Of a DNA stretch of 64,000 nt, positions 1-64,000 are shown piece after piece; within the stretch, counting starts at the first letter, position 1, and every line of letters starts with the position of its first letter. The notes under the pieces were generated by a model. The model was given only the letters and a program-made list of their open reading frames with translations, was not told where the DNA came from and searched no databases. The stretch lies in contig NZ_AUAM01000016.1 in assembly GCF_000428725.1 (NCBI RefSeq), positions 1-64,000 of the forward strand, written 5' to 3'. Both the position numbers and the translations under genes were made by a program. The stretch is from Psychromonas aquimarina ATCC BAA-1526. GTDB lineage: Bacteria; Pseudomonadota; Gammaproteobacteria; Enterobacterales; Psychromonadaceae.

Positions 1-95
1 TTGCTTAGATCACCTCAGCAGCTCACCCGAGCTAGTCGATGAAATCTTACCGTGGAATTATAAAAAGCGTTCAGTGTAGTTTGCCGGACGCTTAC
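1..95 (+). mobile_element. right end of an IS66-family element (remnant entering from the left)
   Basis: The plus strand carries the last codons of a transposase (next entry). About 15 bases later comes a terminus that, read inward, begins GTAAGCGTCCGGC. IS66 elements characteristically start GTAAGCG, and their TnpC proteins tend to end in a leucine-proline-tryptophan motif close to the inverted repeat. Both features are present in the right order and spacing. The element boundary is placed at base 95. The rest of the element lies outside the window, so it cannot be said whether it is intact. Confidence 0.6.
2..79 (+). CDS. IS66-type transposase TnpC, C-terminal end only
   Basis: An open frame enters from the left edge and stops with TAG at 77-79. 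Its last 25 residues end in the motif EILPWNYKKRSV, which resembles the ILPW/LLPW tail of IS66 TnpC (DDE transposase). No start or catalytic residue is visible because the gene begins before the window. Confidence 0.5.
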   Translation, partial: CLDHLSSSPELVDEILPWNYKKRSV

Positions 96-300
96 GATGG
101 AAAGTGTTTTGGGGGCCTTATTTTTTCTTATTTTTTCCTATTTTTTCTGAAATGTCATATTTAGAAAGGTTTGCAGTACCTAAGGTAAAAGCGATTATGT
201 CAGAGCAGAGGAATACCATGGGGGTATTTGAAATGTCTGATGTAACTGATTTAATAACCTAGCTTAGTTATTTAATTAGACCAGAATATGTTAATTATTT

Positions 301-714
301 TTAGTGAGTTCGTACAATGTTGTATTTGTTCATAAATGCTTCAGAGCTAAAAGTACCAGCAAGAGCCCCAAAAGAAATTGTAAATACGATAATAAACGGA
401 ACCGGCCTTATATATTCATGCTCTAAATAATTCGAACCAAACCAATGCATCAATGCCGCGATTAAAAAAATAAAAAAAGATGTTTTATTTGCCGTGAAGA
501 ATAAAGGAATATCACACCAGTAAAGCTTCTTGCTGGCTTTAAAACGTTCTAATCCTAAATATATGTAAGACAGTAGAGAGAAGACTGCAATAAGAGTAAT
601 TAATGCTGCATCCGGAAGCAGGGGTAAACTCGTCAACAATGAATACCCCATTTTTAAAGAATAAATTCCCATCATCAGCCAAAAGATAATTAAAGGCCCT
701 AAAACAAGTCCCAC
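301..714 (-). CDS. small multi-pass membrane protein, unknown function
   Basis: This 137-residue protein has four hydrophobic stretches (about residues 1-25, 30-52, 76-92 and 105-125), so it is probably an inner-membrane protein. I recognise no family. It lies 14 bases after the CPBP protease gene on the same strand and is probably co-transcribed with it. The region is A+T-rich compared with the catabolic genes to the right, which fits accessory DNA next to an IS66 remnant. No function is offered. Confidence 0.6.
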   Translation of the reverse strand: MGLVLGPLIIFWLMMGIYSLKMGYSLLTSLPLLPDAALITLIAVFSLLSYIYLGLERFKASKKLYWCDIPLFFTANKTSFFIFLIAALMHWFGSNYLEHEYIRPVPFIIVFTISFGALAGTFSSEAFMNKYNIVRTH

Positions 715-728
715 GGTAACTCCATCGT

Positions 729-1517
729 TTAATCTAACTTACGAATATAAAGGTTTAATTTTATATTAAAAATTCGTGCAAGTAGTAAAATGCCGCATAG
801 AGATACAATAAACGTAATAATGTTTGTGATAAAGGAATTAAACTCGTTTGTATTGTTCATTGACAGCATATAAATACCACCATTGTATATGGCGTGTGCA
901 AATATTGAAGGCCAAAGAGAACGACTAAAATAATAGAGTCCCCCAAAAAAACACCCCAAAAAAAACGCTGCTGGTATTTGGTATAAATTTAAATGAAATA
1001 TTCCAAAAAGTAATGCAGATAAAATAATAGATTTCTTAGGAGAATAATGACTCAAAAAGCCTCTTAAAATAATACCTCTAAATAGCATTTCTTCTAATAA
1101 AGGTGCTATAACGCAAATTGCAATTATAGTTATAAAGCCACTACTCATCATTCGATTGAGCATATCTAAACTAGCTTTATCTTCCGGCATGAACAACGCG
1201 ATGAATGAAATAAAATCAACAAACCACCACATAGCCCCCAAAATAACAATAAAAATGGGAGGGAATAATACGGCTACTGTACTAGAAACAGAGTTTATTG
1301 AGGAGTGAAATAACGTTGGATAAGTGAGCCCTGTAAAATGCATTGAAGCTGTAATTATAATGCCTGTAGATAGCACAGAAATAACTGAAGATTGGGGATC
1401 TCCATATTTGAAAATAATACCAGCATCGTAAAAGCCTGCGCCTATTAAAATTTGTAGTGCAAATAAGGTAATTACAATGGCGAATGCAATTAATAAATTT
1501 GGTTGATTTTTATTCAT
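729..1517 (-). CDS. CPBP-family intramembrane glutamic endopeptidase
   Basis: This 262-residue multi-pass membrane protein has the three CPBP (Abi, Rce1-like) motifs in order. They are EEMLFR at residues 142-147, F171...H175 in FGIFH, and H208...N212 in FAHAIYN. In the family these Glu and His residues form the active site inside the membrane. Bacterial members act in prenylated-protein-like processing, bacteriocin self-immunity or unknown roles, and nothing here decides between them. Flanking genes are small membrane proteins with no peptide or lanthipeptide precursor visible. The start has an AAGG-like ribosome site (CAAGG) just upstream. Confidence 0.85.
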   Translation of the reverse strand: MNKNQPNLLIAFAIVITLFALQILIGAGFYDAGIIFKYGDPQSSVISVLSTGIIITASMHFTGLTYPTLFHSSINSVSSTVAVLFPPIFIVILGAMWWFVDFISFIALFMPEDKASLDMLNRMMSSGFITIIAICVIAPLLEEMLFRGIILRGFLSHYSPKKSIILSALLFGIFHLNLYQIPAAFFLGCFFGGLYYFSRSLWPSIFAHAIYNGGIYMLSMNNTNEFNSFITNIITFIVSLCGILLLARIFNIKLNLYIRKLD

Positions 1518-1562
1518 CCTTGAGCCTATTGTTCATTAGTGGTCTAACTCCTTTGTTAGATG

Positions 1563-1931
1563 CTATTGCTCCGACCTTCTTGCAAACTTTAGAAATGATA
1601 TTGCTCCGCTGACAAGTGCATGTAGCACTGAACCAAGAGCCACTAATGCGATAGAGGCAACAAAGTAGACGATCAGCAGCCTACTTGATGGATCCACATC
1701 TAGAACATCCCTTTTTTCTCTAATATCTGAAATAAATAGGGGAAACTGAGCTGACAAGAAATCCCCAATAATTTTTACAGCTGCGACAGATTCGGGCTGA
1801 TATAAAACCTGAAATATAGTGGTAAGCAGTAGAATTGTTACGACAAGAGCTGCAGTCATCATAATTAACCCTGTGAATTTGGCAAAGTTTTCCACCATGA
1901 TGCAAACATACTCCTTATACTTAGTAGGCAT
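1563..1931 (-). CDS. small two-helix membrane protein, unknown function
   Basis: This 122-residue protein has hydrophobic segments at about residues 18-40 and 86-112 and a charged middle (IREKRDVLDVDPSS). It is probably an inner-membrane protein with a loop of about 45 residues. I recognise no family. The gap to the next gene (1518-1562) holds a short imperfect palindrome, CTAAC-6-GTTAG, right after the stop. An inner ATG at codon 12 (MVENFAKF) is an alternative start. Confidence 0.5.
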   Translation of the reverse strand: MPTKYKEYVCIMVENFAKFTGLIMMTAALVVTILLLTTIFQVLYQPESVAAVKIIGDFLSAQFPLFISDIREKRDVLDVDPSSRLLIVYFVASIALVALGSVLHALVSGAISFLKFARRSEQ

Positions 1932-2173
1932 TTAACGTTTTAATAACTGACGAAAAATTGCGGGCTAAAATCGCGTAGTTATAACCCACTGTTTTAGCTT
2001 AGTTGATTAACTTCTTAGGTTGTAAAAATTTTCATAACCGACTGAACGAAAACTAGCACTGAATTTTTCATTTGAAAAATAGCTTTCACACAGATCATGG
2101 GATCGCGTCTTGCCTTTTGCTTTGAATGGCAAAACGTAATACCTGACCCTAATGGGTTATTTGTTATAGCAAA

Positions 2174-2692
2174 CTATTTCTGACAATTGCACTCTTTAGC
2201 AACGATTTTAAGTTCTGTAATATATTCTTGAGTGGCCTTTTGAAAAATAGGTTCACTTAGTTTTTGGAAGTGCATTGAGAATTCGGGTAATGCAGACTTG
2301 CTAGCCGCTACTTCTTTTTTACCAATTGGCGACGTATAAAACTCAATTAACTGATCTAATTCGTGGTCACTGAAATTTTTACCATAGTACAGTCCCCAAA
2401 CTTTAACTATTTCTTCTGCGCCCCAAGGTGCTTGCATCTTACCCATGAAGCTATTAAAAGCATTCTGAAAACGAGACTGGAATTCTTCATTTGGGTTAAT
2501 TTGAGATAACATTTGAGACATCATTTCTTGCCCCATCTTCTCTCCTTGAATTTTCCCCATTTCCAATTGACTATCAAACATTTCTAAAAGCCCTTGTGCT
2601 TCCATCAATGTTTTAATCTTTGCTTCTTTTTCACCCGCACTTACTCCAATAGCAACAAGCGAGAGTAAGACAATACAACACAATTTATTCAT
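2174..2692 (-). CDS. DUF2059 domain secreted protein
   Basis: This 172-residue protein has a cleavable Sec signal peptide (about residues 1-19, ending in VSAGE). A helical C-terminal half contains the DUF2059 signature around FSDHELDQLIEFYTSPIGKK. DUF2059 proteins are periplasmic or secreted and of unknown function. The ribosome site is weak (AGGAAAAATGTG before ATG). The gene sits alone, with about 240 bases of non-coding DNA downstream. Confidence 0.75.
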   Translation of the reverse strand: MNKLCCIVLLSLVAIGVSAGEKEAKIKTLMEAQGLLEMFDSQLEMGKIQGEKMGQEMMSQMLSQINPNEEFQSRFQNAFNSFMGKMQAPWGAEEIVKVWGLYYGKNFSDHELDQLIEFYTSPIGKKEVAASKSALPEFSMHFQKLSEPIFQKATQEYITELKIVAKECNCQK

Positions 2693-2814
2693 TCACATTT
2701 TTCCTGTTAATTTAAAACAAAACTATTTTAGGCAAACACTAAGCTGTAACGCCTAAATAAAAGCTAACTGTTTTATGTCTGTTTAAACGACTTATTAGCT
2801 GGCAATATCAGTAA

Positions 2815-3169
2815 TTAACGCAGTCGTTTCTTTTTCCGTTTTCTTCTTCGTAAACGTTTTACTTTCATAGCTGGGTTTACAACCCTTACATACTTCAATT
2901 GTTTTCGATGCCAGTAATACTCCATTGAAACTAAGCAAAGAAGAATTACGGGCAATGTATACACTTCAATAAAAAACCAAAAGAACCAAAATGGCTCTTC
3001 ATTAAAGTAAATAACTTCGCCTTCCCATGATATGTAGCCACTAAATATTGCTGTATAAATGTTCCAAATTAAATATAAACTTAGACCTTATTAAGTTGCG
3101 GAAATACTCTCTGAGCTTAATCAACATGAAACGAATAAGTCCTATGACAGCTAACAGCTTTACATACAT
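2815..3169 (-). pseudogene. small basic-tailed membrane protein broken by one frameshift
   Basis: Two overlapping minus-strand frames together make one plausible protein of about 118 residues. The first part starts at ATG 3169-3167 (MYVKLLAVIGLIRFML...) and runs to about 3090. The second part, from about 3087 to the stop at 2815, contains a strongly aromatic membrane segment (EEPFWFFWFFIEVYTLPVI) and an arginine/lysine-rich end (KVKRLRRRKRKKRLR). The second frame has no start codon of its own, and the first runs out of frame within 15 codons. A single-base indel near 3085-3095 would join them. It could be real decay or a sequencing error. I recognise no family. Confidence 0.4.
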
Positions 3170-3541
3170 CGCAGTGACGCAATTGTCTTGTTGTGTATGT
3201 TCTTTACTTAAAATGTCACAATAACCAAAAAATCAAATCAATTCAATAAATTGCCAATATATATGCTGAATCGTGATTCAACTAATGTGTTACTCGGAAG
3301 ATATACACATTTTTTAAACACATCTGAGCCTTTTTTTATATAAGGGAACTTGGAAATGCTCCTGATAACCTTTGCTGCAGTTACGGTTTATCCAAAACTG
3401 CAAATGTTGAAGAGTTTTACCTTTTCAGCTGTACTATTGAAAGCACTGCTAAATAAAAACGCTTCTCCTGTAGTTCATCCCCCAACCGCGATCAAAAGTT
3501 ACTTTTTTGAATATTACAGGCATAATGACTGCTTTCTATAA
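3170..3541. other. non-coding gap before gph
   Basis: This A+T-rich stretch has no convincing gene. A 63-codon plus-strand frame at 3350-3541 has no recognisable content and only a weak ribosome site. Apart from the FNR-type box at its right edge I see no structured element. Confidence 0.4.
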
Positions 3542-3555
3542 TTGATTTATATCAA
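3542..3555. promoter_or_regulatory. FNR-type box in front of gph
   Basis: The sequence TTGAT-TTAT-ATCAA matches the FNR/CRP-family half-sites of the FNR consensus exactly. It ends 11 bases before the gph start codon, so it overlaps the ribosome-binding region. If used by FNR it would repress. The match is seen; binding is inferred. Confidence 0.4.
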
Positions 3556-3566
3556 GGTCAAAAAAA

Positions 3567-4271
3567 TTGAAATTTACCAATAAACAAGTCATTTTGTTCG
3601 ATTTAGACGGCACGCTGATCGACAGTGCGCCGGATTTAGCATTAGCCGTAAACCATATGTTAACCACGCTGGAGCGTCCGACATTCAGTGAAGATATTAT
3701 CCGTTCCTGGGTAGGTAATGGTGCGCGTACTTTAGTGCAGCGCGGTTTATCTGGTCAGTCAGAAGTTGCTGAAGATCTTGATCCTGCTTTACTTGAAAAA
3801 TCCCTGCAGACTTTTTTAGATTTCTACAAAAACAATTTATGCATTAAAACGGCCACTTATCCGCAGGTACGTTCAACCTTAAAAATCTTAAAAGCCCACG
3901 GTTACCGTTTAGTGATTGTGACCAATAAACCTTTTGATTTTATTGAACCGATTCTTGAAGGGCTGCAGTTAACCGGATTATTTGAAATATTATTAGGCGG
4001 TGACTGTTTAGAAAAACGTAAACCGGATCCGCTGCCGTTACTGCATATCTGTGAAAAACTCAATGTGACCCCGGAGCAGTGTGTGATGGTCGGGGATTCA
4101 AAGAATGATATCCTGGCGGCGAATGCTGCTTCTATGCAGAGTGTCGGTTTAACTTACGGGTATAATTACGGCGAAGATATCGGCCTGCATAATCCTGACC
4201 TTGTTTTTGACGACTTTGCGGATCTGATTGCTGTATTAGGCAATACTAATGAATATGCGCTGGCAGACTAA
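3567..4271 (+). CDS. gph: phosphoglycolate phosphatase (HAD family)
   Basis: This 234-residue HAD hydrolase has the nucleophile motif FDLDGTLID (D12, D14), motif II VTN at about residue 117, the lysine of EKRKPDPLP and the acidic motif MVGDSKNDI. The helical cap after motif I (DSAPDLALAVNHML) is typical of Gph, which removes 2-phosphoglycolate formed by oxidative DNA damage. The start is TTG, with CAAGG 10 bases upstream; there is no in-frame ATG nearby that would keep motif I. Gph usually sits beside rpe, dam or trpS, but here it is followed after 42 bases by an FAD oxidoreductase. Confidence 0.85.
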   Translation: MKFTNKQVILFDLDGTLIDSAPDLALAVNHMLTTLERPTFSEDIIRSWVGNGARTLVQRGLSGQSEVAEDLDPALLEKSLQTFLDFYKNNLCIKTATYPQVRSTLKILKAHGYRLVIVTNKPFDFIEPILEGLQLTGLFEILLGGDCLEKRKPDPLPLLHICEKLNVTPEQCVMVGDSKNDILAANAASMQSVGLTYGYNYGEDIGLHNPDLVFDDFADLIAVLGNTNEYALAD

Positions 4272-4313
4272 CTGCCGCGTTTACCTTCTGTCGATTATTA
4301 CTTTAAGGTCAGC

Positions 4314-5771
4314 ATGTTAGACGTTACACAAGCTAAATTAAAACCTGCAAAAATAGCCATTGTCGGCGGCGGTATTGCCGGCGCTTCCGTAGCGTTATAT
4401 CTAAGTGAATTAGGCCTGGATATTACCCTTCTTGAAAAAGGGCCGAGTTTAGTTAACGGTCCGCCTATCTGTCATCTGCATGCCGGCGGCAACTTATACC
4501 GGGAAATTTCCGAACAGCAGTGTTTAACCCTGCTGGCACAGTCTATTGATCTGCTGCGTTTATATCCCTATGCTGCTGACTATCGACCCACTGTAGTAGC
4601 TGTGCCTAAACATGATAAAGGTACGCCGGAGCAGCTGCTGCCGCGTCTTAAGACGTTACAAACTGAATATGAACGTCTGATTAATCTTGATCCTTTAAAC
4701 AAAGTGCTTGGTGAAAGTCAGGATTATTTTCAGCTGTTTGACCGCACAGAGCTTGAATGTTTAGCCTTGCAGGAGCCGCTTGATAAACCGCAGACTTTAG
4801 CGCAGTGGATGATTCCTGTGGCTAAAAATGCGGATCTGGACAAGCTGCAGTTTCCATTGATTATGGTGCATGAATTTGGTTTAAATATGTTTCGTTTAGG
4901 GGCTTCGGCTGCACTTTCCCTCGAAGCTAATACCTGCTGTCAGGTGTTGACTAACAGCACGGTGACGAGAATAAGCCCGGCTTTACCCGGCAGTGGCTGG
5001 CTGGTTGATTATCAGCAGGCTGGTTTAAACAAGCAGGGGGAATTTGATTATTTAATTAATGCGGCTGGTTTTAGGAGCGGTCTGATTGATGATCTGTTAG
5101 GTTTTAAACGGCCGCGTCTGGTTGAGTTTAAGGCCGCCTATGTCAGCAGGTGGACTGAGTGTGACTGTATCTGGCCGGAAGTAGTTTTTCATGGAGAGCG
5201 GGGCACGCCGCAGGGCATGGCGCAGTTTACTCCGTATCCGGGCGGTTACTTTCAGCTGCACGGCATGACCGAAGATATTACTCTGTTTAAACAGGGCTTA
5301 GCGGCCAGTACAGAGCAGAGTGCGCAGCCTAAACTGGCGGAAGTCTTTTTAAATAAAATAGATCAGAGCTGGACTGAGCCGGAAATCATAAAGCGTACTA
5401 ATCGTGCCATTGCCCATCTTAGTGCTTATATTCCCAGTTTCAGCAGCGCGCAGATCGGTGCTAAACCGTTATTTGGTGCACAGCAGATACCCGGCGGTGA
5501 TCCGACACTGCGGGCTGCTGATGTTTCCTTTGTAGGAGATAACTATGCGCGCTGTGAAACGGTTAAAGCATCCTCGGTGTTAACCGCTGCCGATGTTATT
5601 CTGCAGAAGCTTATTAGTACCGGGCTGGTGGATAAAAAAACCAAAGCATTACGTTCTTTTCCAGTCAGCGAACGGGTGAGTGAGCAGGTCATAACATTAC
5701 GCGCCGAAGCTTTAACTAAAGAGCGTGAGTTTCCGCTGTCTTTTGCCCATATCAACAGTACAAAACCTTAA
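4314..5771 (+). CDS. FAD-dependent oxidoreductase, DAO family
   Basis: This 485-residue protein has an N-terminal dinucleotide-binding motif GGGIAGAS (residues 18-25) followed by the acidic end of strand 2 (LLEK), as in D-amino-acid-oxidase type flavoproteins. A second FAD contact is suggested by the C-terminal SFVGDNYARCETVKASS segment. There is no signal peptide, so it is cytoplasmic. The substrate cannot be told from sequence. A distant likeness to the MnmC C-terminal domain is possible but the methyltransferase half is absent. It follows gph by 42 bases and ends at a strong terminator. Confidence 0.7.
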   Translation: MLDVTQAKLKPAKIAIVGGGIAGASVALYLSELGLDITLLEKGPSLVNGPPICHLHAGGNLYREISEQQCLTLLAQSIDLLRLYPYAADYRPTVVAVPKHDKGTPEQLLPRLKTLQTEYERLINLDPLNKVLGESQDYFQLFDRTELECLALQEPLDKPQTLAQWMIPVAKNADLDKLQFPLIMVHEFGLNMFRLGASAALSLEANTCCQVLTNSTVTRISPALPGSGWLVDYQQAGLNKQGEFDYLINAAGFRSGLIDDLLGFKRPRLVEFKAAYVSRWTECDCIWPEVVFHGERGTPQGMAQFTPYPGGYFQLHGMTEDITLFKQGLAASTEQSAQPKLAEVFLNKIDQSWTEPEIIKRTNRAIAHLSAYIPSFSSAQIGAKPLFGAQQIPGGDPTLRAADVSFVGDNYARCETVKASSVLTAADVILQKLISTGLVDKKTKALRSFPVSERVSEQVITLRAEALTKEREFPLSFAHINSTKP

Positions 5772-5790
5772 GTTTTTGTACATAAATAAA

Positions 5791-5822
5791 AAAGCCGCCT
5801 GTTTTTAATTCGGCGGCTTTTT
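5791..5822 (+). terminator. bidirectional intrinsic terminator
   Basis: A perfect 9-bp stem (AAAGCCGCC with GGCGGCTTT) around a 12-base loop is flanked by A-runs and T-runs on both sides. It lies between the convergent FAD oxidoreductase and PTS genes and can serve both. Confidence 0.9.
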
Positions 5823-5842
5823 AATACCTTCTGATTTAGCGA

Positions 5843-8332
5843 TTAAATTGCCAGCTCTTTTTCCAGCATGCTGATAATGCCTGCTTCATCTTTACTGTCG
5901 CGCAGCTGATCGCGGAAACTCTCATGAATCAGTTTACGTGCCAGGCTGGAGAAGATACGCATATGCTGATCGCCTTGTTCTTTATTTAAGGTCAGCATAA
6001 TAACCACATCCACATCACCGGAATCAGACTGCCAGTCAATGGGTTTATTAAGGTGGGCAATACTGATACTCGAGTCGCGGATATGCTCAGATTTAGTATG
6101 CGGAATCGCAAAACCGTGTCCCAGCGCGGTAGAGAATACAGCTTCTCTTGCCCAGATATCTTCCTCCAGTTTATAGGTATTCTCGGTGCGTCCGTGCAGG
6201 CCTAAATTACCAACCATTGACTGAATCACTTCCTCTTTACAGGAAAAATCGGCATTCTTTAAGACACACTCTGTAGATAACAGCGGTTTACTTTCCTGAG
6301 TGGCAGAAGCCTTATCCAGCAGTGCCTGTACATCGGTTATGGTCGGACACAAGCAGGCTTGTTCAAAAAGCTCTTGGCAGTCGCTGCTGTTAAGTTTGCT
6401 GAGGGCTGCTTTAGCCGGGGCTATTTTAGGCGCGCTCATGCTGATTTCATCTAAACCGGCACCGATCAGCAGCGGCAGTACTTTGGCATCTGCGCCGAGC
6501 TCGCCGCATAAACCGACCCAGTGGCCGTACTGGTGTGCGGTACTGACTACCTGATCCAGCATACGCAGGAAGGAGGGCGCCAGACTGTTATACAGGTGCG
6601 CTACGCTGTCATTATCGCGGTCCACGGCGAGCAGGTACTGGGTCATATCATTTGAGCCGATACTGAAAAACTCAACTTCCTGACAGAACTGATCAATAAT
6701 AAATGCAACGGCTGGAATCTCTACCATAATGCCCAGCGGCACATCGTTGTCAAATTCCAGCTCCTGTGCTGTCAGTCTGTTTTTTACTATTTCTATCTGC
6801 TCTTTAACCCAGCGGATCTCTTCAATGCTCTGGATCATCGGGATCATGATTTTCGCATTACCATGTAAAGAAGCCCGAAGAATGGCACTAAGCTGGTTAT
6901 GGAAAAGGTCGATAAAGGCCGGATAAATACGCACGGCACGGTAACCTAAGAAGGGGTTAGCTTCCTGCGGCAGATTCAGATAATCAATGGGTTTATCACC
7001 GCCGATATCCATGGTGCGGATGATCACCGGTTTATCACCGGCCGCCTGTAAAACCTGACGGTACTGCTGGTACTGCTCCTCTTCCTTAGGCGCTTCACTG
7101 CGGTCCATAAACAGCATTTCCGTGCGGAATAAACCAATGCCCTGTGCTCCTTTTTCAAATGCCGGCTGCGCTTCAACGGAGCAGGCAATATTAGCTGCAA
7201 TTTCAATACCTTTACCGTCACTGGTTTGTGCGGAAAGGGCAGCATAAGCACCTTGTTTGTCGCTTAGCTGCTGGTTCAAAGTGATAGCGCGGTCAAAGTA
7301 GCAGCGTACTCCTTCATTGGCCTGCACCGCCAGTACACCGAGGCTGGCATCCAGATACACTTCACTGTTTAGAGCATCTGTACACTGGGCGGCTTCAATG
7401 CCCGATAATGTCGGGATATTAAAGGCACGTGCCAGAATAACCGTATGTGAAGTACTGCCTGCATGGGTAAGTATTAACCCCTGCAGCAGCTCTTTATCCA
7501 GACCAAGAAACTGGCTTGGCGTCAGGTCATTAGCGATAACAATCGACGGCTCAGTTAAGGTTAGCTTAGCCGTGATTTTAATGTCCGGGTAAGCTGCACA
7601 GAGAAGCTGCGTGGCAACATCGCGTATATCCACAACACGCTCACGCAGATAAGCACTGGATGACTGTTCCAGCTGCTGACTGACGGTTTCAAGACTGGCT
7701 AATACTGCATTGGCTGTTGACTGGCCGGCCAGATGTTTCTTGATATCATCAACAAAAGTGATGTCGTTAAGAATAGACAGGTGTGCGCTGATAATCTCTT
7801 TTTCAGCACCGTCGGCACCTTGTACTGCCAGCTCGAGGTTATTAGTGACCTGCTGGCGGGCATTATCAAAACGGGCGGTTTCATCATACTGGATTTCTGT
7901 GCGGAACAGGTTGAGATTGATATCTTCATTGCCGATTAAAAGGCCTTTGCCTATGCCTAATGCCAGGCATTTGCCCTGCAGCAGAGTCGGCTGGTGGCGC
8001 AGCAGCGACTGCGGCAGTACGATAGCTTCACTGGCACCGGGTTTATCTAAAGCCTGATCGCAGTGAGCAAATTCATTATTAATATATTGGGTCAGTTTGT
8101 GCAGCGCCTGCCGGCTGTCTTGACCGTCAAAAGTAAGAATACAAGCGTCATTAAGCAGGGTGTCGGTGCCGACTAAAGATAATACACTTTTAGCATTACC
8201 CGTATTGCCGCTGCGCAGGTTGGTCAATGTGATCTCACAATCAAACTGTTTACACACTTTTTCCAGGTGGCTGGCCGGACGTGCGTGAATACCGTTTACA
8301 AGACTACAGTTAAATTTTAATTCATTTTTCAT
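5843..8332 (-). CDS. multiphosphoryl transfer protein: HPr - Enzyme I - fructose-type IIA
   Basis: This 829-residue PTS protein has three phosphoryl-transfer domains. They are HPr (GIHARPAS, H16), Enzyme I (STSHTVILAR, H296, followed by the PEP-binding barrel with GIGLFRTE and the C-terminal SIGSNDMTQY signature) and fructose-type IIA (FAIPHTKSEH, H745). The order matches E. coli FryA/FrwA rather than FruB. It can take phosphate from PEP and pass it to a IIB without the general EI and HPr. The ATG at 8332 is preferred over an ATG 36 bases upstream: it has AAGG in front, does not overlap the IIB gene, and gives the family's usual N-terminus. No IIC gene is attached, so the permease partner must be elsewhere (41386-42441 is a candidate). 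Confidence 0.93.
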   Translation of the reverse strand: MKNELKFNCSLVNGIHARPASHLEKVCKQFDCEITLTNLRSGNTGNAKSVLSLVGTDTLLNDACILTFDGQDSRQALHKLTQYINNEFAHCDQALDKPGASEAIVLPQSLLRHQPTLLQGKCLALGIGKGLLIGNEDINLNLFRTEIQYDETARFDNARQQVTNNLELAVQGADGAEKEIISAHLSILNDITFVDDIKKHLAGQSTANAVLASLETVSQQLEQSSSAYLRERVVDIRDVATQLLCAAYPDIKITAKLTLTEPSIVIANDLTPSQFLGLDKELLQGLILTHAGSTSHTVILARAFNIPTLSGIEAAQCTDALNSEVYLDASLGVLAVQANEGVRCYFDRAITLNQQLSDKQGAYAALSAQTSDGKGIEIAANIACSVEAQPAFEKGAQGIGLFRTEMLFMDRSEAPKEEEQYQQYRQVLQAAGDKPVIIRTMDIGGDKPIDYLNLPQEANPFLGYRAVRIYPAFIDLFHNQLSAILRASLHGNAKIMIPMIQSIEEIRWVKEQIEIVKNRLTAQELEFDNDVPLGIMVEIPAVAFIIDQFCQEVEFFSIGSNDMTQYLLAVDRDNDSVAHLYNSLAPSFLRMLDQVVSTAHQYGHWVGLCGELGADAKVLPLLIGAGLDEISMSAPKIAPAKAALSKLNSSDCQELFEQACLCPTITDVQALLDKASATQESKPLLSTECVLKNADFSCKEEVIQSMVGNLGLHGRTENTYKLEEDIWAREAVFSTALGHGFAIPHTKSEHIRDSSISIAHLNKPIDWQSDSGDVDVVIMLTLNKEQGDQHMRIFSSLARKLIHESFRDQLRDSKDEAGIISMLEKELAI

Positions 8333-8346
8333 GGAGTTGGCCTTAT

Positions 8347-8658
8347 TCATTTCATCAATTTCTGACACTGGGAAAAAATATTCTGGGGTTTCTTAAGTGC
8401 ATCCTGAATACTGACGTTGATGCATAACTTGCTTTCAAAGCGTTCGCCGTATTCGACTCTGATATCGGCCGCCATTACCACAATATCTGCCCTGTGAATG
8501 TCCTGCTCGGTGAGACGGTTTTCGATACCCATTGCTCCCTGAGTCTCAACCTTAATGGGAATACCGAGTTTTTTAGCGGTATCACTGAGTTTATCAGCGG
8601 CCATATAGGTATGTGCGATACCTGTAGGACAGGCGGTAACTGCGACAACTTTCATCAT
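8347..8658 (-). CDS. fructose-type PTS IIB component
   Basis: This 103-residue stand-alone IIB has the phosphocysteine loop ACPTGIAHTYMAA (C10 if the first of two Met codons is used), the signature of the fructose/mannitol IIB family. The start follows AAGGAG at good spacing. The stop lies 14 bases before the HPr-EI-IIA gene, so the two form an operon. The closest paralogue in the window is the IIB at 53006, which shares the VAVTACPTGIAHTYMAAD core. Promoter-proximal operator sequence is at 8704-8760. Confidence 0.92.
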   Translation of the reverse strand: MMKVVAVTACPTGIAHTYMAADKLSDTAKKLGIPIKVETQGAMGIENRLTEQDIHRADIVVMAADIRVEYGERFESKLCINVSIQDALKKPQNIFSQCQKLMK

Positions 8659-8703
8659 TATCTCCTTAAGAGAGGATTATTTTTGATGATGCTAATATAG
8701 AAG

Positions 8704-8760
8704 TTTGCTGAAATGTTTAGTAGAAGAGAAAGCAACCCTTTGCTGGACATTTGTAACACC
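8704..8760. promoter_or_regulatory. candidate operator of the IIB/HPr-EI-IIA operon
   Basis: Two blocks, TTTAGTAG at 8716 and CTGGACATTTGTAACACC at 8743, recur with the same 35-base spacing between TTTAGTAG and TTGTAAC upstream of the IIABC gene (51766 and 51793). The second block also resembles a site upstream of the IIC gene (42544). All are about 85-120 bases before their start codons. An AraC-type regulator is the likely binder. Confidence 0.5.
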
Positions 8761-8804
8761 TGAAAATAAGCGTGATCGAGGTCTCGTTTACAAGGGCAGG
8801 TAAG

Positions 8805-8823
8805 CGGACAGTTAAACTGTCCG
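8805..8823 (-). terminator. hairpin after the GH18 gene
   Basis: Nine-base arms CGGACAGTT and AACTGTCCG flank a single base. There is no T-run after it on the minus strand, so it may stabilise or weakly terminate the GH18 transcript instead of being a strong terminator. Confidence 0.45.
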
Positions 8824-8847
8824 GTGCATGATTTAGTAAGAGCAGGG

Positions 8848-9813
8848 TTACTGCGCCTTGTCCCGGCCCATCAGCTCCCACATCTGATGGGCGATGCTGT
8901 ACTGCGGAATGCCCTGTTCATCAAGGCTGTCGGTATCCACCCGCCAGGCGAAGATGCCTCGGGCGCCGTGCTCTCTGGCGATATCAATAAACGGCTGCGG
9001 TGAATCAGACGGGCGGTTGTGGATTTCACTGGCTAAACCGATTAGCATTTTTGATACATCCACACCGCTGTCTGCAAACTGGTCGATAAAATGGAAGCGC
9101 TCGCCCCAGTAAGTCTGCAGGTTTACATAATCAAAATTATCATTAACCACTTTTCCATCCCATACCGCCAGTGAGGTATGATCCGGTGTAATAGTTAACA
9201 GATAGGGATTATCACCGCGCTTATCTTCAATGCTTGCTTTGTCCAGGCGTTCTCTGAGTGCCTTAACCAGCGCTGTAAACTGAGGCAGGGTAATAGGATC
9301 TCCTTCAATTTCATAATCCATATCGAAACCGTCAAGCTTATGAGCACGTATCATTGTAACTACGCTTTCGGCAAATACCTGCGGATTCTGTGCGCTTTTC
9401 CAGTAATCCTGTATGCTCCAGCCTTCAGAAATAAGCAGTTTAATATCAGGATTTTTTTCACGGGCTAATTCAACTATCTGGTCGATACGCTCCTGATCGC
9501 TGAAAGGCGCTTCTTTATGAGCATTTTCATAACCTAACTCGTAGATTCCGTCACCATCTTGATCATAGGGATGAGCAAAAGCGATATACACAAAATCCAT
9601 CTTTTCAAAGGGGGTATCATCGCGCAGGCGGTTTTCCCAGTCATCACCAAAAATACCAAAAAAGTGACCTATCAGCTGGGTATTTTCTGCTTTATCCCGG
9701 CTGCTCTTTCCTTGACTGCTGTCGATACTGCTGCAGCCGCTTAATGCTGTCAGAGCAAGCGCTATGGTCAGCAGTGTGATTGTGAATATATATTTTTTTA
9801 CTATCTTGAACAT
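8848..9813 (-). CDS. GH18 endo-beta-N-acetylglucosaminidase/chitinase-like lipoprotein
   Basis: This 321-residue lipoprotein has the lipobox LSGC followed by S-S, which predicts the outer membrane. The GH18 catalytic motif reads DGFDMDYE, with E168 as the acid and D166 as the helper. The later strand motif YVNLQTYW also fits the GH18 barrel. GH18 includes chitinases and the Endo F/H/S enzymes that cut the chitobiose core of N-glycans. The gene follows a GH92 alpha-mannosidase by 105 bases on the same strand and sits beside four more, which argues for N-glycan release. Without an alignment, chitin-oligosaccharide hydrolysis cannot be excluded. Confidence 0.85.
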   Translation of the reverse strand: MFKIVKKYIFTITLLTIALALTALSGCSSIDSSQGKSSRDKAENTQLIGHFFGIFGDDWENRLRDDTPFEKMDFVYIAFAHPYDQDGDGIYELGYENAHKEAPFSDQERIDQIVELAREKNPDIKLLISEGWSIQDYWKSAQNPQVFAESVVTMIRAHKLDGFDMDYEIEGDPITLPQFTALVKALRERLDKASIEDKRGDNPYLLTITPDHTSLAVWDGKVVNDNFDYVNLQTYWGERFHFIDQFADSGVDVSKMLIGLASEIHNRPSDSPQPFIDIAREHGARGIFAWRVDTDSLDEQGIPQYSIAHQMWELMGRDKAQ

Positions 9814-9886
9814 GGAGTTTTCCTAAGTTATCTGGCATTTATGAGGGATAGAAAGATGTATGTATTTCTTTATCGGGGCAGTGAAG

Positions 9887-9908
9887 CCACCGCATATTAA
9901 TGCGGCGG
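9887..9908 (-). other. intercistronic hairpin between GH92 and GH18 genes
   Basis: Arms CCACCGCAT and ATGCGGCGG pair with one G-T. No T-run follows on the minus strand, so read-through from the GH92 gene into the GH18 gene is likely, with the hairpin protecting the upstream message. Confidence 0.4.
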
Positions 9909-9918
9909 CGGTTTGGGA

Positions 9919-12213
9919 TTAAGACTGGGGAGGTGTTGCACTCATAACAAAGTGCAGGGTACCGCCGGCTTTAAATTCGCTGTGGTCAAAGAACAGACCT
10001 TCGCTCAGCGGCTGACCGTTAATGCTGACCGATTTGACATATAAATTGTCCGGGCCGTTATTTTCTGCAGTAATGGTAAATTCACCGTTTTCTACCGGTA
10101 TGGTCGCTTTGTCAAACAGCGGGCGTCCTATGGTATAGGTACTGTCTCCCGGCGTTATCTGATAGAAACCTAATGCGCTTAAGACGTACCAGGCGGACAT
10201 CTGACCGACATCTTCATTACCGACAATGCCTTCGGGAGTTGCCAGATAAAACTCTTCGAGGATCTGGTCAACATACTCCTGGGTTTTCCACGGCGTACTG
10301 GTGTAGTTATACAGATAAGGCACATGCTGATCCGGTTCATTACCATGTACATACTGGCCGATTAAACCTGTCATATCTGCTGTGCCTTCCTGCTCTTCAG
10401 CATTAAATAATCCGTCCAGATTTTTCCTGAAGTCCTCTTCGCCGCCCATCAGTGTTTTTAAACCGTTGATATCATGCGGAGCAAACCAGGTCCACTGCCA
10501 GCTGTTTCCTTCGGTATAATCACCGGTTTCATGCTCGGCATTGTAGGGGTCAAAAGGTGTACGCCAGCTGCTGTCTAATAATACCGGACGCATAAAGCCG
10601 CTGACATTATGCTCACTGTATTCAGCCGGGTTATAGTCGAAATAACGCTCAAAACCTTTAGAGCGCTGCATATAAGTATCATATACCTGCTGATTACCGG
10701 CGAGCTGCGCAATCTGCGCGATACACCAGTCGTAATAAGCATTCTCTAAGCCGTAGGAGACTGACTCGGCGGTTTCATCTGCCGGTGCAAATCCTTCTTC
10801 ATCTATATATTTGATATGCAGGGTCATTACTTTACTGAGCAGTTCCTGGTCCCAGTGCTGGAAGTCTTCTGGATGCCAGGTAGAGCTGGCAATACCTGCC
10901 AGCATTGCATCTTCAAAGTCCTGTGGGGTGAATTCCTGCGGGTATTTGATCATCGCATCGGCAATCACAGATACCGCCGGGTAACCGACCATAGTGCCGG
11001 TGTAGTTACCGTGCAGTTCCCATTTCGGCAGCAGACCGCCTTCTTTTTGTTTTTGGATTAAATTCATGGCGTAATCTACGGCACGCTGCGGTTCGGTGAT
11101 GGTTTTCAGCGGATGCAGAGCACGGAAGGTATCCCACATGGAGTAAACCGTGTAGTTGGTTTTGCCGTCGAAGTTCTGGTAAATGTTTTTATCCATGCCC
11201 GGATACTGACCGTCCACATCCTGATGGATCATCGGCGCCAGTTTAGTGTGATAAAGCGCGCTGTAGAAAATAGTTTTTTCTGTTTCTGTGCCGCCTTCAA
11301 TCTGGAAGCTCTCTAAGCTGTCTTTCCACTTGTTTTCTGCCTGAGCACGGGCCTGATCAAAGTTTATGGATGCTGCTTCAGCATTAAGATTGTCTTCAGC
11401 GCCTTGTGTGCTGACCGGTGACAGGGCGACTTTTATTTCGATCGGACTCTCTGAAGGTTCAAACTCAATAAAGCTGACCACATCTTTACCGTTAGCCGTG
11501 CTGCCGTCGACCTGTTCTCCTTCATTAGTGATAGTGTATGACTTGATAGGCGATGAAAATTTGGCGATAAAGAATACCTGTTGACCATCTGCCCAGCCGC
11601 CGCTGATACGTTTACCTATAATGGTGTTTTCATCTACAAAGGTGATTTCATTTTCCAGGCTTACTCCGCCCCAGTCTTCATTGAGGGTATGACCGAGATC
11701 CACTTTTAGTTTCTGAGACTGCTGATCTGCGTATGTGTAGCGGTGCAGGCCGACACGCTGTGTTGCGGTCAGCTCTGCATTAATACCTGAATCATCCAGC
11801 TTAACCTGATAATAACCGGCACCCGCCTGTTCATTACTTTTCTGGAATTTTGAAGACTCACGCTGCTGATCATCACTGTAGGGCATAAACAGAATATCGC
11901 CGAGATCCCCGATACCGGTGCCGCTTAAATGGGTATGGCTGAAGCCGTATACCGTGTCGTCATCGTAATGATAGCCGCTGGAAGAGTGCCAGCCGGTTAA
12001 ATGTGTATCCGGGCTAAGCTGCACAAAACCTTCCGGCACAACTGCACCCGGGAAAGTGTGGCCGTTGAACCCGGTGCCGATAAAGGGATCAACATACTGC
12101 AGTACATTGACCGGTTCGGACGGATCCGTCTCCTCAGTTGTTTCTGAGTTGCAGCCTGCTAGTGATGTAATGGCGGCGGTGAGTGCAATGACCAGTGTGC
12201 GTTTTTTGAACAT
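9919..12213 (-). CDS. GH92 alpha-mannosidase lipoprotein (copy 1)
   Basis: This 764-residue protein is an exo-acting, calcium-dependent alpha-mannosidase of family GH92. The lipobox is LAGC (C21) followed by Asn, so outer-membrane sorting is expected. GH92 marks are the N-terminal VDPFIGTG, the SHTHLSGTG loop, the YSMWDTFRA core strand, YTEGNSWQW with E568 as the presumed acid, and the GNEDVGQMSAWY acidic motif near the C-terminus. It is closest by eye to copy 4 (shared YDWCIAQIA and NEPD(Q/H)H segments). It leads the minus-strand GH18 operon and is divergent from copies 2-5. Which linkage it cuts (alpha-1,2, 1,3, 1,4 or 1,6) is not readable here. Confidence 0.95.
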   Translation of the reverse strand: MFKKRTLVIALTAAITSLAGCNSETTEETDPSEPVNVLQYVDPFIGTGFNGHTFPGAVVPEGFVQLSPDTHLTGWHSSSGYHYDDDTVYGFSHTHLSGTGIGDLGDILFMPYSDDQQRESSKFQKSNEQAGAGYYQVKLDDSGINAELTATQRVGLHRYTYADQQSQKLKVDLGHTLNEDWGGVSLENEITFVDENTIIGKRISGGWADGQQVFFIAKFSSPIKSYTITNEGEQVDGSTANGKDVVSFIEFEPSESPIEIKVALSPVSTQGAEDNLNAEAASINFDQARAQAENKWKDSLESFQIEGGTETEKTIFYSALYHTKLAPMIHQDVDGQYPGMDKNIYQNFDGKTNYTVYSMWDTFRALHPLKTITEPQRAVDYAMNLIQKQKEGGLLPKWELHGNYTGTMVGYPAVSVIADAMIKYPQEFTPQDFEDAMLAGIASSTWHPEDFQHWDQELLSKVMTLHIKYIDEEGFAPADETAESVSYGLENAYYDWCIAQIAQLAGNQQVYDTYMQRSKGFERYFDYNPAEYSEHNVSGFMRPVLLDSSWRTPFDPYNAEHETGDYTEGNSWQWTWFAPHDINGLKTLMGGEEDFRKNLDGLFNAEEQEGTADMTGLIGQYVHGNEPDQHVPYLYNYTSTPWKTQEYVDQILEEFYLATPEGIVGNEDVGQMSAWYVLSALGFYQITPGDSTYTIGRPLFDKATIPVENGEFTITAENNGPDNLYVKSVSINGQPLSEGLFFDHSEFKAGGTLHFVMSATPPQS

Positions 12214-12407
12214 AAGAGACCTCTAGTTTAAGTGAATCAAACACGATGTAATTTATTAACAGTGCGTCCCAGCATGCTCTGCTGCGCTCCGGCAGTCTTC
12301 ATAGAGACGATATTATGCTTTGATACTTACCAAGAGATAGGTGAAAAATGTGCTTTTTATAGGACTTATGTAACCAGGAAAATGTTTTGTGACTGCACTC
12401 TCAATAA

Positions 12408-12671
12408 GGGCCTGTTTATCTTTGCTCTTTGTTCCTGCTGGAGGCTATTTTTGTGCTCAGCAAGGCAGAAGTCATGCAGTGTAGTCACTCTACATTAATG
12501 ACTGATAACGATGTTGAGTGTAAAAATAGCCCCAGCCCTTCGGGTTGAGGCTGAAAATCCCTCACTCTGCGTTGCTCATCACTCATTTAGAACAACTAAA
12601 CTTCATTCTTCGCGCCTTGATTGAGAAACTTTCAGTCTCAACAGGGGCAATTTTCAAAGATAAACAGGCCC
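12408..12671. repeat. MITE-like inverted-repeat element in the GH92 divergent promoter region
   Basis: The ends GGGCCTGTTTATCTTTG (12408-12424) and its exact complement (12655-12671) bound 264 bases without a gene. Inside, the two halves are related to each other: each contains an AAGGC...GAA...AGT motif followed by ATGA and GAGTG. The second half (AAGGCGCGAAGAATGAAG on the minus strand) resembles a repeat I recall as common in marine gammaproteobacteria. It lies in the 655-base gap between GH92 copies 1 and 2. The remainder of that gap (12214-12407 and 12672-12868) must hold both promoters, but I can point to no clear boxes. Confidence 0.6.
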
Positions 12672-12868
12672 TAGATAAAAGCGTTGTAAATGAGAGCATT
12701 ATCTCACTTTTCCGGGGCGGGTAATTTAGTCCAGTAATTGCGTCAATAATCCCATTTAAAGCATTGCGAAGCGCAGGTTAGTATTTCTGCGCAAAAAACA
12801 AACAGCAGTGAAATTCCCCGTACAGTCTGGTTATCTGCATGGGGATCTTTATCAGATTAGGAGTGGTT

Positions 12869-15178
12869 ATGTTTAAACGTTCTATTGTAACGCTTGCAGT
12901 TGCAGCCGTAGTCGGCCTCAGCGGTTGTAATTCCGAAGACACTAATTCAGGAGAGGGCGGCGATCAGCCTGAATATTATAAAGTGCTTGATTATGTTGAT
13001 CCGTTTGTCGGTACCGGCCCTGACGGGCATACTTTTCCCGGAGCGGTTTATCCTTCCGGTATGGTGCAGTTAAGCCCGGATATCACTATGGAAGGCTGGG
13101 GCTCGGCAGCCGGTTATTTTGATGACGGCACCATCCATGACATTCCGGTTTACGGTTTCAGTCATACTCACTTAAGCGGCACCGGTATTACCGATCTCGG
13201 GGATATATTAATACTGCCCTATGCGGATCAGAAAAATGCCGTTTATAACACTTTTGATAAAGACTCTGAAAGCGCGACACCCGGGTATTATTCGATGCTG
13301 TTAAAGCGCGATAATATTAAAGCGGAGCTGACCGCCAGCCCGCGTGTGGGTTATCATAAATACAGTTTTGCCGAGGATCAGATTCAGTTTATTAAACTAG
13401 ATTTAGCGCATACCCTGAATGCCAGCTGGGGTAACGATCCGGATCCGACCTTCAATGAAATTGAAATCATTGATGAGTATACGGTTCGCGGTCATCGTAA
13501 GAGTAATTTATGGGCGAAAAATCAAAGCGTCTATTTCTATGCGAAATTCTCTTCTCCGATTATCAGCAGCAGAATCGTTGCCGATGATATTGATATTGAT
13601 TTGTCAGAGTCCAGCGGCAATATCGAAGCGAACGAAATAGTCTCTTACTTTGAGTTTGCGCCTTCAGATAAACCGCTTGAAGTCCGTCTGGCTATATCAC
13701 CAACCAGTGTACAGGGCGCGCAGTTAAACCTTGAAGCTGAAGTTCCTGACTGGGGATTTGACAATGTATTGGCGAATGCACAGAAAACCTGGGCGGATGA
13801 GCTGAGCAGCGTTGCAGTTGAGGGCGGTACAGCAACCGAGAAGACCAACTTCTATACCGCGCTTTATCATACTCAGATTGCGCCGATGATTTTCCAGGAT
13901 GTTGACGGCCAGTACCGTGCTATGGATCCGGAGCAGACGATTAAACAGGCAGACGAAACACCGAATTATACGATTTATTCCATGTGGGATACCTTCCGTG
14001 CCTTCCATCCGCTGCAGACGGTTATTAATCCAGATAAAGCGCAGGATTATGTGAATGATCTTATTCGTAAACAGCAGGACGGCGGCTTACTGCCGAAATG
14101 GGAACTGCACGGTCATTATACCGGTACTATGGTTGGTTATCCGGCGGTATCGATTATAGCCGATGCGGTCACCAAAGGTTTTGAAGTTGATATTAACGAT
14201 GCGCTGCACGCTCTGAAAGAAACCACTATTTATGATCTGTCGCGTTTTCCTGACTGGGATCAGGGAACGCTCGGCGGGGTGCAGAATATTCAGATGCAGG
14301 ATCATATCAATCTGGGTATTGTGCCGCACGGCTGGTGGAACTCCGCATCCTACGGTATTGAATACTCCTATTATGACTGGGCCGTTTCTGAAGTTGCCGC
14401 GATTGCCGGTGACGAAGTAACTAAACAGGAATATCAGAAACGTTCTCAATATTATCTTAATTACTGGGATCCGCAGGAACGTTACTTCCGTGCAGTTAAT
14501 GCAGACGGCTCATTTTATCTGCCTGAAGGAGAAACTGAATTTGACCCCTACCTTGTTGATGAGTTTGCCTTTACCGAAGGTAATGCATGGCAGTGGAAAT
14601 GGCAGATTTTCCATGACTTTGACAATCTAGAAACCTTGATCGGCGGCCCGGATCAGTTTAAGCAGGATCTGCTGGCACTCTTTGAAGCGGATGAGTCAAC
14701 CAGCGGTGAAGATCTGCCGGATATGACCGGATTTATTGGCCAGTATATGCATGGTAATGAGCCTTCACATCATATTGCTTATTTGTGGAACAGAACCGAT
14801 GAAGCATGGCGTACCCAGGAGTATCTGGATCGGGTGATGCGTGAGTTCTACACACCGACACCGGACGGGCTGATCGGTAATGAAGATGTCGGACAGATGT
14901 CAGCCTGGTATGTGCTGAGTGCCATGGGCTTTTATCAGGTAACACCGGGCATTCCGGAATACACCATAGGTCGTCCGCTGTTCAGCAGGGTAGAAATAAA
15001 ACTGCCGGACGGGGTGTTTACTATTACTGCGAATAATAACAGTCCGGCTAATAAGTATGTTAAAGAGGTGACTATCAATGGTGTGCCGTTAGGTAAAAAC
15101 TGGACATTTAAACATAGCGATATTACCGCAGGCGGCGAGCTGCGTTTTGAAATGACAGGTAAAAAGCCTGCTTCATAA
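12869..15178 (+). CDS. GH92 alpha-mannosidase lipoprotein (copy 2)
   Basis: This 769-residue protein has the lipobox LSGC (C20) then Asn, predicting the outer membrane. The start at 12869 (MFKRS...) is chosen over an ATG 30 bases earlier because AGGAG lies just before it and the signal peptide then begins normally. GH92 motifs: VDPFVGTG, SHTHLSGTG, YSMWDTFRA, FTEGNAWQW (E570) and GNEDVGQMSAWY. It pairs most closely with copy 3 (shared VGYHKYSF and NEPSHH). It ends at a terminator-like hairpin, so it may be transcribed separately from copy 3. Confidence 0.95.
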   Translation: MFKRSIVTLAVAAVVGLSGCNSEDTNSGEGGDQPEYYKVLDYVDPFVGTGPDGHTFPGAVYPSGMVQLSPDITMEGWGSAAGYFDDGTIHDIPVYGFSHTHLSGTGITDLGDILILPYADQKNAVYNTFDKDSESATPGYYSMLLKRDNIKAELTASPRVGYHKYSFAEDQIQFIKLDLAHTLNASWGNDPDPTFNEIEIIDEYTVRGHRKSNLWAKNQSVYFYAKFSSPIISSRIVADDIDIDLSESSGNIEANEIVSYFEFAPSDKPLEVRLAISPTSVQGAQLNLEAEVPDWGFDNVLANAQKTWADELSSVAVEGGTATEKTNFYTALYHTQIAPMIFQDVDGQYRAMDPEQTIKQADETPNYTIYSMWDTFRAFHPLQTVINPDKAQDYVNDLIRKQQDGGLLPKWELHGHYTGTMVGYPAVSIIADAVTKGFEVDINDALHALKETTIYDLSRFPDWDQGTLGGVQNIQMQDHINLGIVPHGWWNSASYGIEYSYYDWAVSEVAAIAGDEVTKQEYQKRSQYYLNYWDPQERYFRAVNADGSFYLPEGETEFDPYLVDEFAFTEGNAWQWKWQIFHDFDNLETLIGGPDQFKQDLLALFEADESTSGEDLPDMTGFIGQYMHGNEPSHHIAYLWNRTDEAWRTQEYLDRVMREFYTPTPDGLIGNEDVGQMSAWYVLSAMGFYQVTPGIPEYTIGRPLFSRVEIKLPDGVFTITANNNSPANKYVKEVTINGVPLGKNWTFKHSDITAGGELRFEMTGKKPAS

Positions 15179-15214
15179 ACCGCCTCTATAGTAGTATTTT
15201 AAGTTGTACGTAAG

Positions 15215-15248
15215 TGCTTGTTATTAAATGTGATAACAGGCATTTTTT
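15215..15248 (+). terminator. intrinsic terminator after GH92 copy 2
   Basis: A 10-bp stem (TGCTTGTTAT with ATAACAGGCA, one G-T pair) is followed directly by six T residues. It separates copies 2 and 3, whose gap of 239 bases also has room for a promoter. Confidence 0.8.
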
Positions 15249-15417
15249 GCTTTCTGTTATTTACCCGGTAGATAACATGAGAGGCAAATCACATCATTTT
15301 TCGCTGGTTACAAATGTGCAGCTAATGCGTAATTAATTCTATATCCGTGCCTTTTTATTTTTCACATAATCCCTGCATATTCATTATTTATAAAAAGTAA
15401 TTATCCAAGGAGATATT

Positions 15418-17721
15418 ATGTTTAAGAAAAGGTTTGTTCCGCTGGCTATAGCAATGGCTCTGGGCATATCAGGATGTAATTCTGATTCAAGCAGCGAAGA
15501 AGGCGGCGGCGGTGACGGCGGAGTCGTTGATACAAATGTGCTTGATTATGTGGATCCGTTTATCGGTACCGCGGCTTCCGGTCATACTTTCCCCGGCGCG
15601 GTTGTTCCTCAGGGCATGGTGCAGCTGAGCCCGGATACAACCTTAGAGGGCTGGGACTCTGCCAGTGGTTACCATGATGCCAGTGATTATAAGAAAGGCA
15701 TCATTATCGATAAAGATATTCCCGTTTACGGTTTCAGCCATACCCATCTTAGCGGTACCGGCGTCACCGATTTAGGCGACATATTAGTTCTGCCTTATAC
15801 AAGTGAAGAAAATGCCGAGCAGAATACCTTTGATAAAGACTCCGAGCAGGCCTCGGCCGGTTATTACAAAGTGGTGTTAAATGATTCGCAGATTGAGGCG
15901 CAGTTAACCACATCAACACGTGTTGGTTATCATAAATACAGCTTCCCGGAAGGCAGTGACAGAAAAGTCAAACTGGATATCGGCCATACTTTGAAAGCCA
16001 ACGGCGGCGAGAGCATTGTTAATGAGATTGAAGTGGTTGATGCTTATACCGTACGCGGTTACAGAAAAAGCGGCTCCTGGGTTAAAAATCATAAGATATA
16101 TTTCTATGCTAAATTCTCCGCACCGATTGCTGAGGCCTTTACACGTAATCAGGACGACGAACAGCGTCCGCTAGTTTATGGTGAAGTACAGAGTGATATT
16201 GATATTGCCGCTTATTTAGATTTCGGATCAGAAAGCAGCGAGGCGGTTGAAATCCGTGTTGGTCTGTCGCCGGTAGACTGGCAGGGAGCAGAGGCTAATC
16301 TGGCTGCTGAAGTGCCTGATTTTGGTTTTGACAAGGTGAAGACGGATGCTGAAGCTGCCTGGAGCAAAGAGCTGTCGGTGATTGAAGTAAAAGGCGGCAC
16401 GGATGTCGAGAAAACCAATTTTTACAGCGGCTTTTATCACAGCCAGATTGCACCGATTGTGTTTGAAGATGTGGACGGCCGCTATCGTGACTTATTAGGC
16501 AATATTCGCGAAGGCAGCGGATTAACTAACTACTCAATTTATTCGATGTGGGATACCTTCCGCGCCGTGCATCCGCTGCAGACTATTATCTATCCGCAGC
16601 GTGCGCAGGACTTTGCAAATGATCTGATCCGCAAACAGCAGGAAGCCGGTATTCTTCCTAAATGGGAAGCTCATTCAAGCTACACGGGCACCATGATAGG
16701 TTACCCGTCGGTGGCGATTATTGCCGATGCTATTGTTAAAGGTATGGATGTGGATCCGAATACAGCACTGCTGGGTGCCGTTGAAAGCTCAACCTATCAT
16801 CCGGAAGATTTCCCGCAGATCCCTGATGAAACTTTGGCGTCATTGATGCCGGGACAGTACAGCTATTACGAAGCATATAAGTACATCCAGGTACCAAACT
16901 GGAACTCGGTTTCCTATGCGCTGGAGATGTCTTATTACGACTGGACTATTGCGCAGATTGCTTTGGCTGCCGGTAATACCGCCGCTTATGATAAATATAT
17001 GGATCGCAGCACCTGGTCGCAGAATCACTGGGATCCGGAAGAGAAGTACTTTGTTCCCGTTGACGAGAACGGTGACAAGATTGCCGAGTTTGACCCGTAC
17101 AAGGTGGATCACTACTGGTTTACGGAAGGTAATGCATGGCAGTGGCAGTGGACACTGATGCAGGATCTGGATCGTTTAACCGAATTAATGGGCGGCACAA
17201 ACGGTTTGAATCAGAAATTAGACGAGTTGTTTACTGCAGAGTCTAATGAAGGTGATCTGCAGGATATGACAGGTTATATCGGTCAGTATGTACATGGCAA
17301 TGAACCTTCTCACCATGTGATCTATTTATACAACCGTACCAATGAAACCTGGAAAACTCAGGAATATCTAGATCAAGTTTATAAGGACTTTTACCACAAT
17401 GGCCCCGACGGTCTGATTGGTAACGAGGATGTTGGTCAGATGTCCGCCTGGTACATTATGAGCGCTATGGGTTTCTATCAGATCACGCCTGGAGACCCGA
17501 CTTACACTATCGGCCGTCCAATATTTGATGAAGTCATTATTAACCTGCCTGACGGTGAGTTTAAAGTGACTGCTGAAAATAATGGTCCGAATAACCTCTA
17601 TGTGAAGGAAGTGACCATTAACGGTAAACCTCTGGATCAGTTTAATACCTTCAAACACAGTGAAATTTATGCCGGTGGTGAACTGCATTTTGTAATGACC
17701 GCCGAGAAACCAGCAATATAA
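15418..17721 (+). CDS. GH92 alpha-mannosidase lipoprotein (copy 3)
   Basis: This 767-residue protein starts at an ATG preceded by AAGGAG. The lipobox ISGC (C20) is followed by Asn and then a glycine-rich linker, so the enzyme is probably tethered to the outer membrane. GH92 motifs include VDPFIGTA, SHTHLSGTG, YSMWDTFRA, FTEGNAWQW (E570) and GNEDVGQMSAWY. It carries a longer loop after YHDASDYKKG than copy 1, similar in place to the YFDDGTIHD loop of copy 2; these loops border the substrate pocket in GH92 structures, so linkage preference may differ. It has its own terminator. Confidence 0.95.
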   Translation: MFKKRFVPLAIAMALGISGCNSDSSSEEGGGGDGGVVDTNVLDYVDPFIGTAASGHTFPGAVVPQGMVQLSPDTTLEGWDSASGYHDASDYKKGIIIDKDIPVYGFSHTHLSGTGVTDLGDILVLPYTSEENAEQNTFDKDSEQASAGYYKVVLNDSQIEAQLTTSTRVGYHKYSFPEGSDRKVKLDIGHTLKANGGESIVNEIEVVDAYTVRGYRKSGSWVKNHKIYFYAKFSAPIAEAFTRNQDDEQRPLVYGEVQSDIDIAAYLDFGSESSEAVEIRVGLSPVDWQGAEANLAAEVPDFGFDKVKTDAEAAWSKELSVIEVKGGTDVEKTNFYSGFYHSQIAPIVFEDVDGRYRDLLGNIREGSGLTNYSIYSMWDTFRAVHPLQTIIYPQRAQDFANDLIRKQQEAGILPKWEAHSSYTGTMIGYPSVAIIADAIVKGMDVDPNTALLGAVESSTYHPEDFPQIPDETLASLMPGQYSYYEAYKYIQVPNWNSVSYALEMSYYDWTIAQIALAAGNTAAYDKYMDRSTWSQNHWDPEEKYFVPVDENGDKIAEFDPYKVDHYWFTEGNAWQWQWTLMQDLDRLTELMGGTNGLNQKLDELFTAESNEGDLQDMTGYIGQYVHGNEPSHHVIYLYNRTNETWKTQEYLDQVYKDFYHNGPDGLIGNEDVGQMSAWYIMSAMGFYQITPGDPTYTIGRPIFDEVIINLPDGEFKVTAENNGPNNLYVKEVTINGKPLDQFNTFKHSEIYAGGELHFVMTAEKPAI

Positions 17722-17728
17722 AACCGAC

Positions 17729-17760
17729 AAGGTAAGGGACTGATTATCCCTTACCTTTTT
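17729..17760 (+). terminator. intrinsic terminator after GH92 copy 3
   Basis: A perfect 10-bp stem (AAGGTAAGGG with CCCTTACCTT) with a 9-base loop is followed by a T-run. Copy 4 begins 97 bases later. Confidence 0.9.
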
Positions 17761-17856
17761 CTACACAGTTCCCTGCCGTTTTTTAATTCTTCTCTAATAG
17801 AGAGGCGGCTTAACTGTATCTGAATTTTACGATTATTTAAGATTTATGGAGATAAT

Positions 17857-20253
17857 ATGTTTAAACGTTCATTAATCATCAGCTCCGCTGTTTTGTCGAT
17901 CGGCCTGTTCGGCTGTGATGACCAGGCGCAGGAAAGCCCCTCTGATCAAACATCGCAGTTACTGCAGTATGTTGACCCTTTTATCGGTACTGACGGCCTG
18001 GGTAATGTTATTCCCGGGGCCGTTGTGCCGGAAGGAATGATCCAGCCGAGCCCGGATGGTGCCAAAGAGGACGGCACACCGACGGATTACCACTACTCCA
18101 ATGACCGTATTACAGGTTTCAGTAATACCCATATTTCCGGAGCGGGTAAAGGGGATATGAATGATTTCGCCTTTATGCCCTATAGCGGTTTTAACTCAGG
18201 TACGGCAAGCATAGATAAAACCTCCGAAATTTCTGTACCCGGCTATTATTCGGCATTTTTAAAAGAGACCCAGATAACCACTGAACTGACCGCAACAAAA
18301 CGGGTTGCTTTCCATCGTTATACCTTTCCGGAAAATCAGGAGAAAAAAGTCAAACTGGATGTAGGTCATGAGCTGCTGGGAGAGTGGGGTAACCATACTC
18401 GTGAAATCACCTTTAAAATAATCGGTGATAATGCCGTAGCAGGCATGCGGGTAAGTAATGAATGGGCGCAGTACCAGACCGTCTATTTTTATGCTGAATT
18501 CTCACAGCCCTTTGATTCCTATCTGATTTTAAATGAAGGAGTACAAACCACTGAGACAGAAATTAACAGCAGCCGCGATGTGATTGCCCATTTTAACTTT
18601 GCCGCCGCGGATGATCCGCAGCTGCAGATGAAAATCTCAATTTCACCGCTCAGTATTGAAGGCGCGCAGAACAATATGGCTGCGGAAAGCAGTGCTTTTG
18701 AATTTGATCTGGTACGTGAACAGGCGTCTAAAGCCTGGGGCGAGGTACTGGAAAAATTCCAGCTGAAAGGTGGTACTGATGCTGAGAAAACCATGTTTTA
18801 TACGTCACTTTATCATACTTACTTTGCACCTTTTGTTTATCAGGACAGTGACGGTCAGTATCGCGGCATGGACGGTAAGGCTTATCAGGCGGCTGAAGGT
18901 TTCACTAACTACTCGGTTTATTCGATGTGGGATACCTTCCGGGCGGCTCATCCGCTGAAAACAATTCTCGATAAGCAGCGTTCAGTGGAATATGTGCATG
19001 ACCTGCTTAATAAATATAAAACCGGCGGTGTGCTGCCTAAGTGGGAGCTGCATTCCGATTACACTGGTGAAATGGTGGGTTACCCTGCGGTTTCAGTGAT
19101 TGCCGATACCATGATTAAATATCCGGATGCTTTTAGCCAGCAGGACTTTGAATTAGCCATGCAGGCCGCTGAGGTAAGCGCCAACTTTGATATGAGCATT
19201 ACTGATGACTGGATCCCTTACCAGGACTCCTGGAACGGCGATAAACGCTGGATAGTAATGACCCGTCACGGTGAGTACCAGGAAGAGCTCGGTTATGTAC
19301 CCGCGGATATTAAAGATAACCCGGCAGATGTCTACGATACCATAGTCAATGAGTCGGTTTCTTATGGTTTAGAAAATGCCTACTACGACTGGTGTATTGC
19401 GCAGATTGCCCGCCTTGCGGGGGACACAGTGCAGGAAGCCCGTTATCTGGAACGTTCAAAAGCCTTTAAAAACTACTTTGACTACAACCCGGCTGAATAC
19501 GGCCAGTATAGTTCAACTGGTTTTATGCGCCCGAAAAATCTGGACGGCTCCTGGGTGAATAATATGTCTTCCTGTGAAGGAGATGACTGTGAAGGGGAGC
19601 CGAATGACTACTTCTGGCCCTATAAAGCCGAACACCGCGGCGAGAACTTCACCGAAGGTAATACCTGGCAGTGGACCTGGTTTGCACCGCACGATATAAA
19701 CGGCCTGAAAGAGGTGATGGGTGGTGAACAGAGCTTCCTGGCTAACCTGAATGCGCTGTTTAATGCGGATTCCGATGCCGATACCAGTCAGGGAGATATG
19801 ACCGGTTATATCGGTCAGTACGTACATGGTAATGAGCCGGATCATCATGTTATCTATCTTTACAACTATACCAGTGAGCCCTGGAAAACCCAGGAATATC
19901 TGGATCAGGTCATGGATAACTTCTACCTGCCTACACCAGAGGGATTAATCGGTAATGAAGATGTCGGACAGATGTCAGCCTGGTACATCATGAGCGCCAT
20001 GGGTTTCTATCAGATATCACCTGCGGAGCCGGTTTATACCATAGGCCGTCCGCTGTTTGATGTGATGGAAGTGACCATTGACGGAGGTACTTTTACCATT
20101 ACGGCGGAGAATAACAGCCCGGATAATATCTATGTGGAATCGGTAACCATCAATGGTAAAAAACTCGATGCTAATAACACCTTTAATCATAACGAAATTT
20201 ATCCCGGAGGGCAGCTGCGCTTTGTTATGAGCAGCAGTAAACCGGCACTTTAA
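17857..20253 (+). CDS. GH92 alpha-mannosidase lipoprotein with C-D-D sorting signal (copy 4)
   Basis: This 798-residue protein is the longest of the five. The lipobox LFGC (C20) is followed by Asp-Asp. In enterobacteria Asp at +2, especially with an acidic +3 as in AcrA, keeps lipoproteins in the inner membrane, so this enzyme may face the periplasm from there. Catalytic motifs are present: YSMWDTFRA, FTEGNTWQW (E600) and GNEDVGQMSAWY. The extra length is mostly an insertion near residues 445-500 and a loop with two cysteines (SSCEGDDCEGEPND), which could form a disulphide. It is closest to copy 1. The next gene starts 68 bases later without a terminator, so copies 4 and 5 form an operon. Confidence 0.95.
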   Translation: MFKRSLIISSAVLSIGLFGCDDQAQESPSDQTSQLLQYVDPFIGTDGLGNVIPGAVVPEGMIQPSPDGAKEDGTPTDYHYSNDRITGFSNTHISGAGKGDMNDFAFMPYSGFNSGTASIDKTSEISVPGYYSAFLKETQITTELTATKRVAFHRYTFPENQEKKVKLDVGHELLGEWGNHTREITFKIIGDNAVAGMRVSNEWAQYQTVYFYAEFSQPFDSYLILNEGVQTTETEINSSRDVIAHFNFAAADDPQLQMKISISPLSIEGAQNNMAAESSAFEFDLVREQASKAWGEVLEKFQLKGGTDAEKTMFYTSLYHTYFAPFVYQDSDGQYRGMDGKAYQAAEGFTNYSVYSMWDTFRAAHPLKTILDKQRSVEYVHDLLNKYKTGGVLPKWELHSDYTGEMVGYPAVSVIADTMIKYPDAFSQQDFELAMQAAEVSANFDMSITDDWIPYQDSWNGDKRWIVMTRHGEYQEELGYVPADIKDNPADVYDTIVNESVSYGLENAYYDWCIAQIARLAGDTVQEARYLERSKAFKNYFDYNPAEYGQYSSTGFMRPKNLDGSWVNNMSSCEGDDCEGEPNDYFWPYKAEHRGENFTEGNTWQWTWFAPHDINGLKEVMGGEQSFLANLNALFNADSDADTSQGDMTGYIGQYVHGNEPDHHVIYLYNYTSEPWKTQEYLDQVMDNFYLPTPEGLIGNEDVGQMSAWYIMSAMGFYQISPAEPVYTIGRPLFDVMEVTIDGGTFTITAENNSPDNIYVESVTINGKKLDANNTFNHNEIYPGGQLRFVMSSSKPAL

Positions 20254-20263
20254 CAACACTGCT

Positions 20264-20294
20264 GCACTCTGACGCTGTAGTGCTGTCAGAGTGC
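20264..20294 (+). other. intercistronic hairpin between GH92 copies 4 and 5
   Basis: A perfect 10-bp stem (GCACTCTGAC with GTCAGAGTGC) has an 11-base loop and no T-run. It most likely protects the upstream message or lowers read-through, rather than ending transcription. Confidence 0.5.
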
Positions 20295-20321
20295 CGCCTA
20301 ACTGAAAAAACTGGAGTTCTT

Positions 20322-22616
20322 ATGTTTAAACGTTCACTGACTGCAACAGCTGTTGCAGTTGCTTTATCTTTTGCGCTGGCCGGCTGCGATGATGAATCGA
20401 CAGATACTAGCGTGCCTGAGCCGAGCCTGGATCTGGTGCAGTATGTTGATCCGCTGATCGGTACCGGCGGACTGGCGAATACTTACCCGGGAGCGACGGT
20501 TCCCCACGGCATGGTGCAGCTGAGTCCGAATAACGGCAGCGGCGGCTGGGATTATATCAGCGGCTACAGTTATCATGACGACCGTCTGGTCGGTTTCAGT
20601 CATACTCAGCTTTCCGGTACAGGAGCGGGGGATCTCAATGATATTCTGCTTATGCCCTTTAACAGCCGCTCGGATCAGAAACGTGGTGATCAGGAAGCTT
20701 CCTATTTCAGCCATGATAATGAGCAGGCACAAGCTGGTTTCTACAGTGTACTGCTTGATGATTACGGCATTGAAGCCGAGTTGACCACAACCAGCCGCGT
20801 TGGTTTTCACCGTTATACCTTCCCTCAGGATACAGACTCTAAAGTGGTGCTTAACCTGGGTTATGCCCTGAATTGGGATTCACCAACGGATACTGTGATC
20901 CGGGTGGTGGATGAAACAACAATAGAAGGCTACCGCTATTCCACCGGCTGGGCTGCCGATCAGCGCGAACATTTTGTAATTAAATTTTCCAAGCCGATGA
21001 CCGGATTTGAATTGAGAGATGATCTTAATGACCAGATAGAGAACGGCTCTGAAGTACAAAGCTCACATACGCGCGGCTATTTCAGTTTCGACAGCAGTGA
21101 AGCGGAAACTGAGGTTCTGGTGAAAGTGGCGTTATCGTCGGCGGATATTGAGGGGGCTTATAAAAACCTTGAGCATGAGCTTCCGGGCTGGGATTTTGAT
21201 CAGACCAGAACAGCCGCCAGTCAGGCATGGCAGGATGAACTGCAGAAAGTGCGTGTCAGCAGTGATGATGAAACAAAAAAACGTATCTTCTATACCGCTG
21301 TTTATCACTCCTATTTAGGTCCGACACTGCATTCCGATGTCGACGGACGTTATAAAGGCGCGGATCATCAGGTTCAGCAGGCGCAGGGATTTGACCGTTA
21401 CGATACCTTCTCATTATGGGACACTTACCGTGCCACTCATCCGCTGCAGACGCTGCTGGAGCCTGAGCGGGTTAGTGATATGGTGAACTCCATGCTGGCA
21501 CATTATCAGGAAACCGGACTGCTTCCAGTGTGGTCGTTCAAAGGCAATGAAACCAATATGATGCTCGGTTATCATTCAGTACCGGTTATTGTTGATGCCT
21601 GGTTAAAAGGAATTGACGGATTTGATCCGCAGCTGGCGCTGCAGGCGATGAAGGATTCTGCTGACTCTCCGCGCGAAGAGATAGTTCTTTATCGAGAAAA
21701 TGGTTATGTACCTTATTCTGAGGAAGAGGGCGGTGACGGCTGGGCTGCTTCAAGAGCGATGGAATACTCCTATGATGACTGGGGCATTGCGCAGATGGCA
21801 AAATCACTGGGTGATCAGGCAGGTTATGAGCACTTCAGCAAACAGGCTAAAAACTGGGAAAACCAGTATGATGACAGCCGCGGCTGGTTTGTACCGAGAC
21901 TGGAAAACGGTCAGTTTATTGCCGACTTTGATCCGGAACGTTATGAAGCCGGTTTTGCCGAAAGTAACGGCTGGCAGTATTTCTGGCATGTACAGCATGA
22001 TACGGCCGGGGTGATTGATAAACTGGGGCAGGAAGCTTATATACAGCGTTTAGATGATCTCTTTGAAACTACGCCGGATCCTGAGCAGGAGCTGCCTATC
22101 TTCAGCACCGGTATGGTCGGACAGTACGTACAGGGCAATGAGCCGGATCATCATGCGCCTTATCTGTTTAACTACGTCGGTCAGCCCTGGAAAACTCAGA
22201 AATGGCTGAAAGAAATTGTCGATGTCTGTTATACGGATCAGCCGGAAGGTATCTGCGGTAATGATGATTACGGGCAGATGTCCAGCTGGTACGTGTTCAG
22301 CGCAATGGGTTTCTACCCGGTAAACCCTGCGGATCAGCGATATATTATCGGCAGCCCGATTTTCCCGAAAGTGGAGCTGAATCAGCCGAACGGTAATACC
22401 TTTACCATCACAGCAGAAAATATTTCCGAGCAGAATATTTATATTCAGTCAGTTTCTCTCAATGATATCAGCCTGGATCGTTCATGGATCAGCCATGACG
22501 AGATAACTCAGGGCGGCACACTGTCATTTGTAATGGGAGATACACCGAACCAAAGCTGGGCATCAACGCCGGAAGCTTTTCCGCCTTCGTGGACAGCAGA
22601 GGGGGGAGTTAAGTAA
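20322..22616 (+). CDS. GH92 alpha-mannosidase-like lipoprotein with C-D-D signal (copy 5, divergent)
   Basis: This 764-residue protein starts at the ATG at 20322, which has GGAG before it; an upstream in-frame ATG has no ribosome site. The lipobox LAGC (C22) is followed by Asp-Asp, the inner-membrane retention pattern shared with copy 4. It is the outlier of the five: FSLWDTYRA replaces YSMWDTFRA, FAESNGWQY (E547) replaces the EGN motif, and GNDDYGQMSSWY replaces the NEDVG form. The GNDD form is the one I associate with Bacteroidetes GH92, so linkage preference probably differs. The last two codons and stop lie inside a dispersed repeat, so the native C-terminus may have been altered. Confidence 0.93.
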   Translation: MFKRSLTATAVAVALSFALAGCDDESTDTSVPEPSLDLVQYVDPLIGTGGLANTYPGATVPHGMVQLSPNNGSGGWDYISGYSYHDDRLVGFSHTQLSGTGAGDLNDILLMPFNSRSDQKRGDQEASYFSHDNEQAQAGFYSVLLDDYGIEAELTTTSRVGFHRYTFPQDTDSKVVLNLGYALNWDSPTDTVIRVVDETTIEGYRYSTGWAADQREHFVIKFSKPMTGFELRDDLNDQIENGSEVQSSHTRGYFSFDSSEAETEVLVKVALSSADIEGAYKNLEHELPGWDFDQTRTAASQAWQDELQKVRVSSDDETKKRIFYTAVYHSYLGPTLHSDVDGRYKGADHQVQQAQGFDRYDTFSLWDTYRATHPLQTLLEPERVSDMVNSMLAHYQETGLLPVWSFKGNETNMMLGYHSVPVIVDAWLKGIDGFDPQLALQAMKDSADSPREEIVLYRENGYVPYSEEEGGDGWAASRAMEYSYDDWGIAQMAKSLGDQAGYEHFSKQAKNWENQYDDSRGWFVPRLENGQFIADFDPERYEAGFAESNGWQYFWHVQHDTAGVIDKLGQEAYIQRLDDLFETTPDPEQELPIFSTGMVGQYVQGNEPDHHAPYLFNYVGQPWKTQKWLKEIVDVCYTDQPEGICGNDDYGQMSSWYVFSAMGFYPVNPADQRYIIGSPIFPKVELNQPNGNTFTITAENISEQNIYIQSVSLNDISLDRSWISHDEITQGGTLSFVMGDTPNQSWASTPEAFPPSWTAEGGVK

Positions 22617-22720
22617 CGTTTCTCTTAGTTTATCTCGTTCCCATGCTCTGCGTGGGAACGCATAGCTTTGCTTTCTGGTTGATGCGGCAGTTTATCGTCT
22701 TAATCCCACTCAGAGCATTG
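22603..22720. repeat. dispersed palindromic repeat, copy A
   Basis: It opens with GGGGAGTTAAGTAACGTTT, which recurs at 33997, and continues with CGTTCCCATGCTCTGCGTGG, forming a hairpin with itself and with the partly decayed right end (CAGAGCATTG). A fuller relative lies at 39680-39769. The block supplies the stop codon of GH92 copy 5. The following 22721-22945 shows no gene I can support. Confidence 0.6.
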
Positions 22721-22945
22721 CACAAACAGGGGCCGTCCGTGGCAAGTGCCGGACTTGTTACAAGGGGAAGCAAGCACGGCAGTCCATGAAGATATTAAAA
22801 ACGGGTTCGATAGGTTATCCAGGCGTTATTATCACTGTCACCGGTGAATACAATGACGTTGTCTTGATCGACTTTATAGCCAATTTGGAATTCAGCAGAG
22901 AAGTCTCTTATCTCTTCACCATCAAGCCCGTAGCTGTATTGGGAG

Positions 22946-23014
22946 ATTCCTACAGAACAGTTACCGAACCTCAAGTAAATTCAAGCGATCATCTTCATTG
23001 TGTTTAGGTACTAG
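22946..23014 (-). repeat. 69-bp dispersed repeat, copy A (minus orientation)
   Basis: Read on the minus strand, it matches 33717-33785 on the plus strand at 65 of 69 positions by my count, starting CTAGT and ending GTAGGAAT. The two copies are therefore inverted and bracket about 10.7 kb. A short frame at 22786-23007 overlaps it and is not considered a gene. Confidence 0.75.
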
Positions 23015-23098
23015 AGCACTATAGAGTTTAAAAACTAAGCAGCTAAATTTAATGAAATATGTAAATTAGTGATCATTGCTGTTCGGTTTAAGTCGAAT

Positions 23099-23455
23099 TC
23101 ATTTAACCTTAACCCAATATACCGGGCTCTTGGGCCTTTCAGCCACCGCGGGGGCGGTCCAAGGTTTGGCAACAACACTTTTTCCCTGCTGGTATAATCC
23201 ATTGGTCCAGGCTGCGGCTAAATAGCCTCGATCTATGCTGAGTTCATTGACAGAGCCATAGCTTAATACTTTAGGTTTTAGCCGCTGACTGGCTTTATGC
23301 TCAGGTTCATTAGCCGGACGAACACAAGGTGCAAGAATTAACCGACTATCTAAATCAACGGCAATATGCTGCTTAAATCCATTTATGGTTCGGGAGCTTG
23401 ATTTTCGTCCGTGCCGCATTATTAAGCAGAGGCTGCCTGTATTAACGGGCTGCAC
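23099..23455 (-). pseudogene. transposase remnant, IS1182-like DDE
   Basis: This 118-residue open stretch contains MRHGRKSSSRTINGFKQHIA, VRPANEPEHKA and ELSIDRGYLAA. These are the central blocks of DDE transposases of the IS1182 type, with the aspartate in IDRGYLA. The N-terminal domain and the first catalytic residues are missing upstream, and the frame there is broken by stops. It is dead and has no visible terminal repeats. It marks the left side of the D-amino-acid module. Confidence 0.75.
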
Positions 23456-23610
23456 TCTGTTTTTACTTCATCGGAGGCAGCTGCAGATTGCTGATAGCAG
23501 GCTGTAGAGATAACCTGTAATGCTGAAAATACCTATGCTTTACTTGAAGAACTGTGAGCCTGCTTAGATCTGTTTGTAGATCAATTTAAATTATCTCTAA
23601 TTATTAAAAT

Positions 23611-23638
23611 TGAAAAAGGAGACTAAATAGTCTCCTTT
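23611..23638 (-). terminator. intrinsic terminator of the porin transcript
   Basis: A perfect 11-bp stem (AAAGGAGACTA with TAGTCTCCTTT) with a 2-base loop is followed on the minus strand by T residues. It lies 11 bases after the porin stop. Confidence 0.9.
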
Positions 23639-23648
23639 ATGTACTTTT

Positions 23649-24365
23649 TTAAAAAGCGAGATTCAAACCTATCTGATAACGCCACTCTGTTTCGCCTGCA
23701 TTATCTCCCGGTATATAGATATTTTTATCTGCATCAACCAGCTGCAGATATGGGCGTACATCAGGCTTCCATTTATATACAAGTTTAAATGTATGCTCGC
23801 GGCCTGTTAATTCACCATTAGCAAGCTCGCCACTGTGGGCGGTTATTTGATCAAAATAGGTGTAAGCATAAGAAACTTGATAATCGTCTGTATTATAACC
23901 AGTCCAGACATCGTAACGATTACGACGGACCGTTTCATCTTCACCAAAGTCATTTTGCATCGGTGCATTTGAAAAGTCATAACGATAACGACCATGCACA
24001 AACAAACCATTATCAAAATTATAATTTAACTTCAGATAAGGCATCATAAAGGTATTACTGCTTAGAAAATTCATGGTTAAACCTGGATTTAACGTAAAAT
24101 TCTTATTAACGGCGTAGGTATAATAGTTAGTAATTTCAGTATTAGATATACGTAAGTTTTCACCAAATGAGTCACCATAACTACCGTGAAAAACATTGGT
24201 TAACATTTCAATACCATAACCATTGTCAAAATGGTTACCAAGTATTAAACGAGTACGATGGCGGTCAGAAGGATCACGGTATTCATGACGTAGATCGAGG
24301 TATGCGGCTTGTGCTGTAGAGCTGAGTACGGAGAAAACAACACCTGCAATAATTTTATTTTTCAT
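23649..24365 (-). CDS. KdgM/NanC-family outer-membrane oligosaccharide porin
   Basis: This 238-residue precursor has a signal peptide cut after AQA (about residue 20) and a 12-strand-type barrel ending in phenylalanine (GLNLAF), as outer-membrane proteins do. The start of the mature protein (AYLDLRHEYRDPSDRHRTR) and the GYGIEM strand are typical of KdgM, the oligogalacturonate porin, and NanC, the sialic acid porin. These are monomeric pores lined with basic residues that pass short acidic sugars. Being last in a run with a GH20 hexosaminidase suggests it passes the hexosaminidase substrate, for example an acidic GlcNAc-containing fragment. The substrate is inferred from context only. Confidence 0.88.
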   Translation of the reverse strand: MKNKIIAGVVFSVLSSTAQAAYLDLRHEYRDPSDRHRTRLILGNHFDNGYGIEMLTNVFHGSYGDSFGENLRISNTEITNYYTYAVNKNFTLNPGLTMNFLSSNTFMMPYLKLNYNFDNGLFVHGRYRYDFSNAPMQNDFGEDETVRRNRYDVWTGYNTDDYQVSYAYTYFDQITAHSGELANGELTGREHTFKLVYKWKPDVRPYLQLVDADKNIYIPGDNAGETEWRYQIGLNLAF

Positions 24366-24421
24366 TTTGGTCTCAATTTAAATAAAACACACTTAACCCT
24401 ATGGTTTTCCTTATGTTAATG

Positions 24422-24446
24422 AGGTGGGTAATCCAATTACCCACCT
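24422..24446 (-). other. intercistronic hairpin between GH20 and porin genes
   Basis: Perfect 11-base arms (AGGTGGGTAAT and ATTACCCACCT) flank three bases. No T-run follows, so partial termination or message processing between the two genes is more likely than full termination. Confidence 0.45.
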
Positions 24447-24481
24447 GAGATAGATTGTTTAAAACAGACTTGCTATAGCGA

Positions 24482-26905
24482 TTAACGGATATGATTTAAT
24501 AGCTTTTCAACAGGGTAAGCAGCACGCACCACTAACTCATCTTGGAACTGCTGTGCAGTAAAGATCGTTTTTTGTGCCGCTTTTACTTTCTTGCTTGGGT
24601 AGTCTTTACCTGCTTCAATATAATCAATCAGCTCTAAACCAAGTTTTGCTACTTGCTCTGTTGATTTAACTACTGGCGCTGCTTCAGCAAGCAGGTAGTT
24701 GTTATTAACCAGTTCAGTGACTGCCGGGGTATTTTCCAGCCATAAAGTAAGCATTTTTTGAATCTGAGCTTTAACCTTATTATTACTACTGTCCTGCAGA
24801 TAAAGATCCACTAGTTCATTTAGCTTTCTTGCTTCAGTACTTTCAACTGGCAGTGCATCTGCAAAACGGTTTAACGGCTCAAACTTATGATAATTACCTG
24901 CTGCTGATTTTTCATGGTGACGGTGGTAATACTGAGCTTGCTCAACCGCTTGTGCTAAAACCTGCAGCGGACGCACGTCTTGACCATTAGACAGTCTTAG
25001 CAGACCCTTATACTGCTGTGCTTGATGTTGTAAACCTACAGAAACAGTCGACCAACTATCCATTGCTTGTAATCTTTGGTACATACTGGCTTCATCAGTT
25101 AAATTCACATCTGACCATAAACGTTCAGCAATCGCATAAGAGCGCGGCCATAAACGTAAATCTACCAAGTCATCTTTCAGGTTTTCTGCCCACAGGGTGA
25201 TTTCGCCGCCTAAAATACGATTCGCTTGCTCAGCACCTACGGCATTTGGTTTACGGTTTTCAGGAATGTTTGTACCAGGCATACTTGATGCTGCAATTTT
25301 CTCCCCTGTCATTGGATACTGACCATTACCCGTTACTGTATAACCCGTTATTTTGTTACCCTTGATTTCAAAACGAGGGCTGGTATAACCCATCCAAGTA
25401 TCTAACCAGAAGCTAGTGATCCCTTTTTCAACTTTAATATCCTGTGCACCGCGGCGCGCTTTTCCTTTGAAGTCGATAAAACCACGCTGTTCACCTTTAG
25501 CATTAGTGATCAAAGTAAAGCTGCCTTGTACATCGCTGCCTCGTTTTCTTGGCATTTTAAATGACCAGGTTACAAAGGTTTCGCCTGCATGTAATTGATC
25601 ATCAACCAGTAATGGCTGTGGTAAAATCTCATTGCGGTAATGGAAGCTGGTATCCATGGGCTGGTCAACATAAAAACCCGTTGATAAAATACCGCTAAAA
25701 CCATCTTTAACTGCATCACCTAAGGCATCTTGCCCTTGCCATGACTGAATCACTATGCTCTTTGGCAGATCCGGATGATAAACCTCATCCCAGCCGATCA
25801 TTTTACGCTGATGTTTCTCAAGAATTTTTTCCACTTCCTGATTGAAATAGGCATGTAGTACTTTGTCATCTGCAAAACCTTTCTCTTTCATAAAGGCTTT
25901 AATATGTTTACTTTCATTCCATTGCGACGGATCAACTTCATCTCCACCGATATGGAAATATTCATCGGGGAACAGGGCAGTCATCTCTGCAACTATGGTA
26001 TCAACAAATTGATAAACCTCTTTTTTAGTTGGATCTAGCAGTGGTTTATGTACGCCCCACTCAATCTCCTCCTGATAAGGCCCTGGGGCTGCCATCAGCT
26101 CAGGGTAGGCAACCGCAATGGCAGAAGCATGACCTGGAACATCAATTTCAGGGATCACACGAATGCCTAAGTTAGTAGCATAAGCAACGACCTCTTTAAT
26201 CTGCTGCTGAGTATAAAACTGCCCATCTGACGCCACATCTGTTAGTTTTGGATAACCTTTCACCTGTACACGCCAAGCTTGATCATCGGTCAAATGCCAG
26301 TGAAATACATTGAGTTTTGCAGAGGCTAAACCATCTAGCTGACGTTTAATGGTATCAACTTCAACCCAATGTCTTGCTGTATCTAATAACACTCCACGCC
26401 ATTTAAAACGCGGCTGATCATCGATTTTTAATGCTGGGATTTGTGCACCTTGCGGCGTATTCACTAATAACTGTAGTAATGTTTCGATGCCGTGCAGCGC
26501 ACCATAAGGTGTGTTTGCAGTTAATTTAATCTGCTTATCAGCTGCTACTAATGAATATGATTCATCTTCTACTACCTGTGGATTAGCTGCAGCTGGGCCC
26601 TGTTTAACTTCAATTAACACCGTGGCTTGCTGAGTGTTGTTAGTGATTGGTTTTTTTAAAAACAGACCCGTCTGTAATTCAACACGCTGCGCAAGCCTTT
26701 GCGCGGCATCTTGTAAACGGTCAGATTGAAAACCTGTTAATGCAATTGAAAAATCTGCATCAATCTTTAGCGTTCCCTGCTTTAATGTCACTTCCTGCGG
26801 ATAAGGCATTAGATTTAAATCAGTATTTGGCGCCGCTGCAGTTGCAGATAAAGAAGCAAATCCAGAGATACCCAGTGTGAGTAGAGCTAAAGGTTTAATT
26901 TTCAT
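24482..26905 (-). CDS. GH20 beta-N-acetylhexosaminidase, secreted
   Basis: This 807-residue protein has a Sec signal peptide (about residues 1-24, no lipobox), so it is periplasmic or exported. After a GH20b-type N-terminal domain comes the GH20 barrel, with WRGVLLDTARHW and HIGGDEVDPSQW; D322-E323 are the assisting and acid residues of substrate-assisted catalysis. It removes terminal beta-GlcNAc or GalNAc. An inserted region of about 110 residues (FVTWSFKMPRKR... to VTGNGQYPMTGEK) lies inside the barrel domain and I cannot name it. The stop precedes the porin start by 116 bases and the gene follows the PLP enzyme by 105. Confidence 0.95.
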   Translation of the reverse strand: MKIKPLALLTLGISGFASLSATAAAPNTDLNLMPYPQEVTLKQGTLKIDADFSIALTGFQSDRLQDAAQRLAQRVELQTGLFLKKPITNNTQQATVLIEVKQGPAAANPQVVEDESYSLVAADKQIKLTANTPYGALHGIETLLQLLVNTPQGAQIPALKIDDQPRFKWRGVLLDTARHWVEVDTIKRQLDGLASAKLNVFHWHLTDDQAWRVQVKGYPKLTDVASDGQFYTQQQIKEVVAYATNLGIRVIPEIDVPGHASAIAVAYPELMAAPGPYQEEIEWGVHKPLLDPTKKEVYQFVDTIVAEMTALFPDEYFHIGGDEVDPSQWNESKHIKAFMKEKGFADDKVLHAYFNQEVEKILEKHQRKMIGWDEVYHPDLPKSIVIQSWQGQDALGDAVKDGFSGILSTGFYVDQPMDTSFHYRNEILPQPLLVDDQLHAGETFVTWSFKMPRKRGSDVQGSFTLITNAKGEQRGFIDFKGKARRGAQDIKVEKGITSFWLDTWMGYTSPRFEIKGNKITGYTVTGNGQYPMTGEKIAASSMPGTNIPENRKPNAVGAEQANRILGGEITLWAENLKDDLVDLRLWPRSYAIAERLWSDVNLTDEASMYQRLQAMDSWSTVSVGLQHQAQQYKGLLRLSNGQDVRPLQVLAQAVEQAQYYHRHHEKSAAGNYHKFEPLNRFADALPVESTEARKLNELVDLYLQDSSNNKVKAQIQKMLTLWLENTPAVTELVNNNYLLAEAAPVVKSTEQVAKLGLELIDYIEAGKDYPSKKVKAAQKTIFTAQQFQDELVVRAAYPVEKLLNHIR

Positions 26906-27010
26906 TTAGTTACCTATAAGTTAGTTATTCTTATTTTAGAAGAAGAAAGTGCCGTCCCTAGCAAGCCGCTCAAAGAGTGACCATCACGCAAATTGCTCTT
27001 AACAAATGAC

Positions 27011-28249
27011 TTAAAAGCAGGTTTTAAAAATATCTGTGACGTTATATTGATCATCAACGACTGCGATATTTTTCCATTTATCAAAGGTTAAGCAGGGATG
27101 GGAGGTGGAGAAGGCAATCATATCGCCTACCTTAATATCGTCATCATCGGGGAAAGTGAGAAAGGCATGCTGGTCCATGATTTGTGTTACCAGCCAATCT
27201 TCAGATGCCGGCTTTGCAGCTGTTTTCCCCGGTCTGTAATGCAGTTCGGCAGTCGGTAGACCCGCATCAAAAGCGACATCACGTTTACCCATAGCAATCA
27301 CTGCAAAACCCGGCTCAGGAATAGATTGCACATAGGTCCAAACCTCGAGTGCCGACTGCAAGTCACCACTGAGATCACAAGCGCGTTGATTACGTTGTAA
27401 GACGCTTTTTTGTGCATCTTGATAGATACCTGTATCATGGATCAGGTAACAACCTGGACGGATCACTGGAATAATCGCTTTATCTAATTTTGTATTCGCG
27501 AAGGTATCAGACACCACATCGTACCAGGCACTGCCGGCACCCGTTAAAATAATCTGTTCGCTGTCAAATGCTTTTCGGGTTAATAAACGATTACAGGCCT
27601 GGATAACATCAGCTAAAAATTCACGGATCAGCTGCTCTGCATTCTCACCATGGATAACCCCTTCATAAACTTCAATTCCAGTCAGCTTTAAACAAGGATG
27701 CAAAGCAATTTCTGCTGCTAGTTGATCAATTTGTGCTTCATTACGACAACCACAACGGCCGCCAGGTACACTAATCTCAATTAAAAGATTCAGTGTTAAC
27801 CCTGTTTGAGCAAAAAAGCGTGCTAACTGTTGTACATTTTCAACAGAGTCCACTAAACAATAAAACTCCAAGTCACCTGTTAATATCAGCTCAGAAACTA
27901 GACGCATGTTTTGTTTGCCCACTAACTGATTAGCCATAATGATACGTTTTAAACCATGTTGGTAAGCCGCCGCGACCTGCGGCACGGTGGCAAGCGTAAC
28001 CGCCCATGCACCAGCCTCTTTTTGTTGTAAAAAAAGATCCGGGGCCATGGTAGTTTTACCATGCGGAGCTAATTTAACCTGATATGAGTCAGCAAATGCC
28101 TGCATCCATTTGAGGTTGTTTTCAATACGAGAACGATAGATCACAGCTAACGGTAAGCTAAGATCTTCTTGAAGCAAATTCCATTGCTCAGCTGTTTCGC
28201 TTGCAATTCCTTTCGTCAAACTACTATCTTGATACTTAGTAACAGACAT
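27011..28249 (-). CDS. D-serine/D-threonine dehydratase-like PLP enzyme (fold-type III)
   Basis: This 412-residue cytoplasmic enzyme has an alanine-racemase-like N-terminal barrel. K65 in APHGKTTMAP should carry pyridoxal phosphate. The C-terminal domain ends with FSTSHPCLTFDKW, whose His and Cys bind zinc in eukaryotic-type D-serine dehydratase (DSD1). Annotated relatives are often called amino acid deaminase. It would turn a D-hydroxy-amino acid into a 2-oxo acid through an enamine/imine. RidA, which speeds hydrolysis of such imines, and a D-aminoacylase are encoded divergently next to it. The exact amino acid is not known. Confidence 0.85.
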   Translation of the reverse strand: MSVTKYQDSSLTKGIASETAEQWNLLQEDLSLPLAVIYRSRIENNLKWMQAFADSYQVKLAPHGKTTMAPDLFLQQKEAGAWAVTLATVPQVAAAYQHGLKRIIMANQLVGKQNMRLVSELILTGDLEFYCLVDSVENVQQLARFFAQTGLTLNLLIEISVPGGRCGCRNEAQIDQLAAEIALHPCLKLTGIEVYEGVIHGENAEQLIREFLADVIQACNRLLTRKAFDSEQIILTGAGSAWYDVVSDTFANTKLDKAIIPVIRPGCYLIHDTGIYQDAQKSVLQRNQRACDLSGDLQSALEVWTYVQSIPEPGFAVIAMGKRDVAFDAGLPTAELHYRPGKTAAKPASEDWLVTQIMDQHAFLTFPDDDDIKVGDMIAFSTSHPCLTFDKWKNIAVVDDQYNVTDIFKTCF

Positions 28250-28460
28250 ATTCCACCCGCCATTAATTAAAACAAGTTATCTTGAAATGGATAATGCCCT
28301 GCTAGAGGCCTAAGATCTACAGTCCTAAATCATAATGTAGATTTGAATCACATAGCTTTACTGTTGTGTGATAGTTTCAAACACTTTGATTTAAAACGTG
28401 CTTTTGCTCACGGTTTTTTTGTTATCATTATATTAATTTAACTTACGAAATTTAGAGGAA

Positions 28461-29333
28461 GTGATGATGAGCTACGAAATAGATATTGTTGCAGTTATCG
28501 GTGAGAGTTTTGGCCAGCTTCGCGATGCAGAGAAAAAAGTTGCCCAGGTTGTGCTTGCAGATTTAAATTTTGCAGCAAATGCAAGCATTAGTGAACTGGC
28601 GCAATCAGCGCAGGTAAGTGAAGCAAGTATTACTCGTTTTGCTAAAGCAATCCACTGCAAAAACGTACGCGACTTAAAGTTTCGTATTGCACAGTCAATT
28701 GCAGTGGGTGAGCGCTTTATCACCGATGTGAATGTTGAGCCTACGGGGATCTCGGGAATTTATGATTCCATTAAATCGGCTTTAGAGCATAACAGTCAAT
28801 TGATTACGCAGCAGTTAGTTGACCAGGCAACTGAAAAACTTAGCAATGCCAGGCAGATTTTTATTTTTGGTGTAGGTGGCGGTTCAACGGTATTAGCGCA
28901 AGAGATGCAGTATCGGTTATTCCGCTTAGGTTATGCCGCAACAGCGTATAGCGACCCAATGCTGATGCGTATGGCCGCATCAACTATCGACAGTAATGAT
29001 GCGCTTATTTGTTTATCAATGGGAGGTTATTCCCCCGATGTATTGGAGTCGGCTGAAATTGCCCAGCAGTTTCATTCTAATATTATCGCGATCACAAAAG
29101 CTGACACACCTTTAGCAGAAATAGCAGATGTATTACTGCCGATGGAACCTAAAGAGACGGATTATATTTTCAAACCTAGTGCATCGCGTTACGTGATGAT
29201 GGCTGCAATTGATATATTAGCTACGGAACTGGCAATTAAACATAAACGCAAGTCACGTGAAAAGTTAAGAAGACTAAAACAGAGTCTAGAAAAGCACCGT
29301 GGAGGTGTTGATCGCCAACCATTAGGTGATTAA
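28461..29333 (+). CDS. RpiR/MurR-family transcriptional regulator
   Basis: This 290-residue protein has an N-terminal RpiR helix-turn-helix (SISELAQSAQVSEASITRFAK, residues about 39-59, with typical KNVRDLKF after it) and a SIS sugar-isomerase-like domain from about residue 115 (IFIFGVGGGSTVLAQEMQ). Such proteins sense phosphosugars or related ligands; MurR senses MurNAc-6-P. It is divergent from the deaminase/GH20/porin genes across 211 bases and leads the D-aminoacylase-RidA-symporter genes, so it probably controls both arms. Start follows GAGGA; a second ATG three bases later is equally possible. Confidence 0.9.
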   Translation: MMMSYEIDIVAVIGESFGQLRDAEKKVAQVVLADLNFAANASISELAQSAQVSEASITRFAKAIHCKNVRDLKFRIAQSIAVGERFITDVNVEPTGISGIYDSIKSALEHNSQLITQQLVDQATEKLSNARQIFIFGVGGGSTVLAQEMQYRLFRLGYAATAYSDPMLMRMAASTIDSNDALICLSMGGYSPDVLESAEIAQQFHSNIIAITKADTPLAEIADVLLPMEPKETDYIFKPSASRYVMMAAIDILATELAIKHKRKSREKLRRLKQSLEKHRGGVDRQPLGD

Positions 29334-29376
29334 CTTTAAATGTGGTTTGTGATTCTATTTAACAAGTGAGAGTGCT

Positions 29377-30822
29377 ATGAGCCTTAAGTACGACCTGATA
29401 ATAAAAAATGCCGCAGTTATTGACGGTACAGGTGCTAAAACCTATAACGCAGATGTTGCCATTCTTGATGATAAAATCACTGCAATTGGTTCATTAAACG
29501 AGTTTGAAAGCCGCCGGCTAATTGATGCTTCTGGTTTTGTTTTAGCCCCTGGATTTATTGATGTGCATACCCACGATGATACTAATGTTATTCGTACTCC
29601 TAATATGCTGTCTAAAATCAGCCAGGGGGTAACCAGTGTTATAGTCGGCAATTGCGGTATCAGTGCCAGCCCGGTCACATTAGGCGGCGATCCGCCCGAT
29701 CCAATGAACCTTTTGGGGGGGCGGCAAGATTTTATCTATCCAACTTTTAAGCATTATGTAGCAGCCGTTGAGCAAGTTCAGCCGCGTGTTAATGTTGCTG
29801 CATTAGTGGGTCATACCGCACTGCGCAGCAATCACCTTAAAGATATATTTCAACCTGCTAGCGAATCTGAAATTGCAGTAATGAGCGAGCAGCTTAATCA
29901 GGCGATGTCACAGGGAGCATTAGGGTTAAGCTCAGGCCTGGCTTATGCCAGTGCCAAACAGGCTCCCATGGCAGAGGTCAAAGCCTTAGTAAAAGAGCTT
30001 GCTAAACATAATGGTATCTATAGCACCCATATGCGCACTGAGTTTGACGCGATTATTGATGCTATGAATGAAGCCTTTGAAACTGCGGAGTATGGCAAGG
30101 TCCCACTGATCATCTCCCACCTAAAATGTGCAGGTGCAGGTAACTGGGGGCGTACAACAGAAACACTTACATTATTAGAAGAGAAATCAAAAACACAAAA
30201 AGTAGCCTGTGACTGTTACCCCTATAGTGCCAGCTCATCCACGTTAGATCTTAAGCAGGTGACCAGTGATTTTGATATCTATATCACTTGGTCTGACAGC
30301 GAACCTGATATGGCCGGTAAGCTGTTAGCTGAAATTGCAGAATTATGGAACCTTTCATTAATCGATGCGGCAAAACGTCTGCAGCCGGCTGGTGCGGTTT
30401 ATCACGGTTTACATCCAGATGATGTAAAACGAGTTTTAAAATATAAACACACCATGATTGGCTCTGATGGTCTACCAAATGATCCTCATCCACACCCACG
30501 TCTTTGGGGAACTTTCCCTCGAGTTCTTGGTTTTTATAGCCGAGAAGAAGCCCTGTTTGAGCTGCCGGAAGCGGTTCATAAAATGACAGGCCTATCAGCC
30601 AGTGAATACCACTTAGCTAATAGAGGAGAGATCCAAATAGGAAATTACGCCGACCTGGTGTTATTCAACGCAAAAACTATTCGTGATAAAGCAACCTTTG
30701 AAGATCCAATTCAAAAGTCACTTGGCATCGAAAAAGTATGGGTGAATGGCCAGCTTAGCTATCACAAAGGGCAAATCACAGAAACTCGCCACGGGCGATT
30801 TTTACGACGTGTTCAGCAATAA
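29377..30822 (+). CDS. N-acyl-D-amino-acid deacylase (D-aminoacylase), amidohydrolase family
   Basis: This 481-residue enzyme has the metal-binding HTHDD of the amidohydrolase superfamily (residues about 64-68), the D-aminoacylase blocks GVTSVIVGNCG and SHLKCAG, and the C-terminal MIGSDGLPNDPHPHPR, with the catalytic aspartate in GSDG. It removes the acyl group from N-acyl-D-amino acids in the cytoplasm. It starts 43 bases after the RpiR gene and ends 44 before ridA, so the three form an operon. It supplies the free D-amino acid that the PLP enzyme at 27011 could use. Confidence 0.92.
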   Translation: MSLKYDLIIKNAAVIDGTGAKTYNADVAILDDKITAIGSLNEFESRRLIDASGFVLAPGFIDVHTHDDTNVIRTPNMLSKISQGVTSVIVGNCGISASPVTLGGDPPDPMNLLGGRQDFIYPTFKHYVAAVEQVQPRVNVAALVGHTALRSNHLKDIFQPASESEIAVMSEQLNQAMSQGALGLSSGLAYASAKQAPMAEVKALVKELAKHNGIYSTHMRTEFDAIIDAMNEAFETAEYGKVPLIISHLKCAGAGNWGRTTETLTLLEEKSKTQKVACDCYPYSASSSTLDLKQVTSDFDIYITWSDSEPDMAGKLLAEIAELWNLSLIDAAKRLQPAGAVYHGLHPDDVKRVLKYKHTMIGSDGLPNDPHPHPRLWGTFPRVLGFYSREEALFELPEAVHKMTGLSASEYHLANRGEIQIGNYADLVLFNAKTIRDKATFEDPIQKSLGIEKVWVNGQLSYHKGQITETRHGRFLRRVQQ

Positions 30823-30866
30823 AAACAACTGATTTTTAAATATAATAATTATTTTGGAGATAAAAA

Positions 30867-31253
30867 ATGACAATTAAACGTTTTGGCGCAGAAGGCGGTA
30901 CAGGTACCGGGGGTCAACATCTACCTTTTTCAAGTGCAGTAGAAGCTGGTGGTTTCCTATATGTATCTGGTCAAACGCCAATGACTGACGGTGAAGTTGT
31001 TGAGGGCGGAATCATTGAGCAGTCACGCTTAGCGATTCAAAACTGCTTAGATATTATGATCAATGCAGGTTACGAAACAAAAGATGTAATACATGTAAAA
31101 GTAGTTTTAACTGATTCTCGTTATTTCCAATCTTTTAACAAAGTATTCAAAGAAGTGTTTGGTGAGCATCCGCCAGCACGTATCTGTATGGTTTGTGACT
31201 TAGTTGTTGACGTTAAAGTTGAAGTTGATGTGACTTGTTATAAAGCGCCTTAG
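30867..31253 (+). CDS. RidA-family enamine/imine deaminase
   Basis: This 128-residue YjgF/YER057c/UK114 protein has the family's core order: GGFLYVSGQTP, the VVKVVLTD-like strand (VHVKVVLTDSRYF), and the C-terminal PPARICMVCDL block with the catalytic arginine and VEVDVTCYK. Canonical RidA hydrolyses 2-aminoacrylate from PLP-dependent serine/threonine dehydratases. Placement next to a D-serine-dehydratase-like gene gives it a direct job here. Starts after TTGGAGA. Confidence 0.92.
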   Translation: MTIKRFGAEGGTGTGGQHLPFSSAVEAGGFLYVSGQTPMTDGEVVEGGIIEQSRLAIQNCLDIMINAGYETKDVIHVKVVLTDSRYFQSFNKVFKEVFGEHPPARICMVCDLVVDVKVEVDVTCYKAP

Positions 31254-31287
31254 CTAGCAATACGGTTTTAATAATAAAGCCGCTTAA

Positions 31288-31324
31288 ACCTTAGTAACTG
31301 GCTTGATCACCTAGTTGCTAAGGT
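31288..31324 (+). terminator. hairpin between ridA and the symporter
   Basis: A 12-bp stem (ACCTTAGTAACT with AGTTGCTAAGGT, one G-T pair) with a 13-base loop stands in the 320-base gap. No clear T-run follows, so strength is uncertain. The rest of the gap (31325-31573) has no gene and probably holds a promoter for the symporter. Confidence 0.5.
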
Positions 31325-31573
31325 AAACAATAAAACTGGCAGCCACCCAGCAATAGGTTATTAAGGTTTAGCAAAAGCGCAAAGACGCTGCTGATAGCTT
31401 CTATCTCCCTTTTAACAATCTGTTATGTGGTTATGGAAAACGCAAAGTAGGACAGTAGCTTTTATTAGCTGCATCACGCAAGGATAAAGCAATCAGCTTT
31501 AGCGAATATATTAACTAGGTGACTCCTATAACTGACCTAGTAACAACTTTTACTTTGATAAATGGGATCTATT

Positions 31574-33082
31574 ATGAACAGCACACTCTTTTTAGGGGCT
31601 TTTTTTGTATATGTAGTTTTTTTAATTTGGCTTGGCTGGCGTGTTTCGCGCAATCAAAAAAGTGGTGAAGATTTTTTATTGGGCGGCCGAGGTTTACCTC
31701 TGTTTTTAACATTAGGTACCACTGTTGCAACCATGGTTGGAACCGGCTCTTCAATGGGAGCAGTTGGTTTTGGTTATGAAAACGGCTGGGCTGGCGCGCT
31801 ATACGGCATTGGTGGTGCAATTGGTATTTTATTAACAGCCTGGTGGTTTGCGCCAGTACGTAAGCTTCGCTTTATGACCATGAGTGAAGAGCTATCATAT
31901 TATGTAGGAGCTAATAAATACGTTAAAAATTTCGTAGGTGTGCTTATTTTTGTTGCAAGTATCGGCTGGTTAGGTGCACATATTTTAGGTGGCGGCATGT
32001 ACCTTGCCTGGATTGCCGATCTTGACCAAAATACTGCGAAAGTAATTATTGCCCTGGCTTTTGCTATCTATGTTGTTATCGGGGGGTACACAGCGGTAGT
32101 TTGGACCGATACTATTCAAGCAGTCATTTTGTTTGTTGGTTTCATCTTAATGGCATATCTCGCGGTTGATCAAGTCGGTGGTTTAGTTGCTTTATCGGAC
32201 GCGGTCACAGCAAGTGATGCAGGTTTCTTAGGTGTTAACCATTTAGGTGTTATTCCGGCTATTTCATTAGCTGCAGTGGTTGGCGTGGGGGTATTAGCAA
32301 CCCCATCATTCCGTCAACGCATTTATTCAGGTAAAGATGTCAGCACAGTACGTAAATCATTTGTTCTATCAGGCGGTTTATACCTTTTCTTCTCATTTGT
32401 ACCTGCCATTATCGGTATGGCTGCATTTGCCTTAAACCCAGAACTTGATAACCGTAACTTTGCATTCCCATATCTAGCAATTTCTGTATTACCAGCAGCC
32501 TTTGGCGTGATTGTCTTAATTGCAGGTTTATCAGCAACCATGTCTAGTGCAAGCTCAGATGCAGTTGCCGGTGTGACTATTTTATTACGTGATGTTTATA
32601 TTATGGTAATGGGCAGTGTACCGCCAAAAGACCAAATGATTACTTACTCACGAGCTGCCTTAGTAGTTGTTATTGCACTGGCTTTATTATTTGCCTTAAC
32701 CTCTGACGATGTGATTAGTTACATCACTAAAATGATCAGTACAGTTATGTCAGGTATGTTTGTATGTGGTGTATTAGGCCGCTTCTGGGGGCGTTATAAC
32801 TGGCAGGGGGCTATTGCAACATTAGTGGGAGCATCATGCGCCTCATTTGCATTAATACTTAACGACAGCTGGATGAGTTATTGGGGGAATCCAGTACTTC
32901 CATCAGTGGCAACAGCCTTTGTTGCAGGTATGTTCGTTAGCTTAATGACGCCGAAAAATGCAGTTAGCCATGAACAAGCGTTATTAATTTTAGATGAAGA
33001 ACGCTCAGTAATGGAAGGTGGTGATAATTCTACTGATGGTAAAAAACCAGCACCAGCAGCTCAAACTGCGCGTGAAGGTTAA
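31574..33082 (+). CDS. sodium:solute symporter (SSS family)
   Basis: This 502-residue protein has about 13 membrane segments with SSS hallmarks: GGRGLPLFLTLGTT, GWLGAHILGGGMYLA, YTAVVWTDTIQA and GLSATMSSASSDAVAG, the last being the sodium-site region. The start at 31574 is preferred because GGGA lies before it, while the ATG 12 bases upstream has no ribosome site. It is related to the pantothenate/proline/sialate transporters. Following the RpiR, D-aminoacylase and RidA genes, it may import the N-acyl-D-amino acid or a related acidic solute; this is inferred. Confidence 0.88.
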   Translation: MNSTLFLGAFFVYVVFLIWLGWRVSRNQKSGEDFLLGGRGLPLFLTLGTTVATMVGTGSSMGAVGFGYENGWAGALYGIGGAIGILLTAWWFAPVRKLRFMTMSEELSYYVGANKYVKNFVGVLIFVASIGWLGAHILGGGMYLAWIADLDQNTAKVIIALAFAIYVVIGGYTAVVWTDTIQAVILFVGFILMAYLAVDQVGGLVALSDAVTASDAGFLGVNHLGVIPAISLAAVVGVGVLATPSFRQRIYSGKDVSTVRKSFVLSGGLYLFFSFVPAIIGMAAFALNPELDNRNFAFPYLAISVLPAAFGVIVLIAGLSATMSSASSDAVAGVTILLRDVYIMVMGSVPPKDQMITYSRAALVVVIALALLFALTSDDVISYITKMISTVMSGMFVCGVLGRFWGRYNWQGAIATLVGASCASFALILNDSWMSYWGNPVLPSVATAFVAGMFVSLMTPKNAVSHEQALLILDEERSVMEGGDNSTDGKKPAPAAQTAREG

Positions 33083-33095
33083 TCTCAGAAATATA

Positions 33096-33119
33096 AAAGG
33101 GTTAGCATGCTAACCCTTT
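33096..33119 (+). terminator. perfect 24-base palindrome after the symporter
   Basis: Arms AAAGGGTTAGCA and TGCTAACCCTTT meet without a loop and lie 14 bases after the stop. The A-run before and short T-run within the stem fit a bidirectional terminator, though only three T residues close the stem. Confidence 0.6.
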
Positions 33120-33197
33120 GCAGCTAATAACAATAAGAGAATTACATTTTTTGGTGAGAGCATGATCGAATTTAGTAGCTCTGCATATTCCGCGAAG

Positions 33198-33283
33198 GTG
33201 AACACTGATTCCCGTTCCGGTTCAACGTGAACAGCTGATCTTTCAATACATTGCCTGTGCTCTTTTTTACCCTAAGTGTTCAC
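33198..33283. repeat. possible IS21-type terminal repeat fragment
   Basis: GTGAACACT at 33198 and its complement AGTGTTCAC at 33275 flank an internal GTGAACA copy and a GATTCCCGTTCC stretch. Repeated GTGTTCAC with CGGAAT-like spacers is typical of IS21-family ends, as I remember them. No istA or istB is present. The gap 33120-33416 contains nothing else I recognise. Confidence 0.3.
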
Positions 33284-33416
33284 CATGGGTCAAGATGTTT
33301 AGTTTTTTCCGCATTGATTCTCCTCTCAGTTTTAAGCGGTGTGAGTTGTGCATTATCCGGTCATAAAATGATGAGTTTGCCGTACGCTTTGTTAAGCTTC
33401 CCCTGTGTCAGGATAG

Positions 33417-33680
33417 ATGTCGATCCCTGAAAACTACAAATCCAAAAATAAATTCACACAACGGCAGGGGCAGTATCTGGCGTTCATATTTTATTACACC
33501 AGAATCAATGGCCGTCCCCCTGCTGAAGTAGATATACAAAATTACTTCGGAGTATCGTCAGCAAGTACGCATCAGATGCTTCGAGGATTAGCTGCAAAAC
33601 AGCTCATTAAAAAGGAGCCGGGTCAGGCACGCTCTACAGTAGTATTAATACCGCAAGATCAGCTGCCTGCCGATTGGTAG
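33417..33680 (+). CDS. small LexA-like winged-helix DNA-binding protein
   Basis: This 87-residue protein consists only of a winged helix-turn-helix of the LexA N-terminal type (FTQRQGQYLAFIFYYTRING, then the recognition region VSSASTHQMLRGLAAKQLI). There is no LexA protease domain. Small proteins of this kind are frequent next to mobile elements in marine gammaproteobacteria. A decayed sister copy lies 111 bases downstream on the other strand. Role unknown. Confidence 0.75.
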   Translation: MSIPENYKSKNKFTQRQGQYLAFIFYYTRINGRPPAEVDIQNYFGVSSASTHQMLRGLAAKQLIKKEPGQARSTVVLIPQDQLPADW

Positions 33681-33706
33681 TCAACTGATCATTTCTTTTT
33701 AGAAAA

Positions 33707-33724
33707 GGCACTAGCCCTAGTGCC
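33707..33724 (+). terminator. hairpin after the small winged-helix gene
   Basis: A perfect 8-bp stem (GGCACTAG with CTAGTGCC) is preceded by A residues. The T-run is absent, so termination is likely weak. Its right arm is the start of the 69-bp repeat copy B. Confidence 0.45.
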
Positions 33725-33785
33725 TAAACACAATGAAGATGATCGATTGAATTTACTTGAAGTCCGGTAACTGTTCTGTAGGAAT
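33717..33785 (+). repeat. 69-bp dispersed repeat, copy B
   Basis: Inverted relative to copy A at 22946-23014, with four differences in 69 positions. It lies between the intact winged-helix gene and its broken sister. Confidence 0.75.
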
Positions 33786-33791
33786 AAGTAG

Positions 33792-34000
33792 TTAAAGACT
33801 ACGTGCAGTTCTCGGCTGTTTTTGGATCAGTCCTTTTTCTCTAACGTGTTTATCATTTGATTTACGCTAGGAGGTGTGACCTTAAAGAACTTATGAAAAT
33901 CAGTGTGTGCAGGAGGAGTCCCGTTGAGCTTTGTATAGTGATAGATGTAGGCCAAATACTGGCCTTGCTTGTCAGTAAATGAAAATATGTGTTTGGGGAG
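33792..34000 (-). pseudogene. frameshifted, start-less copy of the winged-helix gene
   Basis: On the minus strand the frame reads FTDKQGQYLAYIYHYTKLNG, then PPSVNQMINTLEKK, clearly related to the 33417-33680 protein. After LEKK one base is missing in a run of A and G; the next frame continues GLIQKQPRTARSL and stops at 33792. At the 5' side the frame hits a stop inside the dispersed repeat (33995-34056), so no start codon remains. It is a dead paralogue. Confidence 0.7.
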
Positions 34001-34056
34001 TTAAGTAACGTTTTTCTGGGTTTACTTTGTTCCCGCGCGCAGAGCGTAGGAACAAG
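33995..34056. repeat. dispersed palindromic repeat, copy B
   Basis: It shares the leader GGGGAGTTAAGTAACGTTT with copy A (22603) in the same orientation, followed by a hairpin TTGTTCC...GGAACAA around CGCGCGCAGAGCG. It truncates the winged-helix pseudogene and ends 14 bases before the outer-membrane protein stop. Confidence 0.6.
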
Positions 34057-34069
34057 GTAAAGCTTCAGC

Positions 34070-34789
34070 TTAAAATGCATAGTTAAATTCTAAACGTGTG
34101 ATTGACTCATAGAGTTCCTCGTTGTAATTACCTACTTTCATATTGTTATTATGAAATAACCTTGCATTAAAACGTGGGGTTATTTGATAACTGACAGCTG
34201 TTTCTAAATCAAAAACACCTGTTTCGACGCCGTATAAACTAGTAGTATAGGCGGGGTTAAGGTTTATCCATAGCTTATCGGTAATGTTATATTTTGAATA
34301 CATTTGAGCGGTTGCTGTCATTGCCGATATAGAGACACCGTTAACTTTACCAAATTCATCAACATCATCACCAATCATCACACCTGCGTATAATCCTGGG
34401 TAAATAGTCAGTTTTTCGCTTAAAGGGATAGTCTGCAGTGCACCAAACGAAACATGTGCGGTTTCTGTATTTGTGTCATAATTTGCATCAATGCTGCCGG
34501 CAAAGCCCGTTTTTAGATTAACATTAAAATAACGCCCGCGTATTATATCCCCGCCTTCTTTGACATCTACAGTAATCATATGCGCGCTGTTTTCTGCCTT
34601 AGAGGGCAGCTGCAGTCCAAACTTTATATTTGCGCCTTTATTGCTGTAACCAATACCTGCTGAAGAATAAACAGCGGTTGGATCGCTCATGTCTGCCACC
34701 TCTTCCGGCTGGGCATTATCAGCATAAGCAATAGAGGTAAAAAGTGTACAGCCTGCAACTATCAGTGAGGTGCCGAATTGTTTTTTCAT
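34070..34789 (-). CDS. outer-membrane beta-barrel protein, unknown ligand
   Basis: This 239-residue precursor has a signal peptide ending in IAYA (about residue 23) and a C-terminal phenylalanine (LEFNYAF) after alternating strands, which points to an outer-membrane barrel. I recognise no named family. The start at 34789 is chosen because AGGAG sits before it and gives a normal signal peptide; an upstream ATG adds 23 unlikely residues. It is divergent from a LysR regulator with a palindrome in between (34866), so that regulator probably controls it. Confidence 0.7.
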   Translation of the reverse strand: MKKQFGTSLIVAGCTLFTSIAYADNAQPEEVADMSDPTAVYSSAGIGYSNKGANIKFGLQLPSKAENSAHMITVDVKEGGDIIRGRYFNVNLKTGFAGSIDANYDTNTETAHVSFGALQTIPLSEKLTIYPGLYAGVMIGDDVDEFGKVNGVSISAMTATAQMYSKYNITDKLWINLNPAYTTSLYGVETGVFDLETAVSYQITPRFNARLFHNNNMKVGNYNEELYESITRLEFNYAF

Positions 34790-34865
34790 TGTATTCTCCT
34801 GTAAATTTTTATAGATAATACAAGCGCTCTGGTTATACCTCCAATAAAGAGTTAGCATATCGTTT

Positions 34866-34881
34866 ATATCAAAATTGATAT
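34866..34881. promoter_or_regulatory. LysR-type operator in the divergent promoter
   Basis: Seven-base arms ATATCAA and TTGATAT flank two bases; it also contains the T-N11-A form expected of LysR targets. It lies 15 bases before the LysR start and 77 before the outer-membrane protein start. Confidence 0.45.
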
Positions 34882-34896
34882 TGCACAGGAGAGCTA

Positions 34897-35835
34897 ATGA
34901 AACAAATAGATTTAAATCAGCTGAAAGTATTACGTGTTTTACTCGAAGTAAAAAATACCAGAGAAGCGGCCAGGAGGTTAAATACCAGCCAGCCAGCAGT
35001 CAGTCGAAGTTTGGCTAATTTGAGAGTATTATTAGACGATCCATTGTTTATCCGCTGTCCCAATGGGCTTGAGCCCACCCCGCGCTCATTAGAGCTTGCG
35101 CTGTCATTACCACTTGCGTTAGATGGTTTAATGGATACGGTATTTGGTGTAAAGGCATTTGACCCGCAGACTTTTTCAGGCAAAGTGACTATTGCATTAA
35201 ACGGTTCAATAGCGCAGTGGTTAGGCCCTGTTCTGATTGAGCAGATCACTCAGAAAGCCCCAAAAATTAAAGTGTTATTAGCTAACTGGCAGTACTCTTC
35301 TGTACAACAGCTGCTCGATGGAGAGGTGCAGATCGGCGTAAATTATTTTCCGCTTGAATCAAGCAAACAGCTGATACAGCGGAAAATAGGCGAAGACCAG
35401 TTTGTGGTGATAACACGAAAAGGTCACCCGCTTAGAAAGCATATAATTGAACCTGTGGATTTTGGCGCCTACCCTATGGCATTTCATTTTATGCAGGATT
35501 GGAATGATGATGTGATCCATAGCATCGAGAGTCTTAAAGAGTTTAATGTTGAGCCGTATATTCAGTTACGCAGCAGTCATTTGAGTGTTATATTGCAGGC
35601 ATTAAAAAGAACCGATATGTTATTACCCTGTTCGTTATATATGGCAAAAGCACTCGGAACGGATTACCGTATCTATGAGATATCAGAAAAGATTACTCAG
35701 CCTAATTCAGATTTTGCGATGTTAATTTCAACTAAGATGCAGAAAAGCCCGTTGATTCTCTGGTTACAGAAAGAAATAAGCCAGTGTGTTCAAGATATTC
35801 TTTTCGCCCCAGCGGCTGGCGACTGCTCAGTATAG
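34897..35835 (+). CDS. LysR-family regulator (A)
   Basis: This 312-residue protein has an N-terminal winged helix (TREAARRLNTSQPAVSRSLA, residues about 19-38) and a substrate-binding domain. It resembles regulator C at 62571 in detail, with GVNYFPLE, QRKIGED and MQDWNDD matching LNYFPLE, QRRIGED and MKDWNDE. Its 3' end is followed after 11 bases by a second LysR gene, so the two are probably co-transcribed. It probably regulates the divergent outer-membrane protein or the FadL operon. Confidence 0.9.
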   Translation: MKQIDLNQLKVLRVLLEVKNTREAARRLNTSQPAVSRSLANLRVLLDDPLFIRCPNGLEPTPRSLELALSLPLALDGLMDTVFGVKAFDPQTFSGKVTIALNGSIAQWLGPVLIEQITQKAPKIKVLLANWQYSSVQQLLDGEVQIGVNYFPLESSKQLIQRKIGEDQFVVITRKGHPLRKHIIEPVDFGAYPMAFHFMQDWNDDVIHSIESLKEFNVEPYIQLRSSHLSVILQALKRTDMLLPCSLYMAKALGTDYRIYEISEKITQPNSDFAMLISTKMQKSPLILWLQKEISQCVQDILFAPAAGDCSV

Positions 35836-35846
35836 AGAGTGTGATT

Positions 35847-36746
35847 ATGCAGAACGATTTGAACTTATTACGATTATTAACCGTTTTAAATGAAGAGCGG
35901 CAGACTACCATGGCGGCAAAACGTTTAAATGTCAGCCAGCCGACTATCAGCGTGATGCTGAGAAAATTACGTGAGCAGTTTAATGATCCTCTATTTATTC
36001 GAGATAACAACCAGTTTGAACCAACCGTCAAATGTCAGCAGTTACTGCAGCAGGTGCCGGCTTTACTTGAGCAGATGGATGCCTTGTATATTGATAAAGA
36101 TAACTGGGATATTAGCCGGATCAGCGGTGAAATCAGCTTATTATTTTCACCGCCTCTGATGAGTGTTATTGCTGCTTCGCTGATTAAAAAACTGACAGAA
36201 TTAGCGCCGCATGTCACCGTTGAGTGCTACCAATGGGGACAAAATGCCATTCAGGATATTGAAATAAAAAAGATGAGCTGGGGGTTTAGTTATCTGCCTA
36301 TAGAAACAAATAAAAATATACTGCAGAAGAATATCGGCAGTGATCAGTTTATGATGGTCACGCGTAAAGACCATCCTATGGTTGGTAATAAATTAGATAA
36401 CATTTTATTTTATCCACTATGCATTAATATTATCCCTGGAGAGGCCGCACCGTCACTGAGTGAAAAGTTGTTTGAGAAATATGCGCTGGATAAGCACGTT
36501 AGTGTACGTAGCAGTGATACCAGCATGATGTTAGGTTTAGTAAAAAACAGTGATTATATCGCCATTGTTTCTAAGCATAATAATAAAATACTCCATGACG
36601 ACTTTCGTGTTGAAGAGCTGCCTGACTTATTACAAGCAGAAGGATTAAAGCGGGAAGTGGCTTTATTCTCACACCAGCGTAACCGTCATGAACCATTAAC
36701 ACAGTGGCTGTTTAATGAAGCGAGAGCTATTATGTCCCGGCAGTAA
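35847..36746 (+). CDS. LysR-family regulator (B)
   Basis: This 300-residue protein starts at the ATG at 35847 (MQNDLNLL); the longer frame would overlap regulator A and add a non-LysR leader. The helix-turn-helix reads TTMAAKRLNVSQPTISVMLR. The binding domain (WGFSYLPIETNKNILQKNIG) parallels regulator A at lower similarity. It converges on the HlyD gene across a terminator. Ligand unknown. Confidence 0.9.
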   Translation: MQNDLNLLRLLTVLNEERQTTMAAKRLNVSQPTISVMLRKLREQFNDPLFIRDNNQFEPTVKCQQLLQQVPALLEQMDALYIDKDNWDISRISGEISLLFSPPLMSVIAASLIKKLTELAPHVTVECYQWGQNAIQDIEIKKMSWGFSYLPIETNKNILQKNIGSDQFMMVTRKDHPMVGNKLDNILFYPLCINIIPGEAAPSLSEKLFEKYALDKHVSVRSSDTSMMLGLVKNSDYIAIVSKHNNKILHDDFRVEELPDLLQAEGLKREVALFSHQRNRHEPLTQWLFNEARAIMSRQ

Positions 36747-36828
36747 ATTTAGCCTCAGACAGAGTGCTCCGGTTTAATAAAACGGTCTTAAACTCTTGAA
36801 GTTATATTGGTGAGCTTTGATAGTATAA

Positions 36829-36854
36829 AAGCCTGTAGCAGTCGATACAGGCTT
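36829..36854 (-). terminator. terminator between regulator B and the HlyD gene
   Basis: A perfect 9-bp stem (AAGCCTGTA with TACAGGCTT) and 8-base loop is followed on the minus strand by TTTTAT. It serves the minus-strand FadL-HlyD transcript. Confidence 0.75.
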
Positions 36855-36874
36855 AAATGAACTGTTCTGCGCAA

Positions 36875-37906
36875 TCAAATAGCTGTTAGGAAAGATTTAA
36901 CCGCCGTCAGACGAAGTGTTGCTCCGCCGATGATGTCAATAAACCCTAAAATAGGGAAAGGTTTTTCAGCGCTTATCCACGCTGAACCGGTCGCTCCAAT
37001 CGGCACCTTCGCCATTGTGTTCGCATCCATTTCTAGAATAACAGTTCTGCCTACCGGGGCGGCACCACGCTGAATATGACTTGATACCGCCTGCTCCTGC
37101 GGAAATAAATTTCCCTGCGCTTCACCGGTAGCTTTAACGATACTGTGTACTTTAGCTCTAAATATCTGTCCGGGATAAGCATCAACATAAAATTCGCTAA
37201 ACTGGCCGGGTTTTATATTTTTGTAGGTTTGATCCGGGACCCGCATTTCAACAAATTTCTTGCTGGTGTCCCACATATGCAGTGCGCCGATACGGGAGCC
37301 ATCGGCCACGTATACATGAGTTATCATGCCGTCAAACGGTGCTCTAACCGTTAATCTGGAAAGGTCAAACTCTAAACTGTCCAGTTTTGCTAAAAGACCG
37401 TCACGTTTGGCCCCAAGCACCTTAAGTTCAGCGTTGATTATTTCAACACTGTCTTCAGACTCTTCCAGCTCACGTATGCTGACATGTTTTTCCATATCCT
37501 TATTGCGAACATAATCCCTCTGGGCTTGTGAAAGCTGAACATGTTGAGCATCTATTGTTCGAGCTAGTTCTTTAAGCCCTGACTGTACTTCAGTGATCGC
37601 CGCGGTGATTTTATCATCTTTAAGGGTATAGAGAATTTCATTCTTTTTCACGTTCTGGTTATGATCTACATAGATAGTATCGATATGCTGACCAACAGCA
37701 GGAGAAAGTACCGCATGAGGTGCTTTTACCGTGGTGGAATTAGTTAAATCGACAGGGGAATAGAATCTATGTCCCATAAACAAAGCAGTTGCAATCAATA
37801 TACCGATTGTTACAGTAATAAAATAGTTTCTTCCAGTCGGTTTAAGCACTTTAAATTTAAACAGTAACCAGACAATTAAAATATAGGGAAGCATGATTTC
37901 TTTCAT
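36875..37906 (-). CDS. HlyD-family membrane fusion protein
   Basis: This 343-residue protein has one N-terminal membrane anchor (about residues 28-50), a biotinyl-lipoyl-like domain split by an alpha-helical hairpin (VLSPAVGQHIDTIYVDHNQ; later LTVRAPFDGMITHVYVADG) and a C-terminal beta-barrel. The start at 37906 overlaps the upstream stop by four bases (ATGA) and has AAGGAG in front. Pairing with a small DUF3302-like membrane protein recalls E. coli YibH/YibI and YiaV/YiaW. No ABC or RND pump gene is nearby. Confidence 0.85.
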   Translation of the reverse strand: MKEIMLPYILIVWLLFKFKVLKPTGRNYFITVTIGILIATALFMGHRFYSPVDLTNSTTVKAPHAVLSPAVGQHIDTIYVDHNQNVKKNEILYTLKDDKITAAITEVQSGLKELARTIDAQHVQLSQAQRDYVRNKDMEKHVSIRELEESEDSVEIINAELKVLGAKRDGLLAKLDSLEFDLSRLTVRAPFDGMITHVYVADGSRIGALHMWDTSKKFVEMRVPDQTYKNIKPGQFSEFYVDAYPGQIFRAKVHSIVKATGEAQGNLFPQEQAVSSHIQRGAAPVGRTVILEMDANTMAKVPIGATGSAWISAEKPFPILGFIDIIGGATLRLTAVKSFLTAI

Positions 37907-38214
37907 GATACTGCTCCTTTGATCCACTGTTGAAGCTTATTCCAGTCGGTTACTATGGCCAGCACGGCCAGGATCCAAAGCGGTTTAAAAAACAGTCCAA
38001 GAATACACAGCCAGAATACAAGTTTAGCCTGAGCCAGCCCTTTATCTTTGGCAAGGTGCTTGGGAATCGAGTGTACATACCAAAGCTTAGATATCACCCA
38101 TAATGCAATGCCGACGGTGACAATGACGACAAACCACATAAATGCGGTCGACTCTAACAATCCGTAAACGGAGGGGTAATGTTCGTAGGTTAAATTTGTA
38201 GGATGAATTTTCAT
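37903..38214 (-). CDS. DUF3302-like small inner-membrane protein
   Basis: This 103-residue protein has two membrane segments (about residues 22-46 and 66-90) and the element SIPKHLAKDKGLAQAKLVFW, reminiscent of the IPxxxAxKRxHxxA pattern of E. coli YiaW/YibI. It overlaps the HlyD start and follows FadL by 33 bases. Family assignment is by pattern and context; function unknown. Confidence 0.55.
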   Translation of the reverse strand: MKIHPTNLTYEHYPSVYGLLESTAFMWFVVIVTVGIALWVISKLWYVHSIPKHLAKDKGLAQAKLVFWLCILGLFFKPLWILAVLAIVTDWNKLQQWIKGAVS

Positions 38215-38247
38215 TTGAATTACCTTTTATGACAATGGGCGCTCAAT

Positions 38248-39417
38248 TTAAAACGCCGCGTTAAACATCATGCCCAGAAATTGATTGCTGTTATCGTAGC
38301 TGCCCTGCATATAGGCGCCGTCAATTTCTGGAGAGCCGTAATCGACATAACTGTAATAAGCATTAACTGACATTTTCTTTGAAAAATCATAGGTTACACC
38401 TGCGCTATAGCGGATTTGCTGTGCTACAGGCAGATCAGCAGACTGTAAGCCCGGATCATCAAGCGGTGAGCTTGCATAACCGATACCGCCTTCAAGGCGC
38501 AATGTATTAGTTAACTGGTAGCGCGCGCCTGCCGCCGCTGTCCATATATCTTCAAACTGGCGTGCTTTTTCTATCACCTGTTCACCATTGACATCAATGT
38601 AAGTGGCATTATTCTGTGACCAGTTTTCAAAACCCAGGCTCCATACTAAACTTAACGGTTCACTAACCTGATGTAATCCTGATAATTCAACCTGCCCGGC
38701 GTTAAGGACATTCAAACCTACAGAAGCTTGATGTCCTGCTGTGCTGCTTAATTCACCAGATAAGTCATGCTCCATTTTAGAACGGTAAGTTAAGCCTAAG
38801 CGATGGTTATTACTGAGCTGGTAGATTACCCCCAGGTTGAAACCTAACGCGGTTGAGTCTGTTGCCAGTTCGACATTATCAAGCAGCATTGACTGCTCAA
38901 AGACCGCATAATCTATCTGTACACCCGCACCTAATGATAATTTGTCGCTCACCTGCCAGGATAAACTCGGGTTAAGCTGCATCACACTCAGCTGCAGGCT
39001 GTTTAATTCAAGTTTCCCTGCATAGCTGGTGCCGTAATCTAATGAGCTGCCGCCGGTTGCGGCCAGGCTTATACCAAAGCGGGTATTATCTGAAAGGGGC
39101 TGCACGTAATAAATAGAACCATAAGGCTGCAGACCGCCGGCATCTCCCTGACTTAAGTCATCGGAACGTGTATCTTGATAATCAATGCTTAAGTTCATAG
39201 CCGCTAAATTGACTGACAAAGAACGTTCATTTAAATAGCTCATACCTGCAGGATTGGAATAAGCAACTGATGCATTCTCTGCAACAGCTGCACCGCCTGC
39301 ACCCGATGTGCTGACATGCATTTTGCTCATTTCTGAGGCGAGTGTCGCGGCGGCCTGAACCTGATAGGTTGTGAGTAAAAGAGAACCTAATAGTGTAATT
39401 TTAAATGGAAGTTTCAT
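38248..39417 (-). CDS. FadL/OmpP1-family outer-membrane transporter
   Basis: This 389-residue precursor has a signal peptide ending QAAA (about residue 23). The N-terminal hatch (STSGAGGAAVAENASVAYSN, then PAGMSYL) is the FadL/TodX signature; the barrel ends in FNAAF. The family passes long-chain fatty acids or other hydrophobic compounds. As first gene of a run with DUF3302-like and HlyD proteins, it suggests handling of a hydrophobic or membrane-active compound, but the ligand is open. Confidence 0.88.
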   Translation of the reverse strand: MKLPFKITLLGSLLLTTYQVQAAATLASEMSKMHVSTSGAGGAAVAENASVAYSNPAGMSYLNERSLSVNLAAMNLSIDYQDTRSDDLSQGDAGGLQPYGSIYYVQPLSDNTRFGISLAATGGSSLDYGTSYAGKLELNSLQLSVMQLNPSLSWQVSDKLSLGAGVQIDYAVFEQSMLLDNVELATDSTALGFNLGVIYQLSNNHRLGLTYRSKMEHDLSGELSSTAGHQASVGLNVLNAGQVELSGLHQVSEPLSLVWSLGFENWSQNNATYIDVNGEQVIEKARQFEDIWTAAAGARYQLTNTLRLEGGIGYASSPLDDPGLQSADLPVAQQIRYSAGVTYDFSKKMSVNAYYSYVDYGSPEIDGAYMQGSYDNSNQFLGMMFNAAF

Positions 39418-39679
39418 GCTGATTCCTATGAGTTACTAGACTAAAGGGCGAAAATAATCAGCTGTATCAAGATTTAACACAGTCTAAAAATATTGCGCTA
39501 TGGGAGTGATTAACTCCAAAGTGATGTCGTAAACGATAAAGGAAATCAGCTTAGCAGAGTGATTTATACAAGCGGTACAGCAGATTGTTAATAGCATCTA
39601 TTAACATTTTAAATAGCCTGCTGTTTATATGCTTATACTCTTTAAAATCTTTTAAAAACAAGTGCTTATTTGTATTTTT

Positions 39680-39769
39680 CTTGTTCTTAGCTCTACGTGG
39701 TAACACATAGCTTGATGATTGATACGCCAGCTGGCGGTCTGAACTCCCATACAGAGCATGGGAATTCGT
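39680..39769. repeat. dispersed palindromic repeat, fullest copy (C)
   Basis: The left end TTGTTCTTAGCTCTACGTGG and right end CCCATACAGAGCATGGGAA are inverted relatives; the centre has the perfect palindrome CGCCAGCTGGCG. It aligns along its length with 22634-22720. It lies after the AraC gene's stop side; the remaining gap 39418-39679 is A+T-rich and should contain the fadL promoter. Confidence 0.6.
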
Positions 39770-39787
39770 TAACCGGTTTCTGGTTAG

Positions 39788-40630
39788 TTAATAACTGCGG
39801 TATTCGGTGGGGGTTTTGCCGGTTTTGCGTTTAAATACGCGGCAGAAATAATTTGAGTCCTGATAACCGCAGCGCTGTGCGACCTCTTCAAGACGGAAGT
39901 TATAGCGCTTGAGCATAAATTTTGCCCGTTCCAGACGCACCCAGGAGATATAATCGGCAAAGCGCATATGACCTTCCTGGCGGAACAGACGTGATAAATG
40001 ATTTGGTGAAATGTTAAAACGCATAGCAACCGTATTACGGTTAATATTACGGTGGAAATTTTCCTGCACATATATGCAGATCCCTTTAAAGATATCTTCA
40101 CTGCGCCGGCTGCTTTCATCACTGGGGTTTTCAATCATCTCTTTGCAGTAGCTGAGCAGTGCCTGCAGCAGGTAGCGGTCTACCGGCTGTTTCTGCTTTT
40201 CATGAGCAAGGGTGGTTAATGCAGAAAGGATATGCTCAATAGCATGCCCGGTACGCTGTGATACGCTGTATTTGATCACATCGTAAAATCCCTCTTCATT
40301 TTCATGTTTGCTGACCAGGCTCAGACCAAGCTGATTTTTACCAAACAGCAGGCTGAGTACCGAGCATTCATGATTCCAGCTGGGTTTATTCCAGGCGTTG
40401 GCGGGAATAAACAGCGCATTGCCGCTGTGCAGAAAAATATTATCGATATTCTGCTGATGGGTTTCCAGAAGATTTTCGTAGCGTCCTTTAAAGACCAGTT
40501 CTAAGCGGGGGAAGTTAACCTGATAACTGGACTCCGGCGGTGGCGTGCTGTCACCGGCAAACCAGATTTTGTTAAAGGCGTCACTATCTGTGATAGCGTT
40601 GTCCAGTAGATCAGCAAACGTATTCTTCAT
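39788..40630 (-). CDS. AraC-family regulator (A)
   Basis: This 280-residue protein has an N-terminal cupin-like sensing part with a conserved segment SGNALFIPANAWNKPSWN, and two C-terminal AraC helix-turn-helices (NTVAMRFNISPNHLSRLFRQ; RLEEVAQRCGYQDSNYFCRV). It is a clear paralogue of AraC regulator B (52065): FPRLELVFKGRYENLL against FPRLEIVISGMYRNQL, and CSVLSLLFGK in both. It lies downstream of fructose-type IIC and IIB genes on the same strand. A weak CTGGAT site lies at 40686, 56 bases before its start. Ligand unknown; a phosphosugar is plausible. Confidence 0.92.
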   Translation of the reverse strand: MKNTFADLLDNAITDSDAFNKIWFAGDSTPPPESSYQVNFPRLELVFKGRYENLLETHQQNIDNIFLHSGNALFIPANAWNKPSWNHECSVLSLLFGKNQLGLSLVSKHENEEGFYDVIKYSVSQRTGHAIEHILSALTTLAHEKQKQPVDRYLLQALLSYCKEMIENPSDESSRRSEDIFKGICIYVQENFHRNINRNTVAMRFNISPNHLSRLFRQEGHMRFADYISWVRLERAKFMLKRYNFRLEEVAQRCGYQDSNYFCRVFKRKTGKTPTEYRSY

Positions 40631-40824
40631 AATGGTTTTTCTGCATTGTTGGGAAATTTCTCTCCTGAATCAGGTTCAAGAGCTGCTGGATGCTAATATC
40701 CCTTTAGCAAAATACGCTGCGTTTTATTTTAAAATTCTAACGCGGGTCCTTGTTTATATTTAGATTGTATAAAATGGAGCAGATGAAGAAGATTTATAAC
40801 CTTCATTTATTGTAGAGAGGGGGT

Positions 40825-40867
40825 AAACGGGATCCGTTTGAATTCTAAAATACATTCTGTAATGTAT
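40825..40867. promoter_or_regulatory. two palindromes upstream of AraC regulator A
   Basis: AAACGG-3-CCGTTT (40825-40839) and ATACATT-4-AATGTAT (40850-40867) stand in a row in the 367-base gap 40631-40997, about 200 bases before the start. They may be operators. Nothing else in this gap is recognisable. Confidence 0.3.
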
Positions 40868-40997
40868 CTCTGCAGCCTGTTTCCCTCAATATCACTCTAT
40901 TTTATCCTTCTATTATCGCTGCTTAGCGATTTTTTTCGACATAATTTGTTCAGTAAAGTGATCCGGGTGTAACAGTTTTTAGTCGTGAATGGTAAAA

Positions 40998-41020
40998 CGG
41001 GACTGAGAGATTCAGTCCCG
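40998..41020 (-). terminator. intrinsic terminator of the IIC-IIB transcript
   Basis: A perfect 9-bp stem (CGGGACTGA with TCAGTCCCG) and a 5-base loop is followed on the minus strand by TTTTACC. It lies 28 bases after the IIB stop. Confidence 0.85.
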
Positions 41021-41048
41021 CAAGGTTTCGTATTACTGCCGCGCTGAT

Positions 41049-41363
41049 TTAGGCTGAAGCAAGGTGCGCTGCAATTTTATCCATAATCTGCGGTGCTTTT
41101 TTCACTGCATCTGAGACACCGATACGTACGATTTTTTTGTCTTTAAAACGATCTTCTTTTTTAATGGCGATATCTTTAGTAAGAATAATGATATCGGCAT
41201 CCTGCACTTCACCGATACTGATTTCATTCTCAATGCCGATAGCTCCCTGAGTTTCGATTTTTACTGTCCAGCCTTTGTTTTTAGCTGCAGTTTCTAATGC
41301 TTCAGCCGCCATGTAAGTATGTGCAACGCCTGACGGGCAAGATGTAACGCCTAATATTTTCAT
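41049..41363 (-). CDS. fructose-type PTS IIB component
   Basis: This 104-residue IIB has the phosphocysteine loop SCPSGVAHTYMAAE (C9). It begins 22 bases after the IIC gene and ends at a terminator. No IIA is encoded with it, so phosphate must come from the HPr-EI-IIA protein at 5843, the IIA at 53308 or a general IIA. Confidence 0.92.
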   Translation of the reverse strand: MKILGVTSCPSGVAHTYMAAEALETAAKNKGWTVKIETQGAIGIENEISIGEVQDADIIILTKDIAIKKEDRFKDKKIVRIGVSDAVKKAPQIMDKIAAHLASA

Positions 41364-41385
41364 ATTTTATAACCTTATGTTTGGA

Positions 41386-42441
41386 TTAATTAAAGTCTAA
41401 CTCAAGAGAGTCTTGTTTTTCTTCTGTCTCAGTTTCATCGCGCTGGGCAATGGGCTTTTTCAGTATGTTAACGATGATCGCAGTGGTAAGCGCACCGGCT
41501 ACCGTTGCTATCAGATAATAAATCCGCCCGTCAACTACCGGCAGTACAATCAGTCCGCCCCATGGAGCATGGTTAGCAACATTAAACATAAAGGCGGTAA
41601 CATTACCGACAATCGCACCGGCGACAATGGATGGAATTACACGCAGCGGATCTTGAGCCGCAAATGGAATCGCGCCTTCAGTAATACCGATACAACCCAT
41701 GATGCCGGCCGCTTTACCTGCTTCACGCTCTTCAGCGCTGTAACGTTTAGGTGACATTAATGTCGCCAGGAACATACCTAGAGGTGGAACACAGATTGCA
41801 ACACCTACACCGCCCATCAGCTGCGGGTTTTCAAATACTTGAGTCTGGGCAAACAGTGTTGCAACTTTGTTGATCGGGCCGCCCATATCGAAGGCTGTCA
41901 TACCGCCTAAAATCACACCTAATACCGCTTTAGAAGCACCGGCCATACCCTGCAGCCATTCGTTCATATTGGCCATGGCATAAGCAATCGGACCGCCGAT
42001 TACCCAGATAACTAATCCGGATACAATAAAAGTGCCGCCGATAGGCAGGATAAAGTAGGTTGACAGTGCGCGCAGTCTGGTTGACAGTGGAATCTTTTTC
42101 AGTGTCAGTACCACGTAACCGGCAATAAAACCGACAATGATTGCACCAAGGAAACCGGCGTTAACCTGGTTAGCTAAATAGGCGCCGATCATGCCCGGTG
42201 CTAAAGCTGGACGGTCAGCAATTGAATAGGCAATGTAGCCGCCTAATACAGGAATAAACAGGGTGAAACCGGCGATTCCCATATCCCAGATTCCGGTTAA
42301 AAATGCACCTTCAGGCTGGGCGCCTTTACCGTTAAGCATCACAGATAAAGCAAGCAGTACACCACCTGCTACGATAAACGGCAGCATATGGCTGGTACCA
42401 GTCAACAGATGTCGTTTTAATTCCGAAATATTATTTTTCAT
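41386..42441 (-). CDS. fructose-type PTS IIC permease
   Basis: This 351-residue inner-membrane protein has the fructose IIC blocks: HLLTGTSHMLPFIVAGGVL at the N-terminus, GMIGAYLANQVNAGFLGAII, GGMTAFDMGGPINKVA and IGITEGAIPFAAQDPLRVIP, the last including the substrate-binding glutamate region. The ATG at 42441 has GGAG at proper spacing; a GTG nine bases upstream overlaps that site. It forms an operon with the IIB gene. Operator-like direct repeats lie upstream at 42524-42562. The sugar is not determined by the sequence. Confidence 0.93.
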   Translation of the reverse strand: MKNNISELKRHLLTGTSHMLPFIVAGGVLLALSVMLNGKGAQPEGAFLTGIWDMGIAGFTLFIPVLGGYIAYSIADRPALAPGMIGAYLANQVNAGFLGAIIVGFIAGYVVLTLKKIPLSTRLRALSTYFILPIGGTFIVSGLVIWVIGGPIAYAMANMNEWLQGMAGASKAVLGVILGGMTAFDMGGPINKVATLFAQTQVFENPQLMGGVGVAICVPPLGMFLATLMSPKRYSAEEREAGKAAGIMGCIGITEGAIPFAAQDPLRVIPSIVAGAIVGNVTAFMFNVANHAPWGGLIVLPVVDGRIYYLIATVAGALTTAIIVNILKKPIAQRDETETEEKQDSLELDFN

Positions 42442-42523
42442 CACAATCACTCCATTTTTACGTTTAATTTAAATATTGCTGTTTTGTTGGGAGGATTATG
42501 GAACTGAAGCAGATAGAAATATA

Positions 42524-42562
42524 TTGGACAAATAGGGTATTAACTGGACAAATGTATCAACC
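42524..42562. promoter_or_regulatory. candidate AraC-type operator of the IIC-IIB operon
   Basis: Two direct copies, TTGGACAAATA at 42524 and CTGGACAAATGTATCAACC at 42544, are 20 bases apart, two helical turns, as AraC proteins prefer. The second copy resembles the sites at 8743 and 51793. A half-matching CRP site (TGTGATATAGA) follows at about 42572. Confidence 0.5.
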
Positions 42563-42608
42563 GGAATTGACTGTGATATAGATCTCGCATCAACTTTGAC
42601 AGGGATCA

Positions 42609-42637
42609 CAGAGAAAATCGATTATGACTTTTCTCTG
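42609..42637 (-). terminator. hairpin after uhpC
   Basis: A perfect 9-bp stem (CAGAGAAAA with TTTTCTCTG) lies 24 bases after the uhpC stop. T residues are inside the stem only, so termination strength is uncertain. Confidence 0.5.
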
Positions 42638-42660
42638 CGGTTTAAAAAGACAAAAGTGCT

Positions 42661-44022
42661 TTATTCAGCAATAACCGGCATTTCGGAACGTAGGGATTTT
42701 TCCTGCACAGTCGGAGACTGTGCCTTTAAGAACGGCAGCAGCAGTAAACCTACTACCGCGGCCGCACAGGAAATAACCGTGAAAAAACCGTTCCAGTGAT
42801 ACTGCTCCATCACCAGCGCCAAGGGGTAACCCGCCAGCGCCGCGCCCATATAGGCAAATAATCCGACAAAACCTGTGGCGGCTCCGACGGAGTCTTTATG
42901 GGAGCATTCGGCGGCCGCCATGCCGATTAACATCTGCGGTCCGAAGACAAAGAAACCAATAGCAAAGAAACAGGCGGCCTGCAGCACAAAACCTGTCATC
43001 GGCATTAACCACAGGGCGGCAACTGCTAAAAATATGCCGATGGAAAAGATCAGATTCATCGGTCCGCGGTTACCGCCGAAGACCTTATCTGAGCCCCAGC
43101 CGGCGACCAGAGAGCCGATAAAACCGCCTGCTTCAAACAGTGATAATGCGCCGTTAGCAGTAATTAAGCTGTAATTATGCTGCTCGGTCAGATATAAATT
43201 TCCCCAGTCATTAACCGCAGTACGGACGATATAAACTAATACATAGCTGCATGCCAGCAGCCAGATATATTTATTATTTAATACATATTTTTTCAGTATC
43301 TGACTGCTGCTGAGACCCAGTCCTTCGTTTTCCTGGGTAAGTTCAAGGCTGTCTTTACGCCAGTGACCAACGGTCGGCAGCCCTAAAGTTACCGGTTTAT
43401 CGCGCAGCCGCCAGCACAGAAACAGTCCGACGCTTACCGCCAGAATGCCGGGAATAATAAAACCGTAACGCCAGCTGTAATGCAGGGTCACAAAACCGAC
43501 CAGTAGAGGAATCAATGCACCGCCGATATTGTGTGCGGTATTCCACAGTGCCCACCAGAAGCCGCGTTCCGAACGGGAATACCAGGTGGTCAGCAGTTTA
43601 GAGCAGGAGGGCCAGCCCCAGCCCTGAAACAGAGCATTAAGCACCCATAAGCTGGTGAGCATCAGTACACTGCTGGAAAAGCCGAACAGAATATTAATAA
43701 TACCGGTCATTATCAGGCCTAAGCCCATAAAATACCTCGGGTTGGAGCGGTCTGAAATAATCCCGGATAAAAACTTCGATAAGCCGTAAGTAAGATAAAA
43801 CAGCGTGCCCATCATACCGATATCTGCTTTATCTAAGCCCAGATCAGCGATCATTGCCGGCATCGCATAGTTAAAGCTTTTACGGGTAAAGTAAAACATA
43901 GCGTAACCGATATACATGGTAAACATGATATGAAAACGCCAGTATTTATACAGCGCATCTACCTGCCCGGGGTCATCCAGTATTGGACTGTTTTGTTCTG
44001 ACTTTAAAAAATTGATCATCAC
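42661..44022 (-). CDS. uhpC: UhpC, hexose-phosphate sensor of the major facilitator family
   Basis: This 453-residue protein has 12 membrane segments with the organophosphate:phosphate antiporter signature region (YFTRKSFNYAMPAMIADLGL; FQGWGWPSCSKLLTTWYS). It follows uhpB by 40 bases, as in E. coli, where UhpC binds external glucose-6-phosphate and activates UhpB. Two MFS genes are present here; this one is assigned uhpC by linkage to uhpB and by the UhpC-like GWGWPSC stretch, which differs from the UhpT form STGGPSS. Confidence 0.9.
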   Translation of the reverse strand: MMINFLKSEQNSPILDDPGQVDALYKYWRFHIMFTMYIGYAMFYFTRKSFNYAMPAMIADLGLDKADIGMMGTLFYLTYGLSKFLSGIISDRSNPRYFMGLGLIMTGIINILFGFSSSVLMLTSLWVLNALFQGWGWPSCSKLLTTWYSRSERGFWWALWNTAHNIGGALIPLLVGFVTLHYSWRYGFIIPGILAVSVGLFLCWRLRDKPVTLGLPTVGHWRKDSLELTQENEGLGLSSSQILKKYVLNNKYIWLLACSYVLVYIVRTAVNDWGNLYLTEQHNYSLITANGALSLFEAGGFIGSLVAGWGSDKVFGGNRGPMNLIFSIGIFLAVAALWLMPMTGFVLQAACFFAIGFFVFGPQMLIGMAAAECSHKDSVGAATGFVGLFAYMGAALAGYPLALVMEQYHWNGFFTVISCAAAVVGLLLLPFLKAQSPTVQEKSLRSEMPVIAE

Positions 44023-44062
44023 TTAGTGTCTTAAAATATTGATAAATAGGCAGCGGCTGTTT

Positions 44063-45574
44063 TTACAGCCTAGGTAAAACGACCTGTAATTCTGTACCCG
44101 GTGATTTACTCTCAGACTGAGTGGTGAGTATGAATTTTCCGCCCAGAACCTGCACCCGTTCGCGCATGCCGCGTAAACCAAATCCGCCTAAGGTATCTTC
44201 CTGCTTAAATCCTATGCCGTTATCTTTAACCGACAGATAGGCCTGCTGCTGAAAAGTAAGGGTAATTGTTGCTTCTGTAGCCTGCGCGTATTTGACCATA
44301 TTATTTAAAGCTTCCTGACAGATACGGTACAGGGTGACATTTGTGGCATCGCTTAGTTCTGCATCCATATTTTCAGGCTCATTCCAGATAACGGTGGTTT
44401 TTATACCGTGTGCTTCACACTCTAACTCGCGCACTAACTGCTGCACGGCTTCTTTAAGGCCCAGATCATCTAAGGTTTTCGGACGCAGACGGGTAAGCAG
44501 TCCTTTGGTGGTGTCGTAAATATTAAGTGATAGATTTTCAATGGTTGACGCGCAGCGCTCACCCACCTGAGTATTTTCAATACGCTTGAGAATACTCGCC
44601 TGAGTGCGGATAGCGGTAATATTCTGGCCTATCTCATCGTGCAGTTCGCGTGCAATATCACGGCGCACAGATTCTTCTGCTTTAATAAGCTCTCGGGATA
44701 AGTTGTGATTTCTAGCTAATTCGTGACGCAGTTTCTGATTCAGCTCCCGCTGGCGCTGAATGCCCATGCCTAATAATATACCGGTCAGGCTTTGCGCCGA
44801 AAGAGACAGCAGCAGATCGGTAATTTCCATATGGCTGACACCGTTACGCGCCACAATTAACGCGATGCTGTTAAGCAGGGTACCGAGCAGAGCGCCTTTC
44901 CAGCCGTAGCGGAAAGCCAGCAGTATAATAGGTATGGCTAAACAAAAGGGTGCAAAGCGCCGCAGTTCATCGGGCAGGCCGAGCTGCACAATAATATTCA
45001 GGGCAAATAACAGCACATAAAAGATAATATGGCGGCTGCGCATTTCAACGGGTTTGGCGACCAGATTAACGGTTAACGGCATCCAGACATTCTGAAACAG
45101 ATAACTCCATATTAAATAGCAGCTGGGCACCAGCATTAATCCGCCGGTTACGCTGACTAAAAATACCATGCCGGCAGAATCTAACCAGAACTCCAGTATA
45201 AATGTATTAACCAGGGCGGCGGTTAATATCACTACACCCATTACGCACAGTCTGCGCAGCTGCGAACCGTAATAATATTTCTGCGCATACCATACAAGCG
45301 GGATACTGCTGAGGCTGGCAATAATAACGGCTATCCACTGCGGCTGCTCAAGTAAAATCGCTAATGATACCATCAGCCATAATTCTGCGCCGTATACAGC
45401 GGGCCAGTAACGTTTTTCGCTATGCAGGGTAATACCAAGACGAAGCGCAAAGGGAAACAGCAGGATCGCCAGTTCCGGCTCGACAATAAAGGAGTAGGAC
45501 AGCATCCATAGACAGAACCAGCTGCACGATACCAGCAGCCAGCTGCATAATGATGTTATCCAGATATTAGGCAC
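44063..45574 (-). CDS. uhpB: UhpB sensor histidine kinase
   Basis: This 503-residue protein has about eight N-terminal membrane segments (MASE1-like, including LFPFALRLGITLHSEKRYWP, which parallels E. coli UhpB). It then has a HisKA_3 dimerisation helix with H312 in IARELHDEIGQ and an ATPase domain (DNGIGF, GGFGLRGMRERV). It phosphorylates UhpA on UhpC signalling. The start is GTG; its first base overlaps the last base of the uhpA stop (TAGTG), so translation is coupled. Confidence 0.95.
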   Translation of the reverse strand: MPNIWITSLCSWLLVSCSWFCLWMLSYSFIVEPELAILLFPFALRLGITLHSEKRYWPAVYGAELWLMVSLAILLEQPQWIAVIIASLSSIPLVWYAQKYYYGSQLRRLCVMGVVILTAALVNTFILEFWLDSAGMVFLVSVTGGLMLVPSCYLIWSYLFQNVWMPLTVNLVAKPVEMRSRHIIFYVLLFALNIIVQLGLPDELRRFAPFCLAIPIILLAFRYGWKGALLGTLLNSIALIVARNGVSHMEITDLLLSLSAQSLTGILLGMGIQRQRELNQKLRHELARNHNLSRELIKAEESVRRDIARELHDEIGQNITAIRTQASILKRIENTQVGERCASTIENLSLNIYDTTKGLLTRLRPKTLDDLGLKEAVQQLVRELECEAHGIKTTVIWNEPENMDAELSDATNVTLYRICQEALNNMVKYAQATEATITLTFQQQAYLSVKDNGIGFKQEDTLGGFGLRGMRERVQVLGGKFILTTQSESKSPGTELQVVLPRL

Positions 45575-46182
45575 TATAGCGCTTCACCGGCAAAGTGTTT
45601 TGCCAGTTCGACATTATTCTGCACGTTAAGTTTATCCATCGCATTAGCACGATGTACATGTACGGTTTTATGGCTTAATCCGAGGCGTACCGCAACGGTT
45701 TTTACATTTAAACCGAGGGCTAGCATGGAGCCTACCTGATGTTCGCGTTTAGTCAGCTGAGTAATCGGTTTACGGCCGCTGTCCGGTGTGACTAACTGCA
45801 TGGTGATATCCGGTGTTAAATAACAGCCGCCGCCGGCAACTGTGCGTACTGCCTGGACCAGTTCATCGGGGCTGCAGCGTTTGGTTAAATAACCGCGCGC
45901 GCCTGATTCCAGGGCTTTTTCTACAATAGCAACGGAATCATGCACACTAAGCATAATGCAGGAGATACCTTTGGGCAGATCGCCTAATAAAGACAGACCG
46001 CTCTCATCGGGCATGGAGATATCGATAATGCATACGTCGCTGTTCAGGCCGGGCAGACCGTTACGCGCTTCTGCTGCTGAGCTGAATTCTCCGGCAACCT
46101 CTATATCGGTTTCCAGTGACAGCAGTTGTGCGAATCCAGAGCGCACAATGATGTGATCATCAACGAGGGCAACTTTGATCAT
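45574..46182 (-). CDS. uhpA: UhpA response regulator
   Basis: This 202-residue NarL/FixJ regulator starts at the ATG at 46182 ([20 protein letters not shown]), matching the start of E. coli UhpA; the longer frame adds 57 unrelated residues. The receiver has D8-D9, D54 as phosphorylation site ([10 protein letters not shown]) and K106 in [11 protein letters not shown]. The C-terminal LuxR-type helix-turn-helix reads [20 protein letters not shown]. It should activate uhpT. In this window its gene lies downstream of uhpT, separated by a terminator. Confidence 0.96.
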
Positions 46183-46457
46183 GTTAATATATCCAGAGAG
46201 AGGGAAAATGCGTAAATTACTATTATCCCGGAACGTAAGCAATAGCGTTGCGCTAAACAAGACTGGGCAAACTGTTCTTAATATCTTTATTATCCACATA
46301 AGACTGCAGAGATACTCTGTCCTGCCATGTAAGTGAATGAATTCATTATTCAAATCAAGACCTGTTTGCAGGCAGGAAAAAGTGCACTTTAATCAGATAA
46401 TAAACTCAATTATTAACTAAAAATTTGTAAATCAGCATCTTTTAGGCTGCAGTAAAT

Positions 46458-46494
46458 AAAAAATCCCCGCCCTTAGAATAAGAGTGAGGATTTT
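46458..46494 (-). terminator. intrinsic terminator of uhpT
   Basis: The stem AAAATCC/GGATTTT, extendable by G-T pairs, is followed on the minus strand by TTTTTTATTT. It isolates uhpT from uhpABC. The remaining 46183-46457 must carry the uhpA promoter; I see no clear operator there. Confidence 0.75.
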
Positions 46495-46523
46495 GTTTTA
46501 TCTGCACAGTTTGTCAGCTTGTA

Positions 46524-47927
46524 TTAAGCAGATTGTGCTGCCAGCATCTCGCGGTGAATACGTTTTTCACGGCGGATTTTCTTCTCTTCTGCAATAGCAA
46601 CAAACAGCAGCAGAGCAATACAAACAGCTGCCGAAGCATCTAAGGCGGCAAACGTACCTGCCCAGCCGGTCAGGCCGAAGATAGGGGTGCCGTCGGCAAT
46701 CATACCTAAACCTAGTTTGGCAAAACTGTCACCGATAAGGTAGGCAAATGTACCTTTAACACCATCGGCTACACTGATTGCTTTTTTCGGTACGAAACCA
46801 ACAGCGGCAACACCAATCAGCAGCTGCGGACCGAATACCAGAAAGCCAAGTACAAACAGTGAACCAAGGTACATATATTCATTGCTTGCGGTGCGGTAAA
46901 ACTCTAGAGCAAAAATGATTAATACTAGTGAAACACAGGCAACAATCGCACGTCGGCCGTTAGCCAGATCCGAAAGGTAACCCCACATCAGTGTACCGAC
47001 CAGAGCGCCGACTTCAAACAGGGTAAAACCTGTGATTGCTGTTTCTTTTGAAAGACCAAGTTCCTGGAAAGCATAAACCGTAGACCACTGATCGATACCG
47101 ATACGTACGATATACAGGAAGATATTAGCAAAACATAATAACCAGATAACTTTGTTTTTCAGAATGTACTTAACGAAGATTTCACGTTTAGTCATTTTGT
47201 TTTCTTCAGCTTCAATATCTTCAGTGCTGACTTCTTCATCAAAAAGCTCTTCTACTTTACCTAAACCGTAAGCTTCCGGTGAATCGCTGCCGAATCGCAG
47301 ACCGATAAAACCAACCACAATGGCAATCATAGACGGGAAAATAAACATACCGATAACGTGACCGCCGAACAGGTAGTTCGAGCCGAATAGAGCAACACCG
47401 GCAGCGGCTGCACCGCCTACGTTATGCGACATATTCCATAAACCCAGGTAGGAACCGCGTTTATTACGAGGGGTCCATTTGGTAATGGTTGAATAACTTG
47501 AAGGGCCGCCGGTACTCTGGAAGAAACCGCTCAGAGCATAGAAAGCCATCATCAGAAATAAACTGATGCTTGAACCGCCCATACTCATACTGAAACCTAT
47601 CATGGCGATACCGGACAGAATCAGCATAAACGGCAGGAACTGTTTGGTATTTTTCCCATCGGCGTAATAGGAAACAACGGTTTTACCAATACCATAGGTG
47701 ATCGAGAATCCCAGACCGATCAGACCCAGATCAGTCATCGACAGGCCGTAGGTAGTGATCATGTCATTCTGTGCAATGTTAAAGTTCTTACGCACTAAAT
47801 ACATTGCCATATAACCGATAAATACAACCAGGTATGACTGCATAAATGGTTTGAACCACATTTTACGTCGTTCTTCGACGGACAGGTTGAGGGTCGGTTT
47901 TCTGACCTGATCCAACAGCTTAAACAT
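46524..47927 (-). CDS. uhpT: UhpT hexose-6-phosphate:phosphate antiporter
   Basis: This 467-residue transporter is close to the E. coli length (463). It shows the UhpT pattern from the N-terminus ([38 protein letters not shown]) and [17 protein letters not shown]. It exchanges external glucose-, fructose- or mannose-6-phosphate for phosphate in the inner membrane. The gene is upstream of uhpABC here, not downstream as in E. coli. The long 364-base upstream region holds an inverted repeat at 48152. Confidence 0.94.
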
Positions 47928-48151
47928 ATGAAATCCTCAATAGATTTATTCAAAAATAGGTATATGTTTACAGAATGCTGCTAATGTCAGTACCCGGTAA
48001 ACAGGGACTGGTTATGATCAAAGTACTTTGTTCAGGCTCTTGAATAGAAATGCTGTTTTCTACTCGCCTGACACCGCTACTGATCAACCAGATATGAGAC
48101 CGAGTTTAAAGGGTTAATATTGCCGGGGCTTGAGAAGGCGGCTTACAGTGG

Positions 48152-48168
48152 TTAGGAAAAATTCCTAG
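48152..48168. promoter_or_regulatory. inverted repeat upstream of uhpT
   Basis: TAGGAA-AAA-TTCCTA is a perfect palindrome about 225 bases before the uhpT start. A copy with two changes lies about 150 bases before manA (49632), and the flanking T-rich bases also match. A UhpA or related site is possible. Otherwise the 47928-48291 gap has no gene. Confidence 0.4.
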
Positions 48169-48291
48169 TTTTAGTTTTTTGTCTTAAAAAGCGTGAGCAG
48201 AGTCATGTTTTGGGATCTAGGGAAATGGGACTAATTTGCAGGTAAAAAGCAGGTCCAAGAAAGAGATAATATACTTGAACCCGCGCACTAG

Positions 48292-49479
48292 CTAACAGTA
48301 AGCTCTTGCCAGTGTGCCCTTAGTGCTGATGCTGTATTCCTGTGCATAGGCGGGAATAAAAACTGCCTGGCCTTTATTAAAGATAATCTCTTCACCAGAA
48401 CTGTGCACCAGTGAGGCCTCGGCATCAACTGCAAACAGTATTTCAGCAGTATCAACCTGCAGCTGCTGTTTCTGCGGCTGTTTATAAACAGAGAAGCGGA
48501 AGTCATCAACCGGCACCAGGTAATGTTCACTGTTCTGTTCACGGACAGGCTCTAGACAAAGCTGCTCATACTTAAGCGCATTAAAACGGGTTTTATCGAT
48601 AAGTTCAGCGACATCAATATACTTCGGGGTTAATCCTGCGCGCAGCACGTTATCTGAGTTGGCCATAATCTCTAACGCCGTACCGTGGATATAAGCGTGG
48701 GGGGTGCCTGCATCTAAAAACATCGCCTGACCAGGCTGCAGGGTCACAGTGTGTAAAAACAGCGGCGAAAACAGGCCGATATCACCCGGGTATTGTTCTT
48801 TCAGCTGCATAATAAGCTCAAAGCGCGTGGCACTCTGCTGTGCCGCATAGTGTAGAAGATGTTCGATGGCCTGATCTTTCTGTTCACTGTGCAGGCTCAG
48901 TACCGCTGAAAAAAATCGCGCCAGTCCCTGCTCACAGAAGTCTGCTTTAAAATGGTTAAGCGCTTCGTTCAGACTGCTGATATCTAGACGGTCAAAATCA
49001 TCGGCAATCGTCTGCAAGTCTCTAAAACCATTCATTGCCTGATACTTTGTTAACGCAAAAACCAGTTCCGGTTTATGGTTGGCATCGCGATAATTACGGT
49101 TCGAAGCATCCTGAGCAATACCGGACTTTTCTTCTAAAGCAAAACCTGTTTCAGCCTGCTGTTTATTTGGATGAACCTGTACGGACAGGGCTTTTTCTGC
49201 CGCTAGGACTTTAAACAGAAAAGGCATTGCTTTAAAAGCCGCGCTGCGCCCGAGAACGGCATCAATATCTGAAGCGATAAAATCGGAAAGCAGAATTTCA
49301 TGCTCTCCGCTGCAGATTTTAGAACAGCCGTTAGGGTGATCACCCATCCACATTTCCGCCTGAGGCTCCTGCTGAGGATTAGCCGTATCAAAAAGTGCTG
49401 TCATTGAGTCAGTACTTCCCCAGGCATAGTTTTGAATTGTATTATTCATTAGAAAGAAATTAGATTGCAGGTTTTTCAT
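48292..49479 (-). CDS. manA: mannose-6-phosphate isomerase, class I
   Basis: This 395-residue type I phosphomannose isomerase (E. coli 391) has the N-terminal IQNYAWGS, the zinc-binding QVHPNK and HKPELVFAL blocks, and GTPHAY with the active-site surroundings. It interconverts mannose-6-phosphate and fructose-6-phosphate, the step that brings mannose into glycolysis. The start is uncertain: ATG at 49479 is given; GTG at 49488 or ATG at 49449 are possible. It sits between uhpT and a fructose-type IIABC on the same strand, fitting entry of mannose by either route. Confidence 0.95.
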   Translation of the reverse strand: MKNLQSNFFLMNNTIQNYAWGSTDSMTALFDTANPQQEPQAEMWMGDHPNGCSKICSGEHEILLSDFIASDIDAVLGRSAAFKAMPFLFKVLAAEKALSVQVHPNKQQAETGFALEEKSGIAQDASNRNYRDANHKPELVFALTKYQAMNGFRDLQTIADDFDRLDISSLNEALNHFKADFCEQGLARFFSAVLSLHSEQKDQAIEHLLHYAAQQSATRFELIMQLKEQYPGDIGLFSPLFLHTVTLQPGQAMFLDAGTPHAYIHGTALEIMANSDNVLRAGLTPKYIDVAELIDKTRFNALKYEQLCLEPVREQNSEHYLVPVDDFRFSVYKQPQKQQLQVDTAEILFAVDAEASLVHSSGEEIIFNKGQAVFIPAYAQEYSISTKGTLARAYC

Positions 49480-49631
49480 GATGTTCACGGCCTTAACTGT
49501 GGTGATTCAGATTGTCGTTCAGGGAGCTTTTAACTTTTAAAAGCAGGCTGCTGTTTAAATGTAATTTGTCGAATATGGTAAAATTTTAAATCTTATATTA
49601 CAACTAAGCTTGAGACAGGGACCTAAACTCT

Positions 49632-49648
49632 TTAGGAAAAATGCTTAG
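49632..49648. promoter_or_regulatory. inverted-repeat-like site upstream of manA
   Basis: TAGGAAAAATGCTTA differs at two of 15 positions from the uhpT palindrome (48153) and shares the following TAGTTTT run. This points to a common regulator for uhpT and manA. The gap 49480-49708 has no gene. Confidence 0.4.
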
Positions 49649-49708
49649 TTTTTGATGGTTTATGTATAAAAGACGCTAAAGGCTAAAACCGAGAACTGAA
49701 GTAATGAA

Positions 49709-49738
49709 ACTGGAGAGTCGTATTTCATAAACTCCAGT
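49709..49738 (-). terminator. hairpin after the IIABC gene
   Basis: A 7-bp stem (ACTGGAG with CTCCAGT) with a 16-base loop has a short T-run after it on the minus strand. Moderate terminator, separating IIABC from manA. Confidence 0.45.
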
Positions 49739-49792
49739 CTCGATTTTATAACAAGCTTAACTGTCTTTTTTCTGTTTAAACCATCGAGGCTG

Positions 49793-51700
49793 TTAATTTA
49801 AGACCATTTCTGGTGTTGTTTTAGCCTGACGATACTTCTTTAAGGTGATCACGATAACCGCTGTTGCCAATGCGCCGGCCGCCATACAAAGCAGTGCTAA
49901 CACTGGTTTGTTCATTACGCCCAGCAGCGCAACAATCGGACCGCCGTGAGCAACACTGTTAGTGATGCCGAATGAGAAAGCCATTACCGCCGCCAGCATA
50001 CTGCCGAGGATATTAGCCGGGATAACCGATAGCGGATCTTGAGCTGCAAATGGAATTGCACCTTCAGAAATTCCCACTAAACCCATTGCACCTGATGCTT
50101 TACCTGTTTCCAGTTCTGAGTCAGTGAATACACCGATTTTACGTCCGATCAGCGTTGCTAATCCCATGCCTAGCGGTGCCACGGGAATTGCACAGGCCAT
50201 TGCGCCCATAAACTGGGTCTGACCGTTGGCAATCATGCCCACCGAGAAAAGGAAAGCCACTTTGTTAAACGGACCGCCCATATCAAAACCAGCCATGCCG
50301 CCGAGAACGATACCCAGCAGAATAACATTACCTGTGCTGAGGTTGATCAGTACCTGGTTTAACCATTCCATTAAATCAGCAATCGGTGCGCCGATCACAA
50401 AAATAAACAGTGACGATATAAACAGGGTCCCCAGGATCGGTGCAATCATAATCGGTACTAAAGGCAGTACCATTTTGTGATAGCGTCGAGTGGCAATCCA
50501 GCGCACAAAGTAACCGACTAATAAACCCGCAAGGATAGCGCCGAGAAAACCTGTTGAACCTGGTGCATCATAGAAAGAGCCGTTATTAGCAATCCAGCCG
50601 CCGATAAAACCGGGAACCAGGGCAGGGCGGTCGCCAATTGCAAAAGCAATATAACCGGCCAGAACAGGAATCATCAGAGTAAATGCAATAACACCTACAT
50701 CTAAGACCGACTGCCATAAGCTGCCTTCAGGAATCGCCATGCCGGCATCAGTTGGTTCGCCGCCGAGGGCCAGAGAAATGGCGATTAAAATACCGCCGGT
50801 TACCACAAACGGAATCATATGCGAGACGCCGTTCATCAGATAGGTATAAAGCTCCGAGCGGCTGCTGGATACAGGACTGCTTTCTGCGCTTTTATCTGCC
50901 GCTGAACCTGCCTGATAGGGCGGTGCATCGAGTACCTGAGTGATTAATTTCTGCGCATTTTTAATGGGCTCTTTAACACTGGTTTTAATCAGCTTTTTAC
51001 CTGCAAAGCGGGTCATATCAACCTGTTTATCACAGCTGACGATAACTGCATCTGCTCGTCTTATCTCTTCATCGCTCGGGCTGTTTTTTACCCCGATTGA
51101 GCCGTTGGTCTCCACTTTCATCTCATAACCCATGGCCGCGCCTGCATTTTCCAGCGCTTCCGCGGCTAGATAGGTATGAGCAATGCCGGCGGGACAGCCG
51201 GTAACACCAATAATGAAACCTTTACTTTGTCCTTCGGCGGCTGCCACCGTTTCTTTTTTAGCAAGCAGCAGAGAAAGTGCCTCCTGGGAGCTTTCTGCCT
51301 GCATTATTTTATCAATAAAACCATCTTCAATTAGTTTTGATGATAACGAAGCCAGTACATCAATATGATGGTCACCGCCGTTAAGCGGTGAAGCGATCAT
51401 AAAAAACAGTTTCGACAGTTCGCCGTCTTCTGCACCGTAGTCAATACCTGCGCGACTGACTCCGATTGCAACCGCCGGGCTACTGACGGCCGCACTTTTT
51501 GCATGAGGCAGTGCAACACCTTCATCGAACCCGGTGTTACCGAGCTCCTCGCGTGCTTTAACATCAGCGATGAACTGTTCTCGCTGATCCACTTTGCCGT
51601 TTTTGACCAGCAGATCGGCCAGTTCTTCGAACACCTGCTCCTTGCTGGATGCTTTTAAGTTTAAGCAGATAAGGCTTTCATTAATGAGTGTATTAATCAT
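49793..51700 (-). CDS. fructose-type PTS IIABC transporter, probably for mannose
   Basis: This 635-residue protein joins IIA (H66 in VALPHAKS), IIB (C169 in TGCPAGIAHTYLAAE) and IIC (HMIPFVTGGILIA; GMAGFDMGGPFNKVAFLF; ISEGAIPFAAQDPL). The IIA-IIB-IIC order occurs in E. coli MngA (mannosylglycerate) and in FruA-like proteins; B. subtilis ManP (mannose) uses the same domains. With manA next and five alpha-mannosidases in the window, mannose or a mannoside is the best guess. Operator-like blocks lie upstream at 51764-51810, shared with AraC regulator B on the other side. Confidence 0.92.
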   Translation of the reverse strand: MINTLINESLICLNLKASSKEQVFEELADLLVKNGKVDQREQFIADVKAREELGNTGFDEGVALPHAKSAAVSSPAVAIGVSRAGIDYGAEDGELSKLFFMIASPLNGGDHHIDVLASLSSKLIEDGFIDKIMQAESSQEALSLLLAKKETVAAAEGQSKGFIIGVTGCPAGIAHTYLAAEALENAGAAMGYEMKVETNGSIGVKNSPSDEEIRRADAVIVSCDKQVDMTRFAGKKLIKTSVKEPIKNAQKLITQVLDAPPYQAGSAADKSAESSPVSSSRSELYTYLMNGVSHMIPFVVTGGILIAISLALGGEPTDAGMAIPEGSLWQSVLDVGVIAFTLMIPVLAGYIAFAIGDRPALVPGFIGGWIANNGSFYDAPGSTGFLGAILAGLLVGYFVRWIATRRYHKMVLPLVPIMIAPILGTLFISSLFIFVIGAPIADLMEWLNQVLINLSTGNVILLGIVLGGMAGFDMGGPFNKVAFLFSVGMIANGQTQFMGAMACAIPVAPLGMGLATLIGRKIGVFTDSELETGKASGAMGLVGISEGAIPFAAQDPLSVIPANILGSMLAAVMAFSFGITNSVAHGGPIVALLGVMNKPVLALLCMAAGALATAVIVITLKKYRQAKTTPEMVLN

Positions 51701-51763
51701 AGCGGTTCCTTGGGTTGTGCCTGTTGAAGAAATATATATTTATAGTATCGGAGAACAGGAACA

Positions 51764-51810
51764 TTTTTAGTAGTGGAGCCAGTAAGCATTTACTGGATTA
51801 TTGTAACGCC
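51764..51810. promoter_or_regulatory. candidate operator between IIABC and AraC regulator B
   Basis: TTTAGTAG (51766) and CTGGATTATTGTAACGCC (51793) match the pair at 8716/8743 in sequence and in the 35-base spacing. It lies 93-110 bases before the IIABC start in the divergent gap with the AraC gene, a natural place for that regulator to bind. Confidence 0.5.
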
Positions 51811-52017
51811 AATAAAATAGTGTGATCTTCGTTATGTTTTCATTAAAGCATTGATTTTGCTTACCGCTGGTTTTTAACGTGTTGATTTTATAGGTGTTAT
51901 TTTTAATGGTTATGATAATTAGTGGAATTTTTAATAAATATTTGTAGTCTACTAAGACTATTTAGTTGGACTCATGTTGTCTTTGAAGTGCAATAAATAT
52001 GCATGTTGAATAATTAA

Positions 52018-52033
52018 TGTGAACTAGGTCACA
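52018..52033. promoter_or_regulatory. CRP site upstream of AraC regulator B
   Basis: TGTGA-ACTAGG-TCACA is a perfect two-arm match to the CRP consensus. It ends 31 bases before the first possible start of the AraC gene. Glucose control of the divergent AraC/IIABC pair is likely. Confidence 0.65.
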
Positions 52034-52064
52034 GTGGCTCCCCGGCGCCTTAGGCTAAGATGCA

Positions 52065-52949
52065 GTGAAATTTATTCAACAGGTAAAAGTTGTGAATGCC
52101 GACTCCATTATTTTTACGGATCTGTTAGAAAGTGTAATCAGCGAAAAAGAAAGTATCCAGAATATCTGGTTTGCAACGGATAAACATGATCCGCCGCCGT
52201 TCAGTTATCAGGTGAATTTCCCCCGCCTGGAGATAGTCATTTCCGGTATGTACCGTAATCAGTTAGATGATCCGGAAACCGGCATTACTGAAGTCGATTT
52301 ATGTGTGGGAGATGCGCTTTTTATTCCTCCTAACAGCTGGAATAAACCGGACTGGGATACGACCTGCTCGGTGTTAAGTCTGCTTTTCGGCAAACGTCAG
52401 CTGGGTTTTAGTTTAGTCAGTAAAAACAAGGGCGAAACGCAGTTTTATGATGTGCAGAAATTCAGTATCGCCGCCCGGACCGGGCATGCTGTAGACGGGA
52501 TTTTATCCGCTTTGAACAGTCTGGCTGGTGAACCGGTTAAACATCCCATGGACAACCATCTGTTGCTGGCACTGCTGACCTACAGCAGGAGCATGGCTTT
52601 TGCATCTGAGGCGAATATCAAAAGCAGAAGTGAGGATACTTACCAGAGCATCTGTATCTATATTCAGGAAAATTTTCACCGTGCGATTACCCGCGACAGT
52701 ATAGCTGCACGTTTTAATGTGTCTGCTAATCATCTTTCCCGTCTGTTTCGTAAACAGGGGCATATGCGTTTAAGTGATTATATTATATGGGTACGTCTGG
52801 AGCGTGCAAAATTTATGCTTAGTAAATATCCTTTTCGTTTACATGAAGTAGCGGTCCGCTGCGGCTTTCAGGATGTGAACTATTTCTGCCGGGTATTTAA
52901 GATACGCACCGGGAAAACGCCGAGTGAATACCGGTTAAGTCTGAAATAG
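52065..52949 (+). CDS. AraC-family regulator (B)
   Basis: This protein of up to 294 residues is a close paralogue of regulator A (39788). It has the same sensing-domain landmarks (GDALFIPPNSWNKPDWD; CSVLSLLFGKRQLGFSLVS) and helix-turn-helices (DSIAARFNVSANHLSRLFRK; RLHEVAVRCGFQDVNYFCRV). Start choice is open: GTG at 52065, or GTG at 52092, which has AGG before it and matches the start of regulator A better. It is divergent from IIABC and precedes IIB by 56 bases, so it may be the activator of both arms. Confidence 0.92.
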   Translation: MKFIQQVKVVNADSIIFTDLLESVISEKESIQNIWFATDKHDPPPFSYQVNFPRLEIVISGMYRNQLDDPETGITEVDLCVGDALFIPPNSWNKPDWDTTCSVLSLLFGKRQLGFSLVSKNKGETQFYDVQKFSIAARTGHAVDGILSALNSLAGEPVKHPMDNHLLLALLTYSRSMAFASEANIKSRSEDTYQSICIYIQENFHRAITRDSIAARFNVSANHLSRLFRKQGHMRLSDYIIWVRLERAKFMLSKYPFRLHEVAVRCGFQDVNYFCRVFKIRTGKTPSEYRLSLK

Positions 52950-53005
52950 GTTTTCGGCTGCAATCCCTGGCATTTGTTGTTTTAAAAAAACTTTAGGAAA
53001 ATAAA

Positions 53006-53314
53006 ATGAAAAATATAGTGGCGGTAACTGCTTGTCCTACGGGCATTGCACATACTTATATGGCTGCCGACCTGCTTAGAAAAGGCGCACAGAAACTCGG
53101 CATTCATATTCGTGTGGAAACGCAGGGAGCGATGGGGATAGAGAATCAGTTAACCCCGCAGGATATTGCTCAGGCGGATCTGGTATTGATTGTTTCTGAT
53201 ATAGAAATTGAACAGACGGCGCGTTTTCACGGAAAAACTATCAGCACAGCCAGTATTGAGTCTGCGCTTACCGATGCTGATCAAGTGTTACAGGACTGCC
53301 TGCCGTTATGCTGA
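53006..53314 (+). CDS. fructose-type PTS IIB component
   Basis: This 102-residue IIB has the loop TACPTGIAHTYMAAD (C10) and is nearest by eye to the IIB at 8347. AGGAAA precedes the ATG. Its stop overlaps the start of the next gene by seven bases, so translation of the two is coupled. No IIC follows. Confidence 0.92.
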   Translation: MKNIVAVTACPTGIAHTYMAADLLRKGAQKLGIHIRVETQGAMGIENQLTPQDIAQADLVLIVSDIEIEQTARFHGKTISTASIESALTDADQVLQDCLPLC

Positions 53315-54078
53315 TCCGGCAGGCCGCTTTTTATCTCGGCCGCAGTGGACTGGAGACCTGGCAGGCGGAAAAACTGCGCAAGCTGTGCACCTATTTTCAT
53401 GCGTCGGTATCCCTGTTTAATGTGTCGCAATGCTGTCGGGTGCCGCTTGAAAACAGTCTCAAAGTGATGGCCGCCGGTAATAAACCGGGTGATTTCTGCT
53501 TGTTATTTATCGAAGGAATGGATGCTGAATTAGCGCACTTAGTACTGCTGGACTATATCAGTGAACATTTTAAAATATTTCAGCCCGAGCAGGATTTTAA
53601 TTTTGTGCAGCACGCTGGAGTTGAATGTTTTTTTCACCTTTTAACTGCAGCTGATTTTACCCGGCAGGCAGTTATAGATAAAAATACTCTGCTGAGAGAG
53701 ATTGGCGGATATATTAAAATGTCTGCGGACAGCTGTCCTGCAGGTGAACTTTTTCTGCTGCGGGAGAAGCATGCCGCTACCGTGATGGGTCCGCAGGTTG
53801 CACTGCCGCACATTATGACGGAGCTGATCACAGTCCCTTCTATTATATTAGCCTCTCTGCCTGAGCCGCTTGACTGGCATTCGCCGAGGGGGCCGGTACG
53901 CTGCATTATTGCGGCTGCGCTGCCTAAGCCTGCTTCTGTCAAGATGATCCGGGCTTTTACTAACCTGTCTAAAAAACTGGTGGATGAGAATATCTGCCGC
54001 CTGTTTGTCGATGCGCCTGCTCCGCTGCAGAGTGCTATGCTGGCGGCTATGTTATCGGGACAAGGAAAAAACCAATAA
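53308..54078 (+). CDS. fusion of a histidine-less HPr-like domain and fructose-type IIA
   Basis: This is a 256-residue protein in two parts. Residues 1-90 follow the HPr fold pattern: RSGLETWQAEKLRKLC where HPr has GLHARPAAKL, then ENSLKVMAAGNKPGD where HPr has its serine-46 region, then IEGMDAELA. The phosphorylated His is Glu16 and the conserved Arg is Trp18, so this domain cannot carry phosphate in the HPr way. Residues about 120-250 are a IIA of the fructose/PtsN type with H168 in VALPHIMTE. It probably donates phosphate to the coupled IIB while the HPr-like part docks partners or senses state. The call rests on pattern reading; alignment is needed. Confidence 0.7.
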   Translation: MLIRQAAFYLGRSGLETWQAEKLRKLCTYFHASVSLFNVSQCCRVPLENSLKVMAAGNKPGDFCLLFIEGMDAELAHLVLLDYISEHFKIFQPEQDFNFVQHAGVECFFHLLTAADFTRQAVIDKNTLLREIGGYIKMSADSCPAGELFLLREKHAATVMGPQVALPHIMTELITVPSIILASLPEPLDWHSPRGPVRCIIAAALPKPASVKMIRAFTNLSKKLVDENICRLFVDAPAPLQSAMLAAMLSGQGKNQ

Positions 54079-54203
54079 GTAATCATTCTTGAGTAACGGG
54101 ATTATAAAGCGCCAAATAATTATTGTTTATCGATAATTTTTGGTTGTTTGTCGAAGGTTTTTGTCATATTCTCTTGTTATCTAAACAATGAGGTAATAAA
54201 ACT

Positions 54204-54752
54204 ATGTCTAATATCCAGAAAAACAGCCGCAGAGTACGCATCTTTCTGCAGTTTCTATTTGTAATTATTCCCGTCAGTGTGATTTATTACTGGTTTACAG
54301 TGGACACTGCCTATGACTTTATAAGCAGTTCTGGCATATTTGAATTAAGTCTTGATATGAACAATTTAACCCAGCAGCCGTTATCAACTTCTACGCGTCT
54401 GTTTGCAGGCGCCGCCAGCCTGCTGGTCTCTGCTATTACACTGTATGGGTTAACTGTTCTGATTCATCTGTTTCGTAACTATGAGAAAAGTGAAATATTT
54501 TCCCAGGATAATGCCCGTTGTTATCAGAAGCTTGGTTATTGTCTGTTTTACTGGGTATTCGGCAGTATGATTTACGGCGGCCTGCTTTCGGTTATTCTAT
54601 CCTTCAACAACCCGCCGGGTGAAAGAATTTTTATGCTTGGTTTTGCCGGCATGGACTTATTAACCATCATACTTGGATTTATCGTGGTAATTATTTCCTG
54701 GGTGATGAAAGAGGGACATAAAATTGCTGATGAAAACAGCCGCACAATTTAG
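54204..54752 (+). CDS. DUF2975 membrane protein
   Basis: This 182-residue inner-membrane protein has four hydrophobic segments (about residues 13-32, 66-90, 113-132 and 147-168) and the loop FRNYEKSEIFSQDNARCYQK, characteristic of DUF2975 proteins. These are commonly paired with a small Xre regulator, as here (9 bases downstream). Function is unknown; the pairing suggests a membrane-linked control unit. Confidence 0.8.
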   Translation: MSNIQKNSRRVRIFLQFLFVIIPVSVIYYWFTVDTAYDFISSSGIFELSLDMNNLTQQPLSTSTRLFAGAASLLVSAITLYGLTVLIHLFRNYEKSEIFSQDNARCYQKLGYCLFYWVFGSMIYGGLLSVILSFNNPPGERIFMLGFAGMDLLTIILGFIVVIISWVMKEGHKIADENSRTI

Positions 54753-54761
54753 GAAGCAGAT

Positions 54762-54980
54762 ATGACTATCCGAATTAACTTAGATGTAATGATGGCAAAA
54801 CGTAAAATGCGCCTGAAAAGCTTAGCGCAGCTGGTGGGCATCAGCGAACCTAACTTGTCTATTTTGAAAAACGGTAAAGCCAGAGCGGTACGTTTTTCTA
54901 CATTAAATAAAATTTGTGAAGTACTGGAATGCCAGCCCGGCGATATTCTGGTTTATGAAGATGATCAGCAGAGCAGTTAA
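54762..54980 (+). CDS. small Xre/Cro-type regulator
   Basis: This 72-residue single-domain HTH_26 type protein resembles YozG: INLDVMMAKRKMRLKSLAQL, then VGISEPNLSILKNGKARA as the recognition region, and CEVLECQPGDIL at the end. It is co-transcribed with the DUF2975 gene. AGGA precedes the ATG. Confidence 0.88.
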   Translation: MTIRINLDVMMAKRKMRLKSLAQLVGISEPNLSILKNGKARAVRFSTLNKICEVLECQPGDILVYEDDQQSS

Positions 54981-55056
54981 GCCGTTAAAAGAGTGCTGTG
55001 ACAGCGCAGTTTAGATCAAACTGCGTTTAATCATTTTAAGAAGGGGATCCGTTGTT

Positions 55057-55581
55057 ATGGAAGGTAAACTAATAAAGTGTTCTGTTATTCTGTTGTTAAC
55101 GACTCTGCTTACAGCCTGTTCAAGCATGTCGCCGCAGGAGTGTAAGACAGCGAACTGGCAGAGTATCGGTTACAGCGACGGTCAAAGTGGTGTTTCATCT
55201 AACAGGGTGAATGATTACATTAAAGACTGTGCGGAAGCCGGTGTTTCTGTGGACACTGCGCAATGGCAGAAGGCCTATGAAAAAGGTTTGAATTTATATT
55301 GTATACCGGAAAACGGTTACCGCGTCGGCCGGGCCGGAGAAGAGTATTACGGCGTGTGCGCCAGTGAACAGTTTGTGAAACGTTATAACCAGGGACATAA
55401 AGAGTATCTGTTGGAAACTCGCTTAGAGGAGATTGATACAGAGCTGCAGAGTATTCGCACACAGATTGAAAACAGCTCTGATAATGAGCAGAAAAAACGT
55501 CTGCGGGAGCAGGAAAAGTCTTTATTAAATGAACGCAGTTCACTGCTGCAGCCGAGTTATAGTTTCTCGATTATTTTTTGA
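55057..55581 (+). CDS. DUF2799 lipoprotein
   Basis: This 174-residue lipoprotein has the lipobox LTAC (C21) followed by Ser-Ser, so outer-membrane sorting is expected. The motifs CKTANWQSIGYSDGQSG and GYRVGRAGEEYYGVC are characteristic of DUF2799. A C-terminal charged helix (about residues 124-163, coiled-coil-like heptads) follows. Function unknown. Confidence 0.8.
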   Translation: MEGKLIKCSVILLLTTLLTACSSMSPQECKTANWQSIGYSDGQSGVSSNRVNDYIKDCAEAGVSVDTAQWQKAYEKGLNLYCIPENGYRVGRAGEEYYGVCASEQFVKRYNQGHKEYLLETRLEEIDTELQSIRTQIENSSDNEQKKRLREQEKSLLNERSSLLQPSYSFSIIF

Positions 55582-55708
55582 TTTTAAATCCGGCGTTATT
55601 TTAAAGCGGTTTTTATTGTAGAGCTGCAGGTATACATTCCCATACAGTATTAAATTTTTACCGGTGTAATCTAACAGGAATAAATCAGAGTAAACTTAAG
55701 GGATTAAC

Positions 55709-58561
55709 ATGATAAAAAATAAACCATCCTGGATGCTGACCGCCGCTTTATCCGCCCTGTGTTTATCGGCACCTGCGGTTACTGCGGTTCCGGTGGCCTG
55801 GGATCAGCAGGAACAAGTCTGGCTTAGCCAGCAGTCAGCGCATTTTACCATCAGTTTCTTAGACGGCTATCAGAACAATGCTGCTCGAGCATTGGATATT
55901 GCTGAACGTGTACACAGTGAACTGCTGCCGTTTTTCGAAAAGGCGCCGCAGGAGCGTACTGAAATAGTACTGGTTGATGATTATGACTTTTCCAACGGCT
56001 GGGCTACACCGATGCCCTTTGCGCAGATCCGCCTGATTATGAGTCCGCCTGAAGATGTTAACGATCTGGAAGCCAATGATGAGTGGATGCATATGCTGAT
56101 CCGTCATGAGTATGCCCATATTATGCATATGGAACTGTCGGGCGGAGCGGTCAGTGCGCTGCGCAATGTATTCGGACGAAATATGTTTCTGTTTCCGCAT
56201 GCACTGACACCATCCATGCTGCTCGAAGGACTGGCAGTTTATCTGGAAACCAATAAAGAGTTAGGTTACGGCCGCCTGCAGGGATCTAACTATGCGATGC
56301 AGATGCGTATGCAGGTTTCCGGTAAAAAGCTGAAAGATCTGCAGCAGGTGGCTGTAGCATCTCGTGAATGGCCGCTCGGCTCTCCTTATCTTTATGGTGC
56401 GTATTTTATTGAATATCTTGCCGATACCTACGGCGAAGATAAATTACAGCTGTTTTTACAAAATTACAGCCGTAAACTATTACCCTATTTCCTGCTTAAC
56501 AGATCCGCTAACCAAGTTTTCGGTAAAGACTTTTTAGTCTTATGGTCCGATTATCAGAGTTATTTAAATACCCGTTTTGCTGCGCAGATAAGTGCGCTTG
56601 AAAAGCAGTCTGTAGCGGGTAACGATTTACAGAAAAACTTGTTTCTACAGGTAACGGCTGCCGGCAAAAACGGCCTGCTGGTTAACCGTAACAATGGTGA
56701 AGACAGGGCTGATATTGCTTTGCTTAGTCTTGATAAGGATAAAAAAACTGACTGGCAGCCGCTTGTAAACAGCAAAGGAGTTAGTTCTATTGCCCATCAC
56801 CCGGATGCTGGTCTAGCTGTTTCCAGACAGATAAGCTATGCCGACGGGCGTGTATTAAACGATCTGTTCCTGTACCAGAATGAAAAATGGCGCCGTTTAA
56901 CTGAGCGTCAGCGTTTTCGCAAGGTCTCCTGGATGCCGAACGGCCGACAGTTAGTTGCCAGTCGTAAAGTTGACGGCTTAAGCGAGCTGTGGCTTATCGA
57001 CGCGCAGTCCGGAGAAAAACAAACACAACTGTGGCGGGGCGAAGAGGGTCTGGTACTTGGCGCATTTGCTGTTTCTCCGGACGGGAGTTATCTGGCTGCG
57101 GCGGTTAAACGCCCGCATCAGGGCTGGAATCTGGAACGTTTGACACTTAACAGCTCTGCTGAAAATCAGATGCACTGGCTGGCGCTTACCGACAGTAAAG
57201 CTGTGGAAAACAGTCCGGTCTTTTTACCCGACGGACGGATTGTTTTCAGTGCCGATTATGACGGCGTTTTTAATATTTATCTGCTGGATCCGCAGAGCCG
57301 CGAAGTAACACAGTGGACGCGTGAAACAGGCGGTGCATTTGCGCCTCAGTGGCAGCCCGGTTTAGGCCTGGTTTATCAGGCATACAGCACAGACGGTTAT
57401 ATTTTGCGTAATATTAAACAGCCCGAAGCATTATCTGTTTCTGCTGTGGACAGTTATCAGGGGCGTTACGATTATCCCGATGCAGTTATTGAAACTGCCG
57501 TTAAATCAGAACCTCAAACCTATAGCCCCTGGTCAACATTACGTCCGCGAACCTGGCTGCCTATTCTGTCAGTTGATGATGCAAGCAGTAGAGCCGGAGT
57601 AATATTTGACGGTGCAGATGCGCTGGGACGGCATAATTACCAGATTGCGGCAGACTGGGATTTTAAAAACGCTCTTGCCGGTTATAACCTTAACTATCAG
57701 TATGATAACCGCTGGTTAGTGAGCGCGCAACGCTCCCATAGTTTTGCAAGCTTCTCGGAAAACGGCCGGAAAGAGTATCGTATAACCCGTGACGATATAG
57801 TAACCGTGCAGCGCCGTAATATTTTTACTGCCTGGGAAGATAATCTTAGGCTGCACGCTGGTATGGTCTTGGATAAAGAGAGCTTGGTAGAGGAGCCTGA
57901 CTTCAGCGGTATTGGTCAATATCGTGCCGCTGATGAGACCTTAGCCGGTCTGGCTGTGACCTTTGATAATCGTGAAGCCTATTTAAATGTACCCGGAACA
58001 GGCTGGGGAAATTATGCGGATCTGGTCGTTGAAAGTAATGAGCTGTTCAGCGCTGATTACAGCGGTCAGAAATATCAGGCTCAATGGTTAGGAACCTTAG
58101 ACCTGCCCGGCAGAACAACTTTAACGGCGCGTTTAGGGTTTGGTTATGCCGACAGCGGCGCTAAAGCATTTAAACTGGGCGGTTATAAAACAGCTGAAGA
58201 AGCCGTTTTGTTTGGTCGTGATACCCAGGCATTAAGAGGTTATGACGAGTCAGTGCAGCGGGGGCATCGTTATGCAGTGCAGCGTCTGGAAGTGAACACC
58301 TGGCTGGGACGTGTCGAGCGCAACTGGTCGTTGTTTCCGGCTGGTTTAGGTGATATTTCCGGTAAACTTTTTGTTGATTCAGGTGCCGCTTGGTATGGCG
58401 GGCAGGATGCCGAGCTGCTCACCGGTATCGGCGGCGAGTTAACCGCTGAACTGAAGCTGGGTTATAACATGACGCTGCCTGTTACCGTCGGTCTTGCTAA
58501 AGGACTTGATGATAAATACGGAAAAACCCAGGGTTATATGCAGGTGCAGATGGGCTTTTAA
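55709..58561 (+). CDS. putative gluzincin metalloprotease with beta-propeller and outer-membrane barrel
   Basis: This 950-residue protein has a signal peptide (about residues 1-26). Near the N-terminus HEYAH (H133, E134, H137) and, 36 residues on, LLEGLAVYLE (E173) make a zinc site of the gluzincin type. Residues about 310-590 contain TolB/PD40-like repeats (for example AVSPDGSYLAAAV and FLPDGRIVFSADYDG). The last 300 residues alternate like a membrane barrel and end in phenylalanine (YMQVQMGF). It should be anchored in the outer membrane. Substrate unknown. The small secreted gene 65 bases downstream may belong with it. Confidence 0.65.
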   Translation: MIKNKPSWMLTAALSALCLSAPAVTAVPVAWDQQEQVWLSQQSAHFTISFLDGYQNNAARALDIAERVHSELLPFFEKAPQERTEIVLVDDYDFSNGWATPMPFAQIRLIMSPPEDVNDLEANDEWMHMLIRHEYAHIMHMELSGGAVSALRNVFGRNMFLFPHALTPSMLLEGLAVYLETNKELGYGRLQGSNYAMQMRMQVSGKKLKDLQQVAVASREWPLGSPYLYGAYFIEYLADTYGEDKLQLFLQNYSRKLLPYFLLNRSANQVFGKDFLVLWSDYQSYLNTRFAAQISALEKQSVAGNDLQKNLFLQVTAAGKNGLLVNRNNGEDRADIALLSLDKDKKTDWQPLVNSKGVSSIAHHPDAGLAVSRQISYADGRVLNDLFLYQNEKWRRLTERQRFRKVSWMPNGRQLVASRKVDGLSELWLIDAQSGEKQTQLWRGEEGLVLGAFAVSPDGSYLAAAVKRPHQGWNLERLTLNSSAENQMHWLALTDSKAVENSPVFLPDGRIVFSADYDGVFNIYLLDPQSREVTQWTRETGGAFAPQWQPGLGLVYQAYSTDGYILRNIKQPEALSVSAVDSYQGRYDYPDAVIETAVKSEPQTYSPWSTLRPRTWLPILSVDDASSRAGVIFDGADALGRHNYQIAADWDFKNALAGYNLNYQYDNRWLVSAQRSHSFASFSENGRKEYRITRDDIVTVQRRNIFTAWEDNLRLHAGMVLDKESLVEEPDFSGIGQYRAADETLAGLAVTFDNREAYLNVPGTGWGNYADLVVESNELFSADYSGQKYQAQWLGTLDLPGRTTLTARLGFGYADSGAKAFKLGGYKTAEEAVLFGRDTQALRGYDESVQRGHRYAVQRLEVNTWLGRVERNWSLFPAGLGDISGKLFVDSGAAWYGGQDAELLTGIGGELTAELKLGYNMTLPVTVGLAKGLDDKYGKTQGYMQVQMGF

Positions 58562-58626
58562 TGATCCTGTTATAGCGTTCAGCCGGGCTGCCGGCTGAAC
58601 ATTACAAAATAGATAAGGAAATATTT

Positions 58627-59034
58627 GTGTTTAAATTTATTGCCGTTGTAATTTTAATTTTTTCATCTGCTGTTCAAACTGCTGAGATGGACGTTTTATC
58701 CGTTGATCGTGCGGCTGCTGCTGACAATATCCATTTATCTTTTGCAAATGAGCAGAAGATCTATCCTAAGCAGGGGGATTTTGCAGTAAACAATTATGTT
58801 CTTATGAGTAATGAAAAGGGAGAACGCTGGGCTGTTATCACGGTAACTAATTTATCGTCGGGCAGCCGCACCCTGGAGCATAATCACTTGATGGCTCTGT
58901 TTGCCAATGGTGATCGCGGCACCCCTGTAGCTTACCAGGAGCACTTTGCAGGAAATGAAACACAGTCAATTACGGTTTCCTTCGGTGTGAGTAAATTTCC
59001 AATTTTATCAGTTTATTCCAGCCAGAATGAATAA
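58627..59034 (+). CDS. small secreted protein, unknown function
   Basis: This 135-residue protein begins with GTG after AAGGAAA. It has a signal peptide ending in QTAE (about residue 18) and a beta-rich body with no cysteines. I recognise no family. It follows the large metalloprotease-like gene closely and may be co-transcribed with it, as a partner or inhibitor; that is a guess from position. Confidence 0.5.
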   Translation: MFKFIAVVILIFSSAVQTAEMDVLSVDRAAAADNIHLSFANEQKIYPKQGDFAVNNYVLMSNEKGERWAVITVTNLSSGSRTLEHNHLMALFANGDRGTPVAYQEHFAGNETQSITVSFGVSKFPILSVYSSQNE

Positions 59035-59118
59035 AGGCGCTGCTGAATTTTATTGTGCTCATAAATTGTAAATAGGGCGGTAGACTTCCTGCCGCGGTTA
59101 AAATACATGCAGAGCAGT

Positions 59119-59187
59119 CATAGGACTGCTTTGATTACTGCTGAATAGACAGCATGTAAGCGTAAGGCGTGCTTGTGGTCAGGCCGG
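59119..59187 (-). pseudogene. decayed second copy of the dgt 3' end
   Basis: The block around TTACTGCTGAATA...GCATGTAAGCG...GGTCAGGC matches the 3' end of dgt (60963-61033) in the same orientation over about 70 bases, with roughly 80 percent identity and two single-base gaps that break the frame. It lies on the other side of the symporter gene. The rest of the gap 59188-59578 shows no gene and should contain the symporter promoter. Confidence 0.6.
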
Positions 59188-59578
59188 CATTCGCAGTTAA
59201 TTTCAGCAATTACTGTAAGTAACAGAAGTTTCTAATAGTGGATTTTTGTTCAAATAACACTCGCAGGGAAACTTCTGCTGTGATTCAGTTCGCAGAACTC
59301 GCAATTCAAATATTAAGCCCTTTTTGTGTTTTTCCGCATACATTCAGCTCTTCATACTGCTTATAAGTTACCGTTTTATATATCATTTAGTTTTTATACT
59401 ATGATTTGTCAGATCTATTAACACGCTGTTTTGTTTCAGTTTGGTTTCTTGTTTGTTATCACTTTGTGAAATGTTTTCTTTTATCCGTTGTTCATCTATG
59501 TAAAATGTCGCCCAACCCGCGAGGAACGCCGGGAATTTAAATTTAACATTAGTAAGCACAACCAACTGGAGGTGGACG

Positions 59579-60856
59579 ATGAATAAATCGTTATCAGGAA
59601 AGATATTTGCGGGCCTGTTTACAGGTCTGATTATAGGCACAGCAATTCAGTATCTGTTTAATGGTGTAACCTTGATGGATACCTATCTGCTCGGCTTAGC
59701 AGAAGGCGCCGGCGGTATGTTCGTCTCACTGATTAAATTACTTGTAGTACCTCTTGTTTATGTATCGATTGTCTGCGGTATCGTTGAATTGAAAGATATT
59801 ACTGCATTCGGGCGCTTAGGCGGTAAAACCTTTGCGCTGTACATTATTAATACCATTATTGCGATTACAGCCGCATTAACTGTCGGCATGATTTTCCAGC
59901 CTGGTGCAGGTGCTAATTTAGCAGGTACTGTGGAAAAAACGGTTGAACTAACAACAACAGAAACCCCTGATATTTTCTCTCTAATTGTAAATATTGTACC
60001 AAGCAACCCGGTACAGGCTTTTGCTAACGGCGATATGCTGCAGATTATCTTTATGGCTATTTTGACCGGTCTTGCAATTCAAGCGCTTGATACGCGCGGC
60101 GGCCCTGCAGTCAAAACGTTCAAGATGGTAAACGAAATCATGATGAAGCTGGTGGGGCTGGTTATGAGCCTGGCGCCGTTTGGTGTGTTTGCATTAATGA
60201 TCCAGTTAGGTGCAACATTAGATGCTGATACTTTAATATCTGTGGCAGGTTATGTTGGTCTCGTTGTTGCTATGCTGGTTTTTTGGATTTTCTTCTTTTA
60301 TCCAATGATGGTCGGCATTGCAACCGGTATTAAACCGGCGGCTTTCCTTCGTCATACCCGTGAACAGATTTTATTCTCACTATCAACCGCAAGCTCAAAT
60401 GCAACCATTCCAGTCACCATGCGTACGCTGACAGATAAAATTGGTGTCTCGAAGTCAGTTGCCGGTTTTGGTGTGCCGCTGGGGGCAACAATGAACATGT
60501 CTGGTGTTTCTATTTATATCGCACTGGCCACCATTTTTGTCGCTAACGCATTTGGCCAGCCGGTCAATACAGCCGACCTGTTTACTCTGGGGTTAACTAT
60601 TCTGCTGCTGTCAATTGGTGCAGGCGGGGTGCCAGGCGGCGGTATTGTGATGGTAGGTGTATTACTTCACCAGCTGGGTTTACCGCCGGAAGGTCTAGCA
60701 ATTGTTGCCGCAGTCGACCGTATCAACGATATGTTCTGTACCAGCTCAAACGTTGTTGGTGATACCGCGGTAAATACGATTGTTGCAAAGAGTGAAAACG
60801 GCATCGGCGTGCCTGCCGCTGATGACGCTGAAGCAGCACCTGTAACCGTTAGCTGA
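59579..60856 (+). CDS. dicarboxylate/amino acid:cation symporter (DAACS family)
   Basis: This 425-residue protein has eight membrane helices plus re-entrant loops, with the DAACS marks SLIKLLVVPLVYVSIVCGI, FSLSTASSNATIPVTMR (serine-rich hairpin 1), GATMNMSGVSIYI and DRINDMFCTSSNVVGD. Such proteins carry glutamate, aspartate or C4-dicarboxylates with sodium or protons. The ribosome site GGAGGTG is strong. Ends at a terminator. It separates dgt from the decayed dgt 3' end. Confidence 0.92.
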   Translation: MNKSLSGKIFAGLFTGLIIGTAIQYLFNGVTLMDTYLLGLAEGAGGMFVSLIKLLVVPLVYVSIVCGIVELKDITAFGRLGGKTFALYIINTIIAITAALTVGMIFQPGAGANLAGTVEKTVELTTTETPDIFSLIVNIVPSNPVQAFANGDMLQIIFMAILTGLAIQALDTRGGPAVKTFKMVNEIMMKLVGLVMSLAPFGVFALMIQLGATLDADTLISVAGYVGLVVAMLVFWIFFFYPMMVGIATGIKPAAFLRHTREQILFSLSTASSNATIPVTMRTLTDKIGVSKSVAGFGVPLGATMNMSGVSIYIALATIFVANAFGQPVNTADLFTLGLTILLLSIGAGGVPGGGIVMVGVLLHQLGLPPEGLAIVAAVDRINDMFCTSSNVVGDTAVNTIVAKSENGIGVPAADDAEAAPVTVS

Positions 60857-60882
60857 AGTTATTAAGCAGCATGATTAATAAG

Positions 60883-60905
60883 AAGCGCCGCAAGGCGCTT
60901 TTTTA
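60883..60905 (+). terminator. intrinsic terminator between the symporter and dgt
   Basis: A 7-bp stem (AAGCGCC with GGCGCTT) with a GCAA tetraloop is followed by a T-run. Confidence 0.9.
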
Positions 60906-60941
60906 GTTTTATGACTTTTTACCTGCTGCCGGCTGCGAATA

Positions 60942-62309
60942 TCAAAAACCGTGCTGACCAACCATAGGGCTGATCTGGTTACTGCTGAATAAACGGGCAT
61001 GTAAGCGCAGAGCGTGATTGTCGGTCAGGCTGGATATATAATCTGCAATCACCCGCTTTTCACGGGAGACATCCCCGTTTTGTGCCAGCCACAGCCGCTT
61101 GGCATGTTCGGGTAGAAAACGCTGCGGGCCGGCATTAAAGGCTTCAAACAATTCCATTACAATTAACTGACCGCGATATTCAAGTACTTGTAAATCGGGG
61201 CTTTTAATTACGTAATTGAGAACAAAACCCTTAAGAATTTCTAATACTTTAAACATTGCCGGTGCCAGATAAGCGTTATAGGCGAGAAGCGGATCGCTGA
61301 AATCTTCATTCACTTTTTTAATTTCAATGGAGGTAATTAAAGTGTTAACTAAGGCGCCGATGGCATCTTTGCGCTTAAAGTGCTGCAGTGAAAAGAGGTT
61401 ATTAGTAAGTTCGGTTAACTGATCTGCCAGGCAGAAACTGTTTATTTCAGCAAGCTGTGTGGCGACTTTTTCCTGCCACAGGGTTTTGCTGACAATGCCC
61501 ATGGCAATAGCGTCTTCTAAGTCGTGCACACCATAGGCGATATCATCGGCGATCTCCATAATTGAACAATCGATAGATTTATAACGTGATTTTTTATGTA
61601 ATTTCAGGTTGTTATCCTGCGGACGCTGTTTACCGAATAATTTTCTGTCACTGCTCGACAGCGGGCTGAGCACGTTTTCTAACAACTCTTTATCATGATC
61701 ATAAATCCCTTTTCCCGGCATCCACTCTTCTGTTTTCAGTTCACGAAAATTGCGGCTGGTATCCTGCGGATAGGGGGCGCTGATTTCGCTTAAGTAAACC
61801 GGATACTTTACTATGCCCAGCAGGCTGCGCCGGGTCAGGTTCATACCGTTAAATTCAGTGTAGGGTTCAAGCTGGGTTAATATGCGGAATGTCTGTCCGT
61901 TACCCTCAAAACCGCCGTGATTTATCATCATATAATTAAGCGCAGTTTCACCGCCGTGTCCGAAGGGCGGATGGCCGATATCATGGCTTAAGCAGATAGT
62001 TTCAATAAGATCATTACCGGGCAGCAGGGATGCAAATTCAGGCTGCACCAGCTGCAGATGGGCAATGATCCCGGCACCAATCTGCGCCACTTCTAAAGAG
62101 TGTGTAAGCCGGGTGCGGTAGAAATCACTTAAGCCGTTATTGTGAATCTGTGTTTTTGACTGTAAACGACGAAAGGCGGCTGAATGTAATACCCGGGCTT
62201 TATCGCGCTGAAAAGGAGAACGCTGATCCAGGCGGCGTCTTTTTCCCGGCTCTTCAGCTAAACGCTGCAGCCATTGTGGAGAAATTGTCAGTGTTTTTTC
62301 TGAATTCAT
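60942..62309 (-). CDS. dgt: deoxyguanosinetriphosphate triphosphohydrolase (dGTPase)
   Basis: This 455-residue HD-domain enzyme has the N-terminal FQRDKARVLHSAAFRRLQ, RLTHSLEVAQIG with the first metal histidine, and the HD pair in CLSHDIGHPPFGHGGE. It splits dNTPs, mainly dGTP, to nucleoside and triphosphate. The start at 62309 (MNSEKTLTIS) is chosen because AAAGGCG lies before it; frames further upstream add an unlikely leader. Its 3' end has a decayed relative at 59119. Confidence 0.92.
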   Translation of the reverse strand: MNSEKTLTISPQWLQRLAEEPGKRRRLDQRSPFQRDKARVLHSAAFRRLQSKTQIHNNGLSDFYRTRLTHSLEVAQIGAGIIAHLQLVQPEFASLLPGNDLIETICLSHDIGHPPFGHGGETALNYMMINHGGFEGNGQTFRILTQLEPYTEFNGMNLTRRSLLGIVKYPVYLSEISAPYPQDTSRNFRELKTEEWMPGKGIYDHDKELLENVLSPLSSSDRKLFGKQRPQDNNLKLHKKSRYKSIDCSIMEIADDIAYGVHDLEDAIAMGIVSKTLWQEKVATQLAEINSFCLADQLTELTNNLFSLQHFKRKDAIGALVNTLITSIEIKKVNEDFSDPLLAYNAYLAPAMFKVLEILKGFVLNYVIKSPDLQVLEYRGQLIVMELFEAFNAGPQRFLPEHAKRLWLAQNGDVSREKRVIADYISSLTDNHALRLHARLFSSNQISPMVGQHGF

Positions 62310-62570
62310 CGTTACGCCTTTGATCATCTGCTGTAAAAAAAGTGTAGCGTGTTTATCGGACAATAAGTAGTTCAAATAAGGGGGGATATTCTCATTTTTG
62401 AGTTATTTAGAAAGCTCAGCAGGGGAGTTGCCGTCCGGGAACCTGAGCTTCATGTTTTAGCTATGTTTTACCATGCTGTCAAAATTAGTTAAGTAATCCT
62501 AAATTAGAGTAATAAATATGGCTCTAATTCGTTTAAAGTCTGCAGGTAAGTCTATTGCTGCTATGTGCCG

Positions 62571-63485
62571 TTAACTTTCATTATTTTCTATGATGACTTT
62601 CTTTATAGCGTGTTCTAACCATTTCGTGAGCGGGTCACTACAATAGCGGTTAGCGTAAAATAGACCGATATCTCCTTTGGGCTGAATAACCTCTTCTGCA
62701 AAAGGAATCACCGCGTAGCGGCTGTCAAGCTGCTCAGCAGCGCGCCTGGCACTAAACAGAATCAAGTCAGACTCAAGTAAAATACGTAAGATAATACTTA
62801 GGTGACGGCTGCGAATTTGAACATTTAAATCTACCCCGTGTTTTTGCAGTTCGGCTTCGGCTTTCGGGGCTTCGTCATTCCAGTCTTTCATAATATGGAC
62901 AGCGCTTGAATACTGCCTTATATGCTCTAGAGTAATGAACTTTTCTTGACTTAGCGGGTGCGTTTTGCTGCAGACTAGTACAAAACTATCTTCTCCAATT
63001 CGCCGTTGGATGAAACTTTTAGGTAATTCCAGCGGGAAGTAATTTAGCCCAAGTCTCACATCTCCTTTTAATAGCTGCTCTGGTGTCGAGTTGCCCCAGT
63101 CATCAATGGTTAACATAATTGACGGTGCTGTGGTTGATAAATAGTGTAGAAAAGGGGGGACAACCCATTCTGCGATGGAGGCATTCATGGCAATGGTGAT
63201 TTTTTCTCTGCACAGCAGAGGGTCGAATGTTTCGCGATTAAACAAACCAGATAACTGCTCCATCATTGCAGGAAGCTCTGCTGCCAGCTCTTCTCCTCTC
63301 ACAGTAAGTTCGAGCTGCTGCCCTTTTCTTACCAGCAGTTCATCACTCATTAACTCTCTTAGTTTAATTAACGAACGACTGACGGCGGATTGACTTGTAT
63401 TTAGTTTATCTGCTGCAATCGTTGTACTTTTTTCCTTAAGTAAAACCCTTAAAGTAAACAGTAAGTTTAAATCGACTTTATTCAT
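62571..63485 (-). CDS. LysR-family regulator (C)
   Basis: This 304-residue protein starts at the ATG at 63485 (MNKVDLNLLFTLRVLL). Helix-turn-helix: TTIAADKLNTSQSAVSRSLI. It is of the same subfamily as regulator A at 34897 (shared LNYFPLE, QRRIGED and DWNDE). The DUF1214 gene end lies 165 bases upstream on the same strand. Target unknown. Confidence 0.9.
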   Translation of the reverse strand: MNKVDLNLLFTLRVLLKEKSTTIAADKLNTSQSAVSRSLIKLRELMSDELLVRKGQQLELTVRGEELAAELPAMMEQLSGLFNRETFDPLLCREKITIAMNASIAEWVVPPFLHYLSTTAPSIMLTIDDWGNSTPEQLLKGDVRLGLNYFPLELPKSFIQRRIGEDSFVLVCSKTHPLSQEKFITLEHIRQYSSAVHIMKDWNDEAPKAEAELQKHGVDLNVQIRSRHLSIILRILLESDLILFSARRAAEQLDSRYAVIPFAEEVIQPKGDIGLFYANRYCSDPLTKWLEHAIKKVIIENNES

Positions 63486-63650
63486 ATCATCGCCATTGTT
63501 TAAATCATAGTGCAAGTTAGGGGGAGTATATCTCAGTTGCAGATTTTCGACCTTAACTATCCTAAACAGATTATTATTAGCGACAAAAAAGCAGCCATGA
63601 GCAAGTCTGCTTACGGCTGCCGAATTAGTTAAATAGTAAGCTGGTCTAGT

Positions 63651-64000
63651 TTACTTTTTCTCTATTTTTTGGAACTTAGGTGCTTGCCAGATATCGTTGC
63701 GAACATCTGAACCTGGTGTGTACATTCTTAGAATTGCGTACCAGTCATGATTTGGGATAGGTAAAAAGTTAGGATCGCTCTCTTTTCCTTTGGTGTTTGA
63801 GCTCATGTTTATAGTATAGGAGCCGTCAGCATTTGCTTTTAAGGTGCGGTCACCTCTTGAGTGACGGTTTAACTCGTTGTATTCCATCAGGCGTGTTTTG
63901 TTACTATAGGCAGTATAAGACCAGAAGCTGTCAACATCCGGCGCCTGGAATGTGATGCTATAGTCATATTTACTTCCGTCAAGCTTTTCACCCTCAGCAT
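63651..64000 (-). CDS. DUF1254/DUF1214-type protein, C-terminal part, cut by window edge
   Basis: The frame is open to the right edge. The visible 116 residues contain the DUF1214 C-terminal pattern: FWSYTAYSNKTRLMEYNEL, then PNHDWYAILRMYTPGSDV and a closing W-x-APKFQKI. Proteins of this class are often exported and have a DUF1254 domain before DUF1214; the N-terminus is outside the window. Function unknown. Confidence 0.8.
   Translation of the reverse strand, partial: AEGEKLDGSKYDYSITFQAPDVDSFWSYTAYSNKTRLMEYNELNRHSRGDRTLKANADGSYTINMSSNTKGKESDPNFLPIPNHDWYAILRMYTPGSDVRNDIWQAPKFQKIEKK

Follow-up and report, generated by a model that had tools for sequence, protein, structure and literature searches.

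The window analysed here, a 64,000-base stretch of the genome of Psychromonas aquimarina, appears to hold a ManR/CRP-type, PTS-coupled GH92 regulon. The locus is probably a mannoside-utilisation regulon in which a set of exo-alpha-mannosidases is tied to a mannose PTS (Table 1). The coupling of the GH92 set to a PTS, proposed in the initial annotation, is supported by a co-directional run of PTS and GH92 genes in another genome (G342) and by ManR-type and CRP-type sites common to both groups of genes. The same annotation had noted the lack of SusCD and, indeed, a Pfam scan of 46 window ORFs found no SusC, SusD or TonB receptor.

Table 1. Genes of the putative mannoside regulon and predicted regulator sites in the window.
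Feature	Position	Strand	Remarks
PTS EI-HPr-IIA fusion	5843..8368	-	overlaps IIB
PTS IIB, fructose family	8347..8658	-	overlaps EI-HPr-IIA fusion gene
ManR-type site before IIB-EI	8739..8758	-	score 15.7; same 20 bases in P. ossibalaenae
GH18 enzyme	8848..9813	-	PF00704, E 9.8e-22; lipobox; DGFDMDYE at the active site; may be an endo-beta-N-acetylglucosaminidase
GH92 clade A	9919..12213	-	predicted lipoprotein; first gene of possible GH92A-GH18 transcription unit
ManR-type site before GH92A	12356..12375	-	score 11.6; beside CRP-like site 12388-12403
GH92 clade B	12839..15178	+	predicted lipoprotein
ManR-type site before GH92C	15306..15325	+	score 11.3; beside CRP-like site 15278-15293; same 20 bases in P. 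ossibalaenae
GH92 clade C	15418..17721	+	predicted lipoprotein; first gene of possible C-D-E unit
GH92 clade D	17857..20253	+	predicted lipoprotein
GH92 clade E	20280..22616	+	predicted lipoprotein
AraC-type regulator, ManR-like paralogue	39788..40630	-	
PTS IIB, fructose-like	41049..41363	-	
PTS IIC, fructose-like	41386..42450	-	NF007787 above cut-off
ManR-type site before IIC	42540..42559	-	score 12.1; near CRP-like site 42595-42610; same 20 bases in P. ossibalaenae
ManA, mannose-6-phosphate isomerase	48292..49488	-	
PTS IIABC, ManP-type mannose permease	49793..51700	-	
Strong ManR-type site before manP	51789..51808	-	score 26.4; contains AATCC core; CRP-like site, no mismatch, at 52018-52033
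AraC-type regulator, ManR-type	52065..52949	+	divergent from manP
PTS IIB	53006..53314	+	
PTS IIA/HPr-like protein	53308..54078	+	

The five intact GH92 genes and the single GH18 gene of the initial annotation are confirmed in position and strand (Pfam and NCBIfam). Complete GH92 domains (PF17678, PF07971 and TIGR01180) score above the cut-off in all five ORFs, and the 5,534,630-base genome has no further GH92 match. In the alignment, every one of the five keeps the residues that correspond to the catalytic acid (Glu) and base (Asp). The pairwise identity among the five proteins is 38–56%, so that they do not represent a recent tandem duplication. The GH92E ORF was called from a GTG; its true start is probably an internal ATG, the position at which the orthologue from P. 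ossibalaenae (genome G016) begins. In GH92D and GH92E, Asp follows Cys at the lipoprotein sorting position; this residue is not kept in the orthologues and, therefore, no inner-membrane sorting is claimed. Searches of the window returned no match in Rfam and no tRNA with ARAGORN.

The Trp88/His584/Glu585 triad (BT3990 numbering) that marks the characterised alpha-1,2 GH92 enzymes is absent from all five window proteins, whereas it is present in a gammaproteobacterial control aligned with them; the proteins with the triad include the two alpha-1,2 references and one protein of genome G073. Given that high-mannose chains terminate in alpha-1,2-mannose, the initial claim that the set completely removes several high-mannose N-glycan linkages is unsupported. 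In the phylogenetic tree, the five proteins group on the side of the alpha-1,3, mixed and alpha-1,4 references, in two clades, A–D and E, neither of which holds any of the five reference enzymes. The tree and the residue table comprise 41 rows (5 of the 14 distinct GH92 PDB sequences, the 5 window proteins and 31 proteins from other genomes); SpGH92, EfMan, NnGH92, CcMan5 and the 2wvx chains lie outside them, along with GH92 ORFs that fail the length and motif filter (e.g. those of L052, L054 and L058, and the second ones of L049 and L050). The +1-subsite loops differ clade by clade, each clade keeping its own loop across genera, and because, in addition, no reference enzyme falls inside, these clades are promising places to look for new mannosidase specificities. 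By sequence, the solved structures nearest to the two window enzymes searched are BT3130, BT3965 and B035DRAFT_03340, which likewise lack the triad but are 34–43% identical to the window proteins; the latter stand apart in clades A–D and E, with loops that vary by clade. The predicted model of GH92A matches all the listed GH92 structures with Z scores of 32–42 (7zgm, 41.8; BT2199, 41.0; BT3130 and BT3990, 39.8 each); these scores do not tell linkages apart. Overall, the terminal linkages cut by these enzymes are more likely to be alpha-1,3 (perhaps alpha-1,6 or alpha-1,4) than alpha-1,2.

The position in the tree suits a reading in which the locus would break down fungal or algal alpha-mannan, such as alpha-1,3-linked diatom mannan or the side chains of yeast mannan. 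A marine Polaribacter GH92 is known to cut C6-sulfated alpha-1,3-mannan, and fungi are reported from whale-fall sediment. Such a function is nevertheless rather unlikely, with no Pfam match to a sulfatase, GH76 or GH99 among the 46 window ORFs scanned and with a GH18 enzyme that has no obvious role in mannan breakdown.

The GH18 enzyme is central to another possibility, namely, a high-mannose N-glycan locus in which GH18 would cut the chitobiose core, the GH92 enzymes strip all the mannose, a GH20 enzyme remove GlcNAc, and a KdgM porin import the glycan. The arrangement of GH18 beside GH92 recalls BT3987 of Bacteroides thetaiotaomicron, which acts in sequence with three GH92 enzymes, and GH20 and KdgM porin genes adjoin. 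The catalytic DxxDxDxE motif is present (DGFDMDYE; an alignment of four GH18 proteins shows no variation at D166 and E168), and the core cleavage suggested in the initial annotation is weakly indicated by a weak match to the EndoS barrel profile PF23916: the two GH18 orthologues, the window protein included, score 29.2 and 28.5 bits, just above the cut-off of 27, and three chitinase controls fall below it (16.1, 18.5 and no match). Against this stand the PDB neighbours of the enzyme, which are mainly chitinase-type in both sequence and fold (predicted model, pLDDT 67); the one endoglycosidase listed by Foldseek, 6kpl, is at rank 50, and the fold search was rejected as a guide to the subtype since it does not separate the subtypes. 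Furthermore, a transposase remnant separates the porin–GH20 stretch, for which the sister contig gave no match, and nothing resembling GH18 appears in the compared parts of the PTS–GH92 loci of three genomes from other genera (G342, G370 and G280); a close GH18 orthologue is found only in P. ossibalaenae among the sampled genomes. The alpha-1,2 activity not expected of the five GH92 proteins, all devoid of the triad, could come from three GH38 genes located at other places in the genome; GH125 is absent from the 6 genomes searched (the control was positive), and a GH47 search gave no match but is uninformative, its controls being silent too. An N-glycan locus of this kind is rather unlikely.

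The EI and IIB genes cited in the initial annotation are only half of the PTS complement, the conserved mannose PTS genes being located 20–30 kb beyond them. There, the window has the layout of the Vibrio cholerae ManR-ManP-ManA genes (VC1823–VC1827): EIIABC and then ManA run away from a divergent AraC gene, which has EIIB and EIIA on its other side (compared by gene layout). A role of these permeases dedicated to GH92 is refuted, because ManP- and IIC-type genes are common in genomes without it. Relatives of IIABC occur in 46 of 394 genomes at E up to 1e-150 (63–98% identical outside the own genome), and the IIC-type gene in 36 of 44 chosen genomes.

The ManR protein of V. cholerae is a mannose-6-phosphate-binding activator with the operator core AATCC. 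A ManR-type motif was built from manP upstream regions, with the window left out of training; ACAA[AT]AATCCAG is present in 17 of 20 such regions and the motif is missing from the other 3. Among the 46 window genes, the six best own-strand sites precede manP, IIB, IIC, GH92A, GH92C and GH92B, at 100–162 bases from the gene start. The chance that all six fall in PTS/GH genes is 8.5e-4, and sites scoring at least 11 precede 5 of 16 PTS/GH genes compared with 0 of the 30 others (Fisher 0.003), where the 16-gene group is the analyst's choice and the cut-off of 11 was chosen after an earlier scan. The best scores of 100 simulated windows have a median of 14.2 and reach 23.5 at most, so that only the manP site (26.4) is exceptional by score alone. 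GH92D, GH92E, GH18, EI and ManA each lack a good separate site. Four of the five CRP-like sites in the 64-kb window lie in four promoters that also hold ManR-type sites, and all four such sites in 64,156 bases of P. ossibalaenae lie in the same four promoters; the enrichment has a P of 0.011, not 8e-6, when intergenic position is allowed for. Motifs from a de novo EM search on the promoters failed to hold in P. ossibalaenae and were dropped.

GH92 is found in 3 of 60 genomes (the own genome included) and, among 23 other genus members, only in P. ossibalaenae, which shares the locus. Across the order, 17 of the 394 genomes have a match (16 above the family cut-off), so that a gammaproteobacterial counterpart is less special than the initial annotation implied. 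In a plasmid search, GH92 occurs in 74 records, all with less than 60% identity to GH92B. In G342 (another genus, which we take to be Vibrio), PTS IIA and IIC are followed by five orthologous GH92 genes on one strand, with gaps of ~10–120 bases. In G370 and G280, two genomes of a third genus (presumably Aeromonas, like G068), four GH92 genes lie beside IIABC, with AraC and ManA genes there in G370. Both G342 and the G370/G280 pair have orthologues of clades A–D and E, although within the pair clade B is represented in G280 only.

These loci bear on whether the GH92 genes merely happen to lie near those of the mannose PTS, the common sites being ordinary features of sugar-gene promoters. The wide spread of PTS genes without GH92 and the weakness of single ManR-type sites in the window would fit such a view, but it is improbable in the face of the co-directional run in G342, the CRP-like sites in the same promoters of both Psychromonas species, and the strong, independent ManR-type sites before the GH92 genes of G370 and G280. 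In the latter two, strong sites precede PTS genes as well, and the third-best site scores 16.9, whereas sets of 200 simulated sequences for each genome reach no more than 12.1 and 11.1; the G342 site is weak (13.0).

Under the regulon reading, five lipoprotein GH92 enzymes, each of its own conserved clade, would trim mannose residues off an alpha-mannoside at its non-reducing ends, and GH18 may free the chain from its carrier or shorten it. Free mannose would be imported by fructose-family PTS permeases (ManP-type IIABC, and IIC with IIB and EI-HPr-IIA), and the resulting mannose-6-phosphate converted to fructose-6-phosphate by ManA. A mannose-6-phosphate-bound ManR-type AraC activator, together with CRP, would raise the PTS, GH92A-GH18, GH92B and GH92C-D-E, closing a positive loop. 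A broader proposal, tentative although not far short of an even chance, is that in marine and aquatic gammaproteobacteria a ManR regulon senses mannose-6-phosphate and controls GH92 enzymes of four to five subfamilies, each with a new linkage specificity not duplicated by the others, which would together dismantle an alpha-mannoside with non-alpha-1,2 caps and pass the sugar straight into the PTS, the digestion product being the inducer.

The likeness to the V. cholerae mannose PTS extends to the AATCC core within an extended site and to a CRP site that shares its intergenic region. In contrast to that system, the window adds five GH92 genes, GH18, a second AraC gene, the EI-HPr-IIA fusion and ManR-type sites before GH92; the regulon section of the V. 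cholerae account lists PTS genes only. The high-mannose N-glycan set of B. thetaiotaomicron likewise places a GH18 gene together with several GH92 genes but includes an alpha-1,2 enzyme, whereas the window has the triad in none of five, no SusC/SusD found and predicted PTS uptake. The EndoD/GH92/GH38/GH125 N-glycan system of Streptococcus pneumoniae also joins an endoglycosidase to GH92 and takes up sugars via ABC and PTS systems; there, the one GH92, SpGH92, is of the alpha-1,2 type and is paired with a GH85 enzyme, compared with five GH92 here. The biology of GH92 has so far come mainly from gut Bacteroides with SusC/SusD uptake, and a PTS-coupled, apparently mannose-6-phosphate-induced gammaproteobacterial version would represent a second logic for feeding on alpha-mannosides.

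Full family profiles bear out the five GH92 genes and the GH18 gene proposed by the initial annotation, and all five GH92 genes have an uninterrupted reading frame with the catalytic acid and base. No further GH92 gene was found in this 5.53 Mb genome. GH92A, GH18, IIB and the EI-HPr-IIA gene form a minus-strand run (gaps of 105 and 189 bases, then an overlap), with GH92B, C, D and E in the opposite direction. Eastward of GH92E lie a transposase remnant and then a KdgM porin and GH20, and about 20 kb further on come IIB, IIC, UhpC/B/A/T, ManA, IIABC and two AraC genes. The remnant is likely a junction because neither the porin nor GH20, nor the greater part of the 27-39 kb stretch, has a counterpart in the contig of Psychromonas ossibalaenae; the porin and GH20 have no match in the compared 64 kb of that genome and are therefore not counted among the core parts. 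Among other window genes (Table), the D-serine dehydratase-like set resembles one for D-amino-acid use, and the 950-aa protein has an 88.5% identical P. ossibalaenae counterpart.

P. ossibalaenae (contig NZ_KB906984.1) encodes five GH92 orthologues 87-96% identical to those of the window and a GH18 84% identical, and shares the order of the five GH92, GH18, EI, IIB, AraC, IIC, Uhp, ManA and ManP genes; none of the other 22 Psychromonas congeners searched yielded a GH92. Unrelated genes spanning about 6 kb separate its GH18 from IIB, and a broken tail of a second GH18, carrying two stop codons, directly precedes IIB, a sign of a former tandem GH18 pair.

Within the order and class genomes searched, P. 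ossibalaenae alone has a close GH18 orthologue: matches occur in 64 of 394 order genomes (best beyond these two genomes, E 3.6e-9) and in 6 of 321 class genomes (best outside the window's own genome 36% identical over partial length). The general GH18 profile gives 78 bits, versus 218-246 for three chitinase controls, and on the EndoS-barrel profile the window protein lies just above the cut-off, with the controls below it. In the other direction, PDB neighbours by sequence and by fold, the latter from a predicted model of middling quality, are mainly of chitinase type. An endoglycosidase is a possible identity.

The Trp88/His584/Glu585 triad typical of alpha-1,2-specific GH92 enzymes (PMC9522356) is absent from all five window proteins and present, in the same alignment, in BT3990, BT2199 and one gammaproteobacterial protein of genome G073. 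The G073 stretch is a further gammaproteobacterial GH92 set, full triad in one member, with no PTS genes matched. Roof Trp67 of BT3130 is conserved in GH92A, B, C and E, not in D. The placement among characterised enzymes proposed in the initial annotation is given here by an IQ-TREE phylogeny with 41 rows, based on five reference enzymes, some deeper forks of which are left open and long branches flagged: GH92A-D with orthologues form a single clade (19 rows, support 100/100), GH92E falls in another (6 rows, 100/100), and both are separate from the alpha-1,2 references (98/99). The acid loops vary from clade to clade yet are recognisably conserved inside each across genera, which speaks for different tasks of the clades.

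GH92 occurs in 17 of the 394 order genomes, 16 over the cut-off. Stretches of these genomes were compared. In G342 a single co-directional run holds IIA, IIC and five GH92 genes, of clades E, C, D, B and A. The stretch of G370 contains AraC, ManA, four GH92 and IIABC; G280 has four GH92 with IIABC, plus a lone clade-B GH92 on a separate contig; G068 has ManA, one GH92 and an IIC-type gene. Other GH92 genes adjoin MFS-type transporter and kinase-like genes, judged by eye. The window IIABC is a general PTS, not specific to GH92, because 40 of the 46 genomes (out of 394) with a relative lie outside the GH92-bearing set.

According to PMC9392796, Vibrio cholerae mannose is carried by VC1826 (ManP), ManA is VC1827, the AraC protein ManR (VC1825) binds mannose-6-phosphate and AATCC-containing sites, the manR-manP region has a putative CRP site, and the PTS genes VC1820-VC1824 also belong to the regulon. 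ACAA[AT]AATCCAG occurs in 17 of 20 manP upstream regions. A 20-base matrix from 11 unique sites, the window excluded, was used to rank sites lying no more than 350 bases from each of 46 window genes and on the strand of that gene (Table), with a score cut-off picked after the first scan.

Table. Positions of features and predicted ManR-type sites
Feature	Position	Site score	Distance (bases)	Rank of 46
manP	49793-51700(-)	26.4	108	1
IIB		15.7	100	2
IIC		12.1	109	3
GH92A	9919-12213(-)	11.6	162	4
GH92C	15418-17721(+)	11.3	112	5
GH92B	12839-15178(+)	9.1	120	6
First AraC gene		7.6		next after top six
Short ORF between GH92E and KdgM porin, weak DDE transposase match	23099-23455
D-serine dehydratase-like, RpiR regulator, amidohydrolase, RidA-type protein, sodium:solute symporter	27011-33082
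LysR regulator pair, one strand, overlapping frames	34897-36746
UhpC, UhpB, UhpA-like, UhpT (hexose-phosphate uptake)	42661-47927
950-aa protein, HEYAH (HEXXH-type) motif, weak beta-propeller match	55709-58561
P. ossibalaenae 6-kb interval	L014 9824-15597 (C18 about 79.8-85.6 kb)
P. ossibalaenae second GH18 tail	G016:C18:85667-85912
G068 IIC-type gene	C40:102075-103118	25.9
G073 GH92 set (L047, L048)	C4:375001-415000

Taken singly, no window score but that of manP exceeds what chance yields in 64 kb, where the best score had a median of 14.2 and a maximum of 23.5 over 100 simulations. P. ossibalaenae also has four of the sites, three with all 20 bases identical, and the top three sites in 30 kb of G370 and in 20 kb of G280 precede IIABC, GH92E and GH92A. 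The lone GH92B of G280 has an upstream site scoring 20.6, and the site in G342 is weak (13.0). Distances to the gene are 96-164 bases, except for 420 (GH92E) and 370 (manP in P. ossibalaenae). The window holds five CRP-like sites (TGTGA-N6-TCACA with no more than one mismatch), four of them before GH92A/B, GH92C, IIC and manP/manR; all four in the 64,156 bases of P. ossibalaenae occupy the same promoter positions. The enrichment has P 8e-6 across all bases and 0.011 given intergenic position.

From these sequence features, the likeliest reading is a mannoside regulon induced by mannose-6-phosphate and gated by CRP: GH92 enzymes would free mannose, the PTS would import it as mannose-6-phosphate, and ManA would pass this into glycolysis while it signals for more enzyme. 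Paucimannose or trimmed N-glycans, the side chains of fungal mannan, and alpha-1,3-mannans are the candidate substrates. A GH125 search of six genomes found none; three GH38 genes lie elsewhere in the genome, and their enzymes might supply other linkages. A full-text search, with subscription journals mostly outside its scope, found nothing joining Psychromonas and GH92, and searches for GH92 with Aeromonas, or with the phosphotransferase system and mannose together, gave no title on such a locus. The mannose island of the window and that of P. ossibalaenae both contain the Uhp genes, and mannose-6-phosphate taken up via Uhp would feed ManR too.
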